NCBI GenBank assembly: GCA_903913915.1
Contig: CAIWNE010000123.1
Coordinates: 1 to 60,600, forward strand
DNA: 60,600 nt
Reading direction: 5' to 3'
From: an uncultured Opitutia bacterium
GTDB lineage: Bacteria > Verrucomicrobiota > Verrucomicrobiia > Opitutales > UBA953
Shown: one piece after another, positions 1-60,600 of the stretch
Position numbering within the stretch: the first letter of the stretch is position 1
How the letters are laid out: each line of letters starts with the position of its first letter
Position numbers and translations under genes: made by a program
Notes under the pieces: model-generated
The model's database searches: none
What the model was told of the DNA's origin: nothing
The model's input: only the letters and a program-made list of their open reading frames with translations

Positions 1-2
1 CC

Positions 3-236
3 TTGCTCAACGCCGGCTTCTACGTGGCCAACGGCGAAGGCACCGGCTCGAAGAAAGAGACCATCGTCGCGCTCAGCCCAGGTTTCCCGACCCCCTGCCC
101 CTTCCCCTTGATCGGCGAGGAGTGGCTGGACCGTTGGCGTCGCTCGACCAAGAAATTCCCCGACGGCCTCACCCCCGAGCAGCAAGCCGCGATCGAGAAG
201 CGGATCGAGGGGCATCCGCAATTTTCACAGAGGTGA
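3..236 (+). CDS. C-terminal fragment, possible MnmD/MnmC-type tRNA methyltransferase
   Basis: The gene enters from outside the window; only the last 77 codons are visible and the true start is upstream. The fragment has LNAGFYVANGEGTGSKKET near its start, which resembles the C-terminal Gly/Lys-rich strand of the MnmC N-domain/MnmD methyltransferases (AGF-x-V ... G-x-G-x-K-x-E), enzymes that methylate the 5-aminomethyl group of wobble uridine-34 in tRNA. The rest (IGEEWLDRWRRS..LTPEQQAAIEKRI) is a helical tail not typical of a domain I know. The assignment rests on one short motif and could be wrong. The stop codon lies inside a perfect hairpin. Confidence 0.45.
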   Translation: MLNAGFYVANGEGTGSKKETIVALSPGFPTPCPFPLIGEEWLDRWRRSTKKFPDGLTPEQQAAIEKRIEGHPQFSQR

Positions 237-245
237 AAATTGCGG
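216..245 (+). terminator. Perfect hairpin overlapping the stop codon
   Basis: CCGCAATTTTCAC, loop AGAG, GTGAAAATTGCGG: a 13-bp perfect stem with a 4-base loop. The upstream gene's TGA (234-236) sits at the start of the 3' arm. There is no U-tract, so it may be a terminator or an mRNA 3'-end stabiliser rather than a classical intrinsic terminator. Confidence 0.55.
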
Positions 246-421
246 AGGGGACACGTTGGCATGGGGACATGGGGAGGCAAACAAGAGGCCTGGAGGCCCA
301 GAGGCTCGGTGGACCAGAACGAGACAGACGAGTTGATCGGTTGACCAGTGGGCCAGTTGGCCAGGCCACCACTTGCTGGCCCGTTGACAAGTTGACAGGT
401 GGACAAGGGAAAGAGGCAGCG

Positions 422-507
422 CTCAAAGGGGGCAGCATAGGGAAACCGGATGATTGGCTGGGGTACATGTCCGCAGCATTAATCCCGGTCTCCGGTTTCC
501 CTTTGAG
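422..507. repeat. Palindromic module B, copy 1 (empty apex)
   Basis: Outer arms CTCAAAGGG and CCCTTTGAG continue inward through GGAAACCGGA / TCCGGTTTCC; the 5' arm carries an extra GGCAGCATA. The apex reads GGGGTACATGTCC with nothing inserted, so this is an unfilled reference copy for the others. Confidence 0.75.
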
Positions 508-522
508 CGATTGGCTCAACAG

Positions 523-584
523 GTAGGGGCGCGACGGCGTCGCGACCGAGAATTCAGGCGGACGCGTCGCCGACGCGTCCCTAC
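523..584. repeat. Double-hairpin module C, copy 1
   Basis: The element runs from GTAGGG to CCCTAC and holds two hairpins: CGCGACG-G-CGTCGCG and GGACGCGTC-GCC-GACGCGTCC. It is the same length (62 bases) as copy 2 and differs from it at two positions. Here it stands alone, outside module B. Confidence 0.75.
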
Positions 585-674
585 CCGAGGCGCCCCTTAA
601 GGCCTGAGGGGATGACCCCAGCCAACTTCGGCTTCCTCCCGCGAGGATTCGGTTCATACTATTCATATACCCCC

Positions 675-1226
675 ATGAGAACCCCGTCATTGTCGGCCTG
701 CGGACTCGCCCTGCTGCTCGCGCTCACCTCGCTCGGCTTCGCCGCGGAAGAAAAAACGGGGGATACCGCGCCCATCCCCCGCCATCAGCGCCGCCAGGAA
801 GGCAACTTCAAGACCTTGGTCATGGTGGACTGCAAAATCGAAGACCGCGGACGCTTCGACAGCTTCATCGACAAGAATTTCCCCGACGCCAAACTCCTCT
901 ACACCGACGTCAACGAGCACGTAGGAGATGACGTCATCCATGACCTCGGCTTCGGCGTCGGCGCAGCCGTCAGCTCCTTCCACCACACCGAACTGGTGCT
1001 CATTTCCGGCTTCGCCAAGGCCACGACCCGCATCGACGGCAAGACCGAGGCGGAATCGACCAAGTACTGGAATTCCGTGTTCACATCATCGGGCAAGGAA
1101 AAGGCCATCAAGCTGCACCTCATCTCGACCAATAAAGAGGTGCCGAATTCTTACCTGCGCCTCGTCGATAAGTCGGGCGGATCGTACCGCATCCTGAAGG
1201 CGGGCAAGGACGGGAATTACGAATAA
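675..1226 (+). CDS. Secreted protein of unknown function
   Basis: The product is 183 residues. It opens with a Sec signal peptide (MRTPSLSACGLALLLALTSLGFA, cleavage near residue 23). The mature part is a small alpha/beta domain with alternating hydrophobic strands (FKTLVMVDCKIED, HTELVLISGFAK, AIKLHLIST) that I cannot assign to a family. I chose the ATG at 675 over an upstream in-frame start at 612 because the signal peptide begins there and an AT-rich, -10-like stretch (657-670) lies just before it. The start is preceded by CCCC rather than a Shine-Dalgarno site. It stands alone between two repeat clusters, so context gives no role. Confidence 0.75.
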   Translation: MRTPSLSACGLALLLALTSLGFAAEEKTGDTAPIPRHQRRQEGNFKTLVMVDCKIEDRGRFDSFIDKNFPDAKLLYTDVNEHVGDDVIHDLGFGVGAAVSSFHHTELVLISGFAKATTRIDGKTEAESTKYWNSVFTSSGKEKAIKLHLISTNKEVPNSYLRLVDKSGGSYRILKAGKDGNYE

Positions 1227-1270
1227 GACGCGCGGCTAGGCGGCAAGGGGCACTGAAGCGAGAGCCAGCG

Positions 1271-1410
1271 CTCAAAGGGGGCACCATCGGGAGACCGGAT
1301 AACGGGTAGGGGCGCGACGGCGTCGCGACCGAAGATTCAGGCGGACGCGTCGCCGACGCGTCCCTACCCTGCGCCGAAGCATTTATTCCGGTCTCCGGTT
1401 TCCCTTTGAG
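1271..1410. repeat. Palindromic module B, copy 2 (filled apex)
   Basis: The arms CTCAAAGGG...GGGAGACCGGA and CCGGTCTCCGGTTTCCCTTTGAG enclose a complete C element at 1306-1367. Compare the empty copy at 422-507. Confidence 0.75.
1306..1367. repeat. Double-hairpin module C, copy 2 (nested in B)
   Basis: GTAGGG to CCCTAC, identical to copy 1 (523-584) except for two bases in the spacer between its hairpins (GAGA versus GAAG). It lies in the apex of module B. Confidence 0.75.
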
Positions 1411-1427
1411 TGATCACGCGACAGCTT

Positions 1428-1600
1428 CAGGTCTCAGGTCTCGGCTGATCAGGCATCAGGTACAGGTCATCAGGTTCGGGCACGGGTGCGGGCGGGGACA
1501 TTAAGTGCAAAGGTGAGACGTATCCAAACGGGCCGGAACCTGCACCTGGTGCCGAATACCTGAACCAGAGACCTGACGGCTGAGACCCGGGACCTGAGAA
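1428..1600. repeat. Long hairpin module D, copy 1 (with apex insert)
   Basis: The outer arms are CAGGTCTCAGGTCTCGGCTG and the complement of TGAGACCCGGGACCTG. The apex carries roughly 40 extra bases (about 1496-1538, including AAGTGCAAAGGTG) that are absent from copy 2 at 3221-3361. Confidence 0.75.
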
Positions 1601-1704
1601 TATATACGTACAACTAGGGCAGCACGCGGTACTGCCCCTACCTTGCGGCGTCCACGCGACGGACACCGTCGCGTGACTTAACCTTTCCTTATCTTCGGGG
1701 TTGG

Positions 1705-1710
1705 TATAAT
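1705..1710 (+). promoter_or_regulatory. Consensus -10 box before the VWA-like gene
   Basis: A perfect TATAAT ends 16 bases before the GTG start, so transcription would begin about 10 bases before the start codon. No good -35 is visible. The very short leader fits the lack of Shine-Dalgarno sites across the window. Confidence 0.5.
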
Positions 1711-1726
1711 CGTACGACTTCCCCTC

Positions 1727-2989
1727 GTGGATTCCACCCCGCCCAAGCCGCCCCGTCTGCGATCCCGCGCGCCGACGCCACCGACGCCTCCGCCCCCTCC
1801 GGTTGAGACCGTGGCGGCGGCTGCGCCGGAACCCGCGCCGGAACCGCAACCGGCGGCCAAGCCCAAGAAGTCGCTCTTCGAGCATCGCATCTTCCGGATC
1901 GGGGGCGGCGGCCTGGCGACCTCGTTGCTGATCCATGCGCTCCTGCTCTTCGTCGCGACCATCTGGGTCGTCTCGGTGGCGTCCAACCATAAGCAGGAAC
2001 CGAACACCTTCGCGACTGGGGCCGGCGGCGGGCACGGCGATCGCGCCATCGCCCAGAAGACCAAGCAGAAGCCCAACGCGCCCAAGAGCCTGACCAAGAG
2101 TGCGACCAAGATCACCTCCAAGAGCCCGCACTCGGAGGTCAACCTGCCCGACCTTCCCGATATCAGCCGGACGACCCTCAACGCCTTGGCCAGTTCCTCC
2201 AAGGGCTTCGGCGGCGGGGTCGGCGGTGGCGTCGGCGGCGCCGCGGGCATCGGGAAGGGCGGCAAGAATTTCACCGGACGCTCCGTCATGGGCATGAAGA
2301 TCAGCGCCGCCCACATCGCGGTGTACTTCGACAATTCGCCCTCGATGGAACCCTACCTCGCCGGCGTGGAGAAGCAGATCAAGGAACAGTTCCCCAACGC
2401 CGACGTGTTCCGTTACTTCGGGATCTTCAACCTCAATCAGGACGGCGAAGTCGTCGGCGGGAAGCCCAACCAGAAATACCTGATCGATACCGTCGAACAG
2501 ATGGCCATGAACCGCGGCGGAGGCCGCAGGCCGGCGGGCAACGACCCCGGCAAGCTCAGCCCTGGCGGGCGCAACCTCCTTAGCGCCAAAGACGCGCAGT
2601 TCCGCGTCGGCGGAGTCGGCGCCTGGATCGACATCATGCTCCAGCAGAAGCAGTATGACGCCATCGTCATCTTCTCCGACTTCGAGGACGGCATCGTCCA
2701 GTATCGCACCAAGGGTCAGCCCATCCCCCGACTCGTGTTCGACGCGGACCTCCGTCCTCCGTCGGACGACCGCACCGACGTCGAGAAGGCCTGGGAGGAC
2801 CGTTGGGTGAAGACCTTCGCGCAGGCCTTGGACCACAAGGCCCCGCGCCTGTACATCTACTCCACCGAGAAAGAGCCGCAGGACCTTTACAAGCGCTGCG
2901 TCGAAGCCTCGGGTGGCGAGATCAAGATGGTCACCCTGCCGAAAGGCGGGATCTTCGCCACGCCCGCCGCCAAGAAGGGTAAGAATTAG
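1727..2989 (+). CDS. Single-pass membrane protein with VWA-like domain
   Basis: The product is 420 residues. Residues 1-48 are Pro/Ala-rich and probably cytosolic. Residues 61-84 form one transmembrane helix (GGLATSLLIHALLLFVATIW), followed by a Gly-rich linker. From about residue 195 there is a von Willebrand A-like fold (HIAVYFDNSPSM) with D202-N-S204-P-S206 matching the MIDAS D-x-S-x-S pattern, and a later strand-Asp segment (YDAIVIFSDFEDG). Such proteins often scaffold envelope complexes; the partner is unknown. The start is GTG, chosen because a TATAAT lies 16 bases upstream. No MoxR-type ATPase or other VWA operon partner is adjacent, which is unusual for the group. Confidence 0.7.
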   Translation: MDSTPPKPPRLRSRAPTPPTPPPPPVETVAAAAPEPAPEPQPAAKPKKSLFEHRIFRIGGGGLATSLLIHALLLFVATIWVVSVASNHKQEPNTFATGAGGGHGDRAIAQKTKQKPNAPKSLTKSATKITSKSPHSEVNLPDLPDISRTTLNALASSSKGFGGGVGGGVGGAAGIGKGGKNFTGRSVMGMKISAAHIAVYFDNSPSMEPYLAGVEKQIKEQFPNADVFRYFGIFNLNQDGEVVGGKPNQKYLIDTVEQMAMNRGGGRRPAGNDPGKLSPGGRNLLSAKDAQFRVGGVGAWIDIMLQQKQYDAIVIFSDFEDGIVQYRTKGQPIPRLVFDADLRPPSDDRTDVEKAWEDRWVKTFAQALDHKAPRLYIYSTEKEPQDLYKRCVEASGGEIKMVTLPKGGIFATPAAKKGKN

Positions 2990-3080
2990 GAGCGGCTGGG
3001 ACTAGTTGATCGGTTGGCCGGAACCGATAAATGGCTGGCCGGTTGACAAGTTGACATGTGGACAAGGGGAAGAGGCAGGG

Positions 3081-3208
3081 CTCAACGGGGGCAGCATAGG
3101 GAGACGGAAATGGGTAGGGGCGTGCGGCCCGCACGCCCGCGGATGACCGGGCCGGTCATCCCTACCTTATGCCGTGGCATTCATCCCGGTCTCCGGTTTC
3201 CCTTTGAG
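3081..3208. repeat. Palindromic module B, copy 3 (filled apex)
   Basis: CTCAACGGGGGCAGCATAGG on the left and GGTCTCCGGTTTCCCTTTGAG-type arm on the right, with C' (3114-3165) inserted between. One base of the left arm is changed (CTCAACGGG). Confidence 0.7.
3114..3165. repeat. Double-hairpin module C', copy 1
   Basis: 52 bases from GTAGGG to CCCTAC with two 9-bp hairpins, each with a one-base centre: GGCGTGCGG-C-CCGCACGCC and GATGACCGG-G-CCGGTCATC. It is identical, base for base, to the copy at 7618-7669. Confidence 0.8.
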
Positions 3209-3220
3209 TGCAGCACGCTC

Positions 3221-3361
3221 TCGGGTCTCAGGTCTCGGCTGATCGGGTATCAGGTACGGGGCTTCAGGTTCGGGCACGGGTGCGGGCAAGAATCCCGAAC
3301 CTGCACCTGGTGCTGAACACCTGAACCTGATACCTGATGGCCGAGACCTGGGACCTGAGAA
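3221..3361. repeat. Long hairpin module D, copy 2
   Basis: Outer arms GGTCTCAGGTCTCGGCTGAT and CCGAGACCTGGGACCTGAGA, inner arms GGTATCAGGT / ACCTGATACC and CAGGTTCGGG / CCCGAACCTG. It folds into one hairpin of about 140 bases with small internal loops. Confidence 0.75.
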
Positions 3362-3468
3362 TGAGGTTACGCAACTAGGACGTGACTCGGTCCCGACCCT
3401 ACCCATGTCAGGTGTTGGTGGTTGGCGGATAGCGATTGCGAACCCACGCGACGCCTTACGTCGCGTCC

Positions 3469-4710
3469 TTACCTCAGGACCTCGGCGCCTTTGGAGCGGT
3501 CGAAATCCTTGTTCCAGCGGGCGATGACCAAGGTGGCGACGGCGTTGCCGACGAAGTTGGTGAGCGCGCGGGCCTCGGACATGAAGCGGTCGACGCCGAG
3601 GATGAGCGCGATGCCGGCCACCGGCACGTGGCCCGTGGTCGCGAGCGTGGCGGCCAGCGTGATGAAGCCGCTGCCCGTGACGCCGGCGGCGCCCTTGGAA
3701 GTCAGGAGCAGCACGCCGATCAGGCCGAGCTGCTGGCCGAGGGTCATCGGCGTATCGGTTGCCTGGGCGATGAAGAGAGCGGCCATCGTCAGGTAGATGC
3801 AGGTGCCGTCGAGATTGAAGGAATAGCCTGCCGGGACGATGATGCCCACCGACGTGCGGTCGCAGCCCACGCGCTCCATCTTCTCCATCAGGCCCGGCAA
3901 GGCCGACTCGGAGGAAGAGGTGCCGAGCACGATCGCCAGTTCCTCGCGGACGAGCTTCAGGATCTTCCAGAGGCTGAAGCCGGCGAGATGCGCGATGCCG
4001 CCCAGCACGCAGAAGATGAAGAGGAAAGACGTGAGATAGACGCAAAGCATCAGCTGACCCAGCTGATGGAGCGTGCCCATGCCGTATTTGCCGATCGTGA
4101 AGGCCATCGCGCCGGCGGCAGCGAGCGGGGCGACCTTCGTCACGATGTTCACGATGCCGAAGAAGACGGAGGAAGCCTCCTTCAGGACCGTCAGCATCGG
4201 CTTGCCGCGCTCGCCCAGGTGCGACAACGCCACCCCGAAGAGCACCGAGATCAGGAGCAGCTGGAGCGTATCGCCGTCGACGAAGGCGCTCACGAAAGTC
4301 TTCGGGATGATATGCAGGAGCGTGTCGACCACGCCGGCCGTGCGGGCGGCGTCCGTATAGGCCGCGACCGATTTCGCATCCAACGAAGCCGGCGTGGCAT
4401 GGAAGCCCGCGCCCGGCGTGAAGACGTTGGCCACGACCAGGCCGATGAGCAGCGCCAAGGTCGTCACCACCTCGAAATAGACGAACGCCTTCCAGCCGAT
4501 CCGGCCGGCCTTGCGCAGGTCGCCCATCCCAGCGAGCCCCACCACGACCGTCGTGAAGATGATCGGCCCGATGAGCATCTTCACCAGGGCGACGAACGCG
4601 TCGCCCAGCGGCTTGAGCTGAGTGCCGAACTCCGGCCAGAGACAGCCGATCAGCCCGCCGAGGAGCACGCCGAGCAGGACCTGGACGTAGAGATGACGGA
4701 GGAAGCGCAT
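3469..4710 (-). CDS. dctA: C4-dicarboxylate:cation symporter DctA
   Basis: The protein imports succinate, fumarate and malate across the inner membrane with protons (DAACS family). The 413-residue product has about eight transmembrane helices and two re-entrant hairpins. The family signatures are clear: the serine-rich hairpin [17 protein letters not shown], the helix-7 motif [10 protein letters not shown], the second hairpin [13 protein letters not shown] and [14 protein letters not shown], which together fit DctA better than glutamate-type GltP/GltT. Length matches the family (about 420-430). I chose the ATG whose codon occupies 4708-4710, because the in-frame extension upstream of it is low-complexity. 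It is monocistronic and converges on the VWA-like gene. The TAA stop is at 3469-3471, next to a repeat cluster. Confidence 0.92.
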
Positions 4711-4732
4711 GGGGTAGCTACAAAGGGGGTAC

Positions 4733-4763
4733 GGCTGGCATGGTAAACCGCTGCGAAGCAGAG
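4733..4763 (+). repeat. End motif G, plus orientation
   Basis: Matches the motif at 7392-7422 (TGGCATGGT.AAC.GCTGCGAAGCAG) with a few substitutions. Inverted copies end two other clusters. Confidence 0.65.
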
Positions 4764-4888
4764 GCAAGGAGCGACAAAGATGGGTGGGGCATGAGGGCCA
4801 AGGGGAGAAGCAGAGGCAAGAGGGCGAGCCCGGCACAGGGGTGGGCAAAACAGGCCCACCGACGCCTCCGGAGGCGTCCCACGGACGC

Positions 4889-4918
4889 TTGCGTCCGGCC
4901 GAAACGCTGTCATATTAA
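4889..4918 (+). promoter_or_regulatory. Candidate promoter of the S53 peptidase gene
   Basis: TTGCGT (4889-4894), an 18-base spacer and TATTAA (4913-4918) would start transcription about nine bases before the ATG at 4934. The -35 overlaps the GGACGC-TT-GCGTCC hairpin. Confidence 0.45.
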
Positions 4919-4933
4919 TTAGTACAAACCGCC

Positions 4934-6094
4934 ATGCGTACCCCCCTGGCCCTCCTCCTCGCCGTCCTCGCCGCGCACGCTGCCGAATCCGAACACGTCC
5001 GTTCTTCCGACGACCAAGGCGCCGCGGTGCTCAGCCGTATCAGCCACCCTTACGCTTCGACCGGACCGACCGGATACATCCCGGCCCAGGTACGTCACGC
5101 CTACGGCCTGGACCTGCTCGCCAACGGCGGAGCCGGTCAGGTGATCGGCGTCGTCGTCGCCTACGGAAGCCCGACGTTGCAGAACGACCTGAACGTCTTC
5201 TCCGACCAGTTCAAACTGCCGCGGACGACGCTCCAGACCGTCTACGGAACGCGCAAGCCGACCAAGAGCGATTCCGGCTGGGCGCTGGAGACCTCGATGG
5301 ACGTCGAATGGGCGCACGCCCTTGCGCCGAACGCCACGATCGTCGTCGCGGTAGCCTACAGCGCAAGCCTCTCGGACCTGATCGCCGCCGTCGACGCCGC
5401 GACCAAGGCCGGCGCCAAGGTCGTCACCATGAGCTGGGGCGCGGCCGAATTCAGCGGCGAAGCCACCTACGACAGCCACTTCCAGAAGGCCGGCGTGACC
5501 TTCTTCGCTTCCTCCGGCGACAAAGGATCGACCGCCGGCACCTCCTGGCCCGCCGTCTCGCCGAACGTGACCGCCGTCGGCGGCACGACGCTGTATCTGG
5601 ACTCCACCGGCAAACTCCTTTCGCCTGAGACGGCGTGGTCCGGTTCCGGCGGCGGCTTCAGCACCTACTTCGCGATTCCTTCCTTCCAGGCGGGCTGGCA
5701 ACCCAGCTCCAAGCGGGCCTACCCGGACATCGCGCTCGTCGCGGATCCGGCCACCGGCCTGGCCGTCTACGATTCCACGCCCTACAACAACACCGTCGGC
5801 TGGTGGCAGGTCGGCGGCACCAGCGCCAGCAGCCCGCTCTGCGCGGCCATGACCGCCCTCGCCAACGAACAGCGCGCGGCCAAGGCCAAGGCCACGCTGA
5901 CCGGAGGACAGAAGCTGCTGTACGCCTTGGCCGGGTCGGCCGACGCGACGAACACCTCGCTATACCCCTACTTCTTCTACGACGTCACCGCCGGCAACAC
6001 CGGCAACTACAGCGCGACCGCCAAATACGACGAGACCACCGGACTCGGCACGCCCATCGGACAGAACCTAGTGCCGGCGCTAGCCGCCCAATAA
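4934..6094 (+). CDS. Secreted S53 (sedolisin-family) serine-carboxyl peptidase
   Basis: This is an exported protease of 386 residues with a Sec signal peptide (residues 1-17, MRTPLALLLAVLAAHAA). The S53 catalytic set is visible: E119 and D123 in WALETSMDVEW with the family's E-x3-D spacing, oxyanion D196 in SSGDKGS, and nucleophile S297 in GGTSASSP. A C-terminal segment (about 345-380, YDVTAGNTGNYSATAKYDETTGLGTP) corresponds to the Ca2+-site region of the family. Most sedolisins carry a prodomain of about 150-190 residues; here only about 25-30 residues separate the signal peptide from the catalytic domain, so activation must differ. It is monocistronic, with its own promoter candidate. Confidence 0.9.
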   Translation: MRTPLALLLAVLAAHAAESEHVRSSDDQGAAVLSRISHPYASTGPTGYIPAQVRHAYGLDLLANGGAGQVIGVVVAYGSPTLQNDLNVFSDQFKLPRTTLQTVYGTRKPTKSDSGWALETSMDVEWAHALAPNATIVVAVAYSASLSDLIAAVDAATKAGAKVVTMSWGAAEFSGEATYDSHFQKAGVTFFASSGDKGSTAGTSWPAVSPNVTAVGGTTLYLDSTGKLLSPETAWSGSGGGFSTYFAIPSFQAGWQPSSKRAYPDIALVADPATGLAVYDSTPYNNTVGWWQVGGTSASSPLCAAMTALANEQRAAKAKATLTGGQKLLYALAGSADATNTSLYPYFFYDVTAGNTGNYSATAKYDETTGLGTPIGQNLVPALAAQ

Positions 6095-6152
6095 GCGGCG
6101 GGCGGCCATCATTCGGCTTCACTGCTCCGGCCGGAGGGCTAAGGTCGGAGCC

Positions 6153-7364
6153 ATGACCCGACCGGCCACCTCGTTCCGCCCCCTCCTCGCGCTCGGCCTC
6201 CTCCTGCTGACCGGTTGCGAGCGGGAAAAGCCGATGCCGGACAACGAGAACGCCGTGACGGCCTTCGCGCTGCAGCACTTCGTGGACAGCGACGAGATCA
6301 GCGGCGCCGTGACCGCGGTGGTCGGCCCGGACGGCATCATCGCCGTCGAAGCCTTCGGTCTGGCGGACATCGCCAAGAAACGATCCATGGGGAAGGACTC
6401 CATGTTCTGGATCGCCTCGATGACCAAGCCCATGACCTCCATGGCGCTCATGATGCTCGTCGAAGAAGGCAAGGTGAAGCTCGACGACCCCCTCGAGAAA
6501 TATGTCCCCGAATTCAAAGGCATCCAGGTCAAGACCGCACAGGGACTCGTCGCCGCGACACGCCCGATCACCGTCAAGGACCTCCTGACGCATACGAGCG
6601 GCATCGACACCGGGGCCGTCACCCCGCCCGGCGCGCCGATCGACACCCTGCCCCTCGCCGAGATGGCCGTCGCCTATGCCAAGAAGCCGCTGACCGACCA
6701 GCCCGGGACCAAGTGGACATACAACAACAACGCCATCAACCTGCTCGGGCGCATCATCGAAGTCGCGAGCGGCAAGCCCTACGCCGACTTCATGGAAGAG
6801 CGCCTGTTCGAGCCCCTCGGCATGACGAACACCACCTTCTGGCCGACCTTGGACCACATGGACGTCCTCGCCAAACCTTACAGCAAGAACAAGGAGACCG
6901 GCGCGCTCGTCGAAGCGAAGAACAGCCGCTTCAGCGAACCCCTGCATGACCCCAAGCGCACGCCCTTCCCCGCCGGCGGCCTGTATTCGTGCGCCAAGGA
7001 CCTCGGCAAACTCTACCAGATGCTGCTCAACAACGGCGAGCTCAACGGAAAGCGCTACCTCAAGGCCGCGACCCTGAAGCAGATGACCAGCAACCAGCTC
7101 GGCGACCTCCCCAAGGTCAGCTTCGCGCCCGGCATGCACATGGGCCTCGGATTCCACATCGTGCACGAGCCCCAGGAAGTCACCGAGAGCCTCAGCGTCG
7201 GAACTTACGGCCACGGCGGCGCCTTCGGCACCCAGGCGTGGATCGACCCCGTGAAGAAGCGCGCCTACGTCCTGCTCATCCAGCGCACCGACCTCAAGAA
7301 TTCGGACCAGAGCGAGATCCGCCGCGAATTCCAGAAAGCGGCGAAGGAAGCGTACGCGAAATAA
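6153..7364 (+). CDS. Class C beta-lactamase-like serine hydrolase, lipoprotein
   Basis: The product is 403 residues with a lipoprotein signal (LALGLLLLTGC, lipidated Cys near residue 25), so it is anchored to an envelope membrane. The penicillin-binding/class C fold is supported by S89-M-T-K92 (SxxK), Y190-N-N192 (YxN) and H354-G-G (the KTG-equivalent, as in EstB-type esterases). The HGG in place of KTG fits an esterase or D-aminopeptidase better than a true beta-lactamase. The ATG is one of the few in the window with an upstream purine-rich site (GGTCGGAGCC). It follows the S53 gene by 58 bases and may share its transcript. Confidence 0.88.
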   Translation: MTRPATSFRPLLALGLLLLTGCEREKPMPDNENAVTAFALQHFVDSDEISGAVTAVVGPDGIIAVEAFGLADIAKKRSMGKDSMFWIASMTKPMTSMALMMLVEEGKVKLDDPLEKYVPEFKGIQVKTAQGLVAATRPITVKDLLTHTSGIDTGAVTPPGAPIDTLPLAEMAVAYAKKPLTDQPGTKWTYNNNAINLLGRIIEVASGKPYADFMEERLFEPLGMTNTTFWPTLDHMDVLAKPYSKNKETGALVEAKNSRFSEPLHDPKRTPFPAGGLYSCAKDLGKLYQMLLNNGELNGKRYLKAATLKQMTSNQLGDLPKVSFAPGMHMGLGFHIVHEPQEVTESLSVGTYGHGGAFGTQAWIDPVKKRAYVLLIQRTDLKNSDQSEIRREFQKAAKEAYAK

Positions 7365-7391
7365 CGCGGAGCGATATTTCGCGAGGGGGAA

Positions 7392-7422
7392 CGCTGGCAT
7401 GGTGAACTGCTGCGAAGCAGCG
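7392..7422 (+). repeat. End motif G, left end of cluster IV
   Basis: It begins CGCTGGCATGGTGAACTGCT and continues to GCGAAGCAGCG. The reverse complement, with a few changes, closes the cluster at 7935-7962, giving terminal inverted repeats about 570 bases apart. Confidence 0.7.
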
Positions 7423-7582
7423 ACACCACAGCGGAGGGACAAGGGGCCAACAAGAGGCCGAGAGGCTCGGTTGATCAGAACGAGGCAGAAGAGTTGATCG
7501 GTCGACCCGTGGGCCGGTGGGCCAGACGCACGACTAGCTGGCCGGTTGACAAGGTGACAGGTGGGCAAGTGGAGATGCAGGG

Positions 7583-7711
7583 CTCAAAGGGGGCAGCAGA
7601 GGGAAACCGGATAATTGGTAGGGGCGTGCGGCCCGCACGCCCGCGGATGACCGGGCCGGTCATCCCTACCCAAGCCGCAGCATTCATTCCGGTCTCCGGT
7701 TTCCCTTTGAG
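7583..7711. repeat. Palindromic module B, copy 4 (filled apex)
   Basis: CTCAAAGGGGGCAGCAGAGG and GGAAACCGGA on the left, TCCGGTTTCCCTTTGAG on the right, with C' (7618-7669) in the apex. Confidence 0.75.
7618..7669. repeat. Double-hairpin module C', copy 2
   Basis: Identical over all 52 bases to 3114-3165, although the surrounding B arms differ. This indicates recent spread or gene conversion. Confidence 0.8.
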
Positions 7712-7727
7712 CGCAATAACTCATCTT

Positions 7728-7855
7728 CGGGTCTCGGGTCTCAGCTGATCGGGTATCAGGTACGGGTCTTCAGGTTCGGGTACGGGTCCTGAACCTGCAC
7801 CTGGTGCTGAACACCTGAACCAGACACCTGATGGCCGAGACCCGGGACCTGAGAA
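7728..7855. repeat. Long hairpin module D, copy 3
   Basis: Outer arms CGGGTCTCGGGTCTCAGCTG and GCCGAGACCCGGGACCTGAG; the apex region TACGGGTCCTGAACCTGCAC is free of inserts. Confidence 0.75.
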
Positions 7856-7907
7856 TGAAGGCGATGCAGCACTGTCGTGACGCGGTCACGACCCTGCCCA
7901 AACAGAA

Positions 7908-7929
7908 CAGCCGCCCGGGTGGGCGGCTG
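7908..7929 (+). terminator. GC-rich hairpin, possible terminator
   Basis: CAGCCGCCC-GGGT-GGGCGGCTG, a 9-bp perfect stem followed by ATTGGTT. The weak U-content makes intrinsic termination uncertain. Confidence 0.45.
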
Positions 7930-7934
7930 ATTGG

Positions 7935-7962
7935 TTCGCAGCCGTTCCCCATGCCAGCAGAG
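7935..7962 (-). repeat. End motif G, inverted, right end of cluster IV
   Basis: TTCGCAGCCGTTCCCCATGC followed by CAGCAGAG is the reverse complement of motif G at 7392-7422 with a few substitutions. Confidence 0.7.
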
Positions 7963-7991
7963 CCTCACGCGAGACGAGGCAGCACGGCCCA

Positions 7992-8012
7992 TTGACATTA
8001 CTGTCACATAAT
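7992..8012 (+). promoter_or_regulatory. Inverted-repeat operator and promoter candidate of the RND operon
   Basis: TGACA-TTAC-TGTCA (7993-8006) is a perfect inverted repeat. It overlaps a TTGACA (7992-7997) and abuts CATAAT (8007-8012), about 40 bases before the pump's ATG. The layout fits a regulator that blocks or recruits polymerase. No regulator gene is adjacent, so the protein that would bind is unknown. Confidence 0.45.
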
Positions 8013-8052
8013 CGAAACCTTTGGCACTTACGGCGGTTACCCTTACGTCCCC

Positions 8053-11000
8053 ATGAATCTCCTTTCCTTGGTCCTTCGTCGGCCCGTCACCCTGGTCGTC
8101 GCGATAGCGGCCCTGGTGCTCGCCGCCCTCTTCGGCCTGAACCGCATGGCCAAGGACGTGTTCCCGCCCCTGAACGTCCCGATGATCTACGTCGCGCAGC
8201 CGTTCGGCGGCATGGAGGCCGGCCAGATGGAAGGCTTCCTGACGTATTATTACGAATATCACTTCCTGTACATCACCGGCATCGAGCACGTCGAATCCAA
8301 GAACATCCAGGGAGCGGCCGTGATGAAGCTCCAGTTCCACCCCGGCACCGACATGTCGCAGGCAATGAGCGAGACGGTCGGATACGTGAACCGCGCGCGC
8401 GCCATGATGCCGCCCGGCACCGTGCCGCCGTTCGTCATGCGTTTCGACGCCGGCAGCGTGCCGATCGGCCAGCTGGTCTTCTCGAGCGAGACGCGCACCG
8501 TCGCCCAGCTGCAGGACGCCGCGCTCAACACCGTCCGCCCGCTGTTCGCCACCCTGCCCGGCGTCTCCGCTCCGCCGCCCTTCGGGGGCAGCGCCCGCAG
8601 CATCCTCGTCAACCTCATACCCGACCGGCTCCGCAGCACCGGCGTGACGCCTGAGGAAGTCGCCGCCGCGCTCGCCGGCGCCAACGTCATCACCCCGGCC
8701 GGCAACCTCACCCTGGGCGACCAGAACCTGCTCGTCCCCGTGAACTCCACCGTCAGGAGCATCAAGGACCTCGAGAACGTGCCCGTCCGGCCCGGCCAGA
8801 ACCCCGCGATCCTGATCCGCGACGTCGCGCAGGTGGTCGACGGCGCCGACGCGGTGACCAGCTACGCATTGGTCGACGGACGTCGCACCGTGTATATCCC
8901 CGTCACCAAGCGCTCCGACGCCTCGACGCTTTCCGTCGTCGGACTCGTGAAGGACAACCTCGCCGCCTTCCAGGCCGCCGTGCCCGCGGACATCAAGGTC
9001 AGCTACGAGATGGACCAGAGCCCCATCGTCAGCCGGGCGATCGACGACCTCTTCCTGGAGGCCGCGCTGGGCGCCGTGCTCACCGGCCTGATGGTCTTCG
9101 TCTTCCTCCGCGACGCGCGCAGCACGCTCGTCGTCGTGATCAACATCCCGCTCGCGCTGCTCGTCGCGGTGCTGGGACTCTGGCTCTGCGGCCAGACCAT
9201 CAACCTCATGACCCTCGGCGGGCTCGCCCTCGCCGTGGGCATCCTGGTCGACGAAGCCACCGTGGCCATCGAAGCCATCCAGCAGGAACGCGAGAGAGGA
9301 CGGCCGATCGCCCTCGCCGTGCGCGACGCGATCCGGCAGACCGCCGGCCCGCGATTCCTCGCCATGACGTGCGTCGTCGCCGTCTTCCTCCCTTCCCTGT
9401 TCATGGAAGGCTCGGCCCGCGCGCTGTTCCTGCCGCTCTCGCTCGCCGTCGGCTTCAGCATGATCGCCTCCTACGCGCTCTCGTCGACGCTCCTGCCGAT
9501 CCTCGCCATCTGGCTCCTGAAGGACGGAGCCTCGCATCAGGCCGGCTTCTTCGACGGACTGAAGTCCCGCTACGATGCGGTCCTCGACGGCGTGCTCGCC
9601 GGCAAGAAGACCGTCGTCGCGGCCGGCCTCGTCGGCGGAATCGCCCTGCTCGCCGTGCTCGGACCCAGGCTCGGACGCGAGATCTTCCCGAACGCCAACA
9701 ACGGCCAGCTCCAGGTCCGCCTCCGCGCGCCGGCGGGCACCAAGCTCGACAAGACCGAACAGATCGCCCTGCAGGCCCTTGGCCTCATCAAGGCGGAACT
9801 CGGCGCGGAGAACGTCGGCACCACGCTCGGACTCGTCGGCGTGCATGCGCCCAACTACCCCGTCAACCTCATCCATGCCTGGAACAGCGGCACCGACGAA
9901 GCCACGCTCCAGGTCCAGCTCAAGGCCGGCGCCAAGGTCGACCTCGACGCCGCGAAGGAGAACCTCCGCCGCAAGCTCGGCGTCGCCCTGCCCGACGTGC
10001 GCCTCTCCTTCGAGCCGGCCGACATCGTCAGCCGCGTGATGAGCTTCGGCGCGCCGACCCCGATCGAGATCGCCGTCAGCGGCCCCGCCCTCGCCGACAA
10101 CCGGGCGCACGCCGAAGCCATCCGTGCCGAACTCGCCAAGATCCCGGAGCTGCGCGACATCCAGTTCGCCCAGACGCTCGACGCGCCCGCCCTCGAGGTG
10201 AGCATCAACCGCGAGAAAGCCGGGCTCATGGGCATCAGGCTCAACGACGCCGCCCGTTCGGTCGTCGAAGCCACCGGCTCCAGCCGCTTCATCCTGGCCA
10301 ACTACTGGGCCGACCCCAAGACCGGCGTCGCCTTCCAGGTCCAAGTGCAGATACCCGCCGCCGCGACGAAGAGCGTCGAGGACCTGCGCAACCTGCCCGT
10401 CGGCGGCGCCGGCCAGCAGCCGGTCTTGCTGCGCTCCATCGCCACGCTCAAGGAAGGCGTCGCCGTCGCGCAGTATGACCGCTACAACATGCAGCGGCTC
10501 GCGACCCTCACCGCGAACTACGCCGGCACCGACCTGGGCCATCTCTCCGCCCGCATCGACGAGGCCATCGCCGCCGCCGGCAAGCCGCCGGCCAAGGTGA
10601 AGGTCGACCAACGCGGACAGGTCACGCCCCTGCGGGAACTCTTCGCCGGCCTGAGCCGCGGGCTCCTCATCGCGTTCGTGCTGATCGCCCTCCTGCTCGC
10701 GGCCAACTTCCAGAGCCTCCGCCTCGCCGGCACCGTGCTCGCCGCGCTGCCCATCGTCCTCGCCGGCGTCGTGCTCGGGCTCCTCGCGACCTTCTCCACG
10801 CTCAACATCGAAAGCTACATCGGCGCCATCATGGCCGTCGGCGTCGCCGTCGCGAACGCGATCCTGCTCATCACCGCCGCCGAAGGCTTCCGGCTGGACG
10901 GAGCCGACGCCGACCGCGCCGCCCGCCAGGCCGGGCAGACGCGCCTGCGCGCGATCCTCATGACCTCCCTCGCGATGCTCGCGGGCATGGTGCCCATGGC

Positions 11001-11205
11001 GCTCGGCTGGTCCGAGGCCGGCAGCCAGACCGCGCCGCTGGCGCGCGCCGTCATGGGCGGACTGATCTTCGGCACCGTCGCCACGCTCACCTTCGTCCCG
11101 GCGTTCTACGCCTGGATCATGGCCGGCGTCGGCCGCGGCTCCCATTCCGTCGACCCTGACGACACCCACAGCACCCATTACCACAAAGACCATGCCGTCT
11201 CCTAA
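8053..11205 (+). CDS. RND-family inner-membrane efflux transporter
   Basis: The 1050-residue product has the size and plan of an AcrB/MexB-type pump. It has an N-terminal helix (MNLLSLVLRRPVTLVVAIAA), two large periplasmic loops, and a transmembrane block containing the signature GGLALAVGILVDEATVAIEA around residues 390-410, repeated in the second half (IESYIGAIMAVGVAVANAIL). It would use the proton gradient to drive substrates through a tripartite channel with the adaptor and TolC protein encoded next. The pump comes first in the operon, whereas adaptor-pump-OMF is the usual order. Its last 14 bases overlap the adaptor gene. Substrate cannot be told from sequence. An inverted repeat lies about 45-60 bases upstream. 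Confidence 0.93.
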   Translation: MNLLSLVLRRPVTLVVAIAALVLAALFGLNRMAKDVFPPLNVPMIYVAQPFGGMEAGQMEGFLTYYYEYHFLYITGIEHVESKNIQGAAVMKLQFHPGTDMSQAMSETVGYVNRARAMMPPGTVPPFVMRFDAGSVPIGQLVFSSETRTVAQLQDAALNTVRPLFATLPGVSAPPPFGGSARSILVNLIPDRLRSTGVTPEEVAAALAGANVITPAGNLTLGDQNLLVPVNSTVRSIKDLENVPVRPGQNPAILIRDVAQVVDGADAVTSYALVDGRRTVYIPVTKRSDASTLSVVGLVKDNLAAFQAAVPADIKVSYEMDQSPIVSRAIDDLFLEAALGAVLTGLMVFVFLRDARSTLVVVINIPLALLVAVLGLWLCGQTINLMTLGGLALAVGILVDEATVAIEAIQQERERGRPIALAVRDAIRQTAGPRFLAMTCVVAVFLPSLFMEGSARALFLPLSLAVGFSMIASYALSSTLLPILAIWLLKDGASHQAGFFDGLKSRYDAVLDGVLAGKKTVVAAGLVGGIALLAVLGPRLGREIFPNANNGQLQVRLRAPAGTKLDKTEQIALQALGLIKAELGAENVGTTLGLVGVHAPNYPVNLIHAWNSGTDEATLQVQLKAGAKVDLDAAKENLRRKLGVALPDVRLSFEPADIVSRVMSFGAPTPIEIAVSGPALADNRAHAEAIRAELAKIPELRDIQFAQTLDAPALEVSINREKAGLMGIRLNDAARSVVEATGSSRFILANYWADPKTGVAFQVQVQIPAAATKSVEDLRNLPVGGAGQQPVLLRSIATLKEGVAVAQYDRYNMQRLATLTANYAGTDLGHLSARIDEAIAAAGKPPAKVKVDQRGQVTPLRELFAGLSRGLLIAFVLIALLLAANFQSLRLAGTVLAALPIVLAGVVLGLLATFSTLNIESYIGAIMAVGVAVANAILLITAAEGFRLDGADADRAARQAGQTRLRAILMTSLAMLAGMVPMALGWSEAGSQTAPLARAVMGGLIFGTVATLTFVPAFYAWIMAGVGRGSHSVDPDDTHSTHYHKDHAVS

Positions 11206-12205
11206 GCTCCTCGCGCTCTTCCTGGGCGCGCTTTCCCTGCAAGCCGCCGACCTCACCGTCACCCGGCTGAAGACCGGCGACATCACGCGCAGCGTCCAGC
11301 TGCTCGGCGAAGTCCGCCCCAACCAGCAGGTCGCGCTCTACGCCAAGGTCGGCGGCTACGTGAAGGCCCTGCATGCCGACATCGGCGACCGCGTCGAAGC
11401 CGGCTTCGTCCTCGCGGAACTCGAGGTGCCTGAGCTCGTCGCCGACGAAGCCCGCACCCGCGCCGAACTCACGCTCGCCGAACTCGAATTCAAGCGGACC
11501 CAGGACGCCTTCAGGCAGGCGCCGGACCTCATGCCGCGCCAGAACGTCGACAGCGCGCAGGCCAGGCTGGCCGTCGCGAAGGCCCAGCAGGAACGCAACG
11601 CCACCCTGCTCGGCTTCGCCCAGATCAAGGCGCCCTTCGCGGGCACCGTCAGCCGACGCTCCGTGGACAAAGGCGCCTTCGTGCCCGCCGCGACCGGGGG
11701 CGGCGCAGGCCAGGCCGCGCTCTTCGTGCTGACCGACGCCGCGACCGTCCGCATCCAGGCAGCGCTGCCGGAGACCGAAGCCGGGCTCGTCGCCGTCGGC
11801 CAGCCGGTCGCCGTGCTCGCCGAGGCCGCGGGCGCCAAGCCCTTCGACGCCAAGCTCACGCGGGTGTCCGGAATCCTCGACAACCCCAGCAAGACCATGC
11901 TGATCGAAGCCGAACTCGCCAACGCGGGCGGCGTGCTCAAGCCCGGCATGTACGCCAACGTGAAGCTCGGCATCGAGACGCACAAGGCCGCCGCCCTGCT
12001 TCCCCTGACCGCCATCGTCATGGAGAAAGCCGTCGCCACCGCCTACGTCAACGAAGGCGGCAAGGCCCGTCGGCGCGTGCTCAAGGCCGGCTTCAACGAC
12101 GGGACGCACCTCGAGGTCCTCGACGGCGTCAAGCCGACCGAAGACGTCCTCGTCGTCGGCACCGCCACCCTCGCCGACGGCCAGTCGGTCACCCTCGCCA
12201 AGTGA
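11192..12205 (+). CDS. RND periplasmic adaptor (membrane fusion protein)
   Basis: The 337-residue product begins with a short Sec signal (MPSPKLLALFLGALSLQA). It shows the adaptor layout: a lipoyl half-motif (NQQVALYAKVGGYVKALHADIGDRVEAGFVLAELE, about residues 45-80), a short alpha-hairpin, the second lipoyl half (AQIKAPFAGTVSRRSVDKGAFV), and beta-barrel and membrane-proximal domains. It would bridge the pump and the outer-membrane channel. Its ATG lies within the pump gene (14-base overlap) and its stop overlaps the next start, so the three genes are translationally coupled. Confidence 0.92.
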   Translation: MPSPKLLALFLGALSLQAADLTVTRLKTGDITRSVQLLGEVRPNQQVALYAKVGGYVKALHADIGDRVEAGFVLAELEVPELVADEARTRAELTLAELEFKRTQDAFRQAPDLMPRQNVDSAQARLAVAKAQQERNATLLGFAQIKAPFAGTVSRRSVDKGAFVPAATGGGAGQAALFVLTDAATVRIQAALPETEAGLVAVGQPVAVLAEAAGAKPFDAKLTRVSGILDNPSKTMLIEAELANAGGVLKPGMYANVKLGIETHKAAALLPLTAIVMEKAVATAYVNEGGKARRRVLKAGFNDGTHLEVLDGVKPTEDVLVVGTATLADGQSVTLAK

Positions 12206-13509
12206 TGCGCCCCCGGATCCTCCTGCTCGCCTTCCTCGCGACGACCCTTGGCGGCCACGCCCAGGAAGCCGTACGCGGCGAGCCCATCGACCTGCCCACC
12301 GTGCTGAGGCTCGCCGGGGCGCAAGGCATCGACGTCGAGATCGCCGAAGCCAGGCTGCGCGAAGCGCGGGCGGCCGCGGAAAGCAGCACCTGGGCCCTCT
12401 TCCCGACGATCTCGCCCGGCGTCGGCTACCGCAACCACACCGGCCAGGCGCAGAGTTTCGCCGGCCCGGTCTCCGACGTGAACAAGGAATCCGTCAACGC
12501 GGGCGCCACCCTCTTCCTATCGCTGGACCTCGGCGAAGCCGTATACCGCCGCCTCGCCGCCAAGCAGACCGCGCAAGCGGCCGAGCACGGCCTCGCCGCG
12601 CAACGCCGGCAGACCGTCCTGCAGGCCACCCTCGCCTACTTCGACCTGGCCAAGTCGCATCAGAGCGTGGCGCTCCTCGAGGACTCCGTCCGCACCGCCA
12701 AGGATTATCACGGACAGATCGGCCAGGCCGTGCAGCTGGGCCTCGCCTTCAAGGGGGACGAGCTCCGTGCCTTCGCCCAGGTCAGCCGGCTTGAGGTCCG
12801 CCTACGTCAGGCGCAGGACCAGCGCCGCGGCGACGCCGCGCGGCTCGCGCAACTGCTTCGCCTGAACATCGCCGAGAGCCTCGTGCCGGCGGACGACCGC
12901 CCGTTGCCCCTCACGCTCGTCGATACGCATCGCAAGCTGGACGCCCTCGTCCAAGGCGCGCTCAACCGCCGGCCCGAAGTGCTCGAAGCCGGCGCGCTGC
13001 GCGAAGCCGCGCAGCATCAGGATGACGCCGCCAGGTACGCCCCGCTCTATCCTACGCTGGGCGCGCAGGTCTTCGCCGGCGGCCTGGGCGGCAGCACGAG
13101 CTCGGCCCGCCGAGATTTCGGGAACAGCACCGACACCTACGTGACCCTCAGCTGGAAGATCGGCGCCGGCGGCCTGTTCGATTCCGCGCGCACGGAAGGA
13201 GCCGAAGCGCGCCTGCGCCAGACCAGCCTCGCCGAGACCAAGACACACGACGAGATCGTTCGCCAGGTCGTCGAAGGCCAGGCGCACGTCACCTACCTCG
13301 GCCAACAGCTCAAGATCGGCGAAGAGGCCGTCCGCGCCGCCGAACAAGGCTACAAGCTCTCGCTCGGCCGCAAGGAATTCGCCGTCGGCATCGTCCTCGA
13401 AGCGCTGCAGTCGCAGCAGGACCTGATCCAGGCCCGACTGGACTACGCGAACACCGTCGGCGAATCGAACAAGGCGCAGGCGACGCTCAGGAACGCGACG
13501 GGAGAGTGA
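12205..13509 (+). CDS. TolC-family outer-membrane efflux protein
   Basis: The 434-residue product has a signal peptide (MRPRILLLAFLATTLGGHAQ) and the two-fold repeat of coiled helices typical of TolC/OprM channels, including EIAEARLREARAAAESS and the second-half repeat GAEARLRQTSLAETKTHDEIVRQVV. I chose the ATG at 12205, which overlaps the adaptor's stop as TGATG; a GTG three bases earlier is also possible. It completes the tripartite system. Length is normal for the family. A repeat cluster follows. Confidence 0.9.
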   Translation: MRPRILLLAFLATTLGGHAQEAVRGEPIDLPTVLRLAGAQGIDVEIAEARLREARAAAESSTWALFPTISPGVGYRNHTGQAQSFAGPVSDVNKESVNAGATLFLSLDLGEAVYRRLAAKQTAQAAEHGLAAQRRQTVLQATLAYFDLAKSHQSVALLEDSVRTAKDYHGQIGQAVQLGLAFKGDELRAFAQVSRLEVRLRQAQDQRRGDAARLAQLLRLNIAESLVPADDRPLPLTLVDTHRKLDALVQGALNRRPEVLEAGALREAAQHQDDAARYAPLYPTLGAQVFAGGLGGSTSSARRDFGNSTDTYVTLSWKIGAGGLFDSARTEGAEARLRQTSLAETKTHDEIVRQVVEGQAHVTYLGQQLKIGEEAVRAAEQGYKLSLGRKEFAVGIVLEALQSQQDLIQARLDYANTVGESNKAQATLRNATGE

Positions 13510-13625
13510 GCGCGGCGGAGCCGTGTCAAAATAGGTTGAAAAGTTGACCAGTTGGCCGGCGGGCTAGACGGACGATTAGATGGCTGGTCGGCAAGTTGAC
13601 GTCGGGGCAAGGCAAAGAGGCAGCG

Positions 13626-13712
13626 CTCAAAGGGGGCGGCCATGGGAGACCGGAATGTTAGCCGGGGGCATATGCCCATAGCATTAATCCCGGTTTCCGG
13701 CTTCCCTTTGAG
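13626..13712. repeat. Palindromic module B, copy 5 (no C element)
   Basis: CTCAAAGGGGGCGGCCATGG on the left and CCGGCTTCCCTTTGAG on the right. Its apex is the small palindrome GGGCATATGCCC rather than a C element. Confidence 0.7.
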
Positions 13713-13728
13713 CGCAGTAACTCTTCAT

Positions 13729-13854
13729 CGGGTCTCAGCTGATCGGGTATCAGGTACGGGGCTTCTGGTACGGGTACGGGCGCAGGCCCGAACCTGCACC
13801 TGGTGCCGAAACCCTGAACAAGAGACCCGAGGGCCGAGACCCGGGGCCTGAGAA
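13729..13854. repeat. Long hairpin module D, copy 4
   Basis: Shorter outer left arm (CGGGTCTCAGCTGATCGGG) against GGCCGAGACCCGGGGCCTGA. The inner arms are as in the other copies. Confidence 0.7.
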
Positions 13855-13902
13855 TGAAGACGAGTCAGCACTGTCGTGAAGCGACCCCGACCCCAACCTT
13901 CC

Positions 13903-13934
13903 GCTCTGCTTCGCAGCCGTTCACCATGCCAGCG
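13903..13934 (-). repeat. End motif G, inverted, right end of cluster V
   Basis: It starts GCTCTGCTTCGCAGCCGTTC and ends ACCATGCCAGCG. Its reverse complement nearly equals 7392-7422. Confidence 0.7.
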
Positions 13935-13961
13935 GATCCCCACGCGATGCGGGGCATCGCG

Positions 13962-15098
13962 TCACCAACTCACGCGGAAGCCGCTGGTGAGGCCCCAGCC
14001 GTCATAGGCGCCGCCGTCGGCCGCGCGGTCGCGCATGCGAGCGTGTTCGACGGCGAGCATCCATTTGAGTTTATGGCCGTAGAAATAGCGGTTCAGGCCG
14101 AAGTAGAATTCCTCATAGCGGTCGCCCAAGCCGGGGGCGACCCACGTCTCGTAAAGCGGAAGCCGCACGCCGTTCACGTCACGGCTCGCGAGATAAGTAT
14201 AACGGAAGACCAACTGCCAGTCCTCGCTCAGTTCATAGATCGGCTCGAGTTCGAGACCCCGGAGGTCGGATTGCGTCCCCTGCCCCCTCGAGCCGCAGAG
14301 GTCGACCCGCAGCGTCCAAGGGCCTTGGGCGAACTGACCGTTCAGGGAGACCGACTGCTGGTTGTCGCGGCAGAAAGGCTGAGGCGTGCCGGTGCCGTTC
14401 TGCGGATCGGCGCCGAGAAGAAGATAATCGACGCGGACGAAGGCCTCGCGCAACCCCATCTGCTCGTCGAAATGCCATCCTGTCGAGACCAGCCCAAGCG
14501 CACCCGCATCGAATCTCCCGAAAGAGCGATCGGCCGTGCCGGCGGTGAAGATACCCGTCCGGTAGAACCACTTGCCGCGGTCACCGTCGAAGCTGATGCC
14601 AGGGATCGAATCCTCGACCAGACCGATGTTACCGGAGATGGCGCTGCGATCGATCGTGGGCAAGACGAGGGACGATGTGGCGCCGTCGAGCGTGAAGCGG
14701 ACCGCATGGCGACCGATGGTCCAGGCGGCCCCCGGACCAGGCGACCAACGCAGATACGCCTCGGACACCTTATTGAAGAGCGGATGAGGCGAACCCACGT
14801 TGAAATCAGCCTCGGCGGCGAAGGTCCACTCGCCCAGGAACTGCGCCTTCAGCCCGAGACGAGAACGACGATTGCCCCAGCCGGTGCGATCGTCCTCGCC
14901 ATTCCCGAAGGAATACCAGTCGAACTGCTCGCGACCCGTGATGCGCAGTTCCTGGATCGCATCCTCCGGACCCCCGCGGAGCAGGACGGCATGATCCCAG
15001 AGTTTGTCATAGGCCGAGGGCTCCGGAAGGCTGGCAGAGGCGACGGCCAACGGCAGCACGGCCGCGAGCAGACGGAAAATAGTTGGCTTCAAGGACAT
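13962..15098 (-). CDS. OprP/OprO-like porin (outer-membrane beta-barrel)
   Basis: The product is 378 residues with a signal peptide (MSLKPTIFRLLAAVLPLAVASA). It then consists of alternating amphipathic strands typical of a 16-strand phosphate-selective porin O/P barrel: RRSRLGLKAQFLGEWTFAAEADF near the start, and long paired strands such as GKWFYRTGIFTAG and WQLVFRYTYLAS. It ends in FRVSW; the terminal aromatic residue is the outer-membrane assembly signal. I chose the internal ATG at 15098 because it opens the signal peptide; an in-frame ATG at 15164 would add a less typical leader. Whether it carries phosphate or another anion cannot be judged. Confidence 0.78.
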   Translation of the reverse strand: MSLKPTIFRLLAAVLPLAVASASLPEPSAYDKLWDHAVLLRGGPEDAIQELRITGREQFDWYSFGNGEDDRTGWGNRRSRLGLKAQFLGEWTFAAEADFNVGSPHPLFNKVSEAYLRWSPGPGAAWTIGRHAVRFTLDGATSSLVLPTIDRSAISGNIGLVEDSIPGISFDGDRGKWFYRTGIFTAGTADRSFGRFDAGALGLVSTGWHFDEQMGLREAFVRVDYLLLGADPQNGTGTPQPFCRDNQQSVSLNGQFAQGPWTLRVDLCGSRGQGTQSDLRGLELEPIYELSEDWQLVFRYTYLASRDVNGVRLPLYETWVAPGLGDRYEEFYFGLNRYFYGHKLKWMLAVEHARMRDRAADGGAYDGWGLTSGFRVSW

Positions 15099-15226
15099 CA
15101 GCAGGCGGCCACAGAAAACGGCTGACGGCCTGAAAACGAGAAATAAAGAGCAGATATAGGTCATATCCGCGGATTGCTCCGAGCTCCCAGGTATTCTTAA
15201 TCAGGGCACCCCACCCCAGCCCAGCC

Positions 15227-16618
15227 ATGCCCGTCTCCCGCCGAAACTTCCTGCGCACCGCCGCCCTGGCCACGCTCGCCTTCCCGGCCATCGTACGTGC
15301 CCGCAACCTTAACTCCCAGGTCCAGATCGCCGCCGTCGGCGTGGACGGCAAGGGCGAATCCGACATCAACGAAGTCGCCTCGCACGCCAAGGCGCGCTTC
15401 GTCGGCTTCTGCGACATCGACGCCGGCCGCTTCGCCAAGATCGACAAGCGCCATCCCGACGTCACCCACTACGCCGACTGGCGCGAGATGTTCGGGAAGC
15501 TCGGCGACGAGTTCGACGCCGTCACGGTCTCCACGCCGGACCACATGCATGCCCTGCCCACCATCACCGCCATGCGGCTGGGCAAGCACGTCTACTGCCA
15601 GAAGCCGCTCACCCACACCGTCTGGGAGGCGCGTCAGCTGCGCCTGCAGGCCGCGAAGTCAAAGGTGCGCACCCAGATGGGCAACCAGATCCACTCCGCC
15701 AAGGAGTATCGCACCGGCGTCCACCTCATCCAGTCGGGACGCATCGGCAAGATCCTCGCCGTGCACACGTGGCATCCCAACACCGGCAACCGCTACACCA
15801 ATCTGACCGCCGCCCCGGCGCCGGGGCCCGTGCCGGCCGGCGTGAGCTGGGACCTCTGGCTCGGCTGCGCGCAGGCGCGCGACTACGCGCCGACCGTCTA
15901 CCACCCCTTCAACTGGCGCGACTGGGTGGACTTCGGAAGCGGCACCATGGGCGATTTCGGCTGCCACCTCCTGGACCCCGTCTTCACTGCGCTCAGGCTC
16001 GGCAACCCGCTCAGCGTCAAGGCGGACAGCCTCGGCGCCAACGCGCAGACCTGGTGCCGCGAGCAGACCATCGAATGGACCTTCCCCGGCACCGAATACA
16101 CCAAAGGCGACACCCTCAAGGTCACCTGGTATGACGGCGGCCGCCTCCCGGACCTCGCGCTCGCGCAGATGCCCGCCGGCAAGAAGCTGGCCAACGCCGG
16201 CTCGATCTTCATCGGCGAACACGGCGTCATGATGCTCCCGCACGTGGCCGCACCGCAGCTTTTCCCCGAAGAGAAGTTCGGCAAGAACCTCAACCCCGGC
16301 GAACTCGCGCGCCGCGCCCGCGCCAAGGATAAGCCCACCGACAAGGTAGCCGTCGACCTCGCCGACTTCATCGAAGGCTCCAGCCATTACCATGCGTGGG
16401 TCGACGCCATCGTCGACGGCCACGAGACCACGGACAACTTCGCGTACGCCGGCCCGCTGACGGAAGCCGTCCAGCTCGGCAACGTCGCCTCCCGTTTCTC
16501 CGGCGTGAAGCTGAACTGGGACGCCGCCGCCATGAAGTTCGCCGGCAAGCCCGAGGCCGAAGCCCTGCTGACCAAGCCGTACCGCAAGGGATGGGAGCTG
16601 ATCGCAGCTGACCGCTAA
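15227..16618 (+). CDS. Tat-exported Gfo/Idh/MocA-family oxidoreductase
   Basis: The 463-residue product starts with a twin-arginine signal (VSRRNFLRTAALATLAFPAIVRA), so it is exported folded, with its nucleotide bound. A Rossmann domain follows (VQIAAVGVDGKGESDINEVA, then FVGFCDIDAGRFAKID and DAVTVSTPDHMHA). The Gfo/Idh EKP-type signature appears as YCQKPLTHTVWEARQL, with Q in place of E. The C-terminal half is the family's beta-sheet domain. Relatives oxidise or epimerise sugars, often at C3, and exported members keep tightly bound NAD(P). Neighbouring DUF1080 and ThuA-like genes make a 3-keto-sugar role plausible. The substrate is not determinable here. It is monocistronic. Confidence 0.9.
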   Translation: MPVSRRNFLRTAALATLAFPAIVRARNLNSQVQIAAVGVDGKGESDINEVASHAKARFVGFCDIDAGRFAKIDKRHPDVTHYADWREMFGKLGDEFDAVTVSTPDHMHALPTITAMRLGKHVYCQKPLTHTVWEARQLRLQAAKSKVRTQMGNQIHSAKEYRTGVHLIQSGRIGKILAVHTWHPNTGNRYTNLTAAPAPGPVPAGVSWDLWLGCAQARDYAPTVYHPFNWRDWVDFGSGTMGDFGCHLLDPVFTALRLGNPLSVKADSLGANAQTWCREQTIEWTFPGTEYTKGDTLKVTWYDGGRLPDLALAQMPAGKKLANAGSIFIGEHGVMMLPHVAAPQLFPEEKFGKNLNPGELARRARAKDKPTDKVAVDLADFIEGSSHYHAWVDAIVDGHETTDNFAYAGPLTEAVQLGNVASRFSGVKLNWDAAAMKFAGKPEAEALLTKPYRKGWELIAADR

Positions 16619-17126
16619 ACGTCAGCGAGGGGGGCAAATGGGCACGGGGACATGGGGACACGGGGCAGACCACGAGGACGCGAGGGCCGGATGGCTCGTG
16701 GGCCGGACTAAGGCACACGAGTTGACCCGTTGACCGGTGGGCCAGTTGGCAAGGAAGACAAAGATACCGTGCAAAGGTGCAACTGCGGCGATACCGCGTG
16801 CAAAAGTGCAAAGGTGAGAGACAGAGATACATTTCCATGTCTCGGGTCTCGGCAGTGAGGAGCCAGGTGCGGGTTATCAGGTACGGGTTCGGGTGCGGGC
16901 CTGAACCTGTACATGTAAGTGCGCCAGAACACCTGAACCTGATACATGATGGCCGAGACCTGGGACCTGAGAGTGAGTTTGAGACAGCTATGTCGTGACG
17001 CGGTCCCGACCCTACCCAAGACAGACTGCTGAGGTGGAAAAAACGGCGTTCGGAAGGCCGGCGAAATGCCGAGACATACTTCCTTACAACCTTGCCCCTG
17101 GATAGGGGTTACTTAGTCAGATTCAT
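16619..17126. repeat. Intergenic module cluster VI
   Basis: 508 bases without a gene: a G-rich GGCACGGGGACATGGGGACA segment (about 16640-16659), a module A fragment (16720-16754), F (about 16769-16816: GTGCAAAGGTGCAA and GTGCAAAAGTGCAAAGGTG around a short hairpin), D (16840-16972) and E (16990-17017). Module B is missing here; F lies in its place. Confidence 0.68.
16840..16972. repeat. Long hairpin module D, copy 5
   Basis: TCTCGGGTCTCGGCAGTGAG on the left and GGCCGAGACCTGGGACCTGA on the right. The centre reads GGGCCTGAACCTGTACATG with some drift from the other copies. Confidence 0.7.
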
Positions 17127-18887
17127 ATGAAAACACCCCGTCTCCTGGCCTTGGGATTCCTCCTGGCCGCCACGCTGCATGGCGCGGAGGCCCAGAAGCC
17201 CAATGTGCTCTTCATCGCCGTCGACGACATGCGTCCCGAGCTCGGCTGCTACGGCAACACCGTCATCAAGACCCCGAACTTCGATCGCCTGGCCAAGCGC
17301 GGCATGGTCTTCACCCGCGCCTACTGCCAGCAGGCCGTCTGCAGCCCGTCGCGCACCTCGATCATGACCGGCAAGCGTCCTGACGCCACGCGCGTATGGG
17401 ACCTTGAGACGCACTTCCGCGTCGCGCTCCCGAACGTCAAGACCATCGGCCAGTACTTCAAGGAGAACGGCTACTTCTCCCAAGGGATGGGCAAGATCTA
17501 CCATGGCGGCTTCGATGACGAGGCCACCTGGTCGACGCCGTGGATGACGCCCAAGGCGCCGACCTACGCCAAGGACCCGACCCCGGCCGACGTCGTGAAG
17601 GAGGATACCAAGGGCAAGGGAAAGGGCGTCGCCTTCGAAGCCGGCGATGTCGCCGATGATTTCTACACCGACGGCAAGACCTCGCGCCTCGCCGCCCAGA
17701 CCATCGCCGAGCTGCACAAGAAAGGTCAGCCCTTCTTCCTCGCCGTCGGATTTTCCAAGCCGCACCTCCCGTTCGTCTCGCCCAAGAAATATTGGGACCT
17801 CTACGACCCGGCCAAGATCCCGGACACCGCCAGCCCCTTCCCCGTCGGCGCCCCGGCCTACGTCGGCGACAATGACAGCGGCGAATTCCGCGCCTACACC
17901 AACGTCCCGCCCAAGGACAAGAAACTGGCCCGCACGCCCTTGCCGCCGGCCTTCGCCGCGCAGGTGCGTCACGGCTACTACGCCGCCATCAGCTACACCG
18001 ACGCCAACCTCGGCATCGTCCTCGACGCACTGGAGAAGGAAGGCATCGCCGACAACACCGTCGTCGTCGTCTGGGGCGACCACGGCTGGAAGCTCGGCGA
18101 CCACGAAGAATGGGGCAAGCACACCAACTTCGAGATCGATACGCGCGTCCCGCTGATCTTCAGCTACCCCGGCCAGAAGACCGCCGGCCTTAAGAGCAGC
18201 TCGCTCGTAGAGTTCGTCGACGTCTACCCCACCCTCGCCGACCTCTGCGGCCTGCCGAAGCCCGACGTCGACGGCGTCAGCCTCAAGCCCGTGCTCGAGA
18301 ATCCCGACGTCACCGTGAAGCCGGTCGCCATCAGCCAGTACCCGAAGACCGCCGGCCTGAACAAGAAGGACGGCGCCAAAGGCACCGCGAAGCGCGACGT
18401 CATGGGTTACAGCATCCGCGACGACCGCTGGCGCCTGACCCTCTGGCGCAGCCTGGCGGACAACAAGATCGTCGACACCGAGCTCTACGACGAAGTCAAC
18501 GCCCCGACCGAACCCGAGAACCTCGCCAACAAGCCCGAGAACAAGGAAGTCATCGAACGCCTCTCGAAATTCCTGCCTCCGCCCATCCCGGCCGCCGACC
18601 CCAACGCCAAGAAGATAGCCAAGGGGAAGAAGAACCTCGTCGACATCGAAGCGAAGAACAAGGACGAGGACGCCACCGCGCCCAAGATCGTTGCCCCGAC
18701 CGAGCAGCACCAGGACCGCAACGCGATGTTCGACCGTCGCGATGTCAACAAGGACGGCAAGCTCTCCAGGGAAGAATTCATGGACAAGCAGAAGGATCCC
18801 GTCCACGCCGCCGAGAACTTCACCAAGTTCGACAAGGACAAGGACGGCTTCCTCACCCGCGAGGAATTCGTCAAGATGGGCAAGTAA
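17127..18887 (+). CDS. Secreted type I sulfatase with C-terminal EF hands
   Basis: The 586-residue exported sulfatase (signal MKTPRLLALGFLLAATLHGAEA) hydrolyses sulfate esters, most like iduronate-2-sulfatase. The active-site motif is C72-S-P-S-R, whose Cys becomes formylglycine; metal ligands lie in FIAVDDMRPELGCYG and VVVWGDHGWKLGDHEEWGKHTNFE. After the catalytic domain a Lys-rich linker leads to two canonical EF-hand loops, DVNKDGKLSREE (539-550) and DKDKDGFLTREE (569-580). EF hands are an unusual tail for a sulfatase and may bind Ca2+ for stability or docking. The sulfatase-maturating enzyme is not in this window. A terminator hairpin follows. Confidence 0.93.
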   Translation: MKTPRLLALGFLLAATLHGAEAQKPNVLFIAVDDMRPELGCYGNTVIKTPNFDRLAKRGMVFTRAYCQQAVCSPSRTSIMTGKRPDATRVWDLETHFRVALPNVKTIGQYFKENGYFSQGMGKIYHGGFDDEATWSTPWMTPKAPTYAKDPTPADVVKEDTKGKGKGVAFEAGDVADDFYTDGKTSRLAAQTIAELHKKGQPFFLAVGFSKPHLPFVSPKKYWDLYDPAKIPDTASPFPVGAPAYVGDNDSGEFRAYTNVPPKDKKLARTPLPPAFAAQVRHGYYAAISYTDANLGIVLDALEKEGIADNTVVVVWGDHGWKLGDHEEWGKHTNFEIDTRVPLIFSYPGQKTAGLKSSSLVEFVDVYPTLADLCGLPKPDVDGVSLKPVLENPDVTVKPVAISQYPKTAGLNKKDGAKGTAKRDVMGYSIRDDRWRLTLWRSLADNKIVDTELYDEVNAPTEPENLANKPENKEVIERLSKFLPPPIPAADPNAKKIAKGKKNLVDIEAKNKDEDATAPKIVAPTEQHQDRNAMFDRRDVNKDGKLSREEFMDKQKDPVHAAENFTKFDKDKDGFLTREEFVKMGK

Positions 18888-18907
18888 GCCCGGCGACGAT
18901 CCCACGA

Positions 18908-18933
18908 AAAGGCGGCCCGGAAGGTCCGCCTTT
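18908..18933 (+). terminator. Intrinsic terminator after the sulfatase gene
   Basis: AAAGGCGG, 10-base loop, CCGCCTTT then CTTACG: an 8-bp stem with an A-flank and short T-flank, ending 46 bases before the GH79 start. Confidence 0.65.
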
Positions 18934-18979
18934 CTTACGCCTTCCTACCGCGCCCATCCGCCCTAGCCTCCTCACACCC

Positions 18980-20386
18980 ATGACTGCCTTCCTCCGAACG
19001 CTCGCCTTGGTCTGCGGCACCTCCCTGGCCGCGGCCGAAAGCATCCCGGCCAGCGTCGTCATCGATACCGACAAGCCCGGCCTCGCGATCCCGGCCGACT
19101 TCCTGGGCATCAGCTACGAGAAGAACGCCCTCGTCGAACCGCACTTCAAGCCGGGCAACAGCGTCCTGGTCAACCTGCACCGCAACCTTGGCCAAGGCAC
19201 GTTACGACTCGGCGGGAACAAGGTGGAACTCACCCGCTGGCAGGCGGACGCCTCGGCCTCCTTGGACAAGTCCACCGGCCTCGCCGTGATCGGACGCGCC
19301 ACGCTGGACGACCTTTACGGCTTCCTCAAGGCGAGCGGCTGGAAGTGCCTGCACGGCATCAACCTTGCCGGCAACCGGCCCGAATCGTCGGCCGAAGAAG
19401 CGGCGTATGCGTCGAAGATCGGCGCGACCTCCGTGCTTGCGTTCGAAGTCGGCAACGAACCCAACTTGTACGCCAACCATGACCTGCGGAAGAAAGGCTA
19501 TGATTGCCCCGCCTACCTGCCCGAGGCCGCCGCGACCATCAAGGTCGTCCGCGCGCGCAACCGCGGGATCATCCTCGCCGGCCCCGCCACCGCGCGCCGC
19601 ACCGACCCTTGGTTCGAAGACGCCGTCGGCGGACTCAAGGGACAGCTCGAGATCGGCACCTCGCACCTGTACGCCCTCTCCGGCGGCTCGACCAACCCCA
19701 AGTCGGCCAACTTCCCGGACGCGGCGAACCTCCTGCTTCCCGCCACCATGGCCAAGGACATGACCATGGTGGACGAACATCGCGCCGCCACGAAGGCCGC
19801 CGGCATGCGCTATCGCCTCGCCGAATGCAATTCGGTGTCCAACGGCGGACGCGCCGGCGTCAGCGACACCTTCGTCGCCGCGCTGTGGGCGACCGACTTC
19901 CTCTTCTCCGTCGCCGAGCACGGCGCCGACGGCATCAACTTCCACTGCAACCTCAAGCCTGCCAGCTATTCGCCGATCTCCTGGTCGAAGACCGAGAACC
20001 GCTACGTCGTCCATCCGCTCTACTACGCCATGCTGGCGTTCAAGGAAGCGAGCGGCGGGCGGATCCTGCCGGCCGACGTAAAGTGCGCGGCGAACGTCAC
20101 CGCGCACGCGACGCTCGGCGCCGACGGCAAGGTGCGCGTCGTCCTGACCAACAAGGACCTGGCCCGGGACGTCGTCGCGCACCTCGCGGCCGGACGCGGC
20201 ACGGGCAGCGTCGTCCGCCTGAGGGCGCCTTCGGCCGACGCCAAGACCGGCATCACCTTCGCGGGGGCCGAGGCGACGGCGGACGGCAGATGGACGGCCA
20301 AGGGGGCCGAGACGATCACCGTCTCAGGCGCCGCCCCGACGATCGTCCTGCCCTCCGGCAGCGCGGCGGTGGTCACGCTCGACTAG
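18980..20386 (+). CDS. Exported glycoside hydrolase, GH79-like
   Basis: The 468-residue product has a signal peptide (MTAFLRTLALVCGTSLAAA) and the layout of GH79 beta-glucuronidase/heparanase-type enzymes: a (beta/alpha)8 barrel entered by GISYEKNALVEPHF, and a C-terminal beta-domain (residues about 370-468). E160 in FEVGNEPNLY matches the acid/base (NEP) of clan GH-A. E282 in YRLAECNSVSNGG, followed by GVSDTFVAALWATDFLF, matches the nucleophile strand. Such enzymes release uronic acids from glycosaminoglycan-like or plant chains, in line with the adjacent iduronate-type sulfatase. The stop codon overlaps the AraC gene's stop on the other strand in CTAG. Confidence 0.8.
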   Translation: MTAFLRTLALVCGTSLAAAESIPASVVIDTDKPGLAIPADFLGISYEKNALVEPHFKPGNSVLVNLHRNLGQGTLRLGGNKVELTRWQADASASLDKSTGLAVIGRATLDDLYGFLKASGWKCLHGINLAGNRPESSAEEAAYASKIGATSVLAFEVGNEPNLYANHDLRKKGYDCPAYLPEAAATIKVVRARNRGIILAGPATARRTDPWFEDAVGGLKGQLEIGTSHLYALSGGSTNPKSANFPDAANLLLPATMAKDMTMVDEHRAATKAAGMRYRLAECNSVSNGGRAGVSDTFVAALWATDFLFSVAEHGADGINFHCNLKPASYSPISWSKTENRYVVHPLYYAMLAFKEASGGRILPADVKCAANVTAHATLGADGKVRVVLTNKDLARDVVAHLAAGRGTGSVVRLRAPSADAKTGITFAGAEATADGRWTAKGAETITVSGAAPTIVLPSGSAAVVTLD

Positions 20387-21252
20387 GCCTCGCGAAGCCG
20401 GTCGGCCTCACGGGCCCGGAACTGGCTGGGCGTGAAACCCGTGTGCTTCTTGAAGTCCTTGCTGAAGAAGTAACGGTCCGAGTAACCCACCTGTTCGGCG
20501 ATCTCCTTGATGTCGTCGGCCGTATCGGCGAGCCGGCGTTTCGCCTGGCTGATGCGTTCGCGCCGCAGCCAGTCGATCGGACTCGTGCCGAAGGACTGCT
20601 TATAGACGCGTGAGAAGTGGGTCGGACTGAGCCCTGCCAGCCGGGCGAGCGAAGCCACCGTGTGCTTCTGGAAGTAGAAGAGCTTCATCTGCTCCACGCA
20701 GCGGGCCAGCGCCGGCGGGATCTTCGGCGCCATCTCCCCCGACCGCTGCCGGGCGCAATAAGCCTGGGCGACCAACTCCGCCACCTGCGCATGGATCAAC
20801 GCGGGCGACGACGGGGCGTCCTGAGGGATGAGCCGGAAGAGCTCCTTGAAGACCGGGACCGCCTCACGCAGGTCCATCCCGCCGACGACCGGAGCGTCGC
20901 GGACGCCGAGCAGGTCGGACAGCTGCGCCAGCCGCGGCCCCTCCGCGCGGACCCAATAGACCTCCCATGGGTCGTCTTGGACCGCGCCGTGCTCGTGCGG
21001 ATGATGGCAGTTGATCCAGACCAGGTCGCCGCGACGCACCTGATGCACGCGCCCCGCGATGCGCGTCCACCCCTTGCCGCGGAGGCAGAGGATGAGCTCG
21101 TGTCCCGGAAAGTGGTCGCGCTTGATGTGGTGCTCCGTGCCTGCGAGCAGGTGGCCCGCGCGGGGCACCGTATAGAACACCTCCTGATGGGAGGGATTCG
21201 GGGTCGCATAGAGCGAGACCGGGAAACGGTTGGCGACGGGGGGCTGAGCCAT
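20383..21252 (-). CDS. AraC-family transcriptional regulator with cupin sensor
   Basis: The 289-residue product has an N-terminal cupin-like effector domain (HFPGHELILCLRGKGW, GDLVWINCHHPHEHG; residues about 30-100) and a C-terminal double helix-turn-helix (about 195-285) with the typical SLARLAGLSPTHFSRVYKQSFG and IAEQVGYSDRYFFSKDFKKHTGFTPSQFR. It probably senses a sugar and controls the divergently transcribed DUF1549/DUF1553 operon starting 72 bases away. The ATG at 21252 fits the protein start and a TATTAT box directly upstream. Tail to tail with the GH79 gene, it shares four bases. Confidence 0.93.
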   Translation of the reverse strand: MAQPPVANRFPVSLYATPNPSHQEVFYTVPRAGHLLAGTEHHIKRDHFPGHELILCLRGKGWTRIAGRVHQVRRGDLVWINCHHPHEHGAVQDDPWEVYWVRAEGPRLAQLSDLLGVRDAPVVGGMDLREAVPVFKELFRLIPQDAPSSPALIHAQVAELVAQAYCARQRSGEMAPKIPPALARCVEQMKLFYFQKHTVASLARLAGLSPTHFSRVYKQSFGTSPIDWLRRERISQAKRRLADTADDIKEIAEQVGYSDRYFFSKDFKKHTGFTPSQFRAREADRLREA

Positions 21253-21324
21253 GGTAGGATAATACAACCTGCCGGCAGGGCCTTGCCATTTAAAACTCCG
21301 GGCTTCGGCGTAGAATGTCCCGAG
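21253..21324. promoter_or_regulatory. Divergent promoter region, AraC / DUF1553 operon
   Basis: On the minus strand TATTAT (complement of 21259-21264) lies six bases from the AraC ATG, so that transcript may be leaderless. On the plus strand TAGAAT (21311-21316) is a candidate -10 for the cytochrome gene. CTGCCGGCAG (21269-21278) is a short perfect palindrome between them. All are motif-level calls. Confidence 0.4.
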
Positions 21325-24300
21325 ATGACCCAGCCGGCCCCGCTGCTCCTCGCCTTCATGGCATTCCTGCTCCCCGCCCGCGCGGCGGAGCCGGTCAGTT
21401 TCAGCCGCGACGTCCTGCCGATCCTCTCCGACAACTGCTTCGGGTGCCACGGCCAGGACGAAGCGCACCGCAAGGGCAAGCTGCGACTCGACCTGCGCGA
21501 CGCCGCCCTGGCCAAGGAGGCCTTCGTCCCCGGCCAGCCCGACCTCAGCGAACTCATCAAGCGCGTCGTCACCGCCGACGAGGAAGAACTCATGCCGCCG
21601 CCCAAGTCGCACAAGGCGCGGCTCACCGCGGCGCAGACGGACATCTTGCGCCGCTGGATCGCCGAAGGCGCCGTCTGGGGAAGGCATTGGTCCTTCGAAC
21701 CCCCGGCGAAAGCGCCGGTCGTCGGACACCCCGTCGACGCCTTCGTCGACAAGAAGCTCGCCGCCGAGGGACTCACGCGTGCCAAGGAAGCGCCCAGGCA
21801 CACCCTGCTCCGCCGCCTTTCCTTCGACCTCATCGGACTGCCGCCCACCGAAGCCGAAACCGCGGCGTTCCTCGCCGACAACTCGCCGCAGGCCTATGAG
21901 CGGGCCGTCGACCGCCTGCTGGACTCGCCTCATCACGGCGAGCGGATGGCCATGTGGTGGCTCGACGCCGCGCGCTATGCGGATACCGACGGCTTCCAGT
22001 CCGACTCCACGCGCACCAACTGGGCATGGCGCGACTGGGTCGTCGAGTCGTTCAATCGCAACGTACCCTACGACCGGTTCACCCTCGAGCAGTTCGCCGG
22101 GGACCTCCTGCCGAACGCCACGCCCGAACAGAAACTGGCGACCTGCTTCCAGCGCAACCACATGACCAACGGCGAAGGCGGCCGGGATCCGGAGGAGTCC
22201 CGCGTCGACTACGTCCTCGATCGCGTGAACACCATGGGCACCACATGGCTGGGCATGACGCTCGGTTGCGCGCAGTGCCACAGCCATAAGTTCGACCCCG
22301 TCACGCAGGCCGACTACTACGCCCTCTCCGCCTTCTTCAACAGCATCGACGAAGACGGCAAGGCCGGCGGCGCCGCCAAGCCCTTCCTGCCCTACCAATC
22401 CAAGCACGCCGCCCGCGCGATCGCCGAGGCCCAGCAGCTGGTCGACGCCGCCAAGCCCGCCGAGGCCCGCGCCCGAAGCGAGGCCGAGACGTCGTTCACC
22501 CGATGGCTCGAAGAACGCCGTCAACAGACGAAGCCCGGCTGGAGCACCTGGAAGATCATCAAGGCGGACGCCCTCGAGACCGCGGAAGGCACCGTGCTGA
22601 AGCAGGAGGCCGACGGCGCCGTCCAAGCCTCCGGTCCGCATCCGAACCAGGACGAATACCGGATCGTCAGCCACGACCGCCTGGAACGCATCACCGGCCT
22701 ACGCATCGAAGTCCTGCCCCATCCCTCGCATACCAAGGGCGGACTCTCCCGAGGCAAGGACGGGGAGTTCAAGCTCACCGACATCAAGGTCCAGGTCCGC
22801 ACACGGGGGAACAACCAGATCCGAGACATCCTCATGGCCAACGCCGTCGCCGACGTGATGGCCGACAAGAAGAAGAACAACAACTATGGCGACGTGAAGG
22901 ACACGCTGGACGACGACCCCCGCAACGGCTGGACGACCAAGGGCTTCGACCAGACCAAGCCGCATGTCGCCGTCTACGCGCTCGCCGAACCGCTCGTCCT
23001 CGGGGTGGACGACGAACTCATGATCGAGCTGCGCCAGCGCTCGACGCTGGGCGACGCCAACATCGGCCGCTTCCGACTGGCCATCGCATCGGAAGCAGGC
23101 GAAGCCGTGAACAAGGTCGGGGCCAGCCCGCGCGAAGAGCTGGCCGCCCTCCCATCCGGCCAGCCGATCGGACCCAAGCTGCGCGAACGCCTCTTCGACG
23201 AATTCCTCGCCGACCACGCACCCTACCAGACCTCGCGCCTCGCCCTGGATCGCGCCCTGCGACAGCTGAGCGAGACCAAGGCCGCCGCCGGCAAGCTCAA
23301 CGTCATGGTCCTCGCCGAGCGCAAGGAACCGCGCGACACCTTCGTCCTCGTACGCGGCGTGTGGGACAAGCATGGCGACAAGGTCGGACCCGACGTACCC
23401 AAGGCGCTCGCCCCTTGGCCCGAAGGCGAACCGCGCACCCGCCTCGGCCTCGCCCGTTGGCTGACCTCCAAGGACAACCAGCTGACCGCCCGCGTGACCG
23501 TGAACCATCTCTGGCAGATGCTCTTCGGCCAAGGTCTCGTGAAGACCACGGAAGACTTCGGACTCCAGGGCGAACGACCGACGCACCCCGAGCTGCTCGA
23601 CTGGCTGGCCGTGGACCTCGCCGAGCATGGCTGGGACCTCAAGCGCACGCTCAAGCTCATCGTCATGAGCGACACCTACCGCCAGGACTCGTCCGTCACG
23701 CCGGCCCTGCTCGCCAAGGACCCCGAGAACCGCCTCTTCGCCCGCGGCGCCCGCTTCCGCCTGCCCAGCTGGATGATCCGCGACGGCGCGCTGCTGAACG
23801 CCGGCCTCTTCAACCCCGCGATCGGCGGACCGCCCGTGCGCCCATACCAACCCGACGGCGTCTGGGAGGAACTGTTCATGGGACGGTTCAAATATGAGCC
23901 CAGCGAAGGCGCGGCCCAGTATCGTCGCACCCTCTACGCCTTCTGGCGTCGCTCCATCGCGCCCACCTTCCTGTTCGATTCCGCCCAGCGTCGCTCCTGC
24001 GAAGTGCGCATCGGACGGACGAACACCCCGCTCCAGGCGCTCACCTTGCAGAACGACCTCACCTACCTCGAAGCCTCGCAAGCCATCGCCACCGCCATCC
24101 TCCGCACCTCCGGCGACGACGGCCGGCTGCAGGCGCTCGGCCGCAAGGTGCTTTCACGGACGTTCGACGAGCGCGAGGCCGCCCAACTCGGCAAGACCCT
24201 GGACCACGCCCGCGCGCATTACCGCAACCACCCCGCCGACGCCGCGAAGTTCCTCAAAGTCGGCCAGCGTGATCCCGCAGGCGCCGACCTGCCTGAGCTC

Positions 24301-24363
24301 GCCGCCTGGACCGTGGTCGCGAGCCTCGCCCTCAACCTCGACGAGGCGATCACGCGGGAATGA
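21325..24363 (+). CDS. PSCyt1-DUF1549-DUF1553 cytochrome c protein (first paralogue)
   Basis: The 1012-residue exported protein (signal MTQPAPLLLAFMAFLLPARA) has the planctomycete/verrucomicrobial architecture. PSCyt1 carries heme motif C38-F-G-C-H42. DUF1549 contains AARYADTDGFQSD and a second CxxCH, C315-A-Q-C-H319. A middle insert (about residues 370-640) includes a coiled segment and a beta-rich part (LERITGLRIEVLPHP). DUF1553 ends the protein (RLGLARWLTSKDNQLTARVTVNHLWQ, TNTPLQALTLQND). The family's reaction is unproven; it is thought to serve periplasmic oxidation of carbohydrate. It leads an operon with the propeller and DUF1501 genes, divergent from AraC. Confidence 0.9.
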   Translation: MTQPAPLLLAFMAFLLPARAAEPVSFSRDVLPILSDNCFGCHGQDEAHRKGKLRLDLRDAALAKEAFVPGQPDLSELIKRVVTADEEELMPPPKSHKARLTAAQTDILRRWIAEGAVWGRHWSFEPPAKAPVVGHPVDAFVDKKLAAEGLTRAKEAPRHTLLRRLSFDLIGLPPTEAETAAFLADNSPQAYERAVDRLLDSPHHGERMAMWWLDAARYADTDGFQSDSTRTNWAWRDWVVESFNRNVPYDRFTLEQFAGDLLPNATPEQKLATCFQRNHMTNGEGGRDPEESRVDYVLDRVNTMGTTWLGMTLGCAQCHSHKFDPVTQADYYALSAFFNSIDEDGKAGGAAKPFLPYQSKHAARAIAEAQQLVDAAKPAEARARSEAETSFTRWLEERRQQTKPGWSTWKIIKADALETAEGTVLKQEADGAVQASGPHPNQDEYRIVSHDRLERITGLRIEVLPHPSHTKGGLSRGKDGEFKLTDIKVQVRTRGNNQIRDILMANAVADVMADKKKNNNYGDVKDTLDDDPRNGWTTKGFDQTKPHVAVYALAEPLVLGVDDELMIELRQRSTLGDANIGRFRLAIASEAGEAVNKVGASPREELAALPSGQPIGPKLRERLFDEFLADHAPYQTSRLALDRALRQLSETKAAAGKLNVMVLAERKEPRDTFVLVRGVWDKHGDKVGPDVPKALAPWPEGEPRTRLGLARWLTSKDNQLTARVTVNHLWQMLFGQGLVKTTEDFGLQGERPTHPELLDWLAVDLAEHGWDLKRTLKLIVMSDTYRQDSSVTPALLAKDPENRLFARGARFRLPSWMIRDGALLNAGLFNPAIGGPPVRPYQPDGVWEELFMGRFKYEPSEGAAQYRRTLYAFWRRSIAPTFLFDSAQRRSCEVRIGRTNTPLQALTLQNDLTYLEASQAIATAILRTSGDDGRLQALGRKVLSRTFDEREAAQLGKTLDHARAHYRNHPADAAKFLKVGQRDPAGADLPELAAWTVVASLALNLDEAITRE

Positions 24364-24424
24364 GAGCATTGAGCATGGAGCATAGGAGACACACCCAAAC
24401 AGCATCCAAACTCTCACCATCATC

Positions 24425-24450
24425 TATCTGTCATCTATCATCTCATCTTC
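24425..24450 (+). promoter_or_regulatory. Pyrimidine-rich leader before the propeller gene
   Basis: The bases before the ATG are TCATC/TATC repeats (ATCTATCTGTCATCTATC) without any purine-rich ribosome site. Similar leaders precede genes at 30940, 42154 (minus), 50391 and 59500. Confidence 0.4.
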
Positions 24451-25515
24451 ATGCCTCCCCTTTCCCGTCGTTCCTTCCTCGCCACCGGCGCCGCCGCCTT
24501 GGCCGCCCCGAGCGTGCTTGCGCAGGCAGGCGCGACCCCCGCGCACCATGGCGAAATCGTCGGCCATGGCGAGTTCCGCTACCGCGTGGACAAGCTCTGG
24601 TGCCAGGCCGACAAGGCCAAGCACCCCGTCAAAGATTGCCATGAGATGGTCCAATCCTCCGACGGACGCCTGTTCCTGATCACCAACCTCAAACAGAACA
24701 ACGTCCTCGTCTTCGACGTCGCGGGCAAGGTGCTCGACGCCTGGAGCCTCGGCCTGAGCGCCGGCCACGGCCTCACCCTGCACCGCGAAGCCGACGGCAC
24801 GGAATACCTTTACCTCACCGACAATTCCGGGCGCGTCATCAAGGCCACGCTCGACGGAAAGTCAGTGCTCGAGCTTCCGCATGCGCAGAAATGCGGAGCC
24901 TATTCGGACAAGGAGCCCTATTCGCCGACCGAGACCGCCGTCGCGCCCAACGGCGACATCTACGTCGCGGACGGCTACGGTTCGCAATACGTGCTCCGGT
25001 TCGACCGGCACGGGAAATACCTGAGCAAGTTCGGCGGCAAGAGCACCCAACCCACGAACCCTGGCAGATTCATGCAGGCGCACGGGGTCACGCTCGACAC
25101 CCGCGGACCGGAGCCCCTGCTCGTCTGCACCGAGCGCATCCGCAACGAGTTCAACTGGTTCACCCTCGAAGGAAAGCACGTGCGCGGCGTCTACCTGCAC
25201 GGCGCGTACGTCAGCCGGGCCGTGATCGCCGGCAAGCAGCTCTACTCCGGCGTCTGCTTCGGCGCCAAGCCCGACGACACCCGCATGTGGCAGGGCCGCG
25301 GCTTCGTCACCATCCTCGACGAGCATGACCGCGTCGTCTCCAATCCCGGAGGCCAGGAACCCAGGTACGTCGAGGGGCGGCTCCAGCTCATGCTGCAGGA
25401 CCGGCCCGTCTTCAACAACTGCCACGACGTCTGCGTCGACAGCCGCGGCGACCTCTACGTCTGCCAATGGTCCAGCGGCAACGTCTACCCCGACAAACTC
25501 CATCGCCTCTCATGA
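24451..25515 (+). CDS. Tat-exported six-bladed beta-propeller (NHL-like) protein
   Basis: The 354-residue product has a twin-arginine signal (MPPLSRRSFLATGAAALAAPSVLA). The rest is NHL-type blades, visible as repeated strand-Asp-Gly patterns: GRLFLITNLKQNNVLVFDVAGKVLDAW, EYLYLTDNSGRVIKATLDGKS and GDIYVADGYGSQYVLRFDRHGKYLSKFGG. A C-terminal blade ends at GDLYVCQWSSGNVYP. It has no heme site. It lies between the DUF1553 gene (87 bases downstream of it) and the DUF1501 gene, which it overlaps by four bases (ATGA). It may be a binding subunit of that pair. No enzymatic residues can be named. Confidence 0.8.
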   Translation: MPPLSRRSFLATGAAALAAPSVLAQAGATPAHHGEIVGHGEFRYRVDKLWCQADKAKHPVKDCHEMVQSSDGRLFLITNLKQNNVLVFDVAGKVLDAWSLGLSAGHGLTLHREADGTEYLYLTDNSGRVIKATLDGKSVLELPHAQKCGAYSDKEPYSPTETAVAPNGDIYVADGYGSQYVLRFDRHGKYLSKFGGKSTQPTNPGRFMQAHGVTLDTRGPEPLLVCTERIRNEFNWFTLEGKHVRGVYLHGAYVSRAVIAGKQLYSGVCFGAKPDDTRMWQGRGFVTILDEHDRVVSNPGGQEPRYVEGRLQLMLQDRPVFNNCHDVCVDSRGDLYVCQWSSGNVYPDKLHRLS

Positions 25516-26954
25516 GCCCCGACCCGCTCGACCCCTCGCGCCGCTACTTCCTCGGCCAGTGCACCGGACTTTCGATCGGCGCCATGGCGCTGTCGACGCT
25601 TGTCGGCCGGGCCCTGGCCGCGTCCGACGCCGGCAAGCCCGGCCTACCTAACCTGCCGCACTTCGCCGCCAAGGCCAAGCGCGTCATCTTCCTCACCCAG
25701 TCCGGCGGCCCCTCGCAGATCGAACTCTTCGACGAGAAACCCGGCCTCATGAAGCTCGCCGGCACCGAGCTGCCGGAGTCCGTGCGCCGCGGGCAGCGAC
25801 TGACCACGATGACCTCGGGCCAGAAGCAGCTGATCAAACCCGCCGCGACGAAATTCGAACGCTGCGGCCAGGGCGGCCAGAGCATCGGCGAATGGCTGCC
25901 GCACCTCAAGACCGTGGCCGACGACCTCTGCGTCGTGCGGTCGATGCACACCGACCAGATCAACCACGCGCCCGCCATGACGGAGTTCCTGACCGGGCAT
26001 CAGATCCCCGGCCGACCGAGCCTCGGCGCCTGGGCGAGCTACGGGCTCGGCAGCGAAAACCGAAACCTGCCCGACTACCTCGTGCTGCTGTCGAAGATGC
26101 AACGCCCCAGCGACCAGCCGTTGTACGACCACTACTGGGGCAGCGGCTTCCTTCCCTCGCGCTACCAAGGCGTCAAGCTCCGCAGCGCCAAGGACCCCGT
26201 CCTCTACCTGCGCGATCCCGACGGCCTTCCGCGCGAACTGCGCCGCGACATGCTCGACGGACTCGGCGCCCTCAACCAGCAGGCCCTCGAGCGCAGCGGC
26301 GACCCCGAGATCTCGACGCGCATCCGCCAATATGAGATGGCGTACCGGATGCAGGCGAGCGTGCCGGAGCTCACCGACCTCAGCGACGAGAAGGACGAAG
26401 TCTTCGAACTCTACGGACCCGACTCGCGTCGCCCCGGCAGCTACGCCGCCAACTGCATCCTCGCCCGCCGCCTGATCGAACGTGGCGTGCGTTTCGTGCA
26501 GCTCTTCCACCCCGACTGGGATCACCACAGCCGGCTCACCTCGTGGTGCACCGCGCGTTGCCGCGACACCGACCAACCCAGCGCCGCGCTGATCAAAGAC
26601 CTCAAACGACGCGGACTCCTCGAGGACACCCTCGTCGTCTGGGGAGGCGAATTCGGCCGCGGCGTCGCCGGCCAAGGCAAGTGGGACAGCCCTGAGGCAG
26701 GCCGCGACCACCATCCGCGCTGCTTCACCATGTGGATGGCCGGAGGCGGCATCAAGGCCGGCACCAGTTACGGCGAGACGGACGACTTCAGCTACAACGT
26801 CGCCAAGGACCCCGTGCACGTGCACGACCTGCACGCCACCATCCTTCACCTGATGGGCATCGACCATGAGCGCTTCACATACCGCCATCAGGGACTCGAT
26901 TTCCGCCTCACCGGAGTCGAGCCCGCGAAGGTCGTGAAAGGGATCATCGCGTAA
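25512..26954 (+). CDS. Tat-exported DUF1501 protein (sulfatase-fold), first paralogue
   Basis: The 480-residue product has a twin-arginine signal (DPSRRYFLGQCTGLSIGAMALST). The DUF1501 domain has an alkaline phosphatase/sulfatase-like fold and its hallmarks are present: KAKRVIFLTQSGGPSQIELFD, the MHTDQINHAPAMTEFLTG segment, LVVWGGEFGRG and DHHPRCFTMWMAGGGIKAG, ending in VHDLHATILHLMGIDHERFTYRHQGLDFRLTG. In this lineage DUF1501 genes follow DUF1549/DUF1553 genes and probably form a complex with them; the reaction is unknown. It starts inside the stop of the propeller gene, so translation is coupled. Confidence 0.9.
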   Translation: MSPDPLDPSRRYFLGQCTGLSIGAMALSTLVGRALAASDAGKPGLPNLPHFAAKAKRVIFLTQSGGPSQIELFDEKPGLMKLAGTELPESVRRGQRLTTMTSGQKQLIKPAATKFERCGQGGQSIGEWLPHLKTVADDLCVVRSMHTDQINHAPAMTEFLTGHQIPGRPSLGAWASYGLGSENRNLPDYLVLLSKMQRPSDQPLYDHYWGSGFLPSRYQGVKLRSAKDPVLYLRDPDGLPRELRRDMLDGLGALNQQALERSGDPEISTRIRQYEMAYRMQASVPELTDLSDEKDEVFELYGPDSRRPGSYAANCILARRLIERGVRFVQLFHPDWDHHSRLTSWCTARCRDTDQPSAALIKDLKRRGLLEDTLVVWGGEFGRGVAGQGKWDSPEAGRDHHPRCFTMWMAGGGIKAGTSYGETDDFSYNVAKDPVHVHDLHATILHLMGIDHERFTYRHQGLDFRLTGVEPAKVVKGIIA

Positions 26955-27307
26955 ACGCGGACGGACAACGAGCCGGCAGACTGGCAAATTGACGAGGGAG
27001 CTAGCACGAGAGGCCCGGAGGCCAGAGGCTCGGTTGACCAGGACACCTCTTCAGGTCTCGGGTCTCAGCGGCCAGACATCGGGTACGGGTCCTGAACCTG
27101 TGACCTGAGGGCTGAGACCCGGGACCTGAGAATGAATCACCCCGCAGCATATATTCCGGTCTCCCTTTGAGCGCTTGGCTCACTATGTCGTGACGCGGTC
27201 CCGACCCTACCTCGACACTCCATACTCCAGGGCTTCCGCCTCCATTTCCCGCCATTTGAACAAGTGCGGTTGACGCGTGTCGAAGGGCGATAGACAACAG
27301 CTGACCC
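26955..27307. repeat. Intergenic module cluster VII (rearranged)
   Basis: 353 bases without a gene: a module A fragment (about 26973-27000), GAGGCCCGGAGGCC..GAGGCTCGGTTGACCAG (about 27009-27041), a short D (27052-27131), then only the right half of B (27144-27171, ATTCCGGTCTCCCTTTGAG) and E (27185-27211). Here the B remnant follows D, unlike other clusters. Confidence 0.65.
27052..27131. repeat. Long hairpin module D, copy 6 (internally deleted)
   Basis: Only 80 bases long. Outer arms (CAGGTCTCGGGTCTCAGC / GCTGAGACCCGGGACCTG) are intact, but the inner arms are mostly lost, leaving CGGGTACGGGTCCTGAACC at the apex. Confidence 0.7.
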
Positions 27308-30300
27308 ATGAGAACCCCCCTCTCGGCGCTGCTGGCCTTCCTGCTGGTCGCCCTTTCCCCTCTCTCCGCCCAGGACGGCTTCAAGCCGATCTTCGACGGC
27401 AAGTCCCTCACCGGCTGGGATGGCAACCCTGAGCTGTGGTCCGTCGAGGACGGCTGCCTGACCGGCAAGACCAAGGGACCGGAAACCCTGGCCTACAACC
27501 AGTTCCTCGTCTGGCGCGGCGGCGTCGTGAAGAACTTCGAACTGCGCGCCAAGATCAAGTGCTCCGCCAGCAATTCCGGCATCCAGTACCGCAGCAAGGA
27601 ACTCCCCGAGGTCGGCAAGTGGGCCGTCGGCGGCTACCAGTGCGACGTCCACCCGAACCTCGGCTACAACGGCCAGATCTACGAAGAGCGCGGGCGCGGC
27701 ATCCTCGTGGAGAACGGACAGAGCGTGGTCGTCGACGAAAAGGGCGGCAAGTGGCTCGCCGCGGAACACGACCCCGTGAAGGTCGACTATTCCGAGTGGC
27801 ACGACTACGCCATCATCGCCGAAGGCAACCACATCGTCCAGAAAGTCGACGGCAAGGTCACCATCGACCTCGTCGACCATGACGCCCAGCACCGCGCGCT
27901 CGAAGGCATCCTCGCCCTCCAGCTCCACCGCGGTCCCGCCATGATCGTGCAGTTCAAGGACGTCCTCCTGAAGGAACTGCCCGAAACCCCGCTCCTCTCC
28001 CTCGAGAAGAACCCCATCCCCAGCGACGCACAGAAGATCGAAAAGCCTGCGCCCAAGAAGAAGGCTCCGGCCAAGAAGGCCGACCCGATCGTCAAGCCCG
28101 CCACCAAGGCGTTCCTCGAGCTCGCCGCCGACGCCCCCAAGGCCGCGCCCAAGCCGAAAGCCAAGGCCGCCGCCAAGAAGCCCGACCCCAACACCGGCAA
28201 GGCCATCGGCGAGAACAAGGCCACGCCCGTCGACCGCATCAAGGTGCCCGAAGGCTTCAAGGTGGAACTCCTCTACTCCGTCCCCGGCGACGTCCAGGGC
28301 TCATGGGTCGCGCTCTGCGCCGACGACAAGGGCCGCATCTACGCCAGCGACCAGTACGGCGACCTCTATCGCTTCCCCGCCCCGGCCGCGGGCCAGCCCC
28401 TCAAGGCCGAGGACGTGAAGAAAATGCCCGTCAACATCCGCGCCATCAACGGCATGACCTGGGCCTTCGGCGCGATCTACGCCGGCGTGAACGACTATGA
28501 GAAGAAGATTCCCAGCGGATTCTACCGCCTCAGCGACAGCAAGGGCGAGGACGTCATCGACAAGGCCGAGCTACTGCGCGAATTAGAGGCCGGCAGCGAC
28601 CACGGCGTGCACAAAGTCGTCGTGACGCCCGACCAGCAGGGCTTCTACCTCGTCTGCGGCAACAACGTCGTGAAGACCGAGACCGCCGCCACCTCCCCCG
28701 TCGCGCCGCTCTGGGGCGACGACCATCTCCTGCCCCGCCTGCCCGACGGCCGCGGCCACAACCGCCACGTCCTCGCCCCCGGCGGCATCGTCTACCGCAT
28801 CAGCAAGGACGGGAAGACCTTCGAGACCTTCGCCAGCGGCTTCCGCAACATCTACGGAGCAGCCCTCAACCACGAAGGCGACCTGTTCACGTACGACGCC
28901 GACATGGAGTACGACTTCAACACCTCCTGGTACCGCCCAACGCGCGTGAACCACGTCGTCAGCGGCGGCGAATACGGCTGGCGCAACGGCGCCGGCAAGT
29001 ATCCCGAATTCTACGCCGACAACCTGCCCGCCACCCTGAACATCGGCCCCGGCTCGCCCACCGGCCTCACCTTCGGCTACGGCGCCAAGTTCCCCGCCAA
29101 GTACCAGGAGTCGCTCTTCATCCTCGAGTGGAGCTGGGGCAAGATCTACGCCGTCGACCTCAAGGCCAAGGGCGCGACATACGCGGCGACCAAGCAGGAC
29201 TTCCTCCAAGGCGCCCCCCTGCCCGTCACCGACGTCCTCATCCACCCGCAGGACGGCGCCATGTACTTCGCCATCGGCGGACGCAAGGTACAGTCGGGAC
29301 TCTACCGCGTGAGTTACGTCGGCAAGGAATCCACCGCTCCCGTCCAATACCAGGCCCCGGCGCCGTCCCCCGAAGTCGTCGCCCGCAAGGCGCTGGAAAA
29401 ATTCCACGGTCATCAGGACCCCGCCGCCGCGGACGCCGCCTGGCCCTACCTGTCCTCGCCTGACCGCTGGCTGCGCTTCTCCGCCCGCGTCGTGCTCGAG
29501 CACCAGCCCTATGCCGGCTGGAGCGAACGCGCCTTCGCCGAGAAGGACGTGACCGCCCGCCTCGAGGCGCTCCTCGCGCTGGCCCGCCAGGCCGCCGAAT
29601 GCCCTTACCACACCGCCCGCGCGGCCAAGCCCGACCCGCGCACCGGCATCGCGCCGACCAACGCCGAGCCGACCGCCCAGCAGGCCGCCCTCCGCGACCG
29701 TCTGCTCGCGTCCTTGCGCGCGACCGACTTTGCGGCGCTCACCAAGGAGCAGAAACTCCTGCACGTCCGTCTGACCGAGATCGTGCTGCACCGCTTCGGC
29801 AACCCTGACGCCGCCGCCGTCGCCGCCATCGTCGCGCAGTACGACGCCGCCTACCCGGCCGCCGACTTCGAGCTCAACTGGCTCCTCACCGAGACCCTCG
29901 GCTACCTGCAGTCGCCGAACCTCGCCGCCAAGGCCATGACGCTCGTGGCCAACGCCGGCAGCCAGGAACCCGAGATGGAGATCATGCGCAGCCTCCGCCT
30001 GCTCAAGGCCGGCTGGACGCCCGCCCTCCGCGAAGCCCAGCTCAACTGGTTCGTCAAGGCCGCCAACTACCGCGGCGGCTCCAGCTTCGGCAAGTTCGTC
30101 GAGTTCATCCGCAACGACACCCTCGCGACCTTCACGCCCGCGGAGCTGGCCCAGCATGAGAAGCTCATCGCGCTCGCCAAGAACCCGCCCGTGAAGTCGG
30201 CCTACGAGAACGTCGGCGCCATGTTCGCCGGCCGCACGCCGAAGACCTGGACGCTCGAGGAGCTCAGCGCCGCCACGCAGACCGGCCTCAAGGCCCGCGA

Positions 30301-30742
30301 CTTCGACCAGGGCAAGAAGGTGTTCAGCGCCGCCGCCTGCTTCACGTGCCACCGCTTCGGCAACGCCGGCGGCATGACCGGCCCCGACCTCACTCAGGCC
30401 GGCGGACGCTACAGCCCGCATGACTTCCTCGACCAGATCATCAACCCCAGCAAGGTGATCAACGAGCAGTTCGCGCCCGTCATCGTCACCAAGAACAACG
30501 GCGAGACCTTCACCGGCGTCATCGTGAACCTCAACGGCGACCGCGTAAGCATCAACACCGACCTGTCGGACCCCTCGCAGCAGGTCTCCATCGACCGCAA
30601 AGAAGTGAAGAGCATGGAGCTCAGCAAAGTCTCGCCCATGCCCGAAATGCTCCTGAGCATGCTTACCAAGGAGGAGATCCTCGACCTCGTGGCCTACGTC
30701 CTGAGCGGCGGCGACAGGGAGCACGCCTGGTTCAAGAAGTAA
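27308..30742 (+). CDS. DUF1080 - membrane-bound-dehydrogenase-type propeller - cytochrome c fusion
   Basis: The 1144-residue exported protein (signal MRTPLSALLAFLLVALSPLSA) joins three parts. Residues about 22-225 are DUF1080 (3-keto-disaccharide hydrolase/lyase, PF06439: FKPIFDGKSLTGWDGN, NFELRAKIKCSASNSGIQYRS). A Lys/Ala/Pro linker (about 238-305) follows. Residues about 305-680 are the 'Piru_Ver' propeller dehydrogenase domain (IKVPEGFKVELLYSVPGDVQ, FGAIYAGVND, TSWYRPTRVNHVV), with a helical HEAT-like part after it. The C-terminal heme domain has C1011-F-T-C-H1015 and the GPDLTQAGGRYSPHDFLDQI motif. DUF1080 members eliminate or hydrolyse 3-keto glycosides, so one chain could oxidise, cleave and pass electrons on. 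No NAD-binding motif is visible. Confidence 0.88.
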   Translation: MRTPLSALLAFLLVALSPLSAQDGFKPIFDGKSLTGWDGNPELWSVEDGCLTGKTKGPETLAYNQFLVWRGGVVKNFELRAKIKCSASNSGIQYRSKELPEVGKWAVGGYQCDVHPNLGYNGQIYEERGRGILVENGQSVVVDEKGGKWLAAEHDPVKVDYSEWHDYAIIAEGNHIVQKVDGKVTIDLVDHDAQHRALEGILALQLHRGPAMIVQFKDVLLKELPETPLLSLEKNPIPSDAQKIEKPAPKKKAPAKKADPIVKPATKAFLELAADAPKAAPKPKAKAAAKKPDPNTGKAIGENKATPVDRIKVPEGFKVELLYSVPGDVQGSWVALCADDKGRIYASDQYGDLYRFPAPAAGQPLKAEDVKKMPVNIRAINGMTWAFGAIYAGVNDYEKKIPSGFYRLSDSKGEDVIDKAELLRELEAGSDHGVHKVVVTPDQQGFYLVCGNNVVKTETAATSPVAPLWGDDHLLPRLPDGRGHNRHVLAPGGIVYRISKDGKTFETFASGFRNIYGAALNHEGDLFTYDADMEYDFNTSWYRPTRVNHVVSGGEYGWRNGAGKYPEFYADNLPATLNIGPGSPTGLTFGYGAKFPAKYQESLFILEWSWGKIYAVDLKAKGATYAATKQDFLQGAPLPVTDVLIHPQDGAMYFAIGGRKVQSGLYRVSYVGKESTAPVQYQAPAPSPEVVARKALEKFHGHQDPAAADAAWPYLSSPDRWLRFSARVVLEHQPYAGWSERAFAEKDVTARLEALLALARQAAECPYHTARAAKPDPRTGIAPTNAEPTAQQAALRDRLLASLRATDFAALTKEQKLLHVRLTEIVLHRFGNPDAAAVAAIVAQYDAAYPAADFELNWLLTETLGYLQSPNLAAKAMTLVANAGSQEPEMEIMRSLRLLKAGWTPALREAQLNWFVKAANYRGGSSFGKFVEFIRNDTLATFTPAELAQHEKLIALAKNPPVKSAYENVGAMFAGRTPKTWTLEELSAATQTGLKARDFDQGKKVFSAAACFTCHRFGNAGGMTGPDLTQAGGRYSPHDFLDQIINPSKVINEQFAPVIVTKNNGETFTGVIVNLNGDRVSINTDLSDPSQQVSIDRKEVKSMELSKVSPMPEMLLSMLTKEEILDLVAYVLSGGDREHAWFKK

Positions 30743-30939
30743 GGGCGGCGAAGCCGCCAGGGGGCACGTGGGCAAGGGGACACGTGGACATGGGAAACCA
30801 AAAGAGAGGCCGGGACCGAAAGGTGCCCGGTCTCTTGTTTTGGGCAGCAAAGCTTTGGGTGGCCGGTGGGAGGCATGGTCGATTCGACATCATCTATCCT
30901 TTATCCCCGCCGATTATCATCCATCTTCACCCCACCCCC
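30743..30939. repeat. Short intergenic region with hairpin, terminator and pyrimidine leader
   Basis: Directly after the stop comes GGCGGC-GAA-GCCGCC (30744-30758), then a GGCACGTGGGCAAGGGGACA segment (about 30763-30782) shared with other clusters, a terminator (30803-30842), and a leader rich in ATC/CAT triplets (30887-30939). Modules B and D are absent. Confidence 0.55.
30803..30842 (+). terminator. Intrinsic terminator
   Basis: GAGAGGCCGGGACC, loop GAAA, GGTGCCCGGTCTC, then TTGTTTTG. This is an imperfect but long stem with a T-rich tail, the best intrinsic terminator in the window. Confidence 0.75.
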
Positions 30940-32730
30940 ATGCGGCTGTCCCTCTCCTGCCTGCTGCTCCTCGTCGTCCGGCTCACCGCCGTGACCCAGC
31001 CCAACGTGGTCGTGCTGCTGGCCGACGACGCCGGATGGGGCGACTACTCCTTCAACGGCAACCATCAGCTCTCCACGCCGAACATCGACGCGATCGCCAA
31101 GGCCGGAGCGCGCTTCGACCGTTTCTTCGTCCAGCCGGTCTGCTCGCCGACCCGCTCCGAGTTCCTGACCGGCCGCTACCACCGTCGCCTCGGCGTCTAC
31201 GGCGTATCCACCGGACAGGAGCGCATGAACCTCGACGAAAAGACCTTCGCCGATTCTTTCAAGGCCGCCGGCTACGTCACCGGCATCTTCGGCAAGTGGC
31301 ACAACGGCAGCCAATGGCCGTACCATCCGCTCGCGCGCGGCTTCGACACCTTCTGGGGCTACACTTCGGGGCATTGGGGCGAATACTTCGACGCACCCCT
31401 CGAGCACAACGGCGTCATGAAGCCCTCGAAGGGCTACATCGTCGACGTCCTCACCGACAAGGCCCTCCAGTTCATCGACCGCAACAAGGGCAAGCCCTTC
31501 CTCTGCTACGTGCCCTTCACCACGCCTCATTCGCCCTTCTCGGTCCCGCCGCAGGACTGGGCCCGTTTCAAGGACAAGCCCATCGCCCAGGCCGCGACCA
31601 ATCCGAAGGACGAGGAAGCCGATGCGACCCGCTGCGTGTGGGCCATGCTGGAGAACCAGGACCGCAACGTCGGACGTATCCTCGCCAAGCTCAAGGAACT
31701 GAACCTCGTAGACGACACCATCGTCGTCTACTTCTCGGACAACGGACCGAACACCTCGCGCTGGAACGGGGGCATGAAAGGCAAGAAAGGCATGACGGAC
31801 GAAGGCGGCGTGCGCTCGCCGCTGTTCATCCGCTGGCCCGGCAAGATCGCGGCTGATTCGCAGGTGAAGCCCATCGCCGGGGCCATCGACCTTAGTCCGA
31901 CGCTACATGCCCTCGCCGGCGTGAAGCGCGTCGGCGACAAGCCGCTCGACGGACGCGACCTCACTCCGCTGCTCCTCAAGGGACCCCATGCCGACTGGGC
32001 GCCGCGCCACCTCTTCAACACGTGGGGCAACAATGTCAGCGTACGCACCGAGACCCACCGCCTCGACAACGCCGGCAACCTCTACGACATGATCGCCGAC
32101 CCAGGCCAGACCGCTCCCATCCAGAAACAGCAACCCGAACTTGCCCGCCAGCTCGCCACCGAAGCGGCCGCCTGGCGCAAGGAGATGGGCATCGCGCCCG
32201 CCACGGGCAGCAAGGGCAAAGGCGCCAACGGCCCCGGCAACGCCGTCGACCCTCGGCCGCTATCCATCGGTTTCCGGGAGTTCCCGGTCACCATGCTGCC
32301 CGCCCGCGACGGTGAGCCACGCGGCGAGATGCGTCGCAGCGCCAAGGCGCCGAACTCCTCCTACTTCGTGAACTGGACCAAGCCCACCGACTCCGCCGTA
32401 TGGAACGTCGAGGTCGTGACCGCGGGAACCTATGTGGTGACGCTAGACTACGCCTGCCCCGTCGCGGACGTCGGCTCGACGCTCGAACTCTCCTTCGAGG
32501 GCACGATCCTCAAAGGCAAGGTCTCCGCAGGCTGGGATCCGCCCCTCATCACCGACCAGGACGTCGTCCCGCGCGACGCGCATGGCGAATCGCTGATGAA
32601 ACCCTTCCACACCATGACCCTCGGCGAAGTGAAGTTCGAACCCGGCAAAGGCGAACTGAAACTCCGCGCCACCGACATCCCCGGCAAAACCGTCATGGAA
32701 CTACGCCGCATCACCCTGACCCTCAGATGA
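30940..32730 (+). CDS. Secreted type I sulfatase with C-terminal beta-sandwich
   Basis: The 596-residue arylsulfatase-type enzyme has a short signal (MRLSLSCLLLLVVRLTAVT). Features: metal-binding NVVVLLADDAGWGDYSFNG, formylglycine motif C68-S-P-T-R, FGKWHNGSQWPYHP and VVYFSDNGPNTSRWNGGMKGKKG. After residue about 455 a Gly/Pro linker leads to a beta-sandwich (about 475-596, WNVEVVTAGTYVVTLDYACP .. ELKLRATDIPGK) resembling the carbohydrate-binding tail of many verrucomicrobial sulfatases. I chose the ATG at 30940, which opens the signal peptide; an in-frame upstream ATG at 30784 precedes the terminator. Its stop overlaps the next start (ATGA), coupling it to an oxidase-like gene. Confidence 0.92.
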   Translation: MRLSLSCLLLLVVRLTAVTQPNVVVLLADDAGWGDYSFNGNHQLSTPNIDAIAKAGARFDRFFVQPVCSPTRSEFLTGRYHRRLGVYGVSTGQERMNLDEKTFADSFKAAGYVTGIFGKWHNGSQWPYHPLARGFDTFWGYTSGHWGEYFDAPLEHNGVMKPSKGYIVDVLTDKALQFIDRNKGKPFLCYVPFTTPHSPFSVPPQDWARFKDKPIAQAATNPKDEEADATRCVWAMLENQDRNVGRILAKLKELNLVDDTIVVYFSDNGPNTSRWNGGMKGKKGMTDEGGVRSPLFIRWPGKIAADSQVKPIAGAIDLSPTLHALAGVKRVGDKPLDGRDLTPLLLKGPHADWAPRHLFNTWGNNVSVRTETHRLDNAGNLYDMIADPGQTAPIQKQQPELARQLATEAAAWRKEMGIAPATGSKGKGANGPGNAVDPRPLSIGFREFPVTMLPARDGEPRGEMRRSAKAPNSSYFVNWTKPTDSAVWNVEVVTAGTYVVTLDYACPVADVGSTLELSFEGTILKGKVSAGWDPPLITDQDVVPRDAHGESLMKPFHTMTLGEVKFEPGKGELKLRATDIPGKTVMELRRITLTLR

Positions 32731-35720
32731 ACATGCGCGCTACGTCCATGATCCTTGTCCTCTCCGTCGGCCTGATGGCCGCGGACGCCCCGCCGACGGA
32801 CAACGCCAAGGTGCTCGAGATGGCCAAAGCGTTCAAAGGACGAGGCGTGCAGGCGGACGACACCCCGCCGTCGACGCCGGCCGAAGCACTGAAGAAGTTC
32901 ACTCCGCGCAAAGGCCTGACCGTCGACCTCATCGCCTCCGAACCGGCCATCACCCAACCCATCCACGTCAGCTGGGATTCGCAAGGGCGCCTCTGGGTCG
33001 TCCAGTACCGTCAATACCCCTTCCCCGCCGGCCTCAAGGTAGTGAGCTACGACCAACACCTACGCGCGCAGTTCGACAAGGTTCCCCTGCCTCCGCCGAG
33101 CGGAGAAAAAGGCGCCGACATCATCAGCGTCCTCGAGGACACCGACGGCGACGGCGTCTACGACAAGCAGACCGACGTCCTGCAAGGCCTCAACATCACC
33201 ACCGCGGCGGTCGCGGGCAACGGACGCCTCTGGGTCCTCAATCCGCCCTACCTGCTCAGCTACGCGATGAAAGACGGCCTGCCGGTCGGCGATCCGTCCG
33301 TCGAGCTCAGCGGCTTCGGCCTGCAGGACACCCACAGCACCGCGACGAGCCTGCAGTTCAACATCGACGGCTGGCTCTACGGCGCCAACGGCAGCACCAC
33401 GACCGGCAACGTCGGCGTGCCCGGCGGCAAGCGCACCGCATGGGCAGGCCAGTGCATCTGGCGTTTCCATCCCGCAAAGAAGACCTTCGAGATCTACGCC
33501 GAAGGCGGCGGCAACACCTACAGCCTTAACATCGAACGCAAAGGACGGCTGTTCTCGGGCACCAACTACGGGGACACCCGCGGGATGCATTATGAGTTCG
33601 GCTCCTATGGCGTGAAGAACTGGGGCAAGCACGGCCCGCTCACGAACCCCTACGCCTACGGCTGGTTCGAACACATGGCCAGCACCGGCGACAAACGCCG
33701 CTTCCCGCAAGCCTTCGTCATCTACGAAGGCGGCCTGCTCGGCGCCGAATACGACGGCAAGGTCCTCGCGCCCAATTCCCTCGCCAACAAGTCCTACGTC
33801 AGCCGCCTCGTCCCCCAGGGGTCGACCTTCCGGACCATCGACGAAGACGACCTCATCGCCAGCAGCGACCGATGGTTCCGCCCTGTCTGGATCGGAGTGG
33901 GTCCCGACGGAGGCGTCTTCATGGCCGACTGGTACGACACGCGACTCAGCCATGTGAATCCCATCGACGACTGGGACAAGGTCCGAGGGCGGCTTTACCG
34001 CCTGCGCCCCGCGGACCAGAAGGTTGGCCTAAAGCCCTTCGACCTCTCCAAAGCCCCGACCCAGGAACTCGTCGGCCTGCTCGCCCATCGTAACGCCTGG
34101 TTCCGCAAACAGGCCGTCCTCGAGATCGGCTGGCGACAGATGAAGGACGCGGCCCCCGCCCTGCGTGCGATGCTCGACGGCCCGCAGGCGCTCGAAGCCC
34201 TGTGGGCGTTGGACCTGCTCGGCGAGGTCTCCGAACCGCCGGTCAGCCACGCCGACCCGTACGTACGCCGATGGAGCTGGAAGATGCTCGGCGAACGTAA
34301 GGCGACCCCGAACGCCACGCAGATCGCCGCGGCGAAACAGGAGACCCATCTCGAAGTCCGCGCCCAGATCCTCGCCTCCGCCAAGCGCATGCCCGTGGAA
34401 GCCTTGCCATTGCTGGGAGCCGCCCTGGGCGAAGCCGACGAATCCGGCCACATCCCGCTGCTCACCTGGTGGGCGCTGGAAGCACACCTAGGGAGTTCGG
34501 CCGAACGGGTCGCCGCGATTTCCTTCCTACGAAGCAGGCCGGATCTCACGACCTCATCGCTATTCCGCGATACGTTGGCCGAACGGATCGGCCGACGCCT
34601 CGCCCATCGGGGAAACGAGGCGGCCTTGGCCGACGCGGCCGAGGTGATCGCCCTCTGCGCCCCCGACGCCGGAGAGAAACTCCTCGTCGGAATCCTCTCC
34701 GAACTGGATTCGGGCGACCTTCCCCGCATGCCCGTCAGGCTGCGTGAAGCGCTTGACCGTCAGCTGGCCAAGACAGGCGACAAACCCATCCCCGTCGCCG
34801 AGCTTAGGGCGGGCGACAAGTCAGCGCTTGCCGCCACGCTGAAGGAGCTTTCCGAGAAAAAGACCACGGTACGTCGGCGCGTAGCCCTCGCCGACGCCCT
34901 TTCTTCGGCAGGACGCCCCGAAGCCATCGAACCGCTCATCAAGCTGCTCACCGCGCCGAACGGCGAAGGCAAGAAGCCCCTGCTCACGGCACTGTCTCGG
35001 TACGACGACGCGCGGATTCCCAAGGCAGTCATCGACAACTACGAACGATCCATCGCTTCCGATGATGCGCTCAGGGACCTCGCGCTGCGTACCTTGGCGG
35101 ATCGGCCGACCTGGGCCAAGCTCATGGTCGCGGCCATCGACAGCGGCAAGATACCGGCTCCGCACGTCACCGCCGACATCGCCCGCGCCCTGCTCCGCCA
35201 TGACCTCCCCGAATTGACCGCGGCCGTCGACCGACTCTGGAGACCACTCCTCGTGACCGGACTGACCCCCGAGAAGGATCGTGAAGTCGCCCGCCTCAGG
35301 GTCGTCATGCGCGCCGGCGAAGGCGACGCCACCCGAGGCAGGGCCAACTTCCTCGCCCGCTGCTCGAACTGCCATGCCTTGAAGGGCGAAGGCGGTAACG
35401 TCGGCCCCGACCTGACCGGATATGACCGGACCAGCCTAGACTTCTGGGTGCTCAACATCGTCTACCCCAGCCTCGAGATCCGCGAAGGCTTCGGCTCTTA
35501 CGACGTGCGGCTCAAGGACGGTTCCGTCGCCAACGGCATCCTCGAACGACGCGAAGGAGGCGACATCGTCCTGCGCGACCTCGCAGGCAATCGCACCAAG
35601 ATCAAGGAAGACAAGGTCGCCTCCCTCATCGCCAGCCCGACCTCGGTGATGCCCGAAGGCCTGCTCGCCGGGATGTCGGACCAGGACCTCCGCGACTTCT
35701 TCGCCTATCTGATGAAGTGA
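32727..35720 (+). CDS. Dehydrogenase propeller - HEAT - cytochrome c fusion
   Basis: The 997-residue exported protein (signal MNMRATSMILVLSVGLMAADA) belongs to the PVC 'membrane-bound dehydrogenase' group. Residues about 60-430 form the propeller (RKGLTVDLIASEPAITQPIHVSWDSQGRLWVVQYRQYP, EDTDGDGVYDKQTDVL, PVWIGVGPDGGVFMADWYDTRLSH). Helical HEAT-like repeats follow (about 450-850). The heme domain has C879-S-N-C-H883 with GGNVGPDLTGYDRTSLDFW and a C-terminal 'LKDGSVANGILERREGG' barrel. A sugar or alcohol donor with electron transfer through heme c is likely. It overlaps the sulfatase by four bases, so both are probably made together for the same sulfated substrate. Confidence 0.9.
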   Translation: MNMRATSMILVLSVGLMAADAPPTDNAKVLEMAKAFKGRGVQADDTPPSTPAEALKKFTPRKGLTVDLIASEPAITQPIHVSWDSQGRLWVVQYRQYPFPAGLKVVSYDQHLRAQFDKVPLPPPSGEKGADIISVLEDTDGDGVYDKQTDVLQGLNITTAAVAGNGRLWVLNPPYLLSYAMKDGLPVGDPSVELSGFGLQDTHSTATSLQFNIDGWLYGANGSTTTGNVGVPGGKRTAWAGQCIWRFHPAKKTFEIYAEGGGNTYSLNIERKGRLFSGTNYGDTRGMHYEFGSYGVKNWGKHGPLTNPYAYGWFEHMASTGDKRRFPQAFVIYEGGLLGAEYDGKVLAPNSLANKSYVSRLVPQGSTFRTIDEDDLIASSDRWFRPVWIGVGPDGGVFMADWYDTRLSHVNPIDDWDKVRGRLYRLRPADQKVGLKPFDLSKAPTQELVGLLAHRNAWFRKQAVLEIGWRQMKDAAPALRAMLDGPQALEALWALDLLGEVSEPPVSHADPYVRRWSWKMLGERKATPNATQIAAAKQETHLEVRAQILASAKRMPVEALPLLGAALGEADESGHIPLLTWWALEAHLGSSAERVAAISFLRSRPDLTTSSLFRDTLAERIGRRLAHRGNEAALADAAEVIALCAPDAGEKLLVGILSELDSGDLPRMPVRLREALDRQLAKTGDKPIPVAELRAGDKSALAATLKELSEKKTTVRRRVALADALSSAGRPEAIEPLIKLLTAPNGEGKKPLLTALSRYDDARIPKAVIDNYERSIASDDALRDLALRTLADRPTWAKLMVAAIDSGKIPAPHVTADIARALLRHDLPELTAAVDRLWRPLLVTGLTPEKDREVARLRVVMRAGEGDATRGRANFLARCSNCHALKGEGGNVGPDLTGYDRTSLDFWVLNIVYPSLEIREGFGSYDVRLKDGSVANGILERREGGDIVLRDLAGNRTKIKEDKVASLIASPTSVMPEGLLAGMSDQDLRDFFAYLMK

Positions 35721-35843
35721 GCGCAGGCAGAGCCTTCGCGGGGAGAGCAGCTCACAAGGGAGACCGGAAGCCGGAAGAACGGCGCGGCGTGTGTTCCGTC
35801 ATCTACGCAGAAACCCTGCGCACCCTTGACGGAGCGTCGGGCG

Positions 35844-35860
35844 CGGACCAAGTTGGTCCG
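35844..35860. promoter_or_regulatory. Perfect palindrome touching the start codon of the small membrane protein
   Basis: CGGACCAA-G-TTGGTCCG (8-bp arms, one-base centre) ends at the base before the ATG at 35861. It could be an operator or an RNA hairpin hiding the start. The upstream 120 bases also hold a decayed module B arm (CTCACAAGGGAGACCGGA, about 35752-35769). Confidence 0.5.
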
Positions 35861-36064
35861 ATGAAGTTCATGATTCTTTTCCTGCTCGGCATGCGACTGC
35901 TGTTGCTGTCGTTCGCGGGAGCCTTCTGCATCTTCGGCCTGCTGCATGCCGCCGACCCCAAGGTCCAGTGGTATTGGACCGTCGGTCATGTCGTCGTGCT
36001 CGTCGCTTGTTTCTTCCTGATCGGCCGGGTCTGGGCCTCGCTGAAGGCGACCTGGAAGTCCTGA
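35861..36064 (+). CDS. Small two-helix membrane protein
   Basis: The 67-residue product has two hydrophobic helices: MKFMILFLLGMRLLLLSFAG (first 28 residues) and VGHVVVLVACFFLIGRVWAS (about 41-60), with a basic C-terminus (LKATWKS). No family is recognised. The start at 35861 rather than an upstream in-frame ATG is chosen because the N-terminus is then a membrane helix and the preceding DNA is a decayed repeat and a palindrome. It lies alone between two large cytochrome genes, so it may be an accessory membrane subunit, but nothing proves this. Confidence 0.6.
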   Translation: MKFMILFLLGMRLLLLSFAGAFCIFGLLHAADPKVQWYWTVGHVVVLVACFFLIGRVWASLKATWKS

Positions 36065-36088
36065 ATCCGTAATTGAGCGAAAACAAGG

Positions 36089-36111
36089 CAGCCCGTCTTC
36101 AAGACAGGCTG
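36089..36111 (+). terminator. Hairpin after the small membrane protein gene
   Basis: CAGCC CGTCTT C AAGACA GGCTG: a nearly perfect 11-bp stem with one mismatch and no T-tract. Terminator function is uncertain. Confidence 0.4.
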
Positions 36112-36130
36112 GATAACCGTCGGGTCGGCG

Positions 36131-36136
36131 TATAAA
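36131..36136 (+). promoter_or_regulatory. Candidate -10 box
   Basis: TATAAA 20 bases before the ATG at 36157. An in-frame ATG at 36136 overlaps it, which argues that translation starts at 36157 instead. No good -35 is visible. Confidence 0.4.
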
Positions 36137-36156
36137 TGTGCCGCTACCCCTTCCCC

Positions 36157-39100
36157 ATGACGCACCGCGCCTTCCTTCTGCTCATCGCGACCTTGGCCGC
36201 CGTCGTCTGCGCCGCTCCGCCCGGCCCGACCGACTACACCCGGCTCAAGACCAGGGAGGACAAGGCAAACTCCGCCAACTGGCCTGACAACAGCAAGGGC
36301 TCACCGACTCCTCATGCCCCCGCCGAGAACCCCCCGGCCGCGACGGCGCAACGCTCCCAGCAGGTCGCTCCGCCCGTCTCAGGCGAACACGTGGTCTTCA
36401 TCGGCAACGGCTTCGCCGAACGCGACACGTACTACGGCCGCCTCGAGACCGAGCTGCAGCTCCGCTTCCCGGACCAGAACCTCATCGTGCGCAACATGGG
36501 TCGTTCCGGCGACACCCCCGCCTTCCGCCCGCACCCCGCGCGTCCCAGCCAGTGGGCCTTCCCCGGCGCCGAGAAATTCCACCCCGAATACGCCCAGCAC
36601 AACGGCAAAGGATTCTTCTCCACGCCCGACCAGTGGCTGTACCACCTGAAGGCCGACACCATCGTCGCCTTCTTCGGCTACAACGAATCCTTCGACGGGC
36701 CAGGCCGCGTCGCCAACTACGAAGCCGAGCTCGACGCCTTCGTCGTCCACTCGCTGTCCCGAGCCTACAACGGCAAGACCGCCCCGCGTCTGGTCCTCGT
36801 CTCGCCCATCGGCTTCGAGAACCTCTCCGCCCAACGCGACCTCCCCGACGGCGTCAAGGAAAACGCGAACCTCTCGCTCTACGTCGCGGCCATGGAGCGC
36901 GTCGCCAAGAAGCACGGCCTCACTTACGTCGACCTCTTCCACCCCACCCTCGCCGCCTACGGCCATAGCAAGACGCCCTACACCATCAATGGGTTCGCGC
37001 CCACCGACCTCGGTTACCGCGAGATGGCCAAGCTCCTCGCCGACGGCCTGTTCGGCGCCACGCCACGCACGTCCAAGGCCGATGAGTCGTTGGTCAACGC
37101 CGCCGTGAAGATGAAGGACTACATGTGGAACACGGATTATTCGATCATCAACGGCGTGCACACCCACGGGCAGCGCTACAATCCGTTCGGACCGCAGAAC
37201 TACCCCGACGAGGTCCTCAAGAGCCGCCAGATGACCGCCGTCCGCGACGAGCTCATCCACGGACTCGTCCAAGGCAAGCGCACCGACCTCGCCGTCGACG
37301 ATTCCAAGACGCTCATCCTCCCGCCCGTGCCCTCCAACTTCAAGCCGAGCGAGAAGAACGGCAACCCGACAGGGTTCCTCTCAGGGGAAGCCGCCATCGA
37401 AAAGATGACCCTCGCGCCGGGCTACAAAGTCTCGCTCTTCGCGTCCGAGGAAAAATTCCCGGACCTCAAGAAACCCGTGCAGATGTCCTTCGACGCCAAG
37501 GGGCGCCTCTGGGTCGCCACGACTCCGACCTACCCTGCGTACCGTCCGGGCGACCCGATGCCCAACGACAAGATCGTCATCCTCGAAGACACCGACGGCG
37601 ACGGCAAGGCCGACAAGCTGACGGTTTTCGCCGACCACCTGCACCTGCCGATCGGCTTCGAGATCACGCCCGAAGGCGTCTACGTCTCCCAGGAGCCGAA
37701 CCTCGCCCTGCTCATCGACGACGACAAGGACGGCAAGGCCGACCGCATGGAGCTGATCCTGCACGGATTCGACTCACACGACTCGCACCATGCGATCTCG
37801 GCCTATTGCTCGGACGCTTCCGGCGCCTTCTACCTGCTCGAAGGCCGCTTCCTCCACAGCCAGGTCGAGACCCCCTATGGCCCGCGCCGCTGCAACGACG
37901 GCGGCGTGTGGCGCTTCGACCCGAAGTCCTACCGGCTGGAGCGCCAGCAGTTCGACGTCTCCAATCCCTGGGGCTATTCCTTCGACTACTGGGAACAGCC
38001 GTTCGTCTCCGACGCCTCGCCGGGCGAGAACTGGTGGACTTTGCCGCTTTCCTCGAAGATGCCCTACGGCGTCAAACAGCTCAAGGTCGAGCAGTTCGTC
38101 CCCAAGCGTTCCCGACCCAGCTCCGGCGCCGAGTTCGTCTCCTCCCGCCACTTCCCCGACGCACAGCAAGGCGACTTCATGACCTGCAACACCATCGGCT
38201 TCCTCGGCATCAGCTTCGGCACGAAGCATGACGACGGCGCCGGTTTCGTCGGCAAGTCCAACGGCGACCTGCTCACGTCCACCGACGGCAACTTCCGCCC
38301 GGTCGACCTCGAATTCGCCCCCGACGGCTCGCTCTACTTCCTCGACTGGCACAATCCGTTGATCGGGCACATGCAGCATAACGCCCGCGATCCGAACCGC
38401 GACCACGAGCATGGCCGCGTCTACCGCATCACCTACCCGGAGCGGCCGCTGCTGAAACCCGCCAAGATCGACGGCGCCTCGGTGAACGAGCTCCTTGATA
38501 ACCTCAAGCAACCGGAATACCGCACCCGTTACCGCACCCGTCGCGAACTCCGCGGCCACGCGGCGGACGAAGTGCTTCCTGCCGTCAAAGCCTGGGTCGC
38601 CAAGCTCGACCCCAAGGATCCCGCCTACGAGCACCACCTCTGCGAGGCCCTCTGGGCCACCTGGGCGCAGAACAAGCCCGACGTCGCGCTCATCCAGCAG
38701 CTCATGAACGCCTCGCACTTCGAGGCCAGGGCCGCCGCGGTCGACGTCATCCGCTACTCGTACTGGCAGATCCCGAACCACGTCGAACTGCTCAATCAGG
38801 CCGTCCGCGACGAGCATCCCCGCGTCCGCCTGACGGCGATCGTCGCCGCCACCTGGCTCGACAACGCCGACGGCGCCAGGATCGCCGTCGAAGCCTTCCG
38901 CAAGCCCGTGGACCGCTGGATCGGACCCGTCCTGCACTACGCCCTCAGCTACACGCTCAAGGACGACGTCGAAGCCCTCAAGGCCGCCGGCCAGCTGAAC
39001 CTCGACGGCAATCAGGCCGCCGCCGACTATTTCGCCGGCAAGCTCAAGATCGGCGAACCCGTGCCCGAAGCCGGCACGAACTCGAAACCCGCGCGCAGGC

Positions 39101-39549
39101 TCAGCCCTGCCGAGGAGAAGGTCTTCACGCTCGGCCGCGAGATCTACTTCCGCGACGCCCATTGCGCCACCTGCCACCAGGCGGACGGCAAAGGCATCCA
39201 GAACATCTACCCTCCGCTCGCGAAGAGCAACTGGATCGACGACGACGAGCGCATCACCAAGATCGTGCTCAAGGGCCTCTGGGGTCCGATCACCGTCAGC
39301 AAGCAGAGCTTCGACCCCACCAAGGGCGTGCCGCCGATGATGGGGTTCGGCGGACTGCTCAACGACGAGGAAGCCGCGGCCGTGCTCAGCTACGTCCGCC
39401 TCTCCTTCGGCAACAACGGCCAGTTCGTCTCGCCCGACACCGTGAAGAAGGTACGCGAAGCCACCAAGGAGCGCATCAATTTCTACACCACCGAAGAGAT
39501 CCTCAAGGAACATCCATTGAAAGCCGCGCCGCAGCCCGCGAAGAAGTAA
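36157..39549 (+). CDS. SGNH-like - dehydrogenase propeller - cytochrome c fusion
   Basis: The 1130-residue exported protein has a signal peptide (MTHRAFLLLIATLAAVVCA). Residues about 75-310 resemble an SGNH/GDSL hydrolase (HVVFIGNGFAERD, VRNMGRSGDTP, FFGYNESFDG, YVDLFHP). At the place of the catalytic GDS there is G83-N-G85, so the Ser nucleophile is absent, while the D-x-x-H block is present. Residues about 410-790 are the propeller dehydrogenase (KMTLAPGYKVSLFASEEKFP, DTDGDGKADKLTVF). HEAT-like helices follow, then a cytochrome c with C1003-A-T-C-H1007, axial-Met-type VPPMMGFGGLLNDEEAAAVLSYV, and a short tail. The N-domain may bind rather than cleave. Start discussed with the -10 box at 36131. 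Confidence 0.88.
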   Translation: MTHRAFLLLIATLAAVVCAAPPGPTDYTRLKTREDKANSANWPDNSKGSPTPHAPAENPPAATAQRSQQVAPPVSGEHVVFIGNGFAERDTYYGRLETELQLRFPDQNLIVRNMGRSGDTPAFRPHPARPSQWAFPGAEKFHPEYAQHNGKGFFSTPDQWLYHLKADTIVAFFGYNESFDGPGRVANYEAELDAFVVHSLSRAYNGKTAPRLVLVSPIGFENLSAQRDLPDGVKENANLSLYVAAMERVAKKHGLTYVDLFHPTLAAYGHSKTPYTINGFAPTDLGYREMAKLLADGLFGATPRTSKADESLVNAAVKMKDYMWNTDYSIINGVHTHGQRYNPFGPQNYPDEVLKSRQMTAVRDELIHGLVQGKRTDLAVDDSKTLILPPVPSNFKPSEKNGNPTGFLSGEAAIEKMTLAPGYKVSLFASEEKFPDLKKPVQMSFDAKGRLWVATTPTYPAYRPGDPMPNDKIVILEDTDGDGKADKLTVFADHLHLPIGFEITPEGVYVSQEPNLALLIDDDKDGKADRMELILHGFDSHDSHHAISAYCSDASGAFYLLEGRFLHSQVETPYGPRRCNDGGVWRFDPKSYRLERQQFDVSNPWGYSFDYWEQPFVSDASPGENWWTLPLSSKMPYGVKQLKVEQFVPKRSRPSSGAEFVSSRHFPDAQQGDFMTCNTIGFLGISFGTKHDDGAGFVGKSNGDLLTSTDGNFRPVDLEFAPDGSLYFLDWHNPLIGHMQHNARDPNRDHEHGRVYRITYPERPLLKPAKIDGASVNELLDNLKQPEYRTRYRTRRELRGHAADEVLPAVKAWVAKLDPKDPAYEHHLCEALWATWAQNKPDVALIQQLMNASHFEARAAAVDVIRYSYWQIPNHVELLNQAVRDEHPRVRLTAIVAATWLDNADGARIAVEAFRKPVDRWIGPVLHYALSYTLKDDVEALKAAGQLNLDGNQAAADYFAGKLKIGEPVPEAGTNSKPARRLSPAEEKVFTLGREIYFRDAHCATCHQADGKGIQNIYPPLAKSNWIDDDERITKIVLKGLWGPITVSKQSFDPTKGVPPMMGFGGLLNDEEAAAVLSYVRLSFGNNGQFVSPDTVKKVREATKERINFYTTEEILKEHPLKAAPQPAKK

Positions 39550-39716
39550 GCGAAGCCGAAGCCTTCGAGGGGGGCATGTGGGCACGAGGGCCAGAGAGAG
39601 GCCGCGCAAAGGTGCAAATCGGAGCGACGCACCTGTGCAAAAGTGCAAATGCAGGGGGCAGCGTTTCGGGTGGCAGGTGGCGGCCTCAGATGACTGGTGG
39701 CAGGGCGTGATATTTT

Positions 39717-39835
39717 CAGGTCTCGGGTCTCGGCAGTCGAGAGCCAGGTACGGGTTGTCAGGTTCGGGTACGGGTACGGGCCCTGAACCTGTACCTGAAC
39801 CCGTGACCTGACGGCCGAGACCCGGGACCTGAGAA
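39717..39835. repeat. Long hairpin module D, copy 7
   Basis: CAGGTCTCGGGTCTCGGCAG on the left, ACGGCCGAGACCCGGGACCTG on the right minus its first base, with inner GGTTCGGGTACGGGTACGGG opposite CCTGAACCTGTACCTGAACC. Confidence 0.75.
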
Positions 39836-39925
39836 TGCTTCATCGGTCTCCGGTTTCCCTCGCTGAGGTGAATCGCTTCAGGTGGCAGGCCAGGCGTGGC
39901 GTGCGCCTCGACCTTTCCTTCGTTT

Positions 39926-39946
39926 TATAAATATCGATCATTTATA
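39926..39946. promoter_or_regulatory. AT-rich inverted repeat before the 40006 gene
   Basis: TATAAAT-ATCGATC-ATTTATA, with the 7-base arms perfect, in the only strongly AT-rich stretch of the window. A TATATA -10 (39943-39948) overlaps it. It may be a promoter with a dimer-binding site; the start codon is 60 bases downstream. Confidence 0.5.
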
Positions 39947-40005
39947 TACCCGCATCTCTTGGCCTGGGATTGACCTACGGACGGTGCGTGGGATTGAGTC
40001 CGCCC

Positions 40006-41088
40006 ATGCGACTCCTCTCCTGCCTCGCCCTGACCCTCGCCACCGCCGTCCTGCCCGCCCAGGACTTCGACTTCAAGGGCGTCCCCGCCGACTACGCGAT
40101 CACCTTCGCCACGAGCGGCACGCGCGGCCTGAAGATCAGCGATTCGCCCGAAGCCAAGGACTTCAAGGCGCGCATGGAAAAGACCATCGCCGGACTCGAA
40201 CCCGGAGCCAAGAACAGCAAGCAGATGCAGGAGGCGATCAAGCTCGCCACGGGCATCGACCTGGAGTCGCCAGACAACCGGTTCGCCGGCGGGGTCTCCC
40301 TCGATGCCGCCGGGAAACTAAGCGGCGGCCTCATCGTCCATGCGCGCCATGACGGCAAGAAGCTTTCGGCCCATGCCGCCGCCAAGAAAGTCGGCACCGT
40401 GCAGGCTGGCGCGACCAGCGGCTGGAACGGCCAGGAACTGCTCTCATCCCTAAGCGACGAACTCGCCAAGGCGGCCAAGGATTTCCCGGCACCCGCCGCC
40501 GGTGCGTCCGCGGCGGAGCCGGTCGGCGTGTTCGACCTCGACGACAACACGCTCGTCATCGCCCAGCCCAAGGAAGCCATCCGGATCATCGGCGCGCTCA
40601 GGGACCAAGGTCCCTCCTACGCCCTGCATGCCTCGCTGCGCCCGCAGGTGAACGCCACCGGCCGCCCCTACGCCGTCGTCAGCGTGAACGCCGCCAAGCT
40701 GCCGCCCAACCCCGAGCTCACCAAGAGCGGCTTCCTCGGCGCCGTCTTCGCGATGGGCGAAAGCGGCAGCGACCAGACGATGAAGATCAGCGCGTACTTC
40801 ACGTCGAAGGAGAAGGCTGCCCCGCTGGCCCAGCAGGCCCAAGGGATGCTGGCCATGGCCCCGATGATGCTCGCCGGCGACCCGACTAAGCCGCAGAGCG
40901 AAGAAGACAAGGCCATCAAGGCCATCCTCGGCGAGCTCCTCGCCGGCATCCAACCCATCGAGACGGCCGATAACCAGGTCACCCTGACCGCAAAGTGGGA
41001 TACGATCAAACTTTTCGGCATACTGGAGAAGATGGTCGCCCTCGGCGCCGCTAAGGCGAAGGCCATGCCGCAGCCGGCGAGGAAGTAA
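40006..41088 (+). CDS. Secreted protein of unknown function
   Basis: The 360-residue product has a signal peptide (MRLLSCLALTLATAVLPAQ) and a soluble alpha/beta body rich in Ala and Lys, with repeated 'strand - conserved Gly - helix' units (FAGGVSLDAAGKLSGGLIVHA, VGVFDLDDNTLVIAQPKEAIRII, TMKISAYFTSKEKAAPLAQQAQ). The two halves look like tandem copies of one fold (compare DDNTLVIAQPKEAIRII with NQVTLTAKWDTIKLFGILEKM). I do not recognise the family. The ATG at 40006 opens the signal peptide; an in-frame start at 39970 would put six extra codons rich in Gly/Arg before it. Isolated, behind its own AT-rich promoter region. Confidence 0.72.
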   Translation: MRLLSCLALTLATAVLPAQDFDFKGVPADYAITFATSGTRGLKISDSPEAKDFKARMEKTIAGLEPGAKNSKQMQEAIKLATGIDLESPDNRFAGGVSLDAAGKLSGGLIVHARHDGKKLSAHAAAKKVGTVQAGATSGWNGQELLSSLSDELAKAAKDFPAPAAGASAAEPVGVFDLDDNTLVIAQPKEAIRIIGALRDQGPSYALHASLRPQVNATGRPYAVVSVNAAKLPPNPELTKSGFLGAVFAMGESGSDQTMKISAYFTSKEKAAPLAQQAQGMLAMAPMMLAGDPTKPQSEEDKAIKAILGELLAGIQPIETADNQVTLTAKWDTIKLFGILEKMVALGAAKAKAMPQPARK

Positions 41089-41152
41089 GCGAAGGCTGAG
41101 CCTTCGAAGGGGCAAGCAGCAAGGTGGCACGTGGACATGGCGAGATACTGCA

Positions 41153-41297
41153 CTCAAAGGGGGCAGCATAGGGAGACCGGGTGATCAGCTGGGGACATCA
41201 TGGTAGGAGCGTGCGGCCCGCGCGCCTACGGATGACCGGGCCGATTATCCCTAGCCATGTCCGCAGCAAACATTCCGGTCTCCGGTTTCCCCTTGAG
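41153..41297. repeat. Palindromic module B, copy 6 (filled apex)
   Basis: CTCAAAGGGGGCAGCATAGG on the left and CGGTTTCCCCTTGAG on the right. The apex halves GGGGACAT and ATGTCC flank the inserted C', showing exactly where the insertion split the small palindrome that copy 1 keeps intact. Confidence 0.75.
41203..41254. repeat. Double-hairpin module C', copy 3 (decayed)
   Basis: Same 52-base length as 3114-3165 with several substitutions (GTAGGAGC at the left end, CCCTAG at the right, GATTATC in the second stem). Confidence 0.7.
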
Positions 41298-41345
41298 CGG
41301 GCATATCTTGCCGCCCTCCGCGAACCGACGACGACTCATCCAAAC

Positions 41346-41370
41346 AAAAAAGCCCCCGAGTCCGGGGGCT
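41346..41370 (-). terminator. Intrinsic terminator of the DoxX operon
   Basis: On the minus strand: AGCCCCCGG-ACT-CGGGGGCT followed by TTTTTTG. This is a strong stem with a six-T tail, about 20 bases after the DoxX stop. Confidence 0.85.
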
Positions 41371-41391
41371 GATGCGAGAGGCCGTGATGGC

Positions 41392-41865
41392 TTACTTGTT
41401 GCCGCCGCAGCAACCCGAAGAAGCAGGCTTCTCGGAGGAGCAGCAGGACGAGCCTTCCTTGCCGGAATCGCAGCAACCGCTGGAGCAGCAGGTGTTCACG
41501 CACCAGAGGGCGCAGAGCTTGGACCAGGTCACGACGAGGGCCAGGACGATCAGACCGATCAGGGTCGGATCCTTGATGCCGCCGAAGAAGAACTGGTGCA
41601 CGCAGGCGATGTTGAACAGGATGGCGCCGATGAGGATCAGGCCGAGGACGCGGGTGCGAGGGACGATCAGCAGGATGCCGCCGAGGATTTCCAGAACCTT
41701 GACCAGGGCCAGGTAGCCGGAGCCGTACATCGCGCCGAGGAAGGCGGCGGCAGGCGTGCCGGCGGGAGGGCTGGGGACCACCACGAAGTGGGCGAAGAAG
41801 TTCAGACCGAAGAACACGAAGGCCAGACCGAGGAGGAGCGCAGCGATGCAGGGGATTTTTTTCAT
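41392..41865 (-). CDS. DoxX-family membrane protein with Cys-rich C-terminal tail
   Basis: The 157-residue product has four transmembrane helices (about 5-25, 42-67, 73-90, 101-121) in the DoxX pattern, with a Pro-rich loop after helix 1. The last 40 residues are exceptional: C118, C122, C126, C127, C131, C132, C141, C142, C152 and C153, including four CC pairs spaced by Ser/Gly/Lys. Such a tail would bind soft metals or act as a thiol reservoir; I know of no DoxX subtype with it. It is the last gene of the minus-strand operon pirin - CDGSH - DoxX, 49 bases after CDGSH, and is followed by a strong terminator. The neighbours support a redox or metal-stress role. Confidence 0.82.
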   Translation of the reverse strand: MKKIPCIAALLLGLAFVFFGLNFFAHFVVVPSPPAGTPAAAFLGAMYGSGYLALVKVLEILGGILLIVPRTRVLGLILIGAILFNIACVHQFFFGGIKDPTLIGLIVLALVVTWSKLCALWCVNTCCSSGCCDSGKEGSSCCSSEKPASSGCCGGNK

Positions 41866-41914
41866 AGCAAAGGCAGGTTAGCTTAAACGAGGGGGGATGA
41901 AAGGCTAATTTCGA

Positions 41915-42154
41915 TCAAAGGGCCTTATGGGAACCATCGCAAAGGGCGCCCTTCTTGGAATGCTTGCAGGCGCAGAAGTAGACCGGGCCGTTGGCCTCGG
42001 CCTTGTAGGGCACCGGCGTGAAGGCGGAACCCTTGTGGGCGCCGTCGCAGAAAGGCTGCGTCTTGCTGTGGCCGCAAGAGCACCAGTAGTAGGTCTTGCC
42101 GGCTTCGACGAGCACGGGGATCGGAGACTTCTGAGGGATGTGGGGGGTGGACAT
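41915..42154 (-). CDS. Tandem CDGSH iron-sulfur protein
   Basis: The 79-residue cytosolic protein has two CDGSH motifs, each binding a [2Fe-2S] cluster through three Cys and one His: C25-S-C27 .. C36-D-G-A-H40 and C61-A-C63 .. C72-D-G-S-H76. Two motifs in one short chain are typical of the bacterial mitoNEET relatives. They take part in electron transfer or redox sensing. It lies between pirin and DoxX on the minus strand; the gap to pirin is 26 bases and is almost pure pyrimidine and A on the coding strand. Confidence 0.93.
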   Translation of the reverse strand: MSTPHIPQKSPIPVLVEAGKTYYWCSCGHSKTQPFCDGAHKGSAFTPVPYKAEANGPVYFCACKHSKKGALCDGSHKAL

Positions 42155-42180
42155 AAGAGGATGAATGAGGGATGGATAAA
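42155..42180 (-). promoter_or_regulatory. Pyrimidine-rich leader before the CDGSH gene
   Basis: On the minus strand the 26 bases between the pirin stop and the CDGSH start read TTTATCCATCCCTCATTC followed by ATCCTCTT, with no G. The sequence resembles leaders at 24425, 30893, 50348 and 59471. Confidence 0.4.
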
Positions 42181-42882
42181 TCAGGCTAAGTCGAAGAGGA
42201 GGGCTTCGATCGGACCGGAGGACTTGAAGGCGAAGACACCGGCGTCTTCGGATCTGACCGCGTCGCCGGGTGAAAGCTTCACCCCGCCGACCTCGACGTC
42301 GCCGCCGATCAGCTGGAACCAGAGCCCCCTGCCCTGACGCAGCTCATGCGAGACCGTCCCGGCGGAGCTCGTCTTCACGCGATAGACGTCGGCGTCCTGG
42401 CTGATGTGCGCGGAGCCTTCGCGGCCGTCATTCGAGATGATGAGCACCTTCGGTGCGACGAGCTGCTCGGGCGTGGGCGTCCATTCGGCGTAACGCGGCT
42501 TGAGATTGGCGCGGTCGGGCATGATCCAGACCTGGATGAGATGCAGCCGCTCGGCCTTCGAGGGGTTGAATTCGCTGTGCTTCACGCCGCTGCCGGCGCT
42601 CATGACCTGGATCTGGCCGGGCTTCAGCTGCGCATGATTCCCCATGCTGTCCTTGTGCTCGATGGCGCCCTCGAGGACGTACGTGAAGATCTCCATGTCC
42701 TTGTGGCCATGGGTCGGGAAGCCCATGCCCGGAGCCACCAGGTCCTGGTTGATGACCCGGAGGGACCGGAAGGCCATGTGGGCCGGATCGTAATAGTCGG
42801 CGAAACTGAAGCTATGGCGGGCCACCAGCCAGCCGTGGTCGGCGAAGCCTCGTTCCTGGGAGCGGCGGACCGTGAGATTCAT
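42181..42882 (-). CDS. Pirin-family bicupin protein
   Basis: The 233-residue product matches bacterial pirins such as YhhW: N-terminal SFSFADYYDPAHMAFRSLRVINQD, the metal-binding HGHKDMEIFTYVLEGAIEHKDS (His pair and Glu-side ligands), SAGSGVKHSEFNP with the fourth ligand region, and the second cupin with LISNDGREGSAHISQDA. Bacterial members have quercetinase or redox-sensing activity. I chose the ATG at 42882 (MNLTVRRSQERG), the conserved beginning of the family; an ATG nine bases upstream is possible. First gene of the operon with CDGSH and DoxX, and divergent from the LysR regulator. Confidence 0.93.
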   Translation of the reverse strand: MNLTVRRSQERGFADHGWLVARHSFSFADYYDPAHMAFRSLRVINQDLVAPGMGFPTHGHKDMEIFTYVLEGAIEHKDSMGNHAQLKPGQIQVMSAGSGVKHSEFNPSKAERLHLIQVWIMPDRANLKPRYAEWTPTPEQLVAPKVLIISNDGREGSAHISQDADVYRVKTSSAGTVSHELRQGRGLWFQLIGGDVEVGGVKLSPGDAVRSEDAGVFAFKSSGPIEALLFDLA

Positions 42883-42940
42883 CCCGACCATTATCGCACG
42901 GAACCCGCGGACCGTCCAATACCACTTACCTACCAATGTC

Positions 42941-42955
42941 ATAACCAAAGGTTAT
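42941..42955. promoter_or_regulatory. LysR-type operator between pirin and LysR genes
   Basis: ATAACC-AAA-GGTTAT is a perfect inverted repeat that contains the LysR consensus T-N11-A (42942-42954). It lies 58 bases from the pirin start and 43 from the LysR start, where a LysR protein would repress itself and activate the divergent operon. Confidence 0.7.
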
Positions 42956-42998
42956 TAACTGGCTTGAGTCGACCTGTCCCGATGACCACCATGCCGGC

Positions 42999-43904
42999 AT
43001 GCAAATCCACCAGCTGCGCTATTTCGTCGCCGCCGCCGAAGAGATGGGCATCTCCCGCGCCGCCGAGAAACTCCGCGTCTCGCAGCCGGCCCTCAGCCGC
43101 CAGATCGCCCTGCTGGAAGACGAGCTCGGCGTCGCCCTCTTCCTCCGTAGCCGCCAGCGGATCAGCCTGTCCGCTGCCGGTCGCTTCTTCCTGCCCCGCG
43201 CCCAACGCATCCTGTGCGACCTCGAAGCCGCGGCCCAGCAGGTCGGCGAGCAGTTCGGCGGCGAGCAACGCACCCTTCGGCTCGGCTTCATCGGAGCATT
43301 CCTGGACGACCTGGTAGCCCCGGCCACCCGTGACTTCATGAAGACGCACCCGCGGACGCAGGTGAGCCTCTTCGACCTCCCGCCCCAAGGGCAGATCGAA
43401 CGCCTGCGCGCGGGCGAACTCGACGCGGCGATCCTGGCCAACATGGATCCACGAGACCAGCGCCGCTTCCGTTGCGTCGACCTTCTCCTGAACCGCATGG
43501 CCGCGGTCGTGCCGGAGGCCCACCCCGCCGCCGGCGCCAAGGCGCTTCGCCTGGCCGCGCTCGGCAAGGAGAAGTGGCTGTCGCTATCCGACGCCTTCTT
43601 CCCGGGACGCCGCGCCTTCCTCGAGGACTGCTGCCGCAAGGCGGGCTTTCGACCGGTCTCCGTCAAGGATGCCGACACCCTGCCCCTGATGTTCGCCGGC
43701 ATCGCCAACGGCGAAGGCGTCGGGATCGCGCCCTTGCATGCTTCCAAGCTGCCGCACGCCGGCTGCGCCTTCATCCCGATCTCGACCCCCTCCATCGCCA
43801 CGCAGCTCCTCCTGGTGACCGCCAAGGACAAGAAAAACCCGCCCCTGGAAGCCCTGGTTTCAGCCCTGACCCGGCAGGCCGCAGCCATCGGACAAAAGGC
43901 CTGA
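42999..43904 (+). CDS. LysR-family transcriptional regulator
   Basis: The 301-residue product has the N-terminal winged helix-turn-helix (MQIHQLRYFVAAAEEMGISRAAEKLRVSQPALSRQI.., residues 1-60) and a C-terminal effector domain of two alpha/beta lobes (TLRLGFIGAFLDDLVAP onwards). By position it controls the divergent pirin-CDGSH-DoxX operon through the T-N11-A box at 42942-42954. The inducer is unknown. The ATG at 42999 gives the standard family N-terminus. Confidence 0.94.
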   Translation: MQIHQLRYFVAAAEEMGISRAAEKLRVSQPALSRQIALLEDELGVALFLRSRQRISLSAAGRFFLPRAQRILCDLEAAAQQVGEQFGGEQRTLRLGFIGAFLDDLVAPATRDFMKTHPRTQVSLFDLPPQGQIERLRAGELDAAILANMDPRDQRRFRCVDLLLNRMAAVVPEAHPAAGAKALRLAALGKEKWLSLSDAFFPGRRAFLEDCCRKAGFRPVSVKDADTLPLMFAGIANGEGVGIAPLHASKLPHAGCAFIPISTPSIATQLLLVTAKDKKNPPLEALVSALTRQAAAIGQKA

Positions 43905-43950
43905 ATCCGAGCCTTCGGGCGGGTTGGCGGTATTTTTCGGCGGAATAAGT

Positions 43951-43981
43951 TTGAAAACACCCCCCCGGATTGGTCTATGCT
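43951..43981 (+). promoter_or_regulatory. Candidate promoter of tRNA-Pro
   Basis: TTGAAA (43951-43956) and TATGCT (43976-43981) with a 19-base spacer. Transcription would start just upstream of the tRNA 5' end (43994). Confidence 0.4.
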
Positions 43982-43993
43982 TATGACTCGTGT

Positions 43994-44070
43994 CGGGCAG
44001 TGGCTCAATCTGGTAGAGCGCTGCTTTCGGGTAGCAGAGGCTGAGAGTTCAAATCTCTCCTGCCCGACCA
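43994..44070 (+). tRNA. tRNA-Pro (anticodon CGG)
   Basis: The 77-base sequence folds completely. Acceptor CGGGCAG/CTGCCCG with discriminator A and encoded CCA; D stem GCTC/GAGC; anticodon stem CTGCT/AGCAG around the loop TTCGGGT (CGG at positions 34-36, reading CCG codons); T stem GAGAG/CTCTC around TTCAAAT. CCG proline codons are common in this GC-rich genome. It stands alone between the LysR gene and the GH71/99-like gene. Confidence 0.95.
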
Positions 44071-44076
44071 ATTTAA

Positions 44077-44110
44077 AGACCCCGGGGATATTTCGATGTC
44101 CCCGGGGTCT
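44077..44110 (+). terminator. Hairpin terminator after tRNA-Pro
   Basis: AGACCCCGGGGA, 10-base loop, TCCCCGGGGTCT: a perfect 12-bp stem starting seven bases after the tRNA CCA end. The tail CCTGCTT is only weakly T-rich. Confidence 0.65.
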
Positions 44111-44157
44111 CCTGCTTGGGGGTTGAAGGACTCCGCCGTCCTCGGTCTACTGCCCCC

Positions 44158-45306
44158 ATGCGTCTCGCAGGCATCGTCATCGCAGCCCTCTCGGGATGGC
44201 TGCTTTGCTCCTGCGTCACCCCGCCGCCGGATCGTCCCTTGGTCCTGGTGCACGTGATGCCTTGGTTCGAGAGCAAGCAAGTCAGCGGCCACTGGGGCTG
44301 GCACTGGACCATGGGCAAGACCGACGCCGAGAATGGCATACTCTCCACCCATGAGCGTCCGACGCTAGGGGCCTACGACTCGTCCGATCCGGCCGTCATC
44401 GCGACGCAGGTCGCCCTGATGAAGGCATCCGGGGTCGACGGCGCCATCATCGACTGGAACGGCCCGGACGGCTTCGCGGACTACGAGATGATCCACCGCA
44501 ACACCGGACTGCTGATCGCCGCGCTCAAGAAAGCCGACCTGAAATTCGCGGTCTGCGTCGAAGACAGTCCCGGCCATCGTTTCATGCAGGCCAAGCAGCT
44601 CACGCGCGACCAGTCCGTGGCGAAGATCGCCGCTTCGTTCGCCTGGGTCGACCAGCATTGGCTGAACGATCCGGCCTACGTCCGCCTTTCGGGCCGTCCC
44701 GTGCTGTTCATCTTCGGACCGCAGTTCCTCTCCGAATCCGAATGGCCCGCGATCCGCGCCAACCTCAGGAGCGACCCGCTCACCTTCGCCCTGCCCCACC
44801 TCAGCCATCGACCCGGCATCGACGGCGCGTTCGCGTGGGTGCCCGTGAGCGGAGGCAAGACAGTCGACGCGCCGACCTGGAAGGCCGAGCTGGCCTCGCT
44901 CTACGCCCGTGAAGCGAAGGAGCGCCGCCCCTTCGTCGCCGCCGCCTTCCCGGGCTATCACGACTTCTATGCGCAGGCCGGCGTCGGCCCTAGCTACGGC
45001 TTCATCGACAGCCGCGACGGCAAGACCTTCGCCGAGTCCCTGGATCAGGCGATGAAGAGCGGCGCGCCGATCGTCCAGGTCGCCACCTGGAACGATTACG
45101 GCGAAGGCACCCAGGTCGAGCCGACGACCTTGGACCTGCGCTGGTACACCCACCTCCAAACCCTCCGGCAAAGGCTTGGCTATCCGCCGGAGTCAGACGA
45201 AATCCACAAGATCATCAGCGACATCCGGTGGAAAGCATTCATCAAGAACGGCAAGAATTTCCCGCCCGACTACCCCAAGACTCCACCCGACCCTCCATCC
45301 CGCTGA
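44158..45306 (+). CDS. Lipoprotein with GH71/GH99-like fold
   Basis: The 382-residue product has a lipoprotein signal (MRLAGIVIAALSGWLLCSC, lipidated Cys at 17 or 19). The TIM-barrel domain shows GH71/99-like motifs: VHVMPWFESK and GHWGWHW at the start, GVDGAIIDWNGPD in the middle, and TWNDYGEGTQVEP near the end. In GH99 alpha-mannan enzymes the last block is NEWxEG, carrying the catalytic pair; here it is N-D313-Y-G-E316-G, so the first acidic residue is Asp. That fits an altered mechanism or specificity. It is separated from the next gene by one base and probably co-transcribed with it. The ATG at 44158 opens the signal. Confidence 0.8.
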   Translation: MRLAGIVIAALSGWLLCSCVTPPPDRPLVLVHVMPWFESKQVSGHWGWHWTMGKTDAENGILSTHERPTLGAYDSSDPAVIATQVALMKASGVDGAIIDWNGPDGFADYEMIHRNTGLLIAALKKADLKFAVCVEDSPGHRFMQAKQLTRDQSVAKIAASFAWVDQHWLNDPAYVRLSGRPVLFIFGPQFLSESEWPAIRANLRSDPLTFALPHLSHRPGIDGAFAWVPVSGGKTVDAPTWKAELASLYAREAKERRPFVAAAFPGYHDFYAQAGVGPSYGFIDSRDGKTFAESLDQAMKSGAPIVQVATWNDYGEGTQVEPTTLDLRWYTHLQTLRQRLGYPPESDEIHKIISDIRWKAFIKNGKNFPPDYPKTPPDPPSR

Positions 45307-45307
45307 C

Positions 45308-46135
45308 ATGCGCCTCCTCGCCTTCCTCTTCTCCCTCGCCACCGCGGTCGCCGCGCCGCTCCTCGACCATACGCCCGGAGTGGTCTCGTATACCTTCCGC
45401 AACGAGTTCAAGGCCGACATGCCCGGCACCTTCGACAAGGTGAAGGCCTTCGGCATCACCGACATCGAGATGTCCAACCTCTTCGGTCAGGAGCCGGCCA
45501 AGATCCGGGCGCTCATGGACGCCCGCGGCATCACCTGCTCCTCCTACGGCGCCCCTTACAACGACGTGCTCAAGAAGACCGACGAGGTCGCCGCCGTCGC
45601 CAAGGTCCTCGGCGCGCAGTATGTCCGCGTCTCCCTGCCCTTCACCAAGACGCCGTTCGACAAGGCCGCCGCCACGCAGCGCGTCGCCGAGATGAACGCC
45701 ATGGGCAAGCAGCTCCGCGAGAAGCACGGCCTGACCTTCGTCCTGCACAACCACGGCATGGAGTTCGTCGCCGAAGGCAAAGGCACGCTTTATGACTTCA
45801 TCCACGAACAGACCCGCCCCGAAGACGTGAGCTTCGAGCTCGACGTGCTGTGGGCCTATCTTCCTGGCGCCGACCCCGTGGCCATCTTCGAGAAATACGG
45901 CTCCCGTATCCCGCTCATGCACGTGAAGGACGTCCGCAAGGGCGTGCCGCGCGCCTGGGGTCATAAATACGACTCCGACAACGACGTCACCCTCGGCACC
46001 GGACAGCTCGACCAGGCGGCGATCTTCGCCGCCGCCAAGAAGGCCGGCGTGAAGCATTTCTACCTCGAAGACGAGAGCTCCCACCCGCAGGCGCAGGTCC
46101 CGCTCTCGATCGCCTACCTGAAGTCCGACCGCTGA
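45308..46135 (+). CDS. Exported sugar phosphate isomerase/epimerase-like TIM-barrel protein (PF01261)
   Basis: The 275-residue product has a short signal (MRLLAFLFSLATAVAA) and the xylose-isomerase-like barrel: GVVSYTFRNEFK at the first strand, FGITDIEMSNLFG, LTFVLHNHGMEF (metal ligand His), VSFELDVLWAYLPGADPV and IPLMHVKDVRKGV, then HFYLEDESSHPQ. The Glu/Asp/His/Glu metal pocket is present. Cytosolic relatives isomerise or epimerise sugars, and PF01261 proteins also act in 3-keto-glycoside cleavage; being exported, it should act on non-phosphorylated sugars. It follows the GH71/99-like gene by one base. Confidence 0.87.
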   Translation: MRLLAFLFSLATAVAAPLLDHTPGVVSYTFRNEFKADMPGTFDKVKAFGITDIEMSNLFGQEPAKIRALMDARGITCSSYGAPYNDVLKKTDEVAAVAKVLGAQYVRVSLPFTKTPFDKAAATQRVAEMNAMGKQLREKHGLTFVLHNHGMEFVAEGKGTLYDFIHEQTRPEDVSFELDVLWAYLPGADPVAIFEKYGSRIPLMHVKDVRKGVPRAWGHKYDSDNDVTLGTGQLDQAAIFAAAKKAGVKHFYLEDESSHPQAQVPLSIAYLKSDR

Positions 46136-46223
46136 CCGAGGTTGGGGTTGAAATCCCCGACAGACGGTCTCATTTATCGGTCTTACGACGGAACACCCCT
46201 GCTCCGTCGGATGTCGCATCCCC

Positions 46224-48677
46224 ATGCCCCCCAAGGCCACCCTTTTCCTCGGCGTCTTCGTCGGCGCCCTGTGCGCCGCCGAGCCGATCAACTACAGCCG
46301 CCAGATCCGTCCGATCCTCTCCGAGAACTGCATCGCGTGCCACGGACCCGACGAGAAAGGACGCAAGGGCAAGCTGCGCCTCGACGACGAGCAGGACGCC
46401 AAACGTGACCGCAAGGGCGACTTCGTCATCCTGCCCGGCAAACCCGAACAGAGCGAACTCATCAAGCGGCTCGAATCCAAGGATCCGGAGGAAGTCATGC
46501 CGCCCCCGAAGCAGCACAAGACGATCCCGGCGGCCCAGGTGGCGCTCCTGAAGGAATGGATCAAGCAAGGCGCGCCCTGGGGGCGCCACTGGTCCTACGA
46601 ACCCGTGGTCCGTCCGTCCGTGCCGCAGAACGGCGAAACCAACCCCGTCGATGCGTTCCTCGCGGAACGTCAGAAGAAGGAAGGCCTGACCTGGTCCGCC
46701 GAAGCCCCCCAAGCCATCCTCATCCGCCGCATCGCGCTCGACATCACCGGCCTGCCGCCGACGCCCGAAGAAACCGCGAAGCTCGCCGCGGCCCAGCATG
46801 AGGACATCGTCGCCTATTTCCTGGCCAAGCCCGCCTACGGCGAACACTGGGCCCGGCAATGGCTCGATCTCGCGCGCTACGCCGACAGCGCCGGCTACCC
46901 TTCCGATCCCGGCCGCATCATCTGGGCCTACCGTGACTGGGTGATCAAGGCCCTGAACAAGAACGAACCCTTCGACCAGTTCGTCATCGACCAGATGGCC
47001 GGCGACCTCCTGCCGGCGCCGACCGAGGACCAGATCATCGCGACGGCCTTCCATCGGAACACCATGACGCAGAACGAAGGCGGCACGAGCGACGAGGAGT
47101 TCCGCGTGGCCGCCGTCATCGACCGCGTCAACACCACCTACGCCGTCTTCATGGGCACCACGATGGCCTGCGCGCAATGTCACACCCATAAGTACGACCC
47201 GATCACCAACGCCGAATACTTCCAGTCCTTCGCCTTCCTCAACCAGAGCGCCGACAGCGACAAGAAGGACGAAGTCCCCCTCTACGAGATCTACCCGCCC
47301 GGGGTGAAAGCGCAGCGCGAACAATGGATGAAAGACAGCGCCGCCGCCGAAGCGACCTTCAAGAAGCCCGAGCCTGCCTGGACCGCGGGTTTCGACGAGT
47401 GGCTGGCCAAGGGTCCCAAGCTGACGGACAAGCCGCTCAAGGCCGCGCTGGACGCCCCGAAGGACAAGCGGACGAAAGCCCAGACGAAGCTGCTCAGCGA
47501 CTATTATGTCCGCAACGTCTCGCCTGCTGCCAAGGCCGAACGCGTCCGGGCGGATGACCTGAAGAAGAAGATCGCCGCCGCCGCCCCCGTCACAGTCCCC
47601 GTGATGCAGGACCTCCCGGCCGCGCAACGTCGCAAGACGTTCATCCAACTCCGCGGCAACTGGCAGGCCCTCGGCGACGAAGTCACCGAAGGCGTGCCGA
47701 CCCACCTCGCCCGCTGGGACGATTCCTTCCCGAAGAACCGCCTCGGCCTCGCCCGTTGGATCGTCAGCCGCGACAACCCGCTCACGGCCCGCGTGACGAT
47801 GAACCGTCTCTGGGAAACCGTCTTCGGCGTGGGCATCGTCCGCACGAGCGAAGAGTTCGGCAGCCAAGGCGACCTCCCCCTCCACCCCGAACTCCTCGAC
47901 TGGCTGGCGGATGAGTTCGTGGCATCGGGCTGGGATACCAAGAAGATGCTGTCGCTCCTGCTGAACAGCCGCGCCTACCGCCAGTCTTCCGCCAGCAACG
48001 CCAAACTCAACGAGGTCGACCCCGACAACCGCTTCGTCGCCCGCGGTCCGCGCTTCCGCCCGTCCGGCGAACTGCTCCGCGACCAGGCCCTCGCCGTCAG
48101 CGGACTCCTCAGCGCCAAGATGTATGGCGCGCCGGTCAGGCCGATGCGCCCCAACCTCGGCCTCAGCATCGCCTTCGGCGGTACCGGCGACTGGATGACC
48201 AGCTCCGGCGAAGACCGCCATCGCCGGAGCGTCTACACCGAGACGCGCCGCAGCACGCCCTACCCGAGCTTCGTCACGTTCGACGCGCCGAACCGCGAGA
48301 CGTGCGTCATCCGCCGCGGACGTTCCAACACGCCGCTGCAGGCCTTCGTGACACTCAACGACCCGGTCTTCGTCGAGACCAGCCAGGCCCTCGCCCGACG
48401 GCTGCTCAAGGAAGGCGGAGCGACGGATGATTCCCGTCTGCGTCTCGCCTACGCGCTCTGCCTGTCGCGCGAACCGGACGCGAACGAGCTCCGCACGCTG
48501 AAGACCCTGCTCTCGAAGTCCGTCGCCCAGTACCGGGCCGACAACGCGCTCGCCCTGCAGATGGCCACCGAACCGCTTGGTCCGACGGACAAGGGCGCCG
48601 ACGTCCCTACCCTCGCCGCCTGGACCGCCGTAAGCAGCGTGATCATGAACCTCGACGAGTTCCTCATGCGCCGCTGA
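46224..48677 (+). CDS. PSCyt1-DUF1549-DUF1553 cytochrome c protein (minimal paralogue)
   Basis: The 817-residue exported protein (signal MPPKATLFLGVFVGALCA) is the smallest of the three in the window. PSCyt1 has C36-I-A-C-H40. DUF1549 follows (WARQWLDLARYADSAGYPSD) with a second heme motif C316-A-Q-C-H320 (CAQCHTHKYDP). A short Lys-rich link then joins DUF1553 ([45 protein letters not shown]) with no carbohydrate-binding insert. It precedes its DUF1501 partner by 39 bases. The catalytic function is unknown. Confidence 0.9.
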   Translation: MPPKATLFLGVFVGALCAAEPINYSRQIRPILSENCIACHGPDEKGRKGKLRLDDEQDAKRDRKGDFVILPGKPEQSELIKRLESKDPEEVMPPPKQHKTIPAAQVALLKEWIKQGAPWGRHWSYEPVVRPSVPQNGETNPVDAFLAERQKKEGLTWSAEAPQAILIRRIALDITGLPPTPEETAKLAAAQHEDIVAYFLAKPAYGEHWARQWLDLARYADSAGYPSDPGRIIWAYRDWVIKALNKNEPFDQFVIDQMAGDLLPAPTEDQIIATAFHRNTMTQNEGGTSDEEFRVAAVIDRVNTTYAVFMGTTMACAQCHTHKYDPITNAEYFQSFAFLNQSADSDKKDEVPLYEIYPPGVKAQREQWMKDSAAAEATFKKPEPAWTAGFDEWLAKGPKLTDKPLKAALDAPKDKRTKAQTKLLSDYYVRNVSPAAKAERVRADDLKKKIAAAAPVTVPVMQDLPAAQRRKTFIQLRGNWQALGDEVTEGVPTHLARWDDSFPKNRLGLARWIVSRDNPLTARVTMNRLWETVFGVGIVRTSEEFGSQGDLPLHPELLDWLADEFVASGWDTKKMLSLLLNSRAYRQSSASNAKLNEVDPDNRFVARGPRFRPSGELLRDQALAVSGLLSAKMYGAPVRPMRPNLGLSIAFGGTGDWMTSSGEDRHRRSVYTETRRSTPYPSFVTFDAPNRETCVIRRGRSNTPLQAFVTLNDPVFVETSQALARRLLKEGGATDDSRLRLAYALCLSREPDANELRTLKTLLSKSVAQYRADNALALQMATEPLGPTDKGADVPTLAAWTAVSSVIMNLDEFLMRR

Positions 48678-48716
48678 GCCAGAAGGCCTGCCCCCACCCC
48701 GCCCCCTTTTAGCCCG

Positions 48717-50174
48717 ATGCTCCACCCCCTCCGCGAAGCCCAGCTAAGCCTGCAGACGCGCCGCACCTTCCTCAGCAGCGTCGGCCAGTTCAGCCTCGGC
48801 GCCATCGCCCTTCACGCGATGCAAGCCGACGCCTTCGGCGCCTCCTCGGCCAGCGACAACCCGCTCGCCCCGCGCAAGCCGCATTTCAAGGCCAAGGCCA
48901 AGCGCGTCATCTACCTGCACATGTCCGGCGGCCCGCCCAACCTCGACATCTTCGACCACAAGCCAGAACTCGTGAAGCGGAACGCCCAGGACTGCCCCGA
49001 CTCGTTCCTCAAGGGACGCACCTTCGCGTTCACCAGCGGCGTACCGAAGCTCATGGGCAGCCCGCGCACCTTCAAGCAGTACGGCCAAGGCGGACTCTGG
49101 ATGAGCGACGCCGTGCCGAATTTCCAGAAGATCGCCGACGACGTGACGCTCGTGAAGGCGATGCACACGGACCAGTTCAACCACGCTCCCGCCGAACTCC
49201 TGCTCTTCACCGGCCATGCCCGCCAAGGCCGTCCATCGATGGGCTCCTGGGCCACCTACGGCCTCGGCACCGAGAACCAGGACCTGCCCGGCTTCGTCAC
49301 GATGATCTCAAACGGCGTCCAGCCCAGCGGCGGCCAGGGCTGCTGGGGGTCAGGCTTCATCCCTTCGGTGTTCCAAGGCGTGCAGTGCCGCAGCAAGGGC
49401 GACCCCGTGCTCTTCGCCAACGACCCTCCCGGCATGACCCGCGATCTCCGTCGCGCCACGCTGGACGCGCTCAAGGACCTCAACCAGCGCCAGCAGGACG
49501 AACTCGGCCACGCGGAGACCGTGACACGCATCGCCCAGTACGAGCTCGCCTTCCGCATGCAGACCAGCGTCCCCGAGGTCATGGACATCTCGAAAGAGAA
49601 GCCCGCGACGCTCGAGGCCTACGGCGCCAAGCCGGGGGAATCCAGCTTCGCCAACAACTGCCTGCTCGCCCGACGCCTCGTGGAGAAAGGCGTGCGCTTC
49701 GTCCATCTCTTCGACTGGGGCTGGGATTTCCACGGCACGAACCCGAAGGAAGATATCCGCGGAGGCCTCACCGCGAAGATGGCCGCGACCGACAAGCCGG
49801 TCGCCGCGCTGATCAACGACCTCAAGGAACGCGGCCTGCTCGAGGATACGCTCATCGTCTGGGGCGGCGAATTCGGGCGCACCCCGTTCCGCGAAGGCCG
49901 GACGGCCAAAGGCGACGTCCTCGGCCGCGACCACTATCCGGATTGCTTCACGATCATGATGGCCGGCGGCGGCGTGAAGGGCGGATTCCAGTTCGGCGAA
50001 ACCGACGAGATGGGCTTCGCCGGCGTGAAGGACAAGGTCCACGTCCACGACCTCCAGGCCACCATCCTGCACCTGCTGGGCTTCGACCACGAACGCCTCA
50101 CCTACCGTTTTCAGGGCCGCGATTACCGCCTGACCGATGTGCATGGGCACGTGGTCCGCGATATCATCGCGTGA
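48717..50174 (+). CDS. Tat-exported DUF1501 protein, second paralogue
   Basis: The 485-residue product has a Tat signal (QTRRTFLSSVGQFSLGAIALHAM) and all DUF1501 blocks: [74 protein letters not shown], and the end VHVHDLQATILHLLGFDHERLTYRFQGRDYRLTDVHG. It pairs with the preceding DUF1549/DUF1553 gene. Like the other two it probably sits in the periplasm with the cytochrome protein; the reaction is not known. Confidence 0.9.
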   Translation: MLHPLREAQLSLQTRRTFLSSVGQFSLGAIALHAMQADAFGASSASDNPLAPRKPHFKAKAKRVIYLHMSGGPPNLDIFDHKPELVKRNAQDCPDSFLKGRTFAFTSGVPKLMGSPRTFKQYGQGGLWMSDAVPNFQKIADDVTLVKAMHTDQFNHAPAELLLFTGHARQGRPSMGSWATYGLGTENQDLPGFVTMISNGVQPSGGQGCWGSGFIPSVFQGVQCRSKGDPVLFANDPPGMTRDLRRATLDALKDLNQRQQDELGHAETVTRIAQYELAFRMQTSVPEVMDISKEKPATLEAYGAKPGESSFANNCLLARRLVEKGVRFVHLFDWGWDFHGTNPKEDIRGGLTAKMAATDKPVAALINDLKERGLLEDTLIVWGGEFGRTPFREGRTAKGDVLGRDHYPDCFTIMMAGGGVKGGFQFGETDEMGFAGVKDKVHVHDLQATILHLLGFDHERLTYRFQGRDYRLTDVHGHVVRDIIA

Positions 50175-50390
50175 CCAGAGGGGGCACGTCGGCAAGCAGA
50201 CAAACGCCCAAGGGAGACCGGAAACCAGCGTAAGTCTTGAGGCAGGTATGACCGACCAGGTCATCCTCGGGCGTGCTGCCCGTACACCCCTGGCACTCGC
50301 CAGACGATGACCGCGTCAAAACTAGCCCTACCTCAGTTCCTATTTCGCTTTATCATCCATCCTTCGTCGCCCATCTTCCCACGCATCCCC
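50175..50390. repeat. Intergenic region with decayed modules
   Basis: The 216 bases hold a GGCACGTCGGCAAGCAGAC segment, part of a module B arm (GGGAGACCGGAAACC, about 50212-50226) and a decayed, reverse-oriented C' (50243-50291). From about 50340 the leader is pyrimidine-rich (TTTATCATCCATCCTTCG) up to the next ATG. Confidence 0.55.
50243..50291 (-). repeat. Double-hairpin module C', reverse orientation (decayed)
   Basis: CAGGTATGACCGACCAGGTC then ATCCTCGGGCGTGCTGCCCG matches the reverse complement of 3114-3165: the GATGACC stem comes first and the GGCGTGC stem second. C' therefore occurs in both orientations. Confidence 0.55.
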
Positions 50391-51368
50391 ATGCGCCTCC
50401 TCGCCCTCCTCCTCCTTGCGTCTTCGCTTTTCGCCGCCGACGCACCGAAAGCCAAAGCCCCGGCCGCCCCGCACGCGCCTGAGCCGCCCGTCTACCTCAC
50501 GGAGAAGGAGGCGACCGAGGCCGGCGAGGATCCGCGACTCCAGGGCGAGTTCGCCAACGTCAAGATGGGCGCCAACGTCATCGCGCTGGGCAAAGGCGAA
50601 TACCGCCTGGTGCTCTTCAAGGGCGGCCTCCCGGGCGCCGGCTGGGACGGCTCGCCGAAGATCGAAGTCGAAGGCAAACGCGAAGGCACGTCCGTCCTGT
50701 TCAAGGACAACATCGATTCCGCGACGCTCGCCGACGGCGTGCTGACGATCAAGAGCACGGGCTTCGACCTCAAGCGCATCATCCGCCACAGCCCGACCGA
50801 GGGCCTGCCCGCCCCGAAAGACGCGACCATCCTCTTCGACGGCAAGAACGCCGACGCGTTCGTCGACGGCAAGATCGACCCGCGCGGCTTCCTCGAAGCC
50901 AACACGAAGACCAAGCAGGCCTTCACCGACTTCAAGCTGCACATCGAGTTCTTCCTACCCTTCAAGCCCCTCGGCCGCGGCCAGGGCCGCGCCAACAGCG
51001 GCGTCTACCTGCAGCACCGCTACGAAGTGCAGGTCCTCGACAGCTTCGGACTCAAGGGCCTCGACAACGAGTGCGGCGGCATCTACAAGAACAGCGCCCC
51101 CAGCGTGAACATGTGCTTCCCGCCGCTGCAGTGGCAGACCTACGACGTGGACTTCACCGCCGCCAAGTTCGACAAGGACGGCAAGAAGACCGGCAGCGCC
51201 TACGTCACCGTCCGACACAACGGCGTCGTCGTGCAGGACAACCTCGAACTCAAGGGCGCGACCCCCGGCGGCGCGTTCAAGACCGAAGTCCCCGCTCCCG
51301 GCCCCTTCTACCTGCAAGGCCACGGCAACCCCGTCGTCTACCGCAACATCTGGGTGGTAGCGAAGTAA
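50391..51368 (+). CDS. Exported DUF1080 protein with N-terminal beta domain
   Basis: The 325-residue product has a signal (MRLLALLLLASSLFA), a small N-terminal domain (about 40-135, YLTEKEATEAGEDPRLQGEF .. YRLVLFKGGLPGAGWDG), and a C-terminal DUF1080 beta-jellyroll (about 140-325: ATILFDGKNADAFV, FTDFKLHIEFFLPF, GRANSGVYLQHRYEVQVLDSFG, GPFYLQGHGNPVVYRNIWV). The family contains 3-keto-disaccharide hydrolases and lyases; this copy has no fused dehydrogenase, unlike the protein at 27308. The ATG at 50391 opens the signal peptide. Confidence 0.9.
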   Translation: MRLLALLLLASSLFAADAPKAKAPAAPHAPEPPVYLTEKEATEAGEDPRLQGEFANVKMGANVIALGKGEYRLVLFKGGLPGAGWDGSPKIEVEGKREGTSVLFKDNIDSATLADGVLTIKSTGFDLKRIIRHSPTEGLPAPKDATILFDGKNADAFVDGKIDPRGFLEANTKTKQAFTDFKLHIEFFLPFKPLGRGQGRANSGVYLQHRYEVQVLDSFGLKGLDNECGGIYKNSAPSVNMCFPPLQWQTYDVDFTAAKFDKDGKKTGSAYVTVRHNGVVVQDNLELKGATPGGAFKTEVPAPGPFYLQGHGNPVVYRNIWVVAK

Positions 51369-51507
51369 GGGATAGGGGTTGGTGTAGGTCGATTCAGCCA
51401 GCAGCCATCTGCTTGCTCTCCCTTTTTCCGCCCAAACGCTATCCGTTACCGCAGGGCATCCTAAGCGACTTGCCTGCCCCTACCCCCACCTCTACCCCTA
51501 ACCCATC

Positions 51508-53532
51508 ATGCGTTCGTTGTTGTTCCTTCTTCTGGCCCCGTTCCTCTACGCAACCGAGCACAAGATCAAGCCTGGCGACGACCCGCAGTCAGTCCTCGAT
51601 GCCGCCGCGCCGGGCGACAAGCTGACCTTCCTTCCAGGCCTGCATCAGCGCGGCCTGAACAAGCACCGTGCGATCCTGTACGTCGACAAGTCCGTCGAGA
51701 TCGAGCTGCAAGCCGGCGCGACGCTCAAGCTCGCCGACGATTTCTGCAAACTGGAGAAGGCCGGCGAGATCACGACCGACCAGGATGCAGGCAAGAAGCT
51801 GGACGACCTCGAGATCGGCGGCGACTACGACCTGAGCGGCGTCCGGGAATTCACGCTGGTCACCGACGGCGAAGGCAAGGACGGCAAATCCGATACGTTC
51901 GCCTGGGGCGACAAGTTCGGCGACACCTCCCACAAGAAGACCGCGATCACGGGCGACTGGCAGGAGCTAAGCCACGGCGTGAAGGTGAAGTTCGGCAGCA
52001 AGACCGGCCACAACGTCCGCAGCATCTGGTACGTCAGCTACGACGGCCCCGCAGCCTACGGCATCCGCATCGGCCACGGCCTTCAGAAGGACGTCATCTC
52101 CGGCGTCCGCATCACGGGCAAGGGCACGATCGACATGAACGCCGCCCACAACGTCCAGCCGGGCTTCCTCGTGAAGGATATCAACGCCTGCGTGTTGATC
52201 CATGGCCGCGTCCGCAACGTGCTCGTCGAAGGCATCACCATGACAGACACGAACCGTGCGGTCATGGCCTATGGCGAACATACGGGCAAGTTCCTGCCCG
52301 GCGGCAAGGTCGGCCCGGGCGAATCCTTCGACGCCGAGAACATCACGGTGCAGTTCACGCGCACGCTGAACCCGAACGGCAGCGGTTATCTGCTCGGCCA
52401 CCCCTCGCATCGAGGCGGCCTACGCAACGTCCGTTGCAACTTCAACCACATGGAGACCAAGACGACCTCCATCGAGCCGAACTTCAACCTCGATGGCTAC
52501 GAGGTCATCGGCAACGTCATCAAGAGCGACGGCGAGGCCATCCACTGCTGGCGCCATTCGCAGAACGGCGTCATCGCCGACAATCTCCGCGTCGGCGACG
52601 TGACCTTCCGCAAGGTCGTCAGCGTGAACGCCCCAAAAGGCTGGGAGGAACCCGCCGCGCCGGTGATGAAGAACAATCGCAACGCCCTCGGCGACCGCGC
52701 CACGGGGCCGGTCGTCAGCCTCGATCCGAAGCCCTTCGGCCGACGCCTCCTGGTCAGCGATTACGTCGGCAACAAGGTCGCGATCGTCGCCGCCGACGGA
52801 CGGATCGAATGGCAGACCCCGGCCGAACACCCGCAGGACTCCTGGTTGCTGCCCAACGGGAACGTGCTCTTCAGCCACGTGCATGGCGCCAAGGAAGTGA
52901 AGCCCGACCAATCGGTGGCCTGGGAATACGTCGCCGACGCCAAGACCGAGATCCAAGGCTGCCAGCCTCTCGCCGATGGCCGCGTGCTCGTGGTCGAATG
53001 CGGCCCGGGCCGCCTCCTCGAGATCGGCCGCGACGGCAAGATCGCCAAAGAGATCAAGGTTCCACTGACGCCGACCATCCGAACGCACGAGCAGATGCGT
53101 GGTTGCCGCAAGACGACGGACGGACGTTACCTCGTGAGCGCCAAGGGCGACCGCGCGGTCCTCGAGCTTTCCGACGACGGAAAACTGCTGCGCACGCAGC
53201 CCGTCAATGGAGACGTCCATGACGTCCGTGAACTCGCCAACGGCCACTGGCTCGTCGCGCTCGGCGAAGGTGAAGGCATCGTCGAATACGACAAGACCGG
53301 TAAAGTCGTCTGGAATATCGGCCGCAACGAAGTCACCGACAATCCGATCTTCCTTGCCAGCTCCGTCGAACGCCTGGCCAACGGGAACACGATCGTCATG
53401 AATTGGCTGGGACACGGCCACCTCGGCGCCACGGCCCAGATCTTCGAGGTCGACACCCAGAAGAAGCTCGTCCGCCAGTTCACCGACCACCGTCAGTTCA
53501 CCAGCATCAATCATATCCAGGTGCTGGAGTGA
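51508..53532 (+). CDS. Exported beta-helix / beta-propeller fusion protein
   Basis: The 674-residue product has a signal (MRSLLFLLLAPFLYA). Residues about 18-385 form a right-handed parallel beta-helix as in pectate-lyase-like enzymes: DDPQSVLDAAAPGDKLTFLPG, VRNVLVEGITMTDTNRAVMAYG, AENITVQFTRTLN, GYEVIGNVIKSDGEAIHCW, NGVIADNLRVGDV. Residues about 395-674 are PQQ/NHL-type propeller blades: RRLLVSDYVGNKVAIVAADGRIEW, GRLLEIGRDGKIAKEIK, VHDVRELANGHWLVALGEGEGIVEYDKTGKVVW. The helix half may be a lyase or isomerase; catalytic residues cannot be named. It follows the DUF1080 gene by 139 bases and may share its transcript. Confidence 0.8.
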   Translation: MRSLLFLLLAPFLYATEHKIKPGDDPQSVLDAAAPGDKLTFLPGLHQRGLNKHRAILYVDKSVEIELQAGATLKLADDFCKLEKAGEITTDQDAGKKLDDLEIGGDYDLSGVREFTLVTDGEGKDGKSDTFAWGDKFGDTSHKKTAITGDWQELSHGVKVKFGSKTGHNVRSIWYVSYDGPAAYGIRIGHGLQKDVISGVRITGKGTIDMNAAHNVQPGFLVKDINACVLIHGRVRNVLVEGITMTDTNRAVMAYGEHTGKFLPGGKVGPGESFDAENITVQFTRTLNPNGSGYLLGHPSHRGGLRNVRCNFNHMETKTTSIEPNFNLDGYEVIGNVIKSDGEAIHCWRHSQNGVIADNLRVGDVTFRKVVSVNAPKGWEEPAAPVMKNNRNALGDRATGPVVSLDPKPFGRRLLVSDYVGNKVAIVAADGRIEWQTPAEHPQDSWLLPNGNVLFSHVHGAKEVKPDQSVAWEYVADAKTEIQGCQPLADGRVLVVECGPGRLLEIGRDGKIAKEIKVPLTPTIRTHEQMRGCRKTTDGRYLVSAKGDRAVLELSDDGKLLRTQPVNGDVHDVRELANGHWLVALGEGEGIVEYDKTGKVVWNIGRNEVTDNPIFLASSVERLANGNTIVMNWLGHGHLGATAQIFEVDTQKKLVRQFTDHRQFTSINHIQVLE

Positions 53533-53573
53533 GGAGGTAGGGGCAGCACCACGTGCTGCCCTAGGTGATCGGG

Positions 53574-53627
53574 TAGGGCTGACCCCCCTTGGTCAGCCGC
53601 GGTTGAGCGAGGGCGCTCAACCCTACC
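53574..53627. repeat. Double-hairpin module C-type, different stems
   Basis: GTAGGG to CCCTAC as in the other C elements, but with stem sequences unlike both C and C'. Only the ends and the two-hairpin plan are conserved. Confidence 0.6.
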
Positions 53628-53643
53628 CAAGAAAGTCAAAACA

Positions 53644-53776
53644 TCTCAGATCCAAGGTCTCGGCAGCCGGGCATCAGGCACAGGTCGTCGGGTACGGGTG
53701 CGGGCACAGGTCCCGAACCTGCACCTGATGCCGAACACCTGAACCCGGGACCTGACGGCCGAGACCCGAGACCTGA
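53644..53776. repeat. Long hairpin module D, copy 8
   Basis: TCTCAGATCCAAGGTCTCGG on the left pairs with CCGAGACCCGAGACCTGAAA on the right. Inner GGTACGGGTGCGGGCACAGG lies opposite TCCCGAACCTGCACCTG. Confidence 0.7.
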
Positions 53777-53827
53777 AAACGACCCCGCAACCCTGGGACC
53801 TTAGCGGTGTCTTATTTAGGCCTTTGC

Positions 53828-56800
53828 ATGCCTTCCCCCGGAGGCGATAACCAAGGCACCCCACCCCCCTTGGCCTCGCCCCTATGCATACCGCTTTGGC
53901 TCAGCCTTCCGCTGACGACTGCGGCTGCCTTGGCCGCCGACCTTAAGCCGGCGGACCTGGAATTCTTCGAGACGAAGATCCGGCCGGTGCTCGTGGCGGA
54001 GTGCTACGAATGCCACGACGCGAAGAAACAGAAAGGCGACCTGCGCCTCGATTATCGCGACGGCCTGCTCAAGGGGGGCGAAGAAGGCGCTGCCATCGTT
54101 CCGGGAGATGCGAAGAAGAGCCTCCTGATCCAGTCCATGGATTACAGCCATAAGACGCTGCAGATGCCGAAGAAGCGTCCGAAGCTCGACGCCAAGATCA
54201 TCGCCGACTTCGTCGATTGGGTGAACCGCGGCGCGCCTGACCCACGCACCAAGGCCCCCGAAGATTCGATCACGCCCGCCTGGTCCGACCTACTGACCGT
54301 CCGCAAGAGCTGGTGGAGTTTCCAGCCGATCGCGTCGCCTTCCGTGCCAGCCGGCCAGGCCGCCAGCCCGATCGACCGGTTCCTCGATGCGAAGATCGCC
54401 GCTGCTGGCCTCACGGCTTCAGCCGTGGCCGACAAGCCGACGCTCATCCGTCGCGCGAGCTACGTGCTGACGGGCCTGCCGCCGACCCCTGCGGAGATCG
54501 AGGCGTTCGAGGCGGACACCTCGCCGGAAGCTTTCGTCAAGGTCGTCGACCGACTGCTGGCCTCGCCGCGCTACGGCGAACACTTCGCCCGGCACTGGAT
54601 GGACCTTGTCCGCTACGCCGACACCCATGGCAGCGAAGGCGATCCGGCCATCCCCCAATCCTGGCGCTACCGTGACTACCTCATCCGGGCCTTCAATACG
54701 GACGTCCCTTACGACCAATTCATCCGCGAGCAACTGGCCGGAGACCTGCTGAAGTCCCCGCGCCTCAACCCGCAAGAACAGCTGAACGAGTCCTCCCTCG
54801 GCACCGGCCACTTCCGCATGATCGAACACGGATTCCAACCGGTCGACACGATCGACGAACAGGTCCGGAACGTGGACAACCAGATCGACGTCGTCTCAAA
54901 GACGTTCCTTGGGCTGACGGTGTCTTGCGCCCGTTGCCATGACCACAAGTTCGACGCCATCAGCCAGGCCGACTTCTACGCCTTCTACGGCATCTTCGCC
55001 TCGACGCGTCCAGGCCAGGTGACCGTGGACTCCCCCGCCCTGCTCGGCCAGCACCGCGAACGTCTCACGGAACTCAAGCAGGCCATCCGCTCCGAACTCG
55101 CCGCCGACTGGATCCGCCAAGCCAAGGCCATCCCGGCCTCGCTGGAGCACATCCGCGCGAGCACCAAAGAACGCGTCCGCCTCGAACAACAACTCGCCAC
55201 ACTGGAGTCACAACTGTCCGCTGACGACTTCCGCCGACGCCTCAAGGCCGACAAAGGCGCCGGCCCCGCGCCGAGCCACTGGTGGACCTTCGAACAAGAC
55301 GGCCGCGACTTGGTCGGCAAGCTCGACGCCAAGCTCAAAGGCGGCGCCTTCATCCGGAACGGCCGGCTCGTGGTCGACGGTGAAAAAGCCTTCGCCGAAA
55401 CCGGTCCGATGACGGAGAACCTCTCCGCCAAGACCTTGGAGGCGTGGGTCATGCTTCCCGATCTCACCCAACATGGGGGCGGCGTGATCACCGTGGAATC
55501 CCTCGGCGGCGGGATCTTTGACTCGCTCGTCTACGCCGAGAAGCAGAAGGCGAAATGGATGGCTGGCAGCAACAACGGCATCCGTACGCAGAATGTCGAC
55601 GGCCCGTCCGAAACCACCCAGCCCGGCGAACTCATCCATATGGCGGTCGTGTATCAGGCGGACGGACGCATCGAACTCTTCCGCAACGGCCGGCCGTACG
55701 GCACGGGCTACGCTCCCACCAACGAACGCGGCAACCTCCAGGCATATTCGTCCGGGAAATCCCATCTGCTCTTCGGACGTCGCCATAGCGGCGGCGCGAA
55801 CTCCTATCTGCACGGAGAAATCGAAGAAGCCCGCCTGTACGGATCGGCGCTGACCGCATCCCAGATCGCCGACTCTTCCCGTGCCGGCACCCTTCGGGGT
55901 GAACTTGCGCCGATCGCGACCAAGGATGACAATCTGACTGGCATCCGTACCCAGGCCGCCGAAATCCGCGCCAAGCTCGCCGCCATCAAGTCGGCCGACG
56001 GGAAGCTGGCCGAGAGTTTCAAGAGCGAGGAGGACCCGACCTATCCGCTGCATGCCGCGACCTTCCTGCGCGTAGGCTTGCATCCCAAGGAACCCAAAAC
56101 GCCATGGAGCGGGAAACCCGACTGGATGCTCAACGAAAGTAGCTCCACCGGCTGGCTGCGTCATGGCAACGGCATCGACGCACGCTTCACCCCAGGCGAT
56201 TTTCGCGTCGAGACGAGCGGCCCTGACATCATCAAGCAGATCCTGCCCTCCGGCCTGCACTCGCACACCCTTTCTCCGAAGCACAGCGCCGTCCTCACCT
56301 CTCCGCGCTTCAAGGTCACCACGGACTTCATCAGCATCCAGGCGATGGGCCGAGGCGCCACCGTGAGGCTGATCGCCGACAACTATCCGATCGGCGACTC
56401 CGGCAACCGATTCCCCAAGGCGAAGATCAATTCCGACCGCCCGACCTGGATCACCCTCGACATCGCGTACCGCAAGGGATCGACCGCGTATCTCGAGTTC
56501 ACCTTGCCGGAAGACTCCACGCGACCAGACGCCAAAGAGAATTCGGCAGACGGGCATTACGGCGTCCGCGAGGTCGTCTTCCATGCCGCCGGCGCCGGCC
56601 CCACCCCTGGCGAAGCCATCGTCGTACAGGCCCCGCAGCTGAAGACCGTCGATGAAGCAGTATACGCACTCACCGACGCCGCTTCCGCTTGGGGGCGCGA
56701 CGAAGCCAACGAAAAGCAGGCTGCCCTGCTTGACTCCAGCCTGCGCCACGGGCTGTTGGACGCCCGCGACACACTGTCCGAGCGACTGACCGCGCTCACC

Positions 56801-57796
56801 GCGGAATACCGCAGACTGGAAGCCGAGCTGGTCACCCCTCGACGGGCGCCCGGACTCTGGGAAGACGTCGGCTTCGATCAGCCGCTCATGGTGCGAGGAG
56901 ATTACAAGAAGCCTGCCGCGGCCATCCCGCGCCGCTACCTCGAGGTCTTCGACCCGAAGCCCTTCGCGACCAACGGCAGCGGACGCCTCGAGCTCGCCCA
57001 CAAGATCGCCTCGCCCGACAACCCGCTCACGGCTCGCGTGATGACGAACCGCCTCTGGCATCATGTCTTCGGGCGCGGACTCGTCGGCACGGCGGACAAC
57101 TTCGGACGCCTTGGGGATCAGCCGACGCACCCCGAGCTGCTCGACTACGTCTCGCGACGCTTCATCGACCAGCAGTGGTCCGTGAAGACGATGCTGCGCG
57201 AGCTGCTCCTGACCGATGCCTTCCGACGCTCCAGCCTGCCCACGTCGTCGGCCTTGGCCAAGGATGCCAATAACGACCTCCTCTCGCACATGCGTATCCG
57301 CCGGCTCGAAGGCGAAGCCTTGCGCGATTCGCTCATCGTCTTCTCCGGCAAGATGGAGGAGCGGATGTACGGCCCAGGAGACAACGCCCTGGCGGCGCCC
57401 AAGGCGCAGGTCCGCCGGAGCGTCTATCTGACGATCCGACGTAACACGCTGAACCCGCTGATCACGACGTTCGACGGACCGAAGCCGTTCACGACGATCG
57501 GACGCCGCGATTCCACCAACGTCCCGGCTCAGTCGCTCACGCTGCTCAACGACCCCTTCGTCATCGACGCCGCTAAGCAGTGGGCCTCGAGCCTCAACCC
57601 GACCCTGCCCGACGCCGCCAAGGTCGACGCCCTCTTCCTCCGGGCCCTCGCCCGCAAGGCCACCCCGGCCGAGCAGGCCGCGGCCGTCCGCTACCTTGCC
57701 GACCTCAAGGCCGCCCACGCCGAGAAGCCAGAGCTGACCTGGCAGGACTTCGCCCAGTCCGTGCTCAACCTCAAGGAGTTCGTCTATCTCAAATAA
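53828..57796 (+). CDS. PSCyt1-DUF1549-LamG-DUF1553 cytochrome c protein (largest paralogue)
   Basis: The 1322-residue exported protein has a long N-terminal leader with a hydrophobic core ([19 protein letters not shown]). PSCyt1 has C59-Y-E-C-H63 and DUF1549 has C367-A-R-C-H371. A LamG/concanavalin-like domain (about 484-690: [66 protein letters not shown]) and a further beta-rich module (about 740-910) lie before DUF1553. These are likely carbohydrate-binding inserts. A GTG at 53807 is in frame, but a TATTTA -10 overlaps that region, so I prefer the ATG at 53828. One base separates it from its DUF1501 partner. Confidence 0.87.
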
Positions 57797-57797
57797 C

Positions 57798-59204
57798 ATG
57801 TACCCGCTCACCCGTCGGGAACTGCTCCGCCGCTGCTCATTGGGCTTCGGTGGCGTCGCCCTTTCGAGCCTGCTCGCCTCACCCGCCTTCGGCGCCGAGA
57901 CCTCGGGCAAACGCCCGCTCAAGGCCAAGGCGAAGAACGTTATCTTCTGCTACATGTCCGGCGGCGTTTCGCACGTCGACTCCTTCGACCCGAAGTCGGC
58001 CCTCGCCAAGCTGAACGGCAAACCGATGCCGGTGCCGGTCCAACGCACGGTCTTCAACAACAACGGCAACATCATGGCCAGCCCGTGGGAAGCCAAGCGC
58101 TACGGCCAGTCGGGCATCGAGATGACGAACCTCTTCCCGCAGATCGCCGAGTGCGCCGACGACCTCACCGTGGTGCGCTCCATGACGAGCAAGGTCAGCG
58201 AGCATGCCCAGGGGAACTACTTCTTCCATACCGGCTTCCCGTTCATGGGGCACCCCAGCGCGGGCGCGTGGCTGAACTACGGCCTCGGCAGCGAGAACCA
58301 GAATCTCCCCGGCTTCGTCGTCCTGCAGAGCGGCAACGCCGGCGTCCCGCACGGCGGCGTGGGTCTTTTCAACAACGGGTATCTGCCCGGCCAGCACCAG
58401 GCCTCGATCATCAAAGCCGACGGCGCACTGCCCTTGGCCAACATCAAGCCCGGCGAAGCCGACGCGGCCCAAAGACGGCGTCTCGGCTTCATCAACGAAG
58501 TCGACAAGGCCTTCGCCGAAGCCTCCCGCGAGCCCCAGGTCGAAGCGGCCATCCGCAATTACGAGACCGCCTACCGCATGCAGGCCGCCGTGCCCGAGAT
58601 CTGCGACCTCAGCGGCGAGTCGGAAGCCACCAAGGCGATGTATGGCATCGACTCGCCCGACAAGCTTACGTCCGGCTACGCCCGCCAGGCGCTGCTCGCC
58701 CGTCGTCTCGTGGAAAAGGGCGTGCGCTTCGTGGAACTCAGCTGCCTGTCCGCCAACATCGGAGGGGGCAACCCGGCCAACCCTTGGGACCACCACGGCG
58801 CGATCGTCAAAGGCCACACCCAGATGGCGCATCAGGTCGATCAGCCCATCGCCGCGCTCCTCAAGGACCTCAAGCAACGCGGGCTGCTCGAACATACCAT
58901 CGTGATCTTTTCCGGAGAATTCGGCCGCACGCCGTTCTCCCAGGGCAGCGATGGTCGCGACCACAACCCCTACGGCTTCAGCCTCTGGGTCGCAGGTGGC
59001 GGCTTCAAGCCCGGCACCGTCTTCGGCGCGACGGACGAACTCGGCTACTACGCCGTCGACAAGCCGCTCACCGTCTACGACTTCTGGGCCACCATCCTGC
59101 ACCAACTCGGCATCGACCACGAGAAGCTCACGTACCGCTTCGGTGGCCGCGACTTCCGCCTGACGGACGTGCATGGGAATGTCGTCAAAGACATCATCGC
59201 GTAG
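57798..59204 (+). CDS. Tat-exported DUF1501 protein, third paralogue
   Basis: The 468-residue product has a Tat signal ([24 protein letters not shown]) and the DUF1501 blocks: [82 protein letters not shown], and the end [33 protein letters not shown]. It differs from the other two at the MHTDQ segment, which here is [12 protein letters not shown]. It follows the cytochrome gene after one base, the tightest coupling of the three pairs. Confidence 0.9.
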
Positions 59205-59499
59205 ACGCGAGGGGGTCTGCTGGCATGCTGAACAGCCGCGAAGAAGATTGCCGAATAAAACATCTCAGGCCCCAGGTCTCGGCAGTCTGGTGTCTGGTAC
59301 GGGCATTCAGGTCCGGGTACGGGCGCAGGCCCCGAACCTGCACATAGTGCCGAACACCTGAACCGGCGACCCGACGGCCGAGACCCGAGACCTGAGAATG
59401 TCTCCCGCTACCCGATAATGGGCATCTGACCCTAACGCCAGTTTTGCACCTTTTCACTTTAGCACCTTTACATTACTCATCCTTCATCTTCGCCACCCC
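59205..59499. repeat. Intergenic module cluster XI
   Basis: 295 bases without a gene: motif G plus (59217-59246, CTGCTGGCATGCTGAACAGC...), D (59263-59397), a reverse F segment (about 59444-59470, TTTTGCACCTTTTCAC and AGCACCTTTAC) and a pyrimidine-rich leader (TACTCATCCTTCATCTTCGC) before the ATG at 59500. Confidence 0.66.
59263..59397. repeat. Long hairpin module D, copy 9
   Basis: TCTCAGGCCCCAGGTCTCGG on the left pairs with CCGAGACCCGAGACCTGAGA on the right. The inner arms include GGTCCGGGTACGGGCGCAGG opposite CCCCGAACCTGCAC. Confidence 0.72.
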
Positions 59500-60390
59500 A
59501 TGCGCCTCCTCCTCGCCCTCCTCCTCGCCCTCCTCCCCTTTTTCGCCCTCGCGGCCGAGCCTAAGCCGATCCGCGTCCTCATCTGGGACGAACAACAGCC
59601 GCAGCAGGCGCAGGGCTACGGCGACAAGTTCCTCGGCGAGACGTTGGCCGAAGGCCTGGCCGGCCGGACCGGACTCACCCTCAAGACGGCCAAGCTCGCC
59701 GACCCAGAACAAGGCCTGAGCGACGCCGCGCTGGATGAGACCGACGTCCTGGTCTTCTGGTGCCACCGCAAGGTCAAGGAACAGGACGATACCCGCGTCG
59801 AAGCCGTGGTGAGGCGTGTGCAGGCCGGCAAACTCAGCCTGATCGCGCTGCATTCCGCCCACTGGGCCAAGCCGTTCGTCCGCCTGATGCAGGAACGATC
59901 CAAGGAAGACGCGCTCAAGCAGCTGACCCCCGAAGAACGCGCCTCCGCCAAGTGGGTCTACGTCAACGAAGCCCCTTACTACAAGGGCGTGAAGGTCGGC
60001 GCCCCGCTGACGCCATCCGTCAAACGCGAAGGCTCGACTTACACGCTCACGCTCCCCCAGTGCGTCTTCCCAGGATATCGCGCCGACGCCAAGCCCGGCC
60101 ACATGACGACTGTCGCGGCCAACCACCCGATCGCGGCGAACCTACCGGCCAAGTGGGACATCCCGCAGACCGAGATGTACGACGAGCCTTTCCACGTGCC
60201 CGCACCTGACGCCGTCGTCTTCGAAGAGCGCTGGGACAAAGGTGAGCACTTCCGCAGCGGCATGACATGGCAGGTCGGCCTAGGTAAAGTCTTCTACTAC
60301 CGCCCTGGCCACGAGACCTACCCGATCTTCAAGCAGTCCGAGAATATCCAGGTCGTGGAGAATGCGATCCGCTGGGCAGCGACTAGGTAA
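59500..60390 (+). CDS. Exported ThuA-like protein
   Basis: The 296-residue product has a signal (MRLLLALLLALLPFFALAA) and a ThuA domain with a class I glutamine-amidotransferase-like fold: PIRVLIWDEQQPQQAQGYG, DETDVLVFWCHRKVKEQDDTRVEAVVRRVQAG, LIALHSAHWAKPFVRL, MTTVAANHPIAANLP, VVFEERWDKGEHFRSGMTWQVGLGKVFYYRPGHETYPIF. ThuA was named from disaccharide use in rhizobia, where ThuA/ThuB handle 3-keto-trehalose-type compounds. Here it is exported, as are the other sugar-oxidation genes in the window. No operon partner is visible; it may be transcribed alone. Confidence 0.88.
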   Translation: MRLLLALLLALLPFFALAAEPKPIRVLIWDEQQPQQAQGYGDKFLGETLAEGLAGRTGLTLKTAKLADPEQGLSDAALDETDVLVFWCHRKVKEQDDTRVEAVVRRVQAGKLSLIALHSAHWAKPFVRLMQERSKEDALKQLTPEERASAKWVYVNEAPYYKGVKVGAPLTPSVKREGSTYTLTLPQCVFPGYRADAKPGHMTTVAANHPIAANLPAKWDIPQTEMYDEPFHVPAPDAVVFEERWDKGEHFRSGMTWQVGLGKVFYYRPGHETYPIFKQSENIQVVENAIRWAATR

Positions 60391-60600
60391 CCCAGACGCC
60401 GCGAATAATCATCTCAGGTCCCAGGTCTCGACAGCCGGGCATCAGGTACGGGTTTTCGGGTGCGGGTACGGTACCCGCACCTGAACCTGGAGCTGAACAC
60501 CTGAACCCGGGCCCTGACGGCCGAGACCCGGGACCTGAAAACACTTCACTGGACCTGCCACCTGAAGCGCGAGGTGCAGCTATGTCGTGGCGCGATCCCG
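60391..60600. repeat. Intergenic module cluster XII (cut by window end)
   Basis: 210 bases without a gene: D (60412-60538) followed by the start of E (60582-60600, ATGTCGTGGCGCGATCCCG), which runs out of the window. The D-E order is the same as in clusters III-VI. Confidence 0.65.
60412..60538. repeat. Long hairpin module D, copy 10
   Basis: TCTCAGGTCCCAGGTCTCGA on the left pairs with CCGAGACCCGGGACCTGA on the right, with the apex near GGGTACGGTACCCGCAC. Confidence 0.75.

Follow-up and report, generated by a model that had tools for sequence, protein, structure and literature searches.

The cassette and the long intergenic stretches of the window

The window, the whole stretch of 60,600 nucleotides analysed here, is contig C123 of a 2.53-Mb genome assembled in 148 contigs, and one of its proteins has its nearest named relatives in MAGs that carry the label Opitutae or Verrucomicrobia. 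Downstream of a hydrolase gene, positions 7365-8052 are occupied by a series of short repeated modules. We refer to these as M1a/M1b (a G-rich segment), M2, M3, M4 (degenerate units of about 8 bp), B (a palindrome, CTCAAAGGG...CCCTTTGAG), C (a REP dimer), D (a hairpin of about 137 nt) and E (a single REP); K and F are additional modules absent from the original prediction. The parts of the cassette are:

7355-7383, + strand: stop-codon hairpin of the hydrolase gene upstream (CGCGAAATAACGC-GGA-GCGATATTTCGCG, with one mispair); AGGGGG comes next
7393-7421, + strand: M1b motif (CTGGCATGGTGAACTGCTGCGAAGC...), present at 39 places genome-wide
7455-7488, + strand: M2 segment, by profile
7492-7525, + strand: M3, degenerate short units (TTGATCGG, TTGACC, GGGCC), by profile
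7536-7570, + strand: M4, degenerate short units (GGCCGGTTGACAAGGTGACAG), by profile
7577-7713, + strand: palindrome B, arms 7577-7615 and 7675-7713, with module C in the loop
7618-7669, no strand: module C, head-to-head dimer of GTAG REPs (GTAG-GGGCGTGCGG.. and GTAG-GGATGACCGG..)
7722-7857, + strand: long hairpin D (profile match 7726-7857; inverted ends CATCTTC...GAGAATG read from the sequence)
7873-7898, - strand: module E, a GTAG-type REP whose foot is here GCAG, read from the sequence
7909-7928, no strand: GC-rich hairpin without a T-run, between E and the inverted M1b, read from the sequence
7933-7957, - strand: inverted M1b copy, by pattern match

Module E has an intact foot at 16992-17015 and 27187-27210. 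A simple gene finder leaves 11 gaps of at least 290 bases in the window, and profile or REP matches fall in all 11, as had been claimed for every gene-free stretch above about that length. Seven of these gaps hold at least three kinds of module; those at 39550, 41089, 53533 and 59205 hold one or two. The cassette at 7365-8052 is the most complete cluster of the window, as also predicted. The others, all given on the + strand, are:

216-689, +: stop hairpin, M1a, M2, M3, M4, uninterrupted B, REP dimer
1227-1810, +: B whose loop holds a different REP dimer; D with a remnant of K mid-way; REP
2990-3468, +: M4, B with module C, D, E
13510-13961, +: M3, B, D, E-like module (by eye), inverted M1b adjoining a convergent gene
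16619-17126, +: M1a, M3, K array (by eye), D, E
26955-27307, +: M2, short D, right half of B, E
39550-40005, +: D (profile); K array and F pieces (by eye)
41089-41391, +: stop hairpin; B with a decayed module C
53533-53929, +: three GTAG REPs, D
59205-59499, +: M1b-like segment (three mismatches), D
60412-60541, +: D copy at the window end, with the start of E after it (by eye)

An Rfam scan of the window at gathering score gave no match for the modules and returned tRNA only. ARAGORN places a tRNA-Ser at 5173-5251 (- strand) inside an ORF; it has no Rfam match and is probably false. Three sets of paralogous neighbouring genes lie at 20662-26954, 46224-50174 and 53930-59204 (repeat families D3, D7, D10 and D14).

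The modules recur outside the window. Allowing up to three mismatches, the 2.53-Mb genome has 39 places that fit the M1b pattern, 40 that fit the right half of D and 41 that fit the right half of B, and none that fit these patterns read backwards. These places are confined to 14, 15 and 17 of the 148 contigs, respectively. Of 20 contigs fetched regardless of matches, six read as N, and M, B or D modules are present on three of the 14 readable ones. Module filling is thus regional, not genome-wide: the suggestion that the cassette fills almost all long intergenic regions holds for the window (11/11) and fails for the genome (3/14 match-blind contigs). Some module is found in 74 of 92 gaps of at least 250 bases in our own-genome loci, which were mostly picked since they had matches. 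The six all-N contigs are left out of the gap, stop-hairpin, gene-end, GC3 and polarity counts and add nothing to the order counts, and they remain inside the 485-kb survey of GTAG sites described below. Beyond this genome, parts of the 7365-8052 cassette match 28 of 36 relatives of the same genus and none of 20 genomes from other families of the order (E-value of at most 1e-6, no more than nine candidates scored per genome). Named loci duplicating other sampled genomes were left out, six from the B/D interruption counts and seven from the stop-hairpin, order and gene-end counts. A link to phages was considered and dropped, one D end having given no exact match in viral contigs.

Nested palindromes and REP modules

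Uninterrupted B is about 94 nt long. Under a strict pairing rule, 198 B matches in 1.30 Mb resolve into 67 near-full and 20 interrupted copies, the rest being partial matches that were not scored as insertions and many of which end near the loop. All 20 interrupted copies are broken at model positions 46-62 of 94, that is, in the loop; an insertion within about 20 nt of a B end would escape detection. A looser rule yields 27 pairs, of which one is a duplicate; 24 of the 26 distinct copies are broken at positions 46-63, the exceptions being L181 and L065, where B is not cleanly broken at the loop. Reading of the loci added D in the B loop at L162 and L163, which both pairing rules had missed. 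The inserts of the 20 strict copies comprise 16 REP dimers by reading, some of them decayed, and otherwise D-like hairpins (L129, L167) or unassigned DNA. Many inserts consist of one C dimer joined at an identical junction, and so represent copies of few events. Treating only about six kinds of insert as independent, and positions 20-74 as visible, we estimate the chance of all falling within the 17 loop positions at about 0.001. The loop is also the least conserved portion of B, and selection for intact arms would produce the same picture.

Nesting extends to D. Among 59 near-full D copies, six (174-209 nt) carry a GTGCAAAG module (K) mid-way, four of them whole and two shortened; in the D copy at L059 9233, K lies, by eye, about 73 nt from one end and 69 nt from the other. 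The D search itself found no D split into two separated matches. An RNAalifold consensus of 36 D copies, computed from a gappy alignment of 220 columns, has 16 pairs, of which two show compensatory change. The idea that modules were added stepwise gains support from REP dimers, D and other hairpins lying inside the B loop. Both B and D have terminal inverted repeats of the kind expected of MITEs; inspection by eye of the B-loop insertions and the orthologous gaps revealed no target-site duplication, and no related autonomous element for B or D was found among 22 Y1 transposase genes. We do not assign B and D to the MITEs.

The inserted dimers belong to a recognisable class. In the 485 kb surveyed, GTAG precedes a perfect 8-bp stem in 103 of 2148 cases (4.8%), compared with a median of 0.08% per tetranucleotide; the two highest values are those of TAGG (7.3%), which is GTAG shifted by one, and AAAA (5.7%). 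The GTAG-footed stems are of many types, and at least one of the 103 sites lies inside a gene. Oppositely oriented neighbours (R+/R-) within 60 nt number 44, with a gap of 2 nt in 24. Modules C and E both have GTAG or a degenerate form of it beside a short hairpin, copies are many and mostly extragenic, inverse dimers occur, and for module C a cognate RAYT flanked by the same REP exists in G023 and G028; the likeness of E to REPs beside three RAYTs of relatives was judged by eye only. Module C and, judged on sequence, E are GTAG-footed REPs. GTAG REPs are a described super-family reported in the verrucomicrobial Opitutus terrae (PMC3733652), and the original view of the whole composite as something unknown does not extend to C and E.

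Matches to Y1 transposases are present in 28 of 57 genomes, with three in our genome (two above the Pfam cut-off), and 22 of the 29 matches in the genus were examined. All ten short genes (RAYT-type, 136-182 aa) have GTAG REPs on both flanks, and the REP stems beside them go with the protein clade. The clade of own C33, G001 C54, G007 and G028 C73 has the REP types GGTTGACC/GGCTGACC/GGTTGAGCG, own C69 is flanked by GGACAGCAC, and the clade of G002, G015 and G026 C63 by GGTCAGCAC/GGTCGGCAC. Both stems of module C, GGGCGTGCGG and GGATGACCGG, flank the RAYTs of G023 and G028 C149; beside the latter gene there are also stem variants, plus another REP downstream. This RAYT type is absent among the three Y1 genes of our own genome, which is 94% complete. 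Against NF047646 (REP-associated tyrosine transposase, cut-off 80), own C33 scores 81.8, the G023 protein beside the C stems 79.8, own C69 72.8 and the long own C25 62.9. In G002, G023 and G026 C63 a GTAG foot provides, with its TAG, the stop codon of the RAYT gene, and such use of GTAG as a stop codon or contact with the ORF has been described (PMC3733652). The 12 long Y1 genes, with which a 171-aa copy of the long type (G020_C8) is counted, carry GGGGTCAG in at least one flank in all 12 cases and in both flanks in eight, some lying at contig ends. The proposal of a mobilising enzyme acting in trans is supported for the REP modules by RAYT-type genes of the genus with matching REPs on both sides, including two short ones of our own genome outside the window. 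It finds no counterpart for B, D and M1-M4: no enzyme for them was found among the Y1 genes, and none of these modules lies within 400 nt of any of the 22.

Order, polarity and turnover of the blocks

The order M1, M2/M3, M4, B, D is kept in 233 of 275 module pairs in 45 clusters of our genome and in 127 of 156 pairs in 43 clusters of relatives, pairs inside one cluster not being independent. What had been described as a nearly fixed order is a preferred one. D relative to the right half of B accounts for 19 of the 42 exceptions in our genome, because D is located either within B or beyond it. Among the 29 exceptions in relatives, a large part comes from M1a versus M2 and M3 (6), D versus the right half of B (all 6 pairs) and M2 versus M3 (4). 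The arrangement at 26955-27307, taken originally for a single rearrangement, is common: 19 of the 38 such pairs in our genome have D ahead of the right B half. Modules of a pair share the strand in 154 of 187 cases in our genome and 128 of 138 in relatives.

Two other loci, one of which was read whole, match the 7365-8052 cassette co-linearly over 372 and 346 nt at 85% identity. Module junctions are alike at different loci; for example, a 13-nt linker between B and D is identical at window position 1412 and at L059 4142. The shared junctions and the co-linear matches argue that blocks are copied as units, in agreement with the original suggestion of a composite copied as a whole. D copies are more alike within contigs than between them (identity 0.824 vs 0.753; 0 of 5000 permutations), the within-contig value including neighbours in one cluster (L064, L065).

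Blocks also keep their orientation along a contig. Pairs of clusters within a contig are concordant in 66 of 77 cases in our genome, against 38.7 expected under a model that carries the tandem-gene bias (0 of 20,000 simulations), and in 86 of 99 cases in relatives, against 62.2 expected (P = 0.016). On C98 all seven clusters are co-oriented despite mixed gene contexts. In tandem gaps, blocks follow the direction of the genes in 15 of 25 cases in our genome and 20 of 24 in relatives. K arrays lie on the block strand in 36 cases and opposite in 4, and C dimers in 8 and 0, many of both lying inside blocks, whereas E is opposite to the block strand in 4 of 4. Other directional parts do not share this polarity, namely the REP GACAGCAC (2 same, 8 opposite), F (1 and 1) and M1b (12 and 6); since M1b ignores block polarity, the reading of the two M1b copies of the cassette as terminal repeats of one element was dropped. 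Among the matches listed for relatives there are runs of one orientation (e.g. 11 of 12 on G014 C36), a switch inside G001 C35 and mixed contigs (e.g. G014 C79 and G015 C5). Block orientation does not track GC3 skew (rho = -0.06, P = 0.83, 15 loci), which gives no leading- or lagging-strand assignment. Local duplication could account for part of the polarity and of the within-contig likeness. In Pseudomonas fluorescens SBW25, tandem REP arrays are forward on one side of the genome and reversed on the other (PMC3116915). As a separate observation, block orientation on own contigs C123, C98, C25, C122 and C70 is coherent whatever the gene strand.

Module content turns over between relatives. It differs at five orthologous positions (3 to 11 genomes each), so that length is not conserved as a composite element had been expected to show: orthologous gaps carry different subsets. 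At a sixth position, a gap of 90-98 nt holds no modules in 7 of 7 genomes. The stretch ahead of the next gene still aligns though the module sets differ. L084 and L085 share about 115 near-identical nucleotides and continue with F in one and D in the other, and the L191 and L160 gaps at one orthologous position span several kilobases with other DNA inside. No clean empty site was found, the sole candidate pair having masked bases in the gap. Some side observations can be recorded: an F hairpin (TTTCGGGTGGCAGGTGGCGG...) occupies the place that D has in a close relative (L084 11031-11470, L085 5986-6438); F resembles D and a third type as if all three were sister hairpins; and G014 and G015 are rich in another, symmetrical palindrome, whose CCGGTTTCCGGTCTCCC-type ends are separated by about 60 nt (e.g. 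G014 C21 399-481).

We consider it somewhat probable that the clusters are a mosaic of small non-coding mobile palindromes present in much of the genus, which nest in each other's loops and are copied over short range on single strands. RAYTs would move the REP modules in trans, as proposed for other REPs, and extruded hairpins would expose the loop as a single-stranded target. Short-range copying of blocks would take place on one single strand, most likely in the wake of a replication fork, through RAYT-type single-strand transposition or template switching; deletion and re-insertion would then leave each locus with its own subset of modules. A bolder version, which we put forward tentatively, sees a class of self-nesting palindromes that form loop-targeted stacks, with C or D inside B and K inside D. 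Whole stacks would be copied at the fork, over short distances and on one template strand, their orientation marking the chromosome arm and not the gene. Ordinary recombination or gene conversion among neighbouring gaps might instead have spread the blocks, giving a composite without a transposase in which only the REPs move. The within-contig likeness and orientation, the identical B-C junctions repeated at several loci and the lack of an enzyme for B and D among the Y1 genes all agree with it. By itself, however, such exchange leaves unexplained both the different kinds of insert at the same loop and the spread over 28 of 36 relatives, and we regard it as doubtful.

The position of the blocks relative to genes bears on a second alternative, in which selection keeps the modules in place as functional elements of gene 3' ends (stabilisers of mRNA, terminators or insulators), the blocks are immobile and their order reflects position relative to the gene. 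The M side lies at a gene 3' end in 31 of 47 clusters of our genome (P = 0.04 vs one half) and in 34 of 43 of relatives (P = 0.0002 vs one half); plain long gaps have a 3' end on the left in 59 of 99 and 73 of 134 cases. The claim that the order starts after a stop codon is thereby reduced to, at most, a preference for the 3' end of a gene. In addition, a perfect gene-specific hairpin, overlapping the stop codon or adjoining it, often precedes M1. Stems of at least 7 bp are found at 9 of 19 genes with M1 and 15 of 329 without in our genome (Fisher P = 4e-7), at 7 of 15 and 14 of 247 in relatives and at 3 of 5 and 2 of 66 in the named loci; 14 of 19 stop hairpins of M1 genes have 3-nt loops. 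The stop hairpin of the hydrolase gene also exists in L079, L086/L163 and L166, the change in L079 being matched on both arms. Stop hairpins, mostly with 3-nt loops and followed by GGGG, are seen at window positions 7355-7383, 30744-30758 and 41090-41106, and others at L070 (about 12067-12093, with the stop codon itself as loop) and L078 (about 4290-4310, - strand). They may be functional, a target, or a product of fold-back copying; an assignment as intrinsic terminators was dropped, because T-run terminators start only at +18 to +23.

The lean of the M side toward gene 3' ends and the stop hairpins kept in orthologues with a matched stem change speak for such 3'-end elements, as do the roles in mRNA stability and termination hypothesised for REPs (PMC3733652). 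Against this, module sets differ between orthologous gaps of relatives although the DNA leading up to the next gene aligns, blocks agree in orientation along a contig more often than gene direction would lead one to expect, and T-run intrinsic terminators exist separately, starting at +18 to +23 from the stop codon. We judge this explanation unlikely. Decay of a larger transposon with ends M1 and E, its internal modules now eroding, would fit the preferred order and co-orientation but is very improbable, since orthologous loci carry different sets and no gene-bearing B pair that could be a parent element was seen in the loci searched (which do not include L176-L191), where the sole far-apart B halves enclose an unrelated hydrolase.

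Relation to known palindrome systems

Under the favoured reading, a mosaic of mobile palindromes, the REP parts are already known, and it is the loop-nested polar composite that appears new, with a mechanism that we infer. No earlier report of the composite was found in the open-access literature searched. The occurrence of palindromes of several families in loops, together with RAYT clades each beside its own REP, offers a natural data set for the choice of targets, and the same lineage offers one for the role of the replication fork in the spread of palindromes. It also shows what the long intergenic regions contain in parts of small freshwater Opitutae genomes.

The closest known systems are the GTAG REPs, BIMEs and REPINs with their RAYTs. 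Module C, E and the other R hairpins share with them the GTAG foot, the short hairpin and the head-to-head dimers, and the RAYT genes found here are flanked by matching REPs. To our knowledge, known REP clusters consist of REPs plus linkers, whereas here REP dimers lie inside the loops of unrelated longer palindromes, within an ordered block of several families. The REP dimers of O. terrae have spacers of 1-2 bp (PMC3733652). TIRYT/TIRtron repeats have the form GGGGWSAS (PMC3733652), which GGGGTCAG in the flanks of the long Y1 genes fits, but this is a minor component of the clusters and is neither B nor D. As in bacterial MITEs, B and D are intergenic with inverted ends, and D consists of short degenerate units much as BrickBuilt of Porphyromonas gingivalis holds a minisatellite (PMC4596501); B and D differ from MITEs in that no target-site duplication was recognised for them and no parent transposase was found among the Y1 genes, and in their loop nesting. 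Finally, IS1397 and ISPpu9 target REP palindromes (PMC1525189), and here too palindromes would be the preferred targets of insertion, but the inserts are themselves small palindromes.
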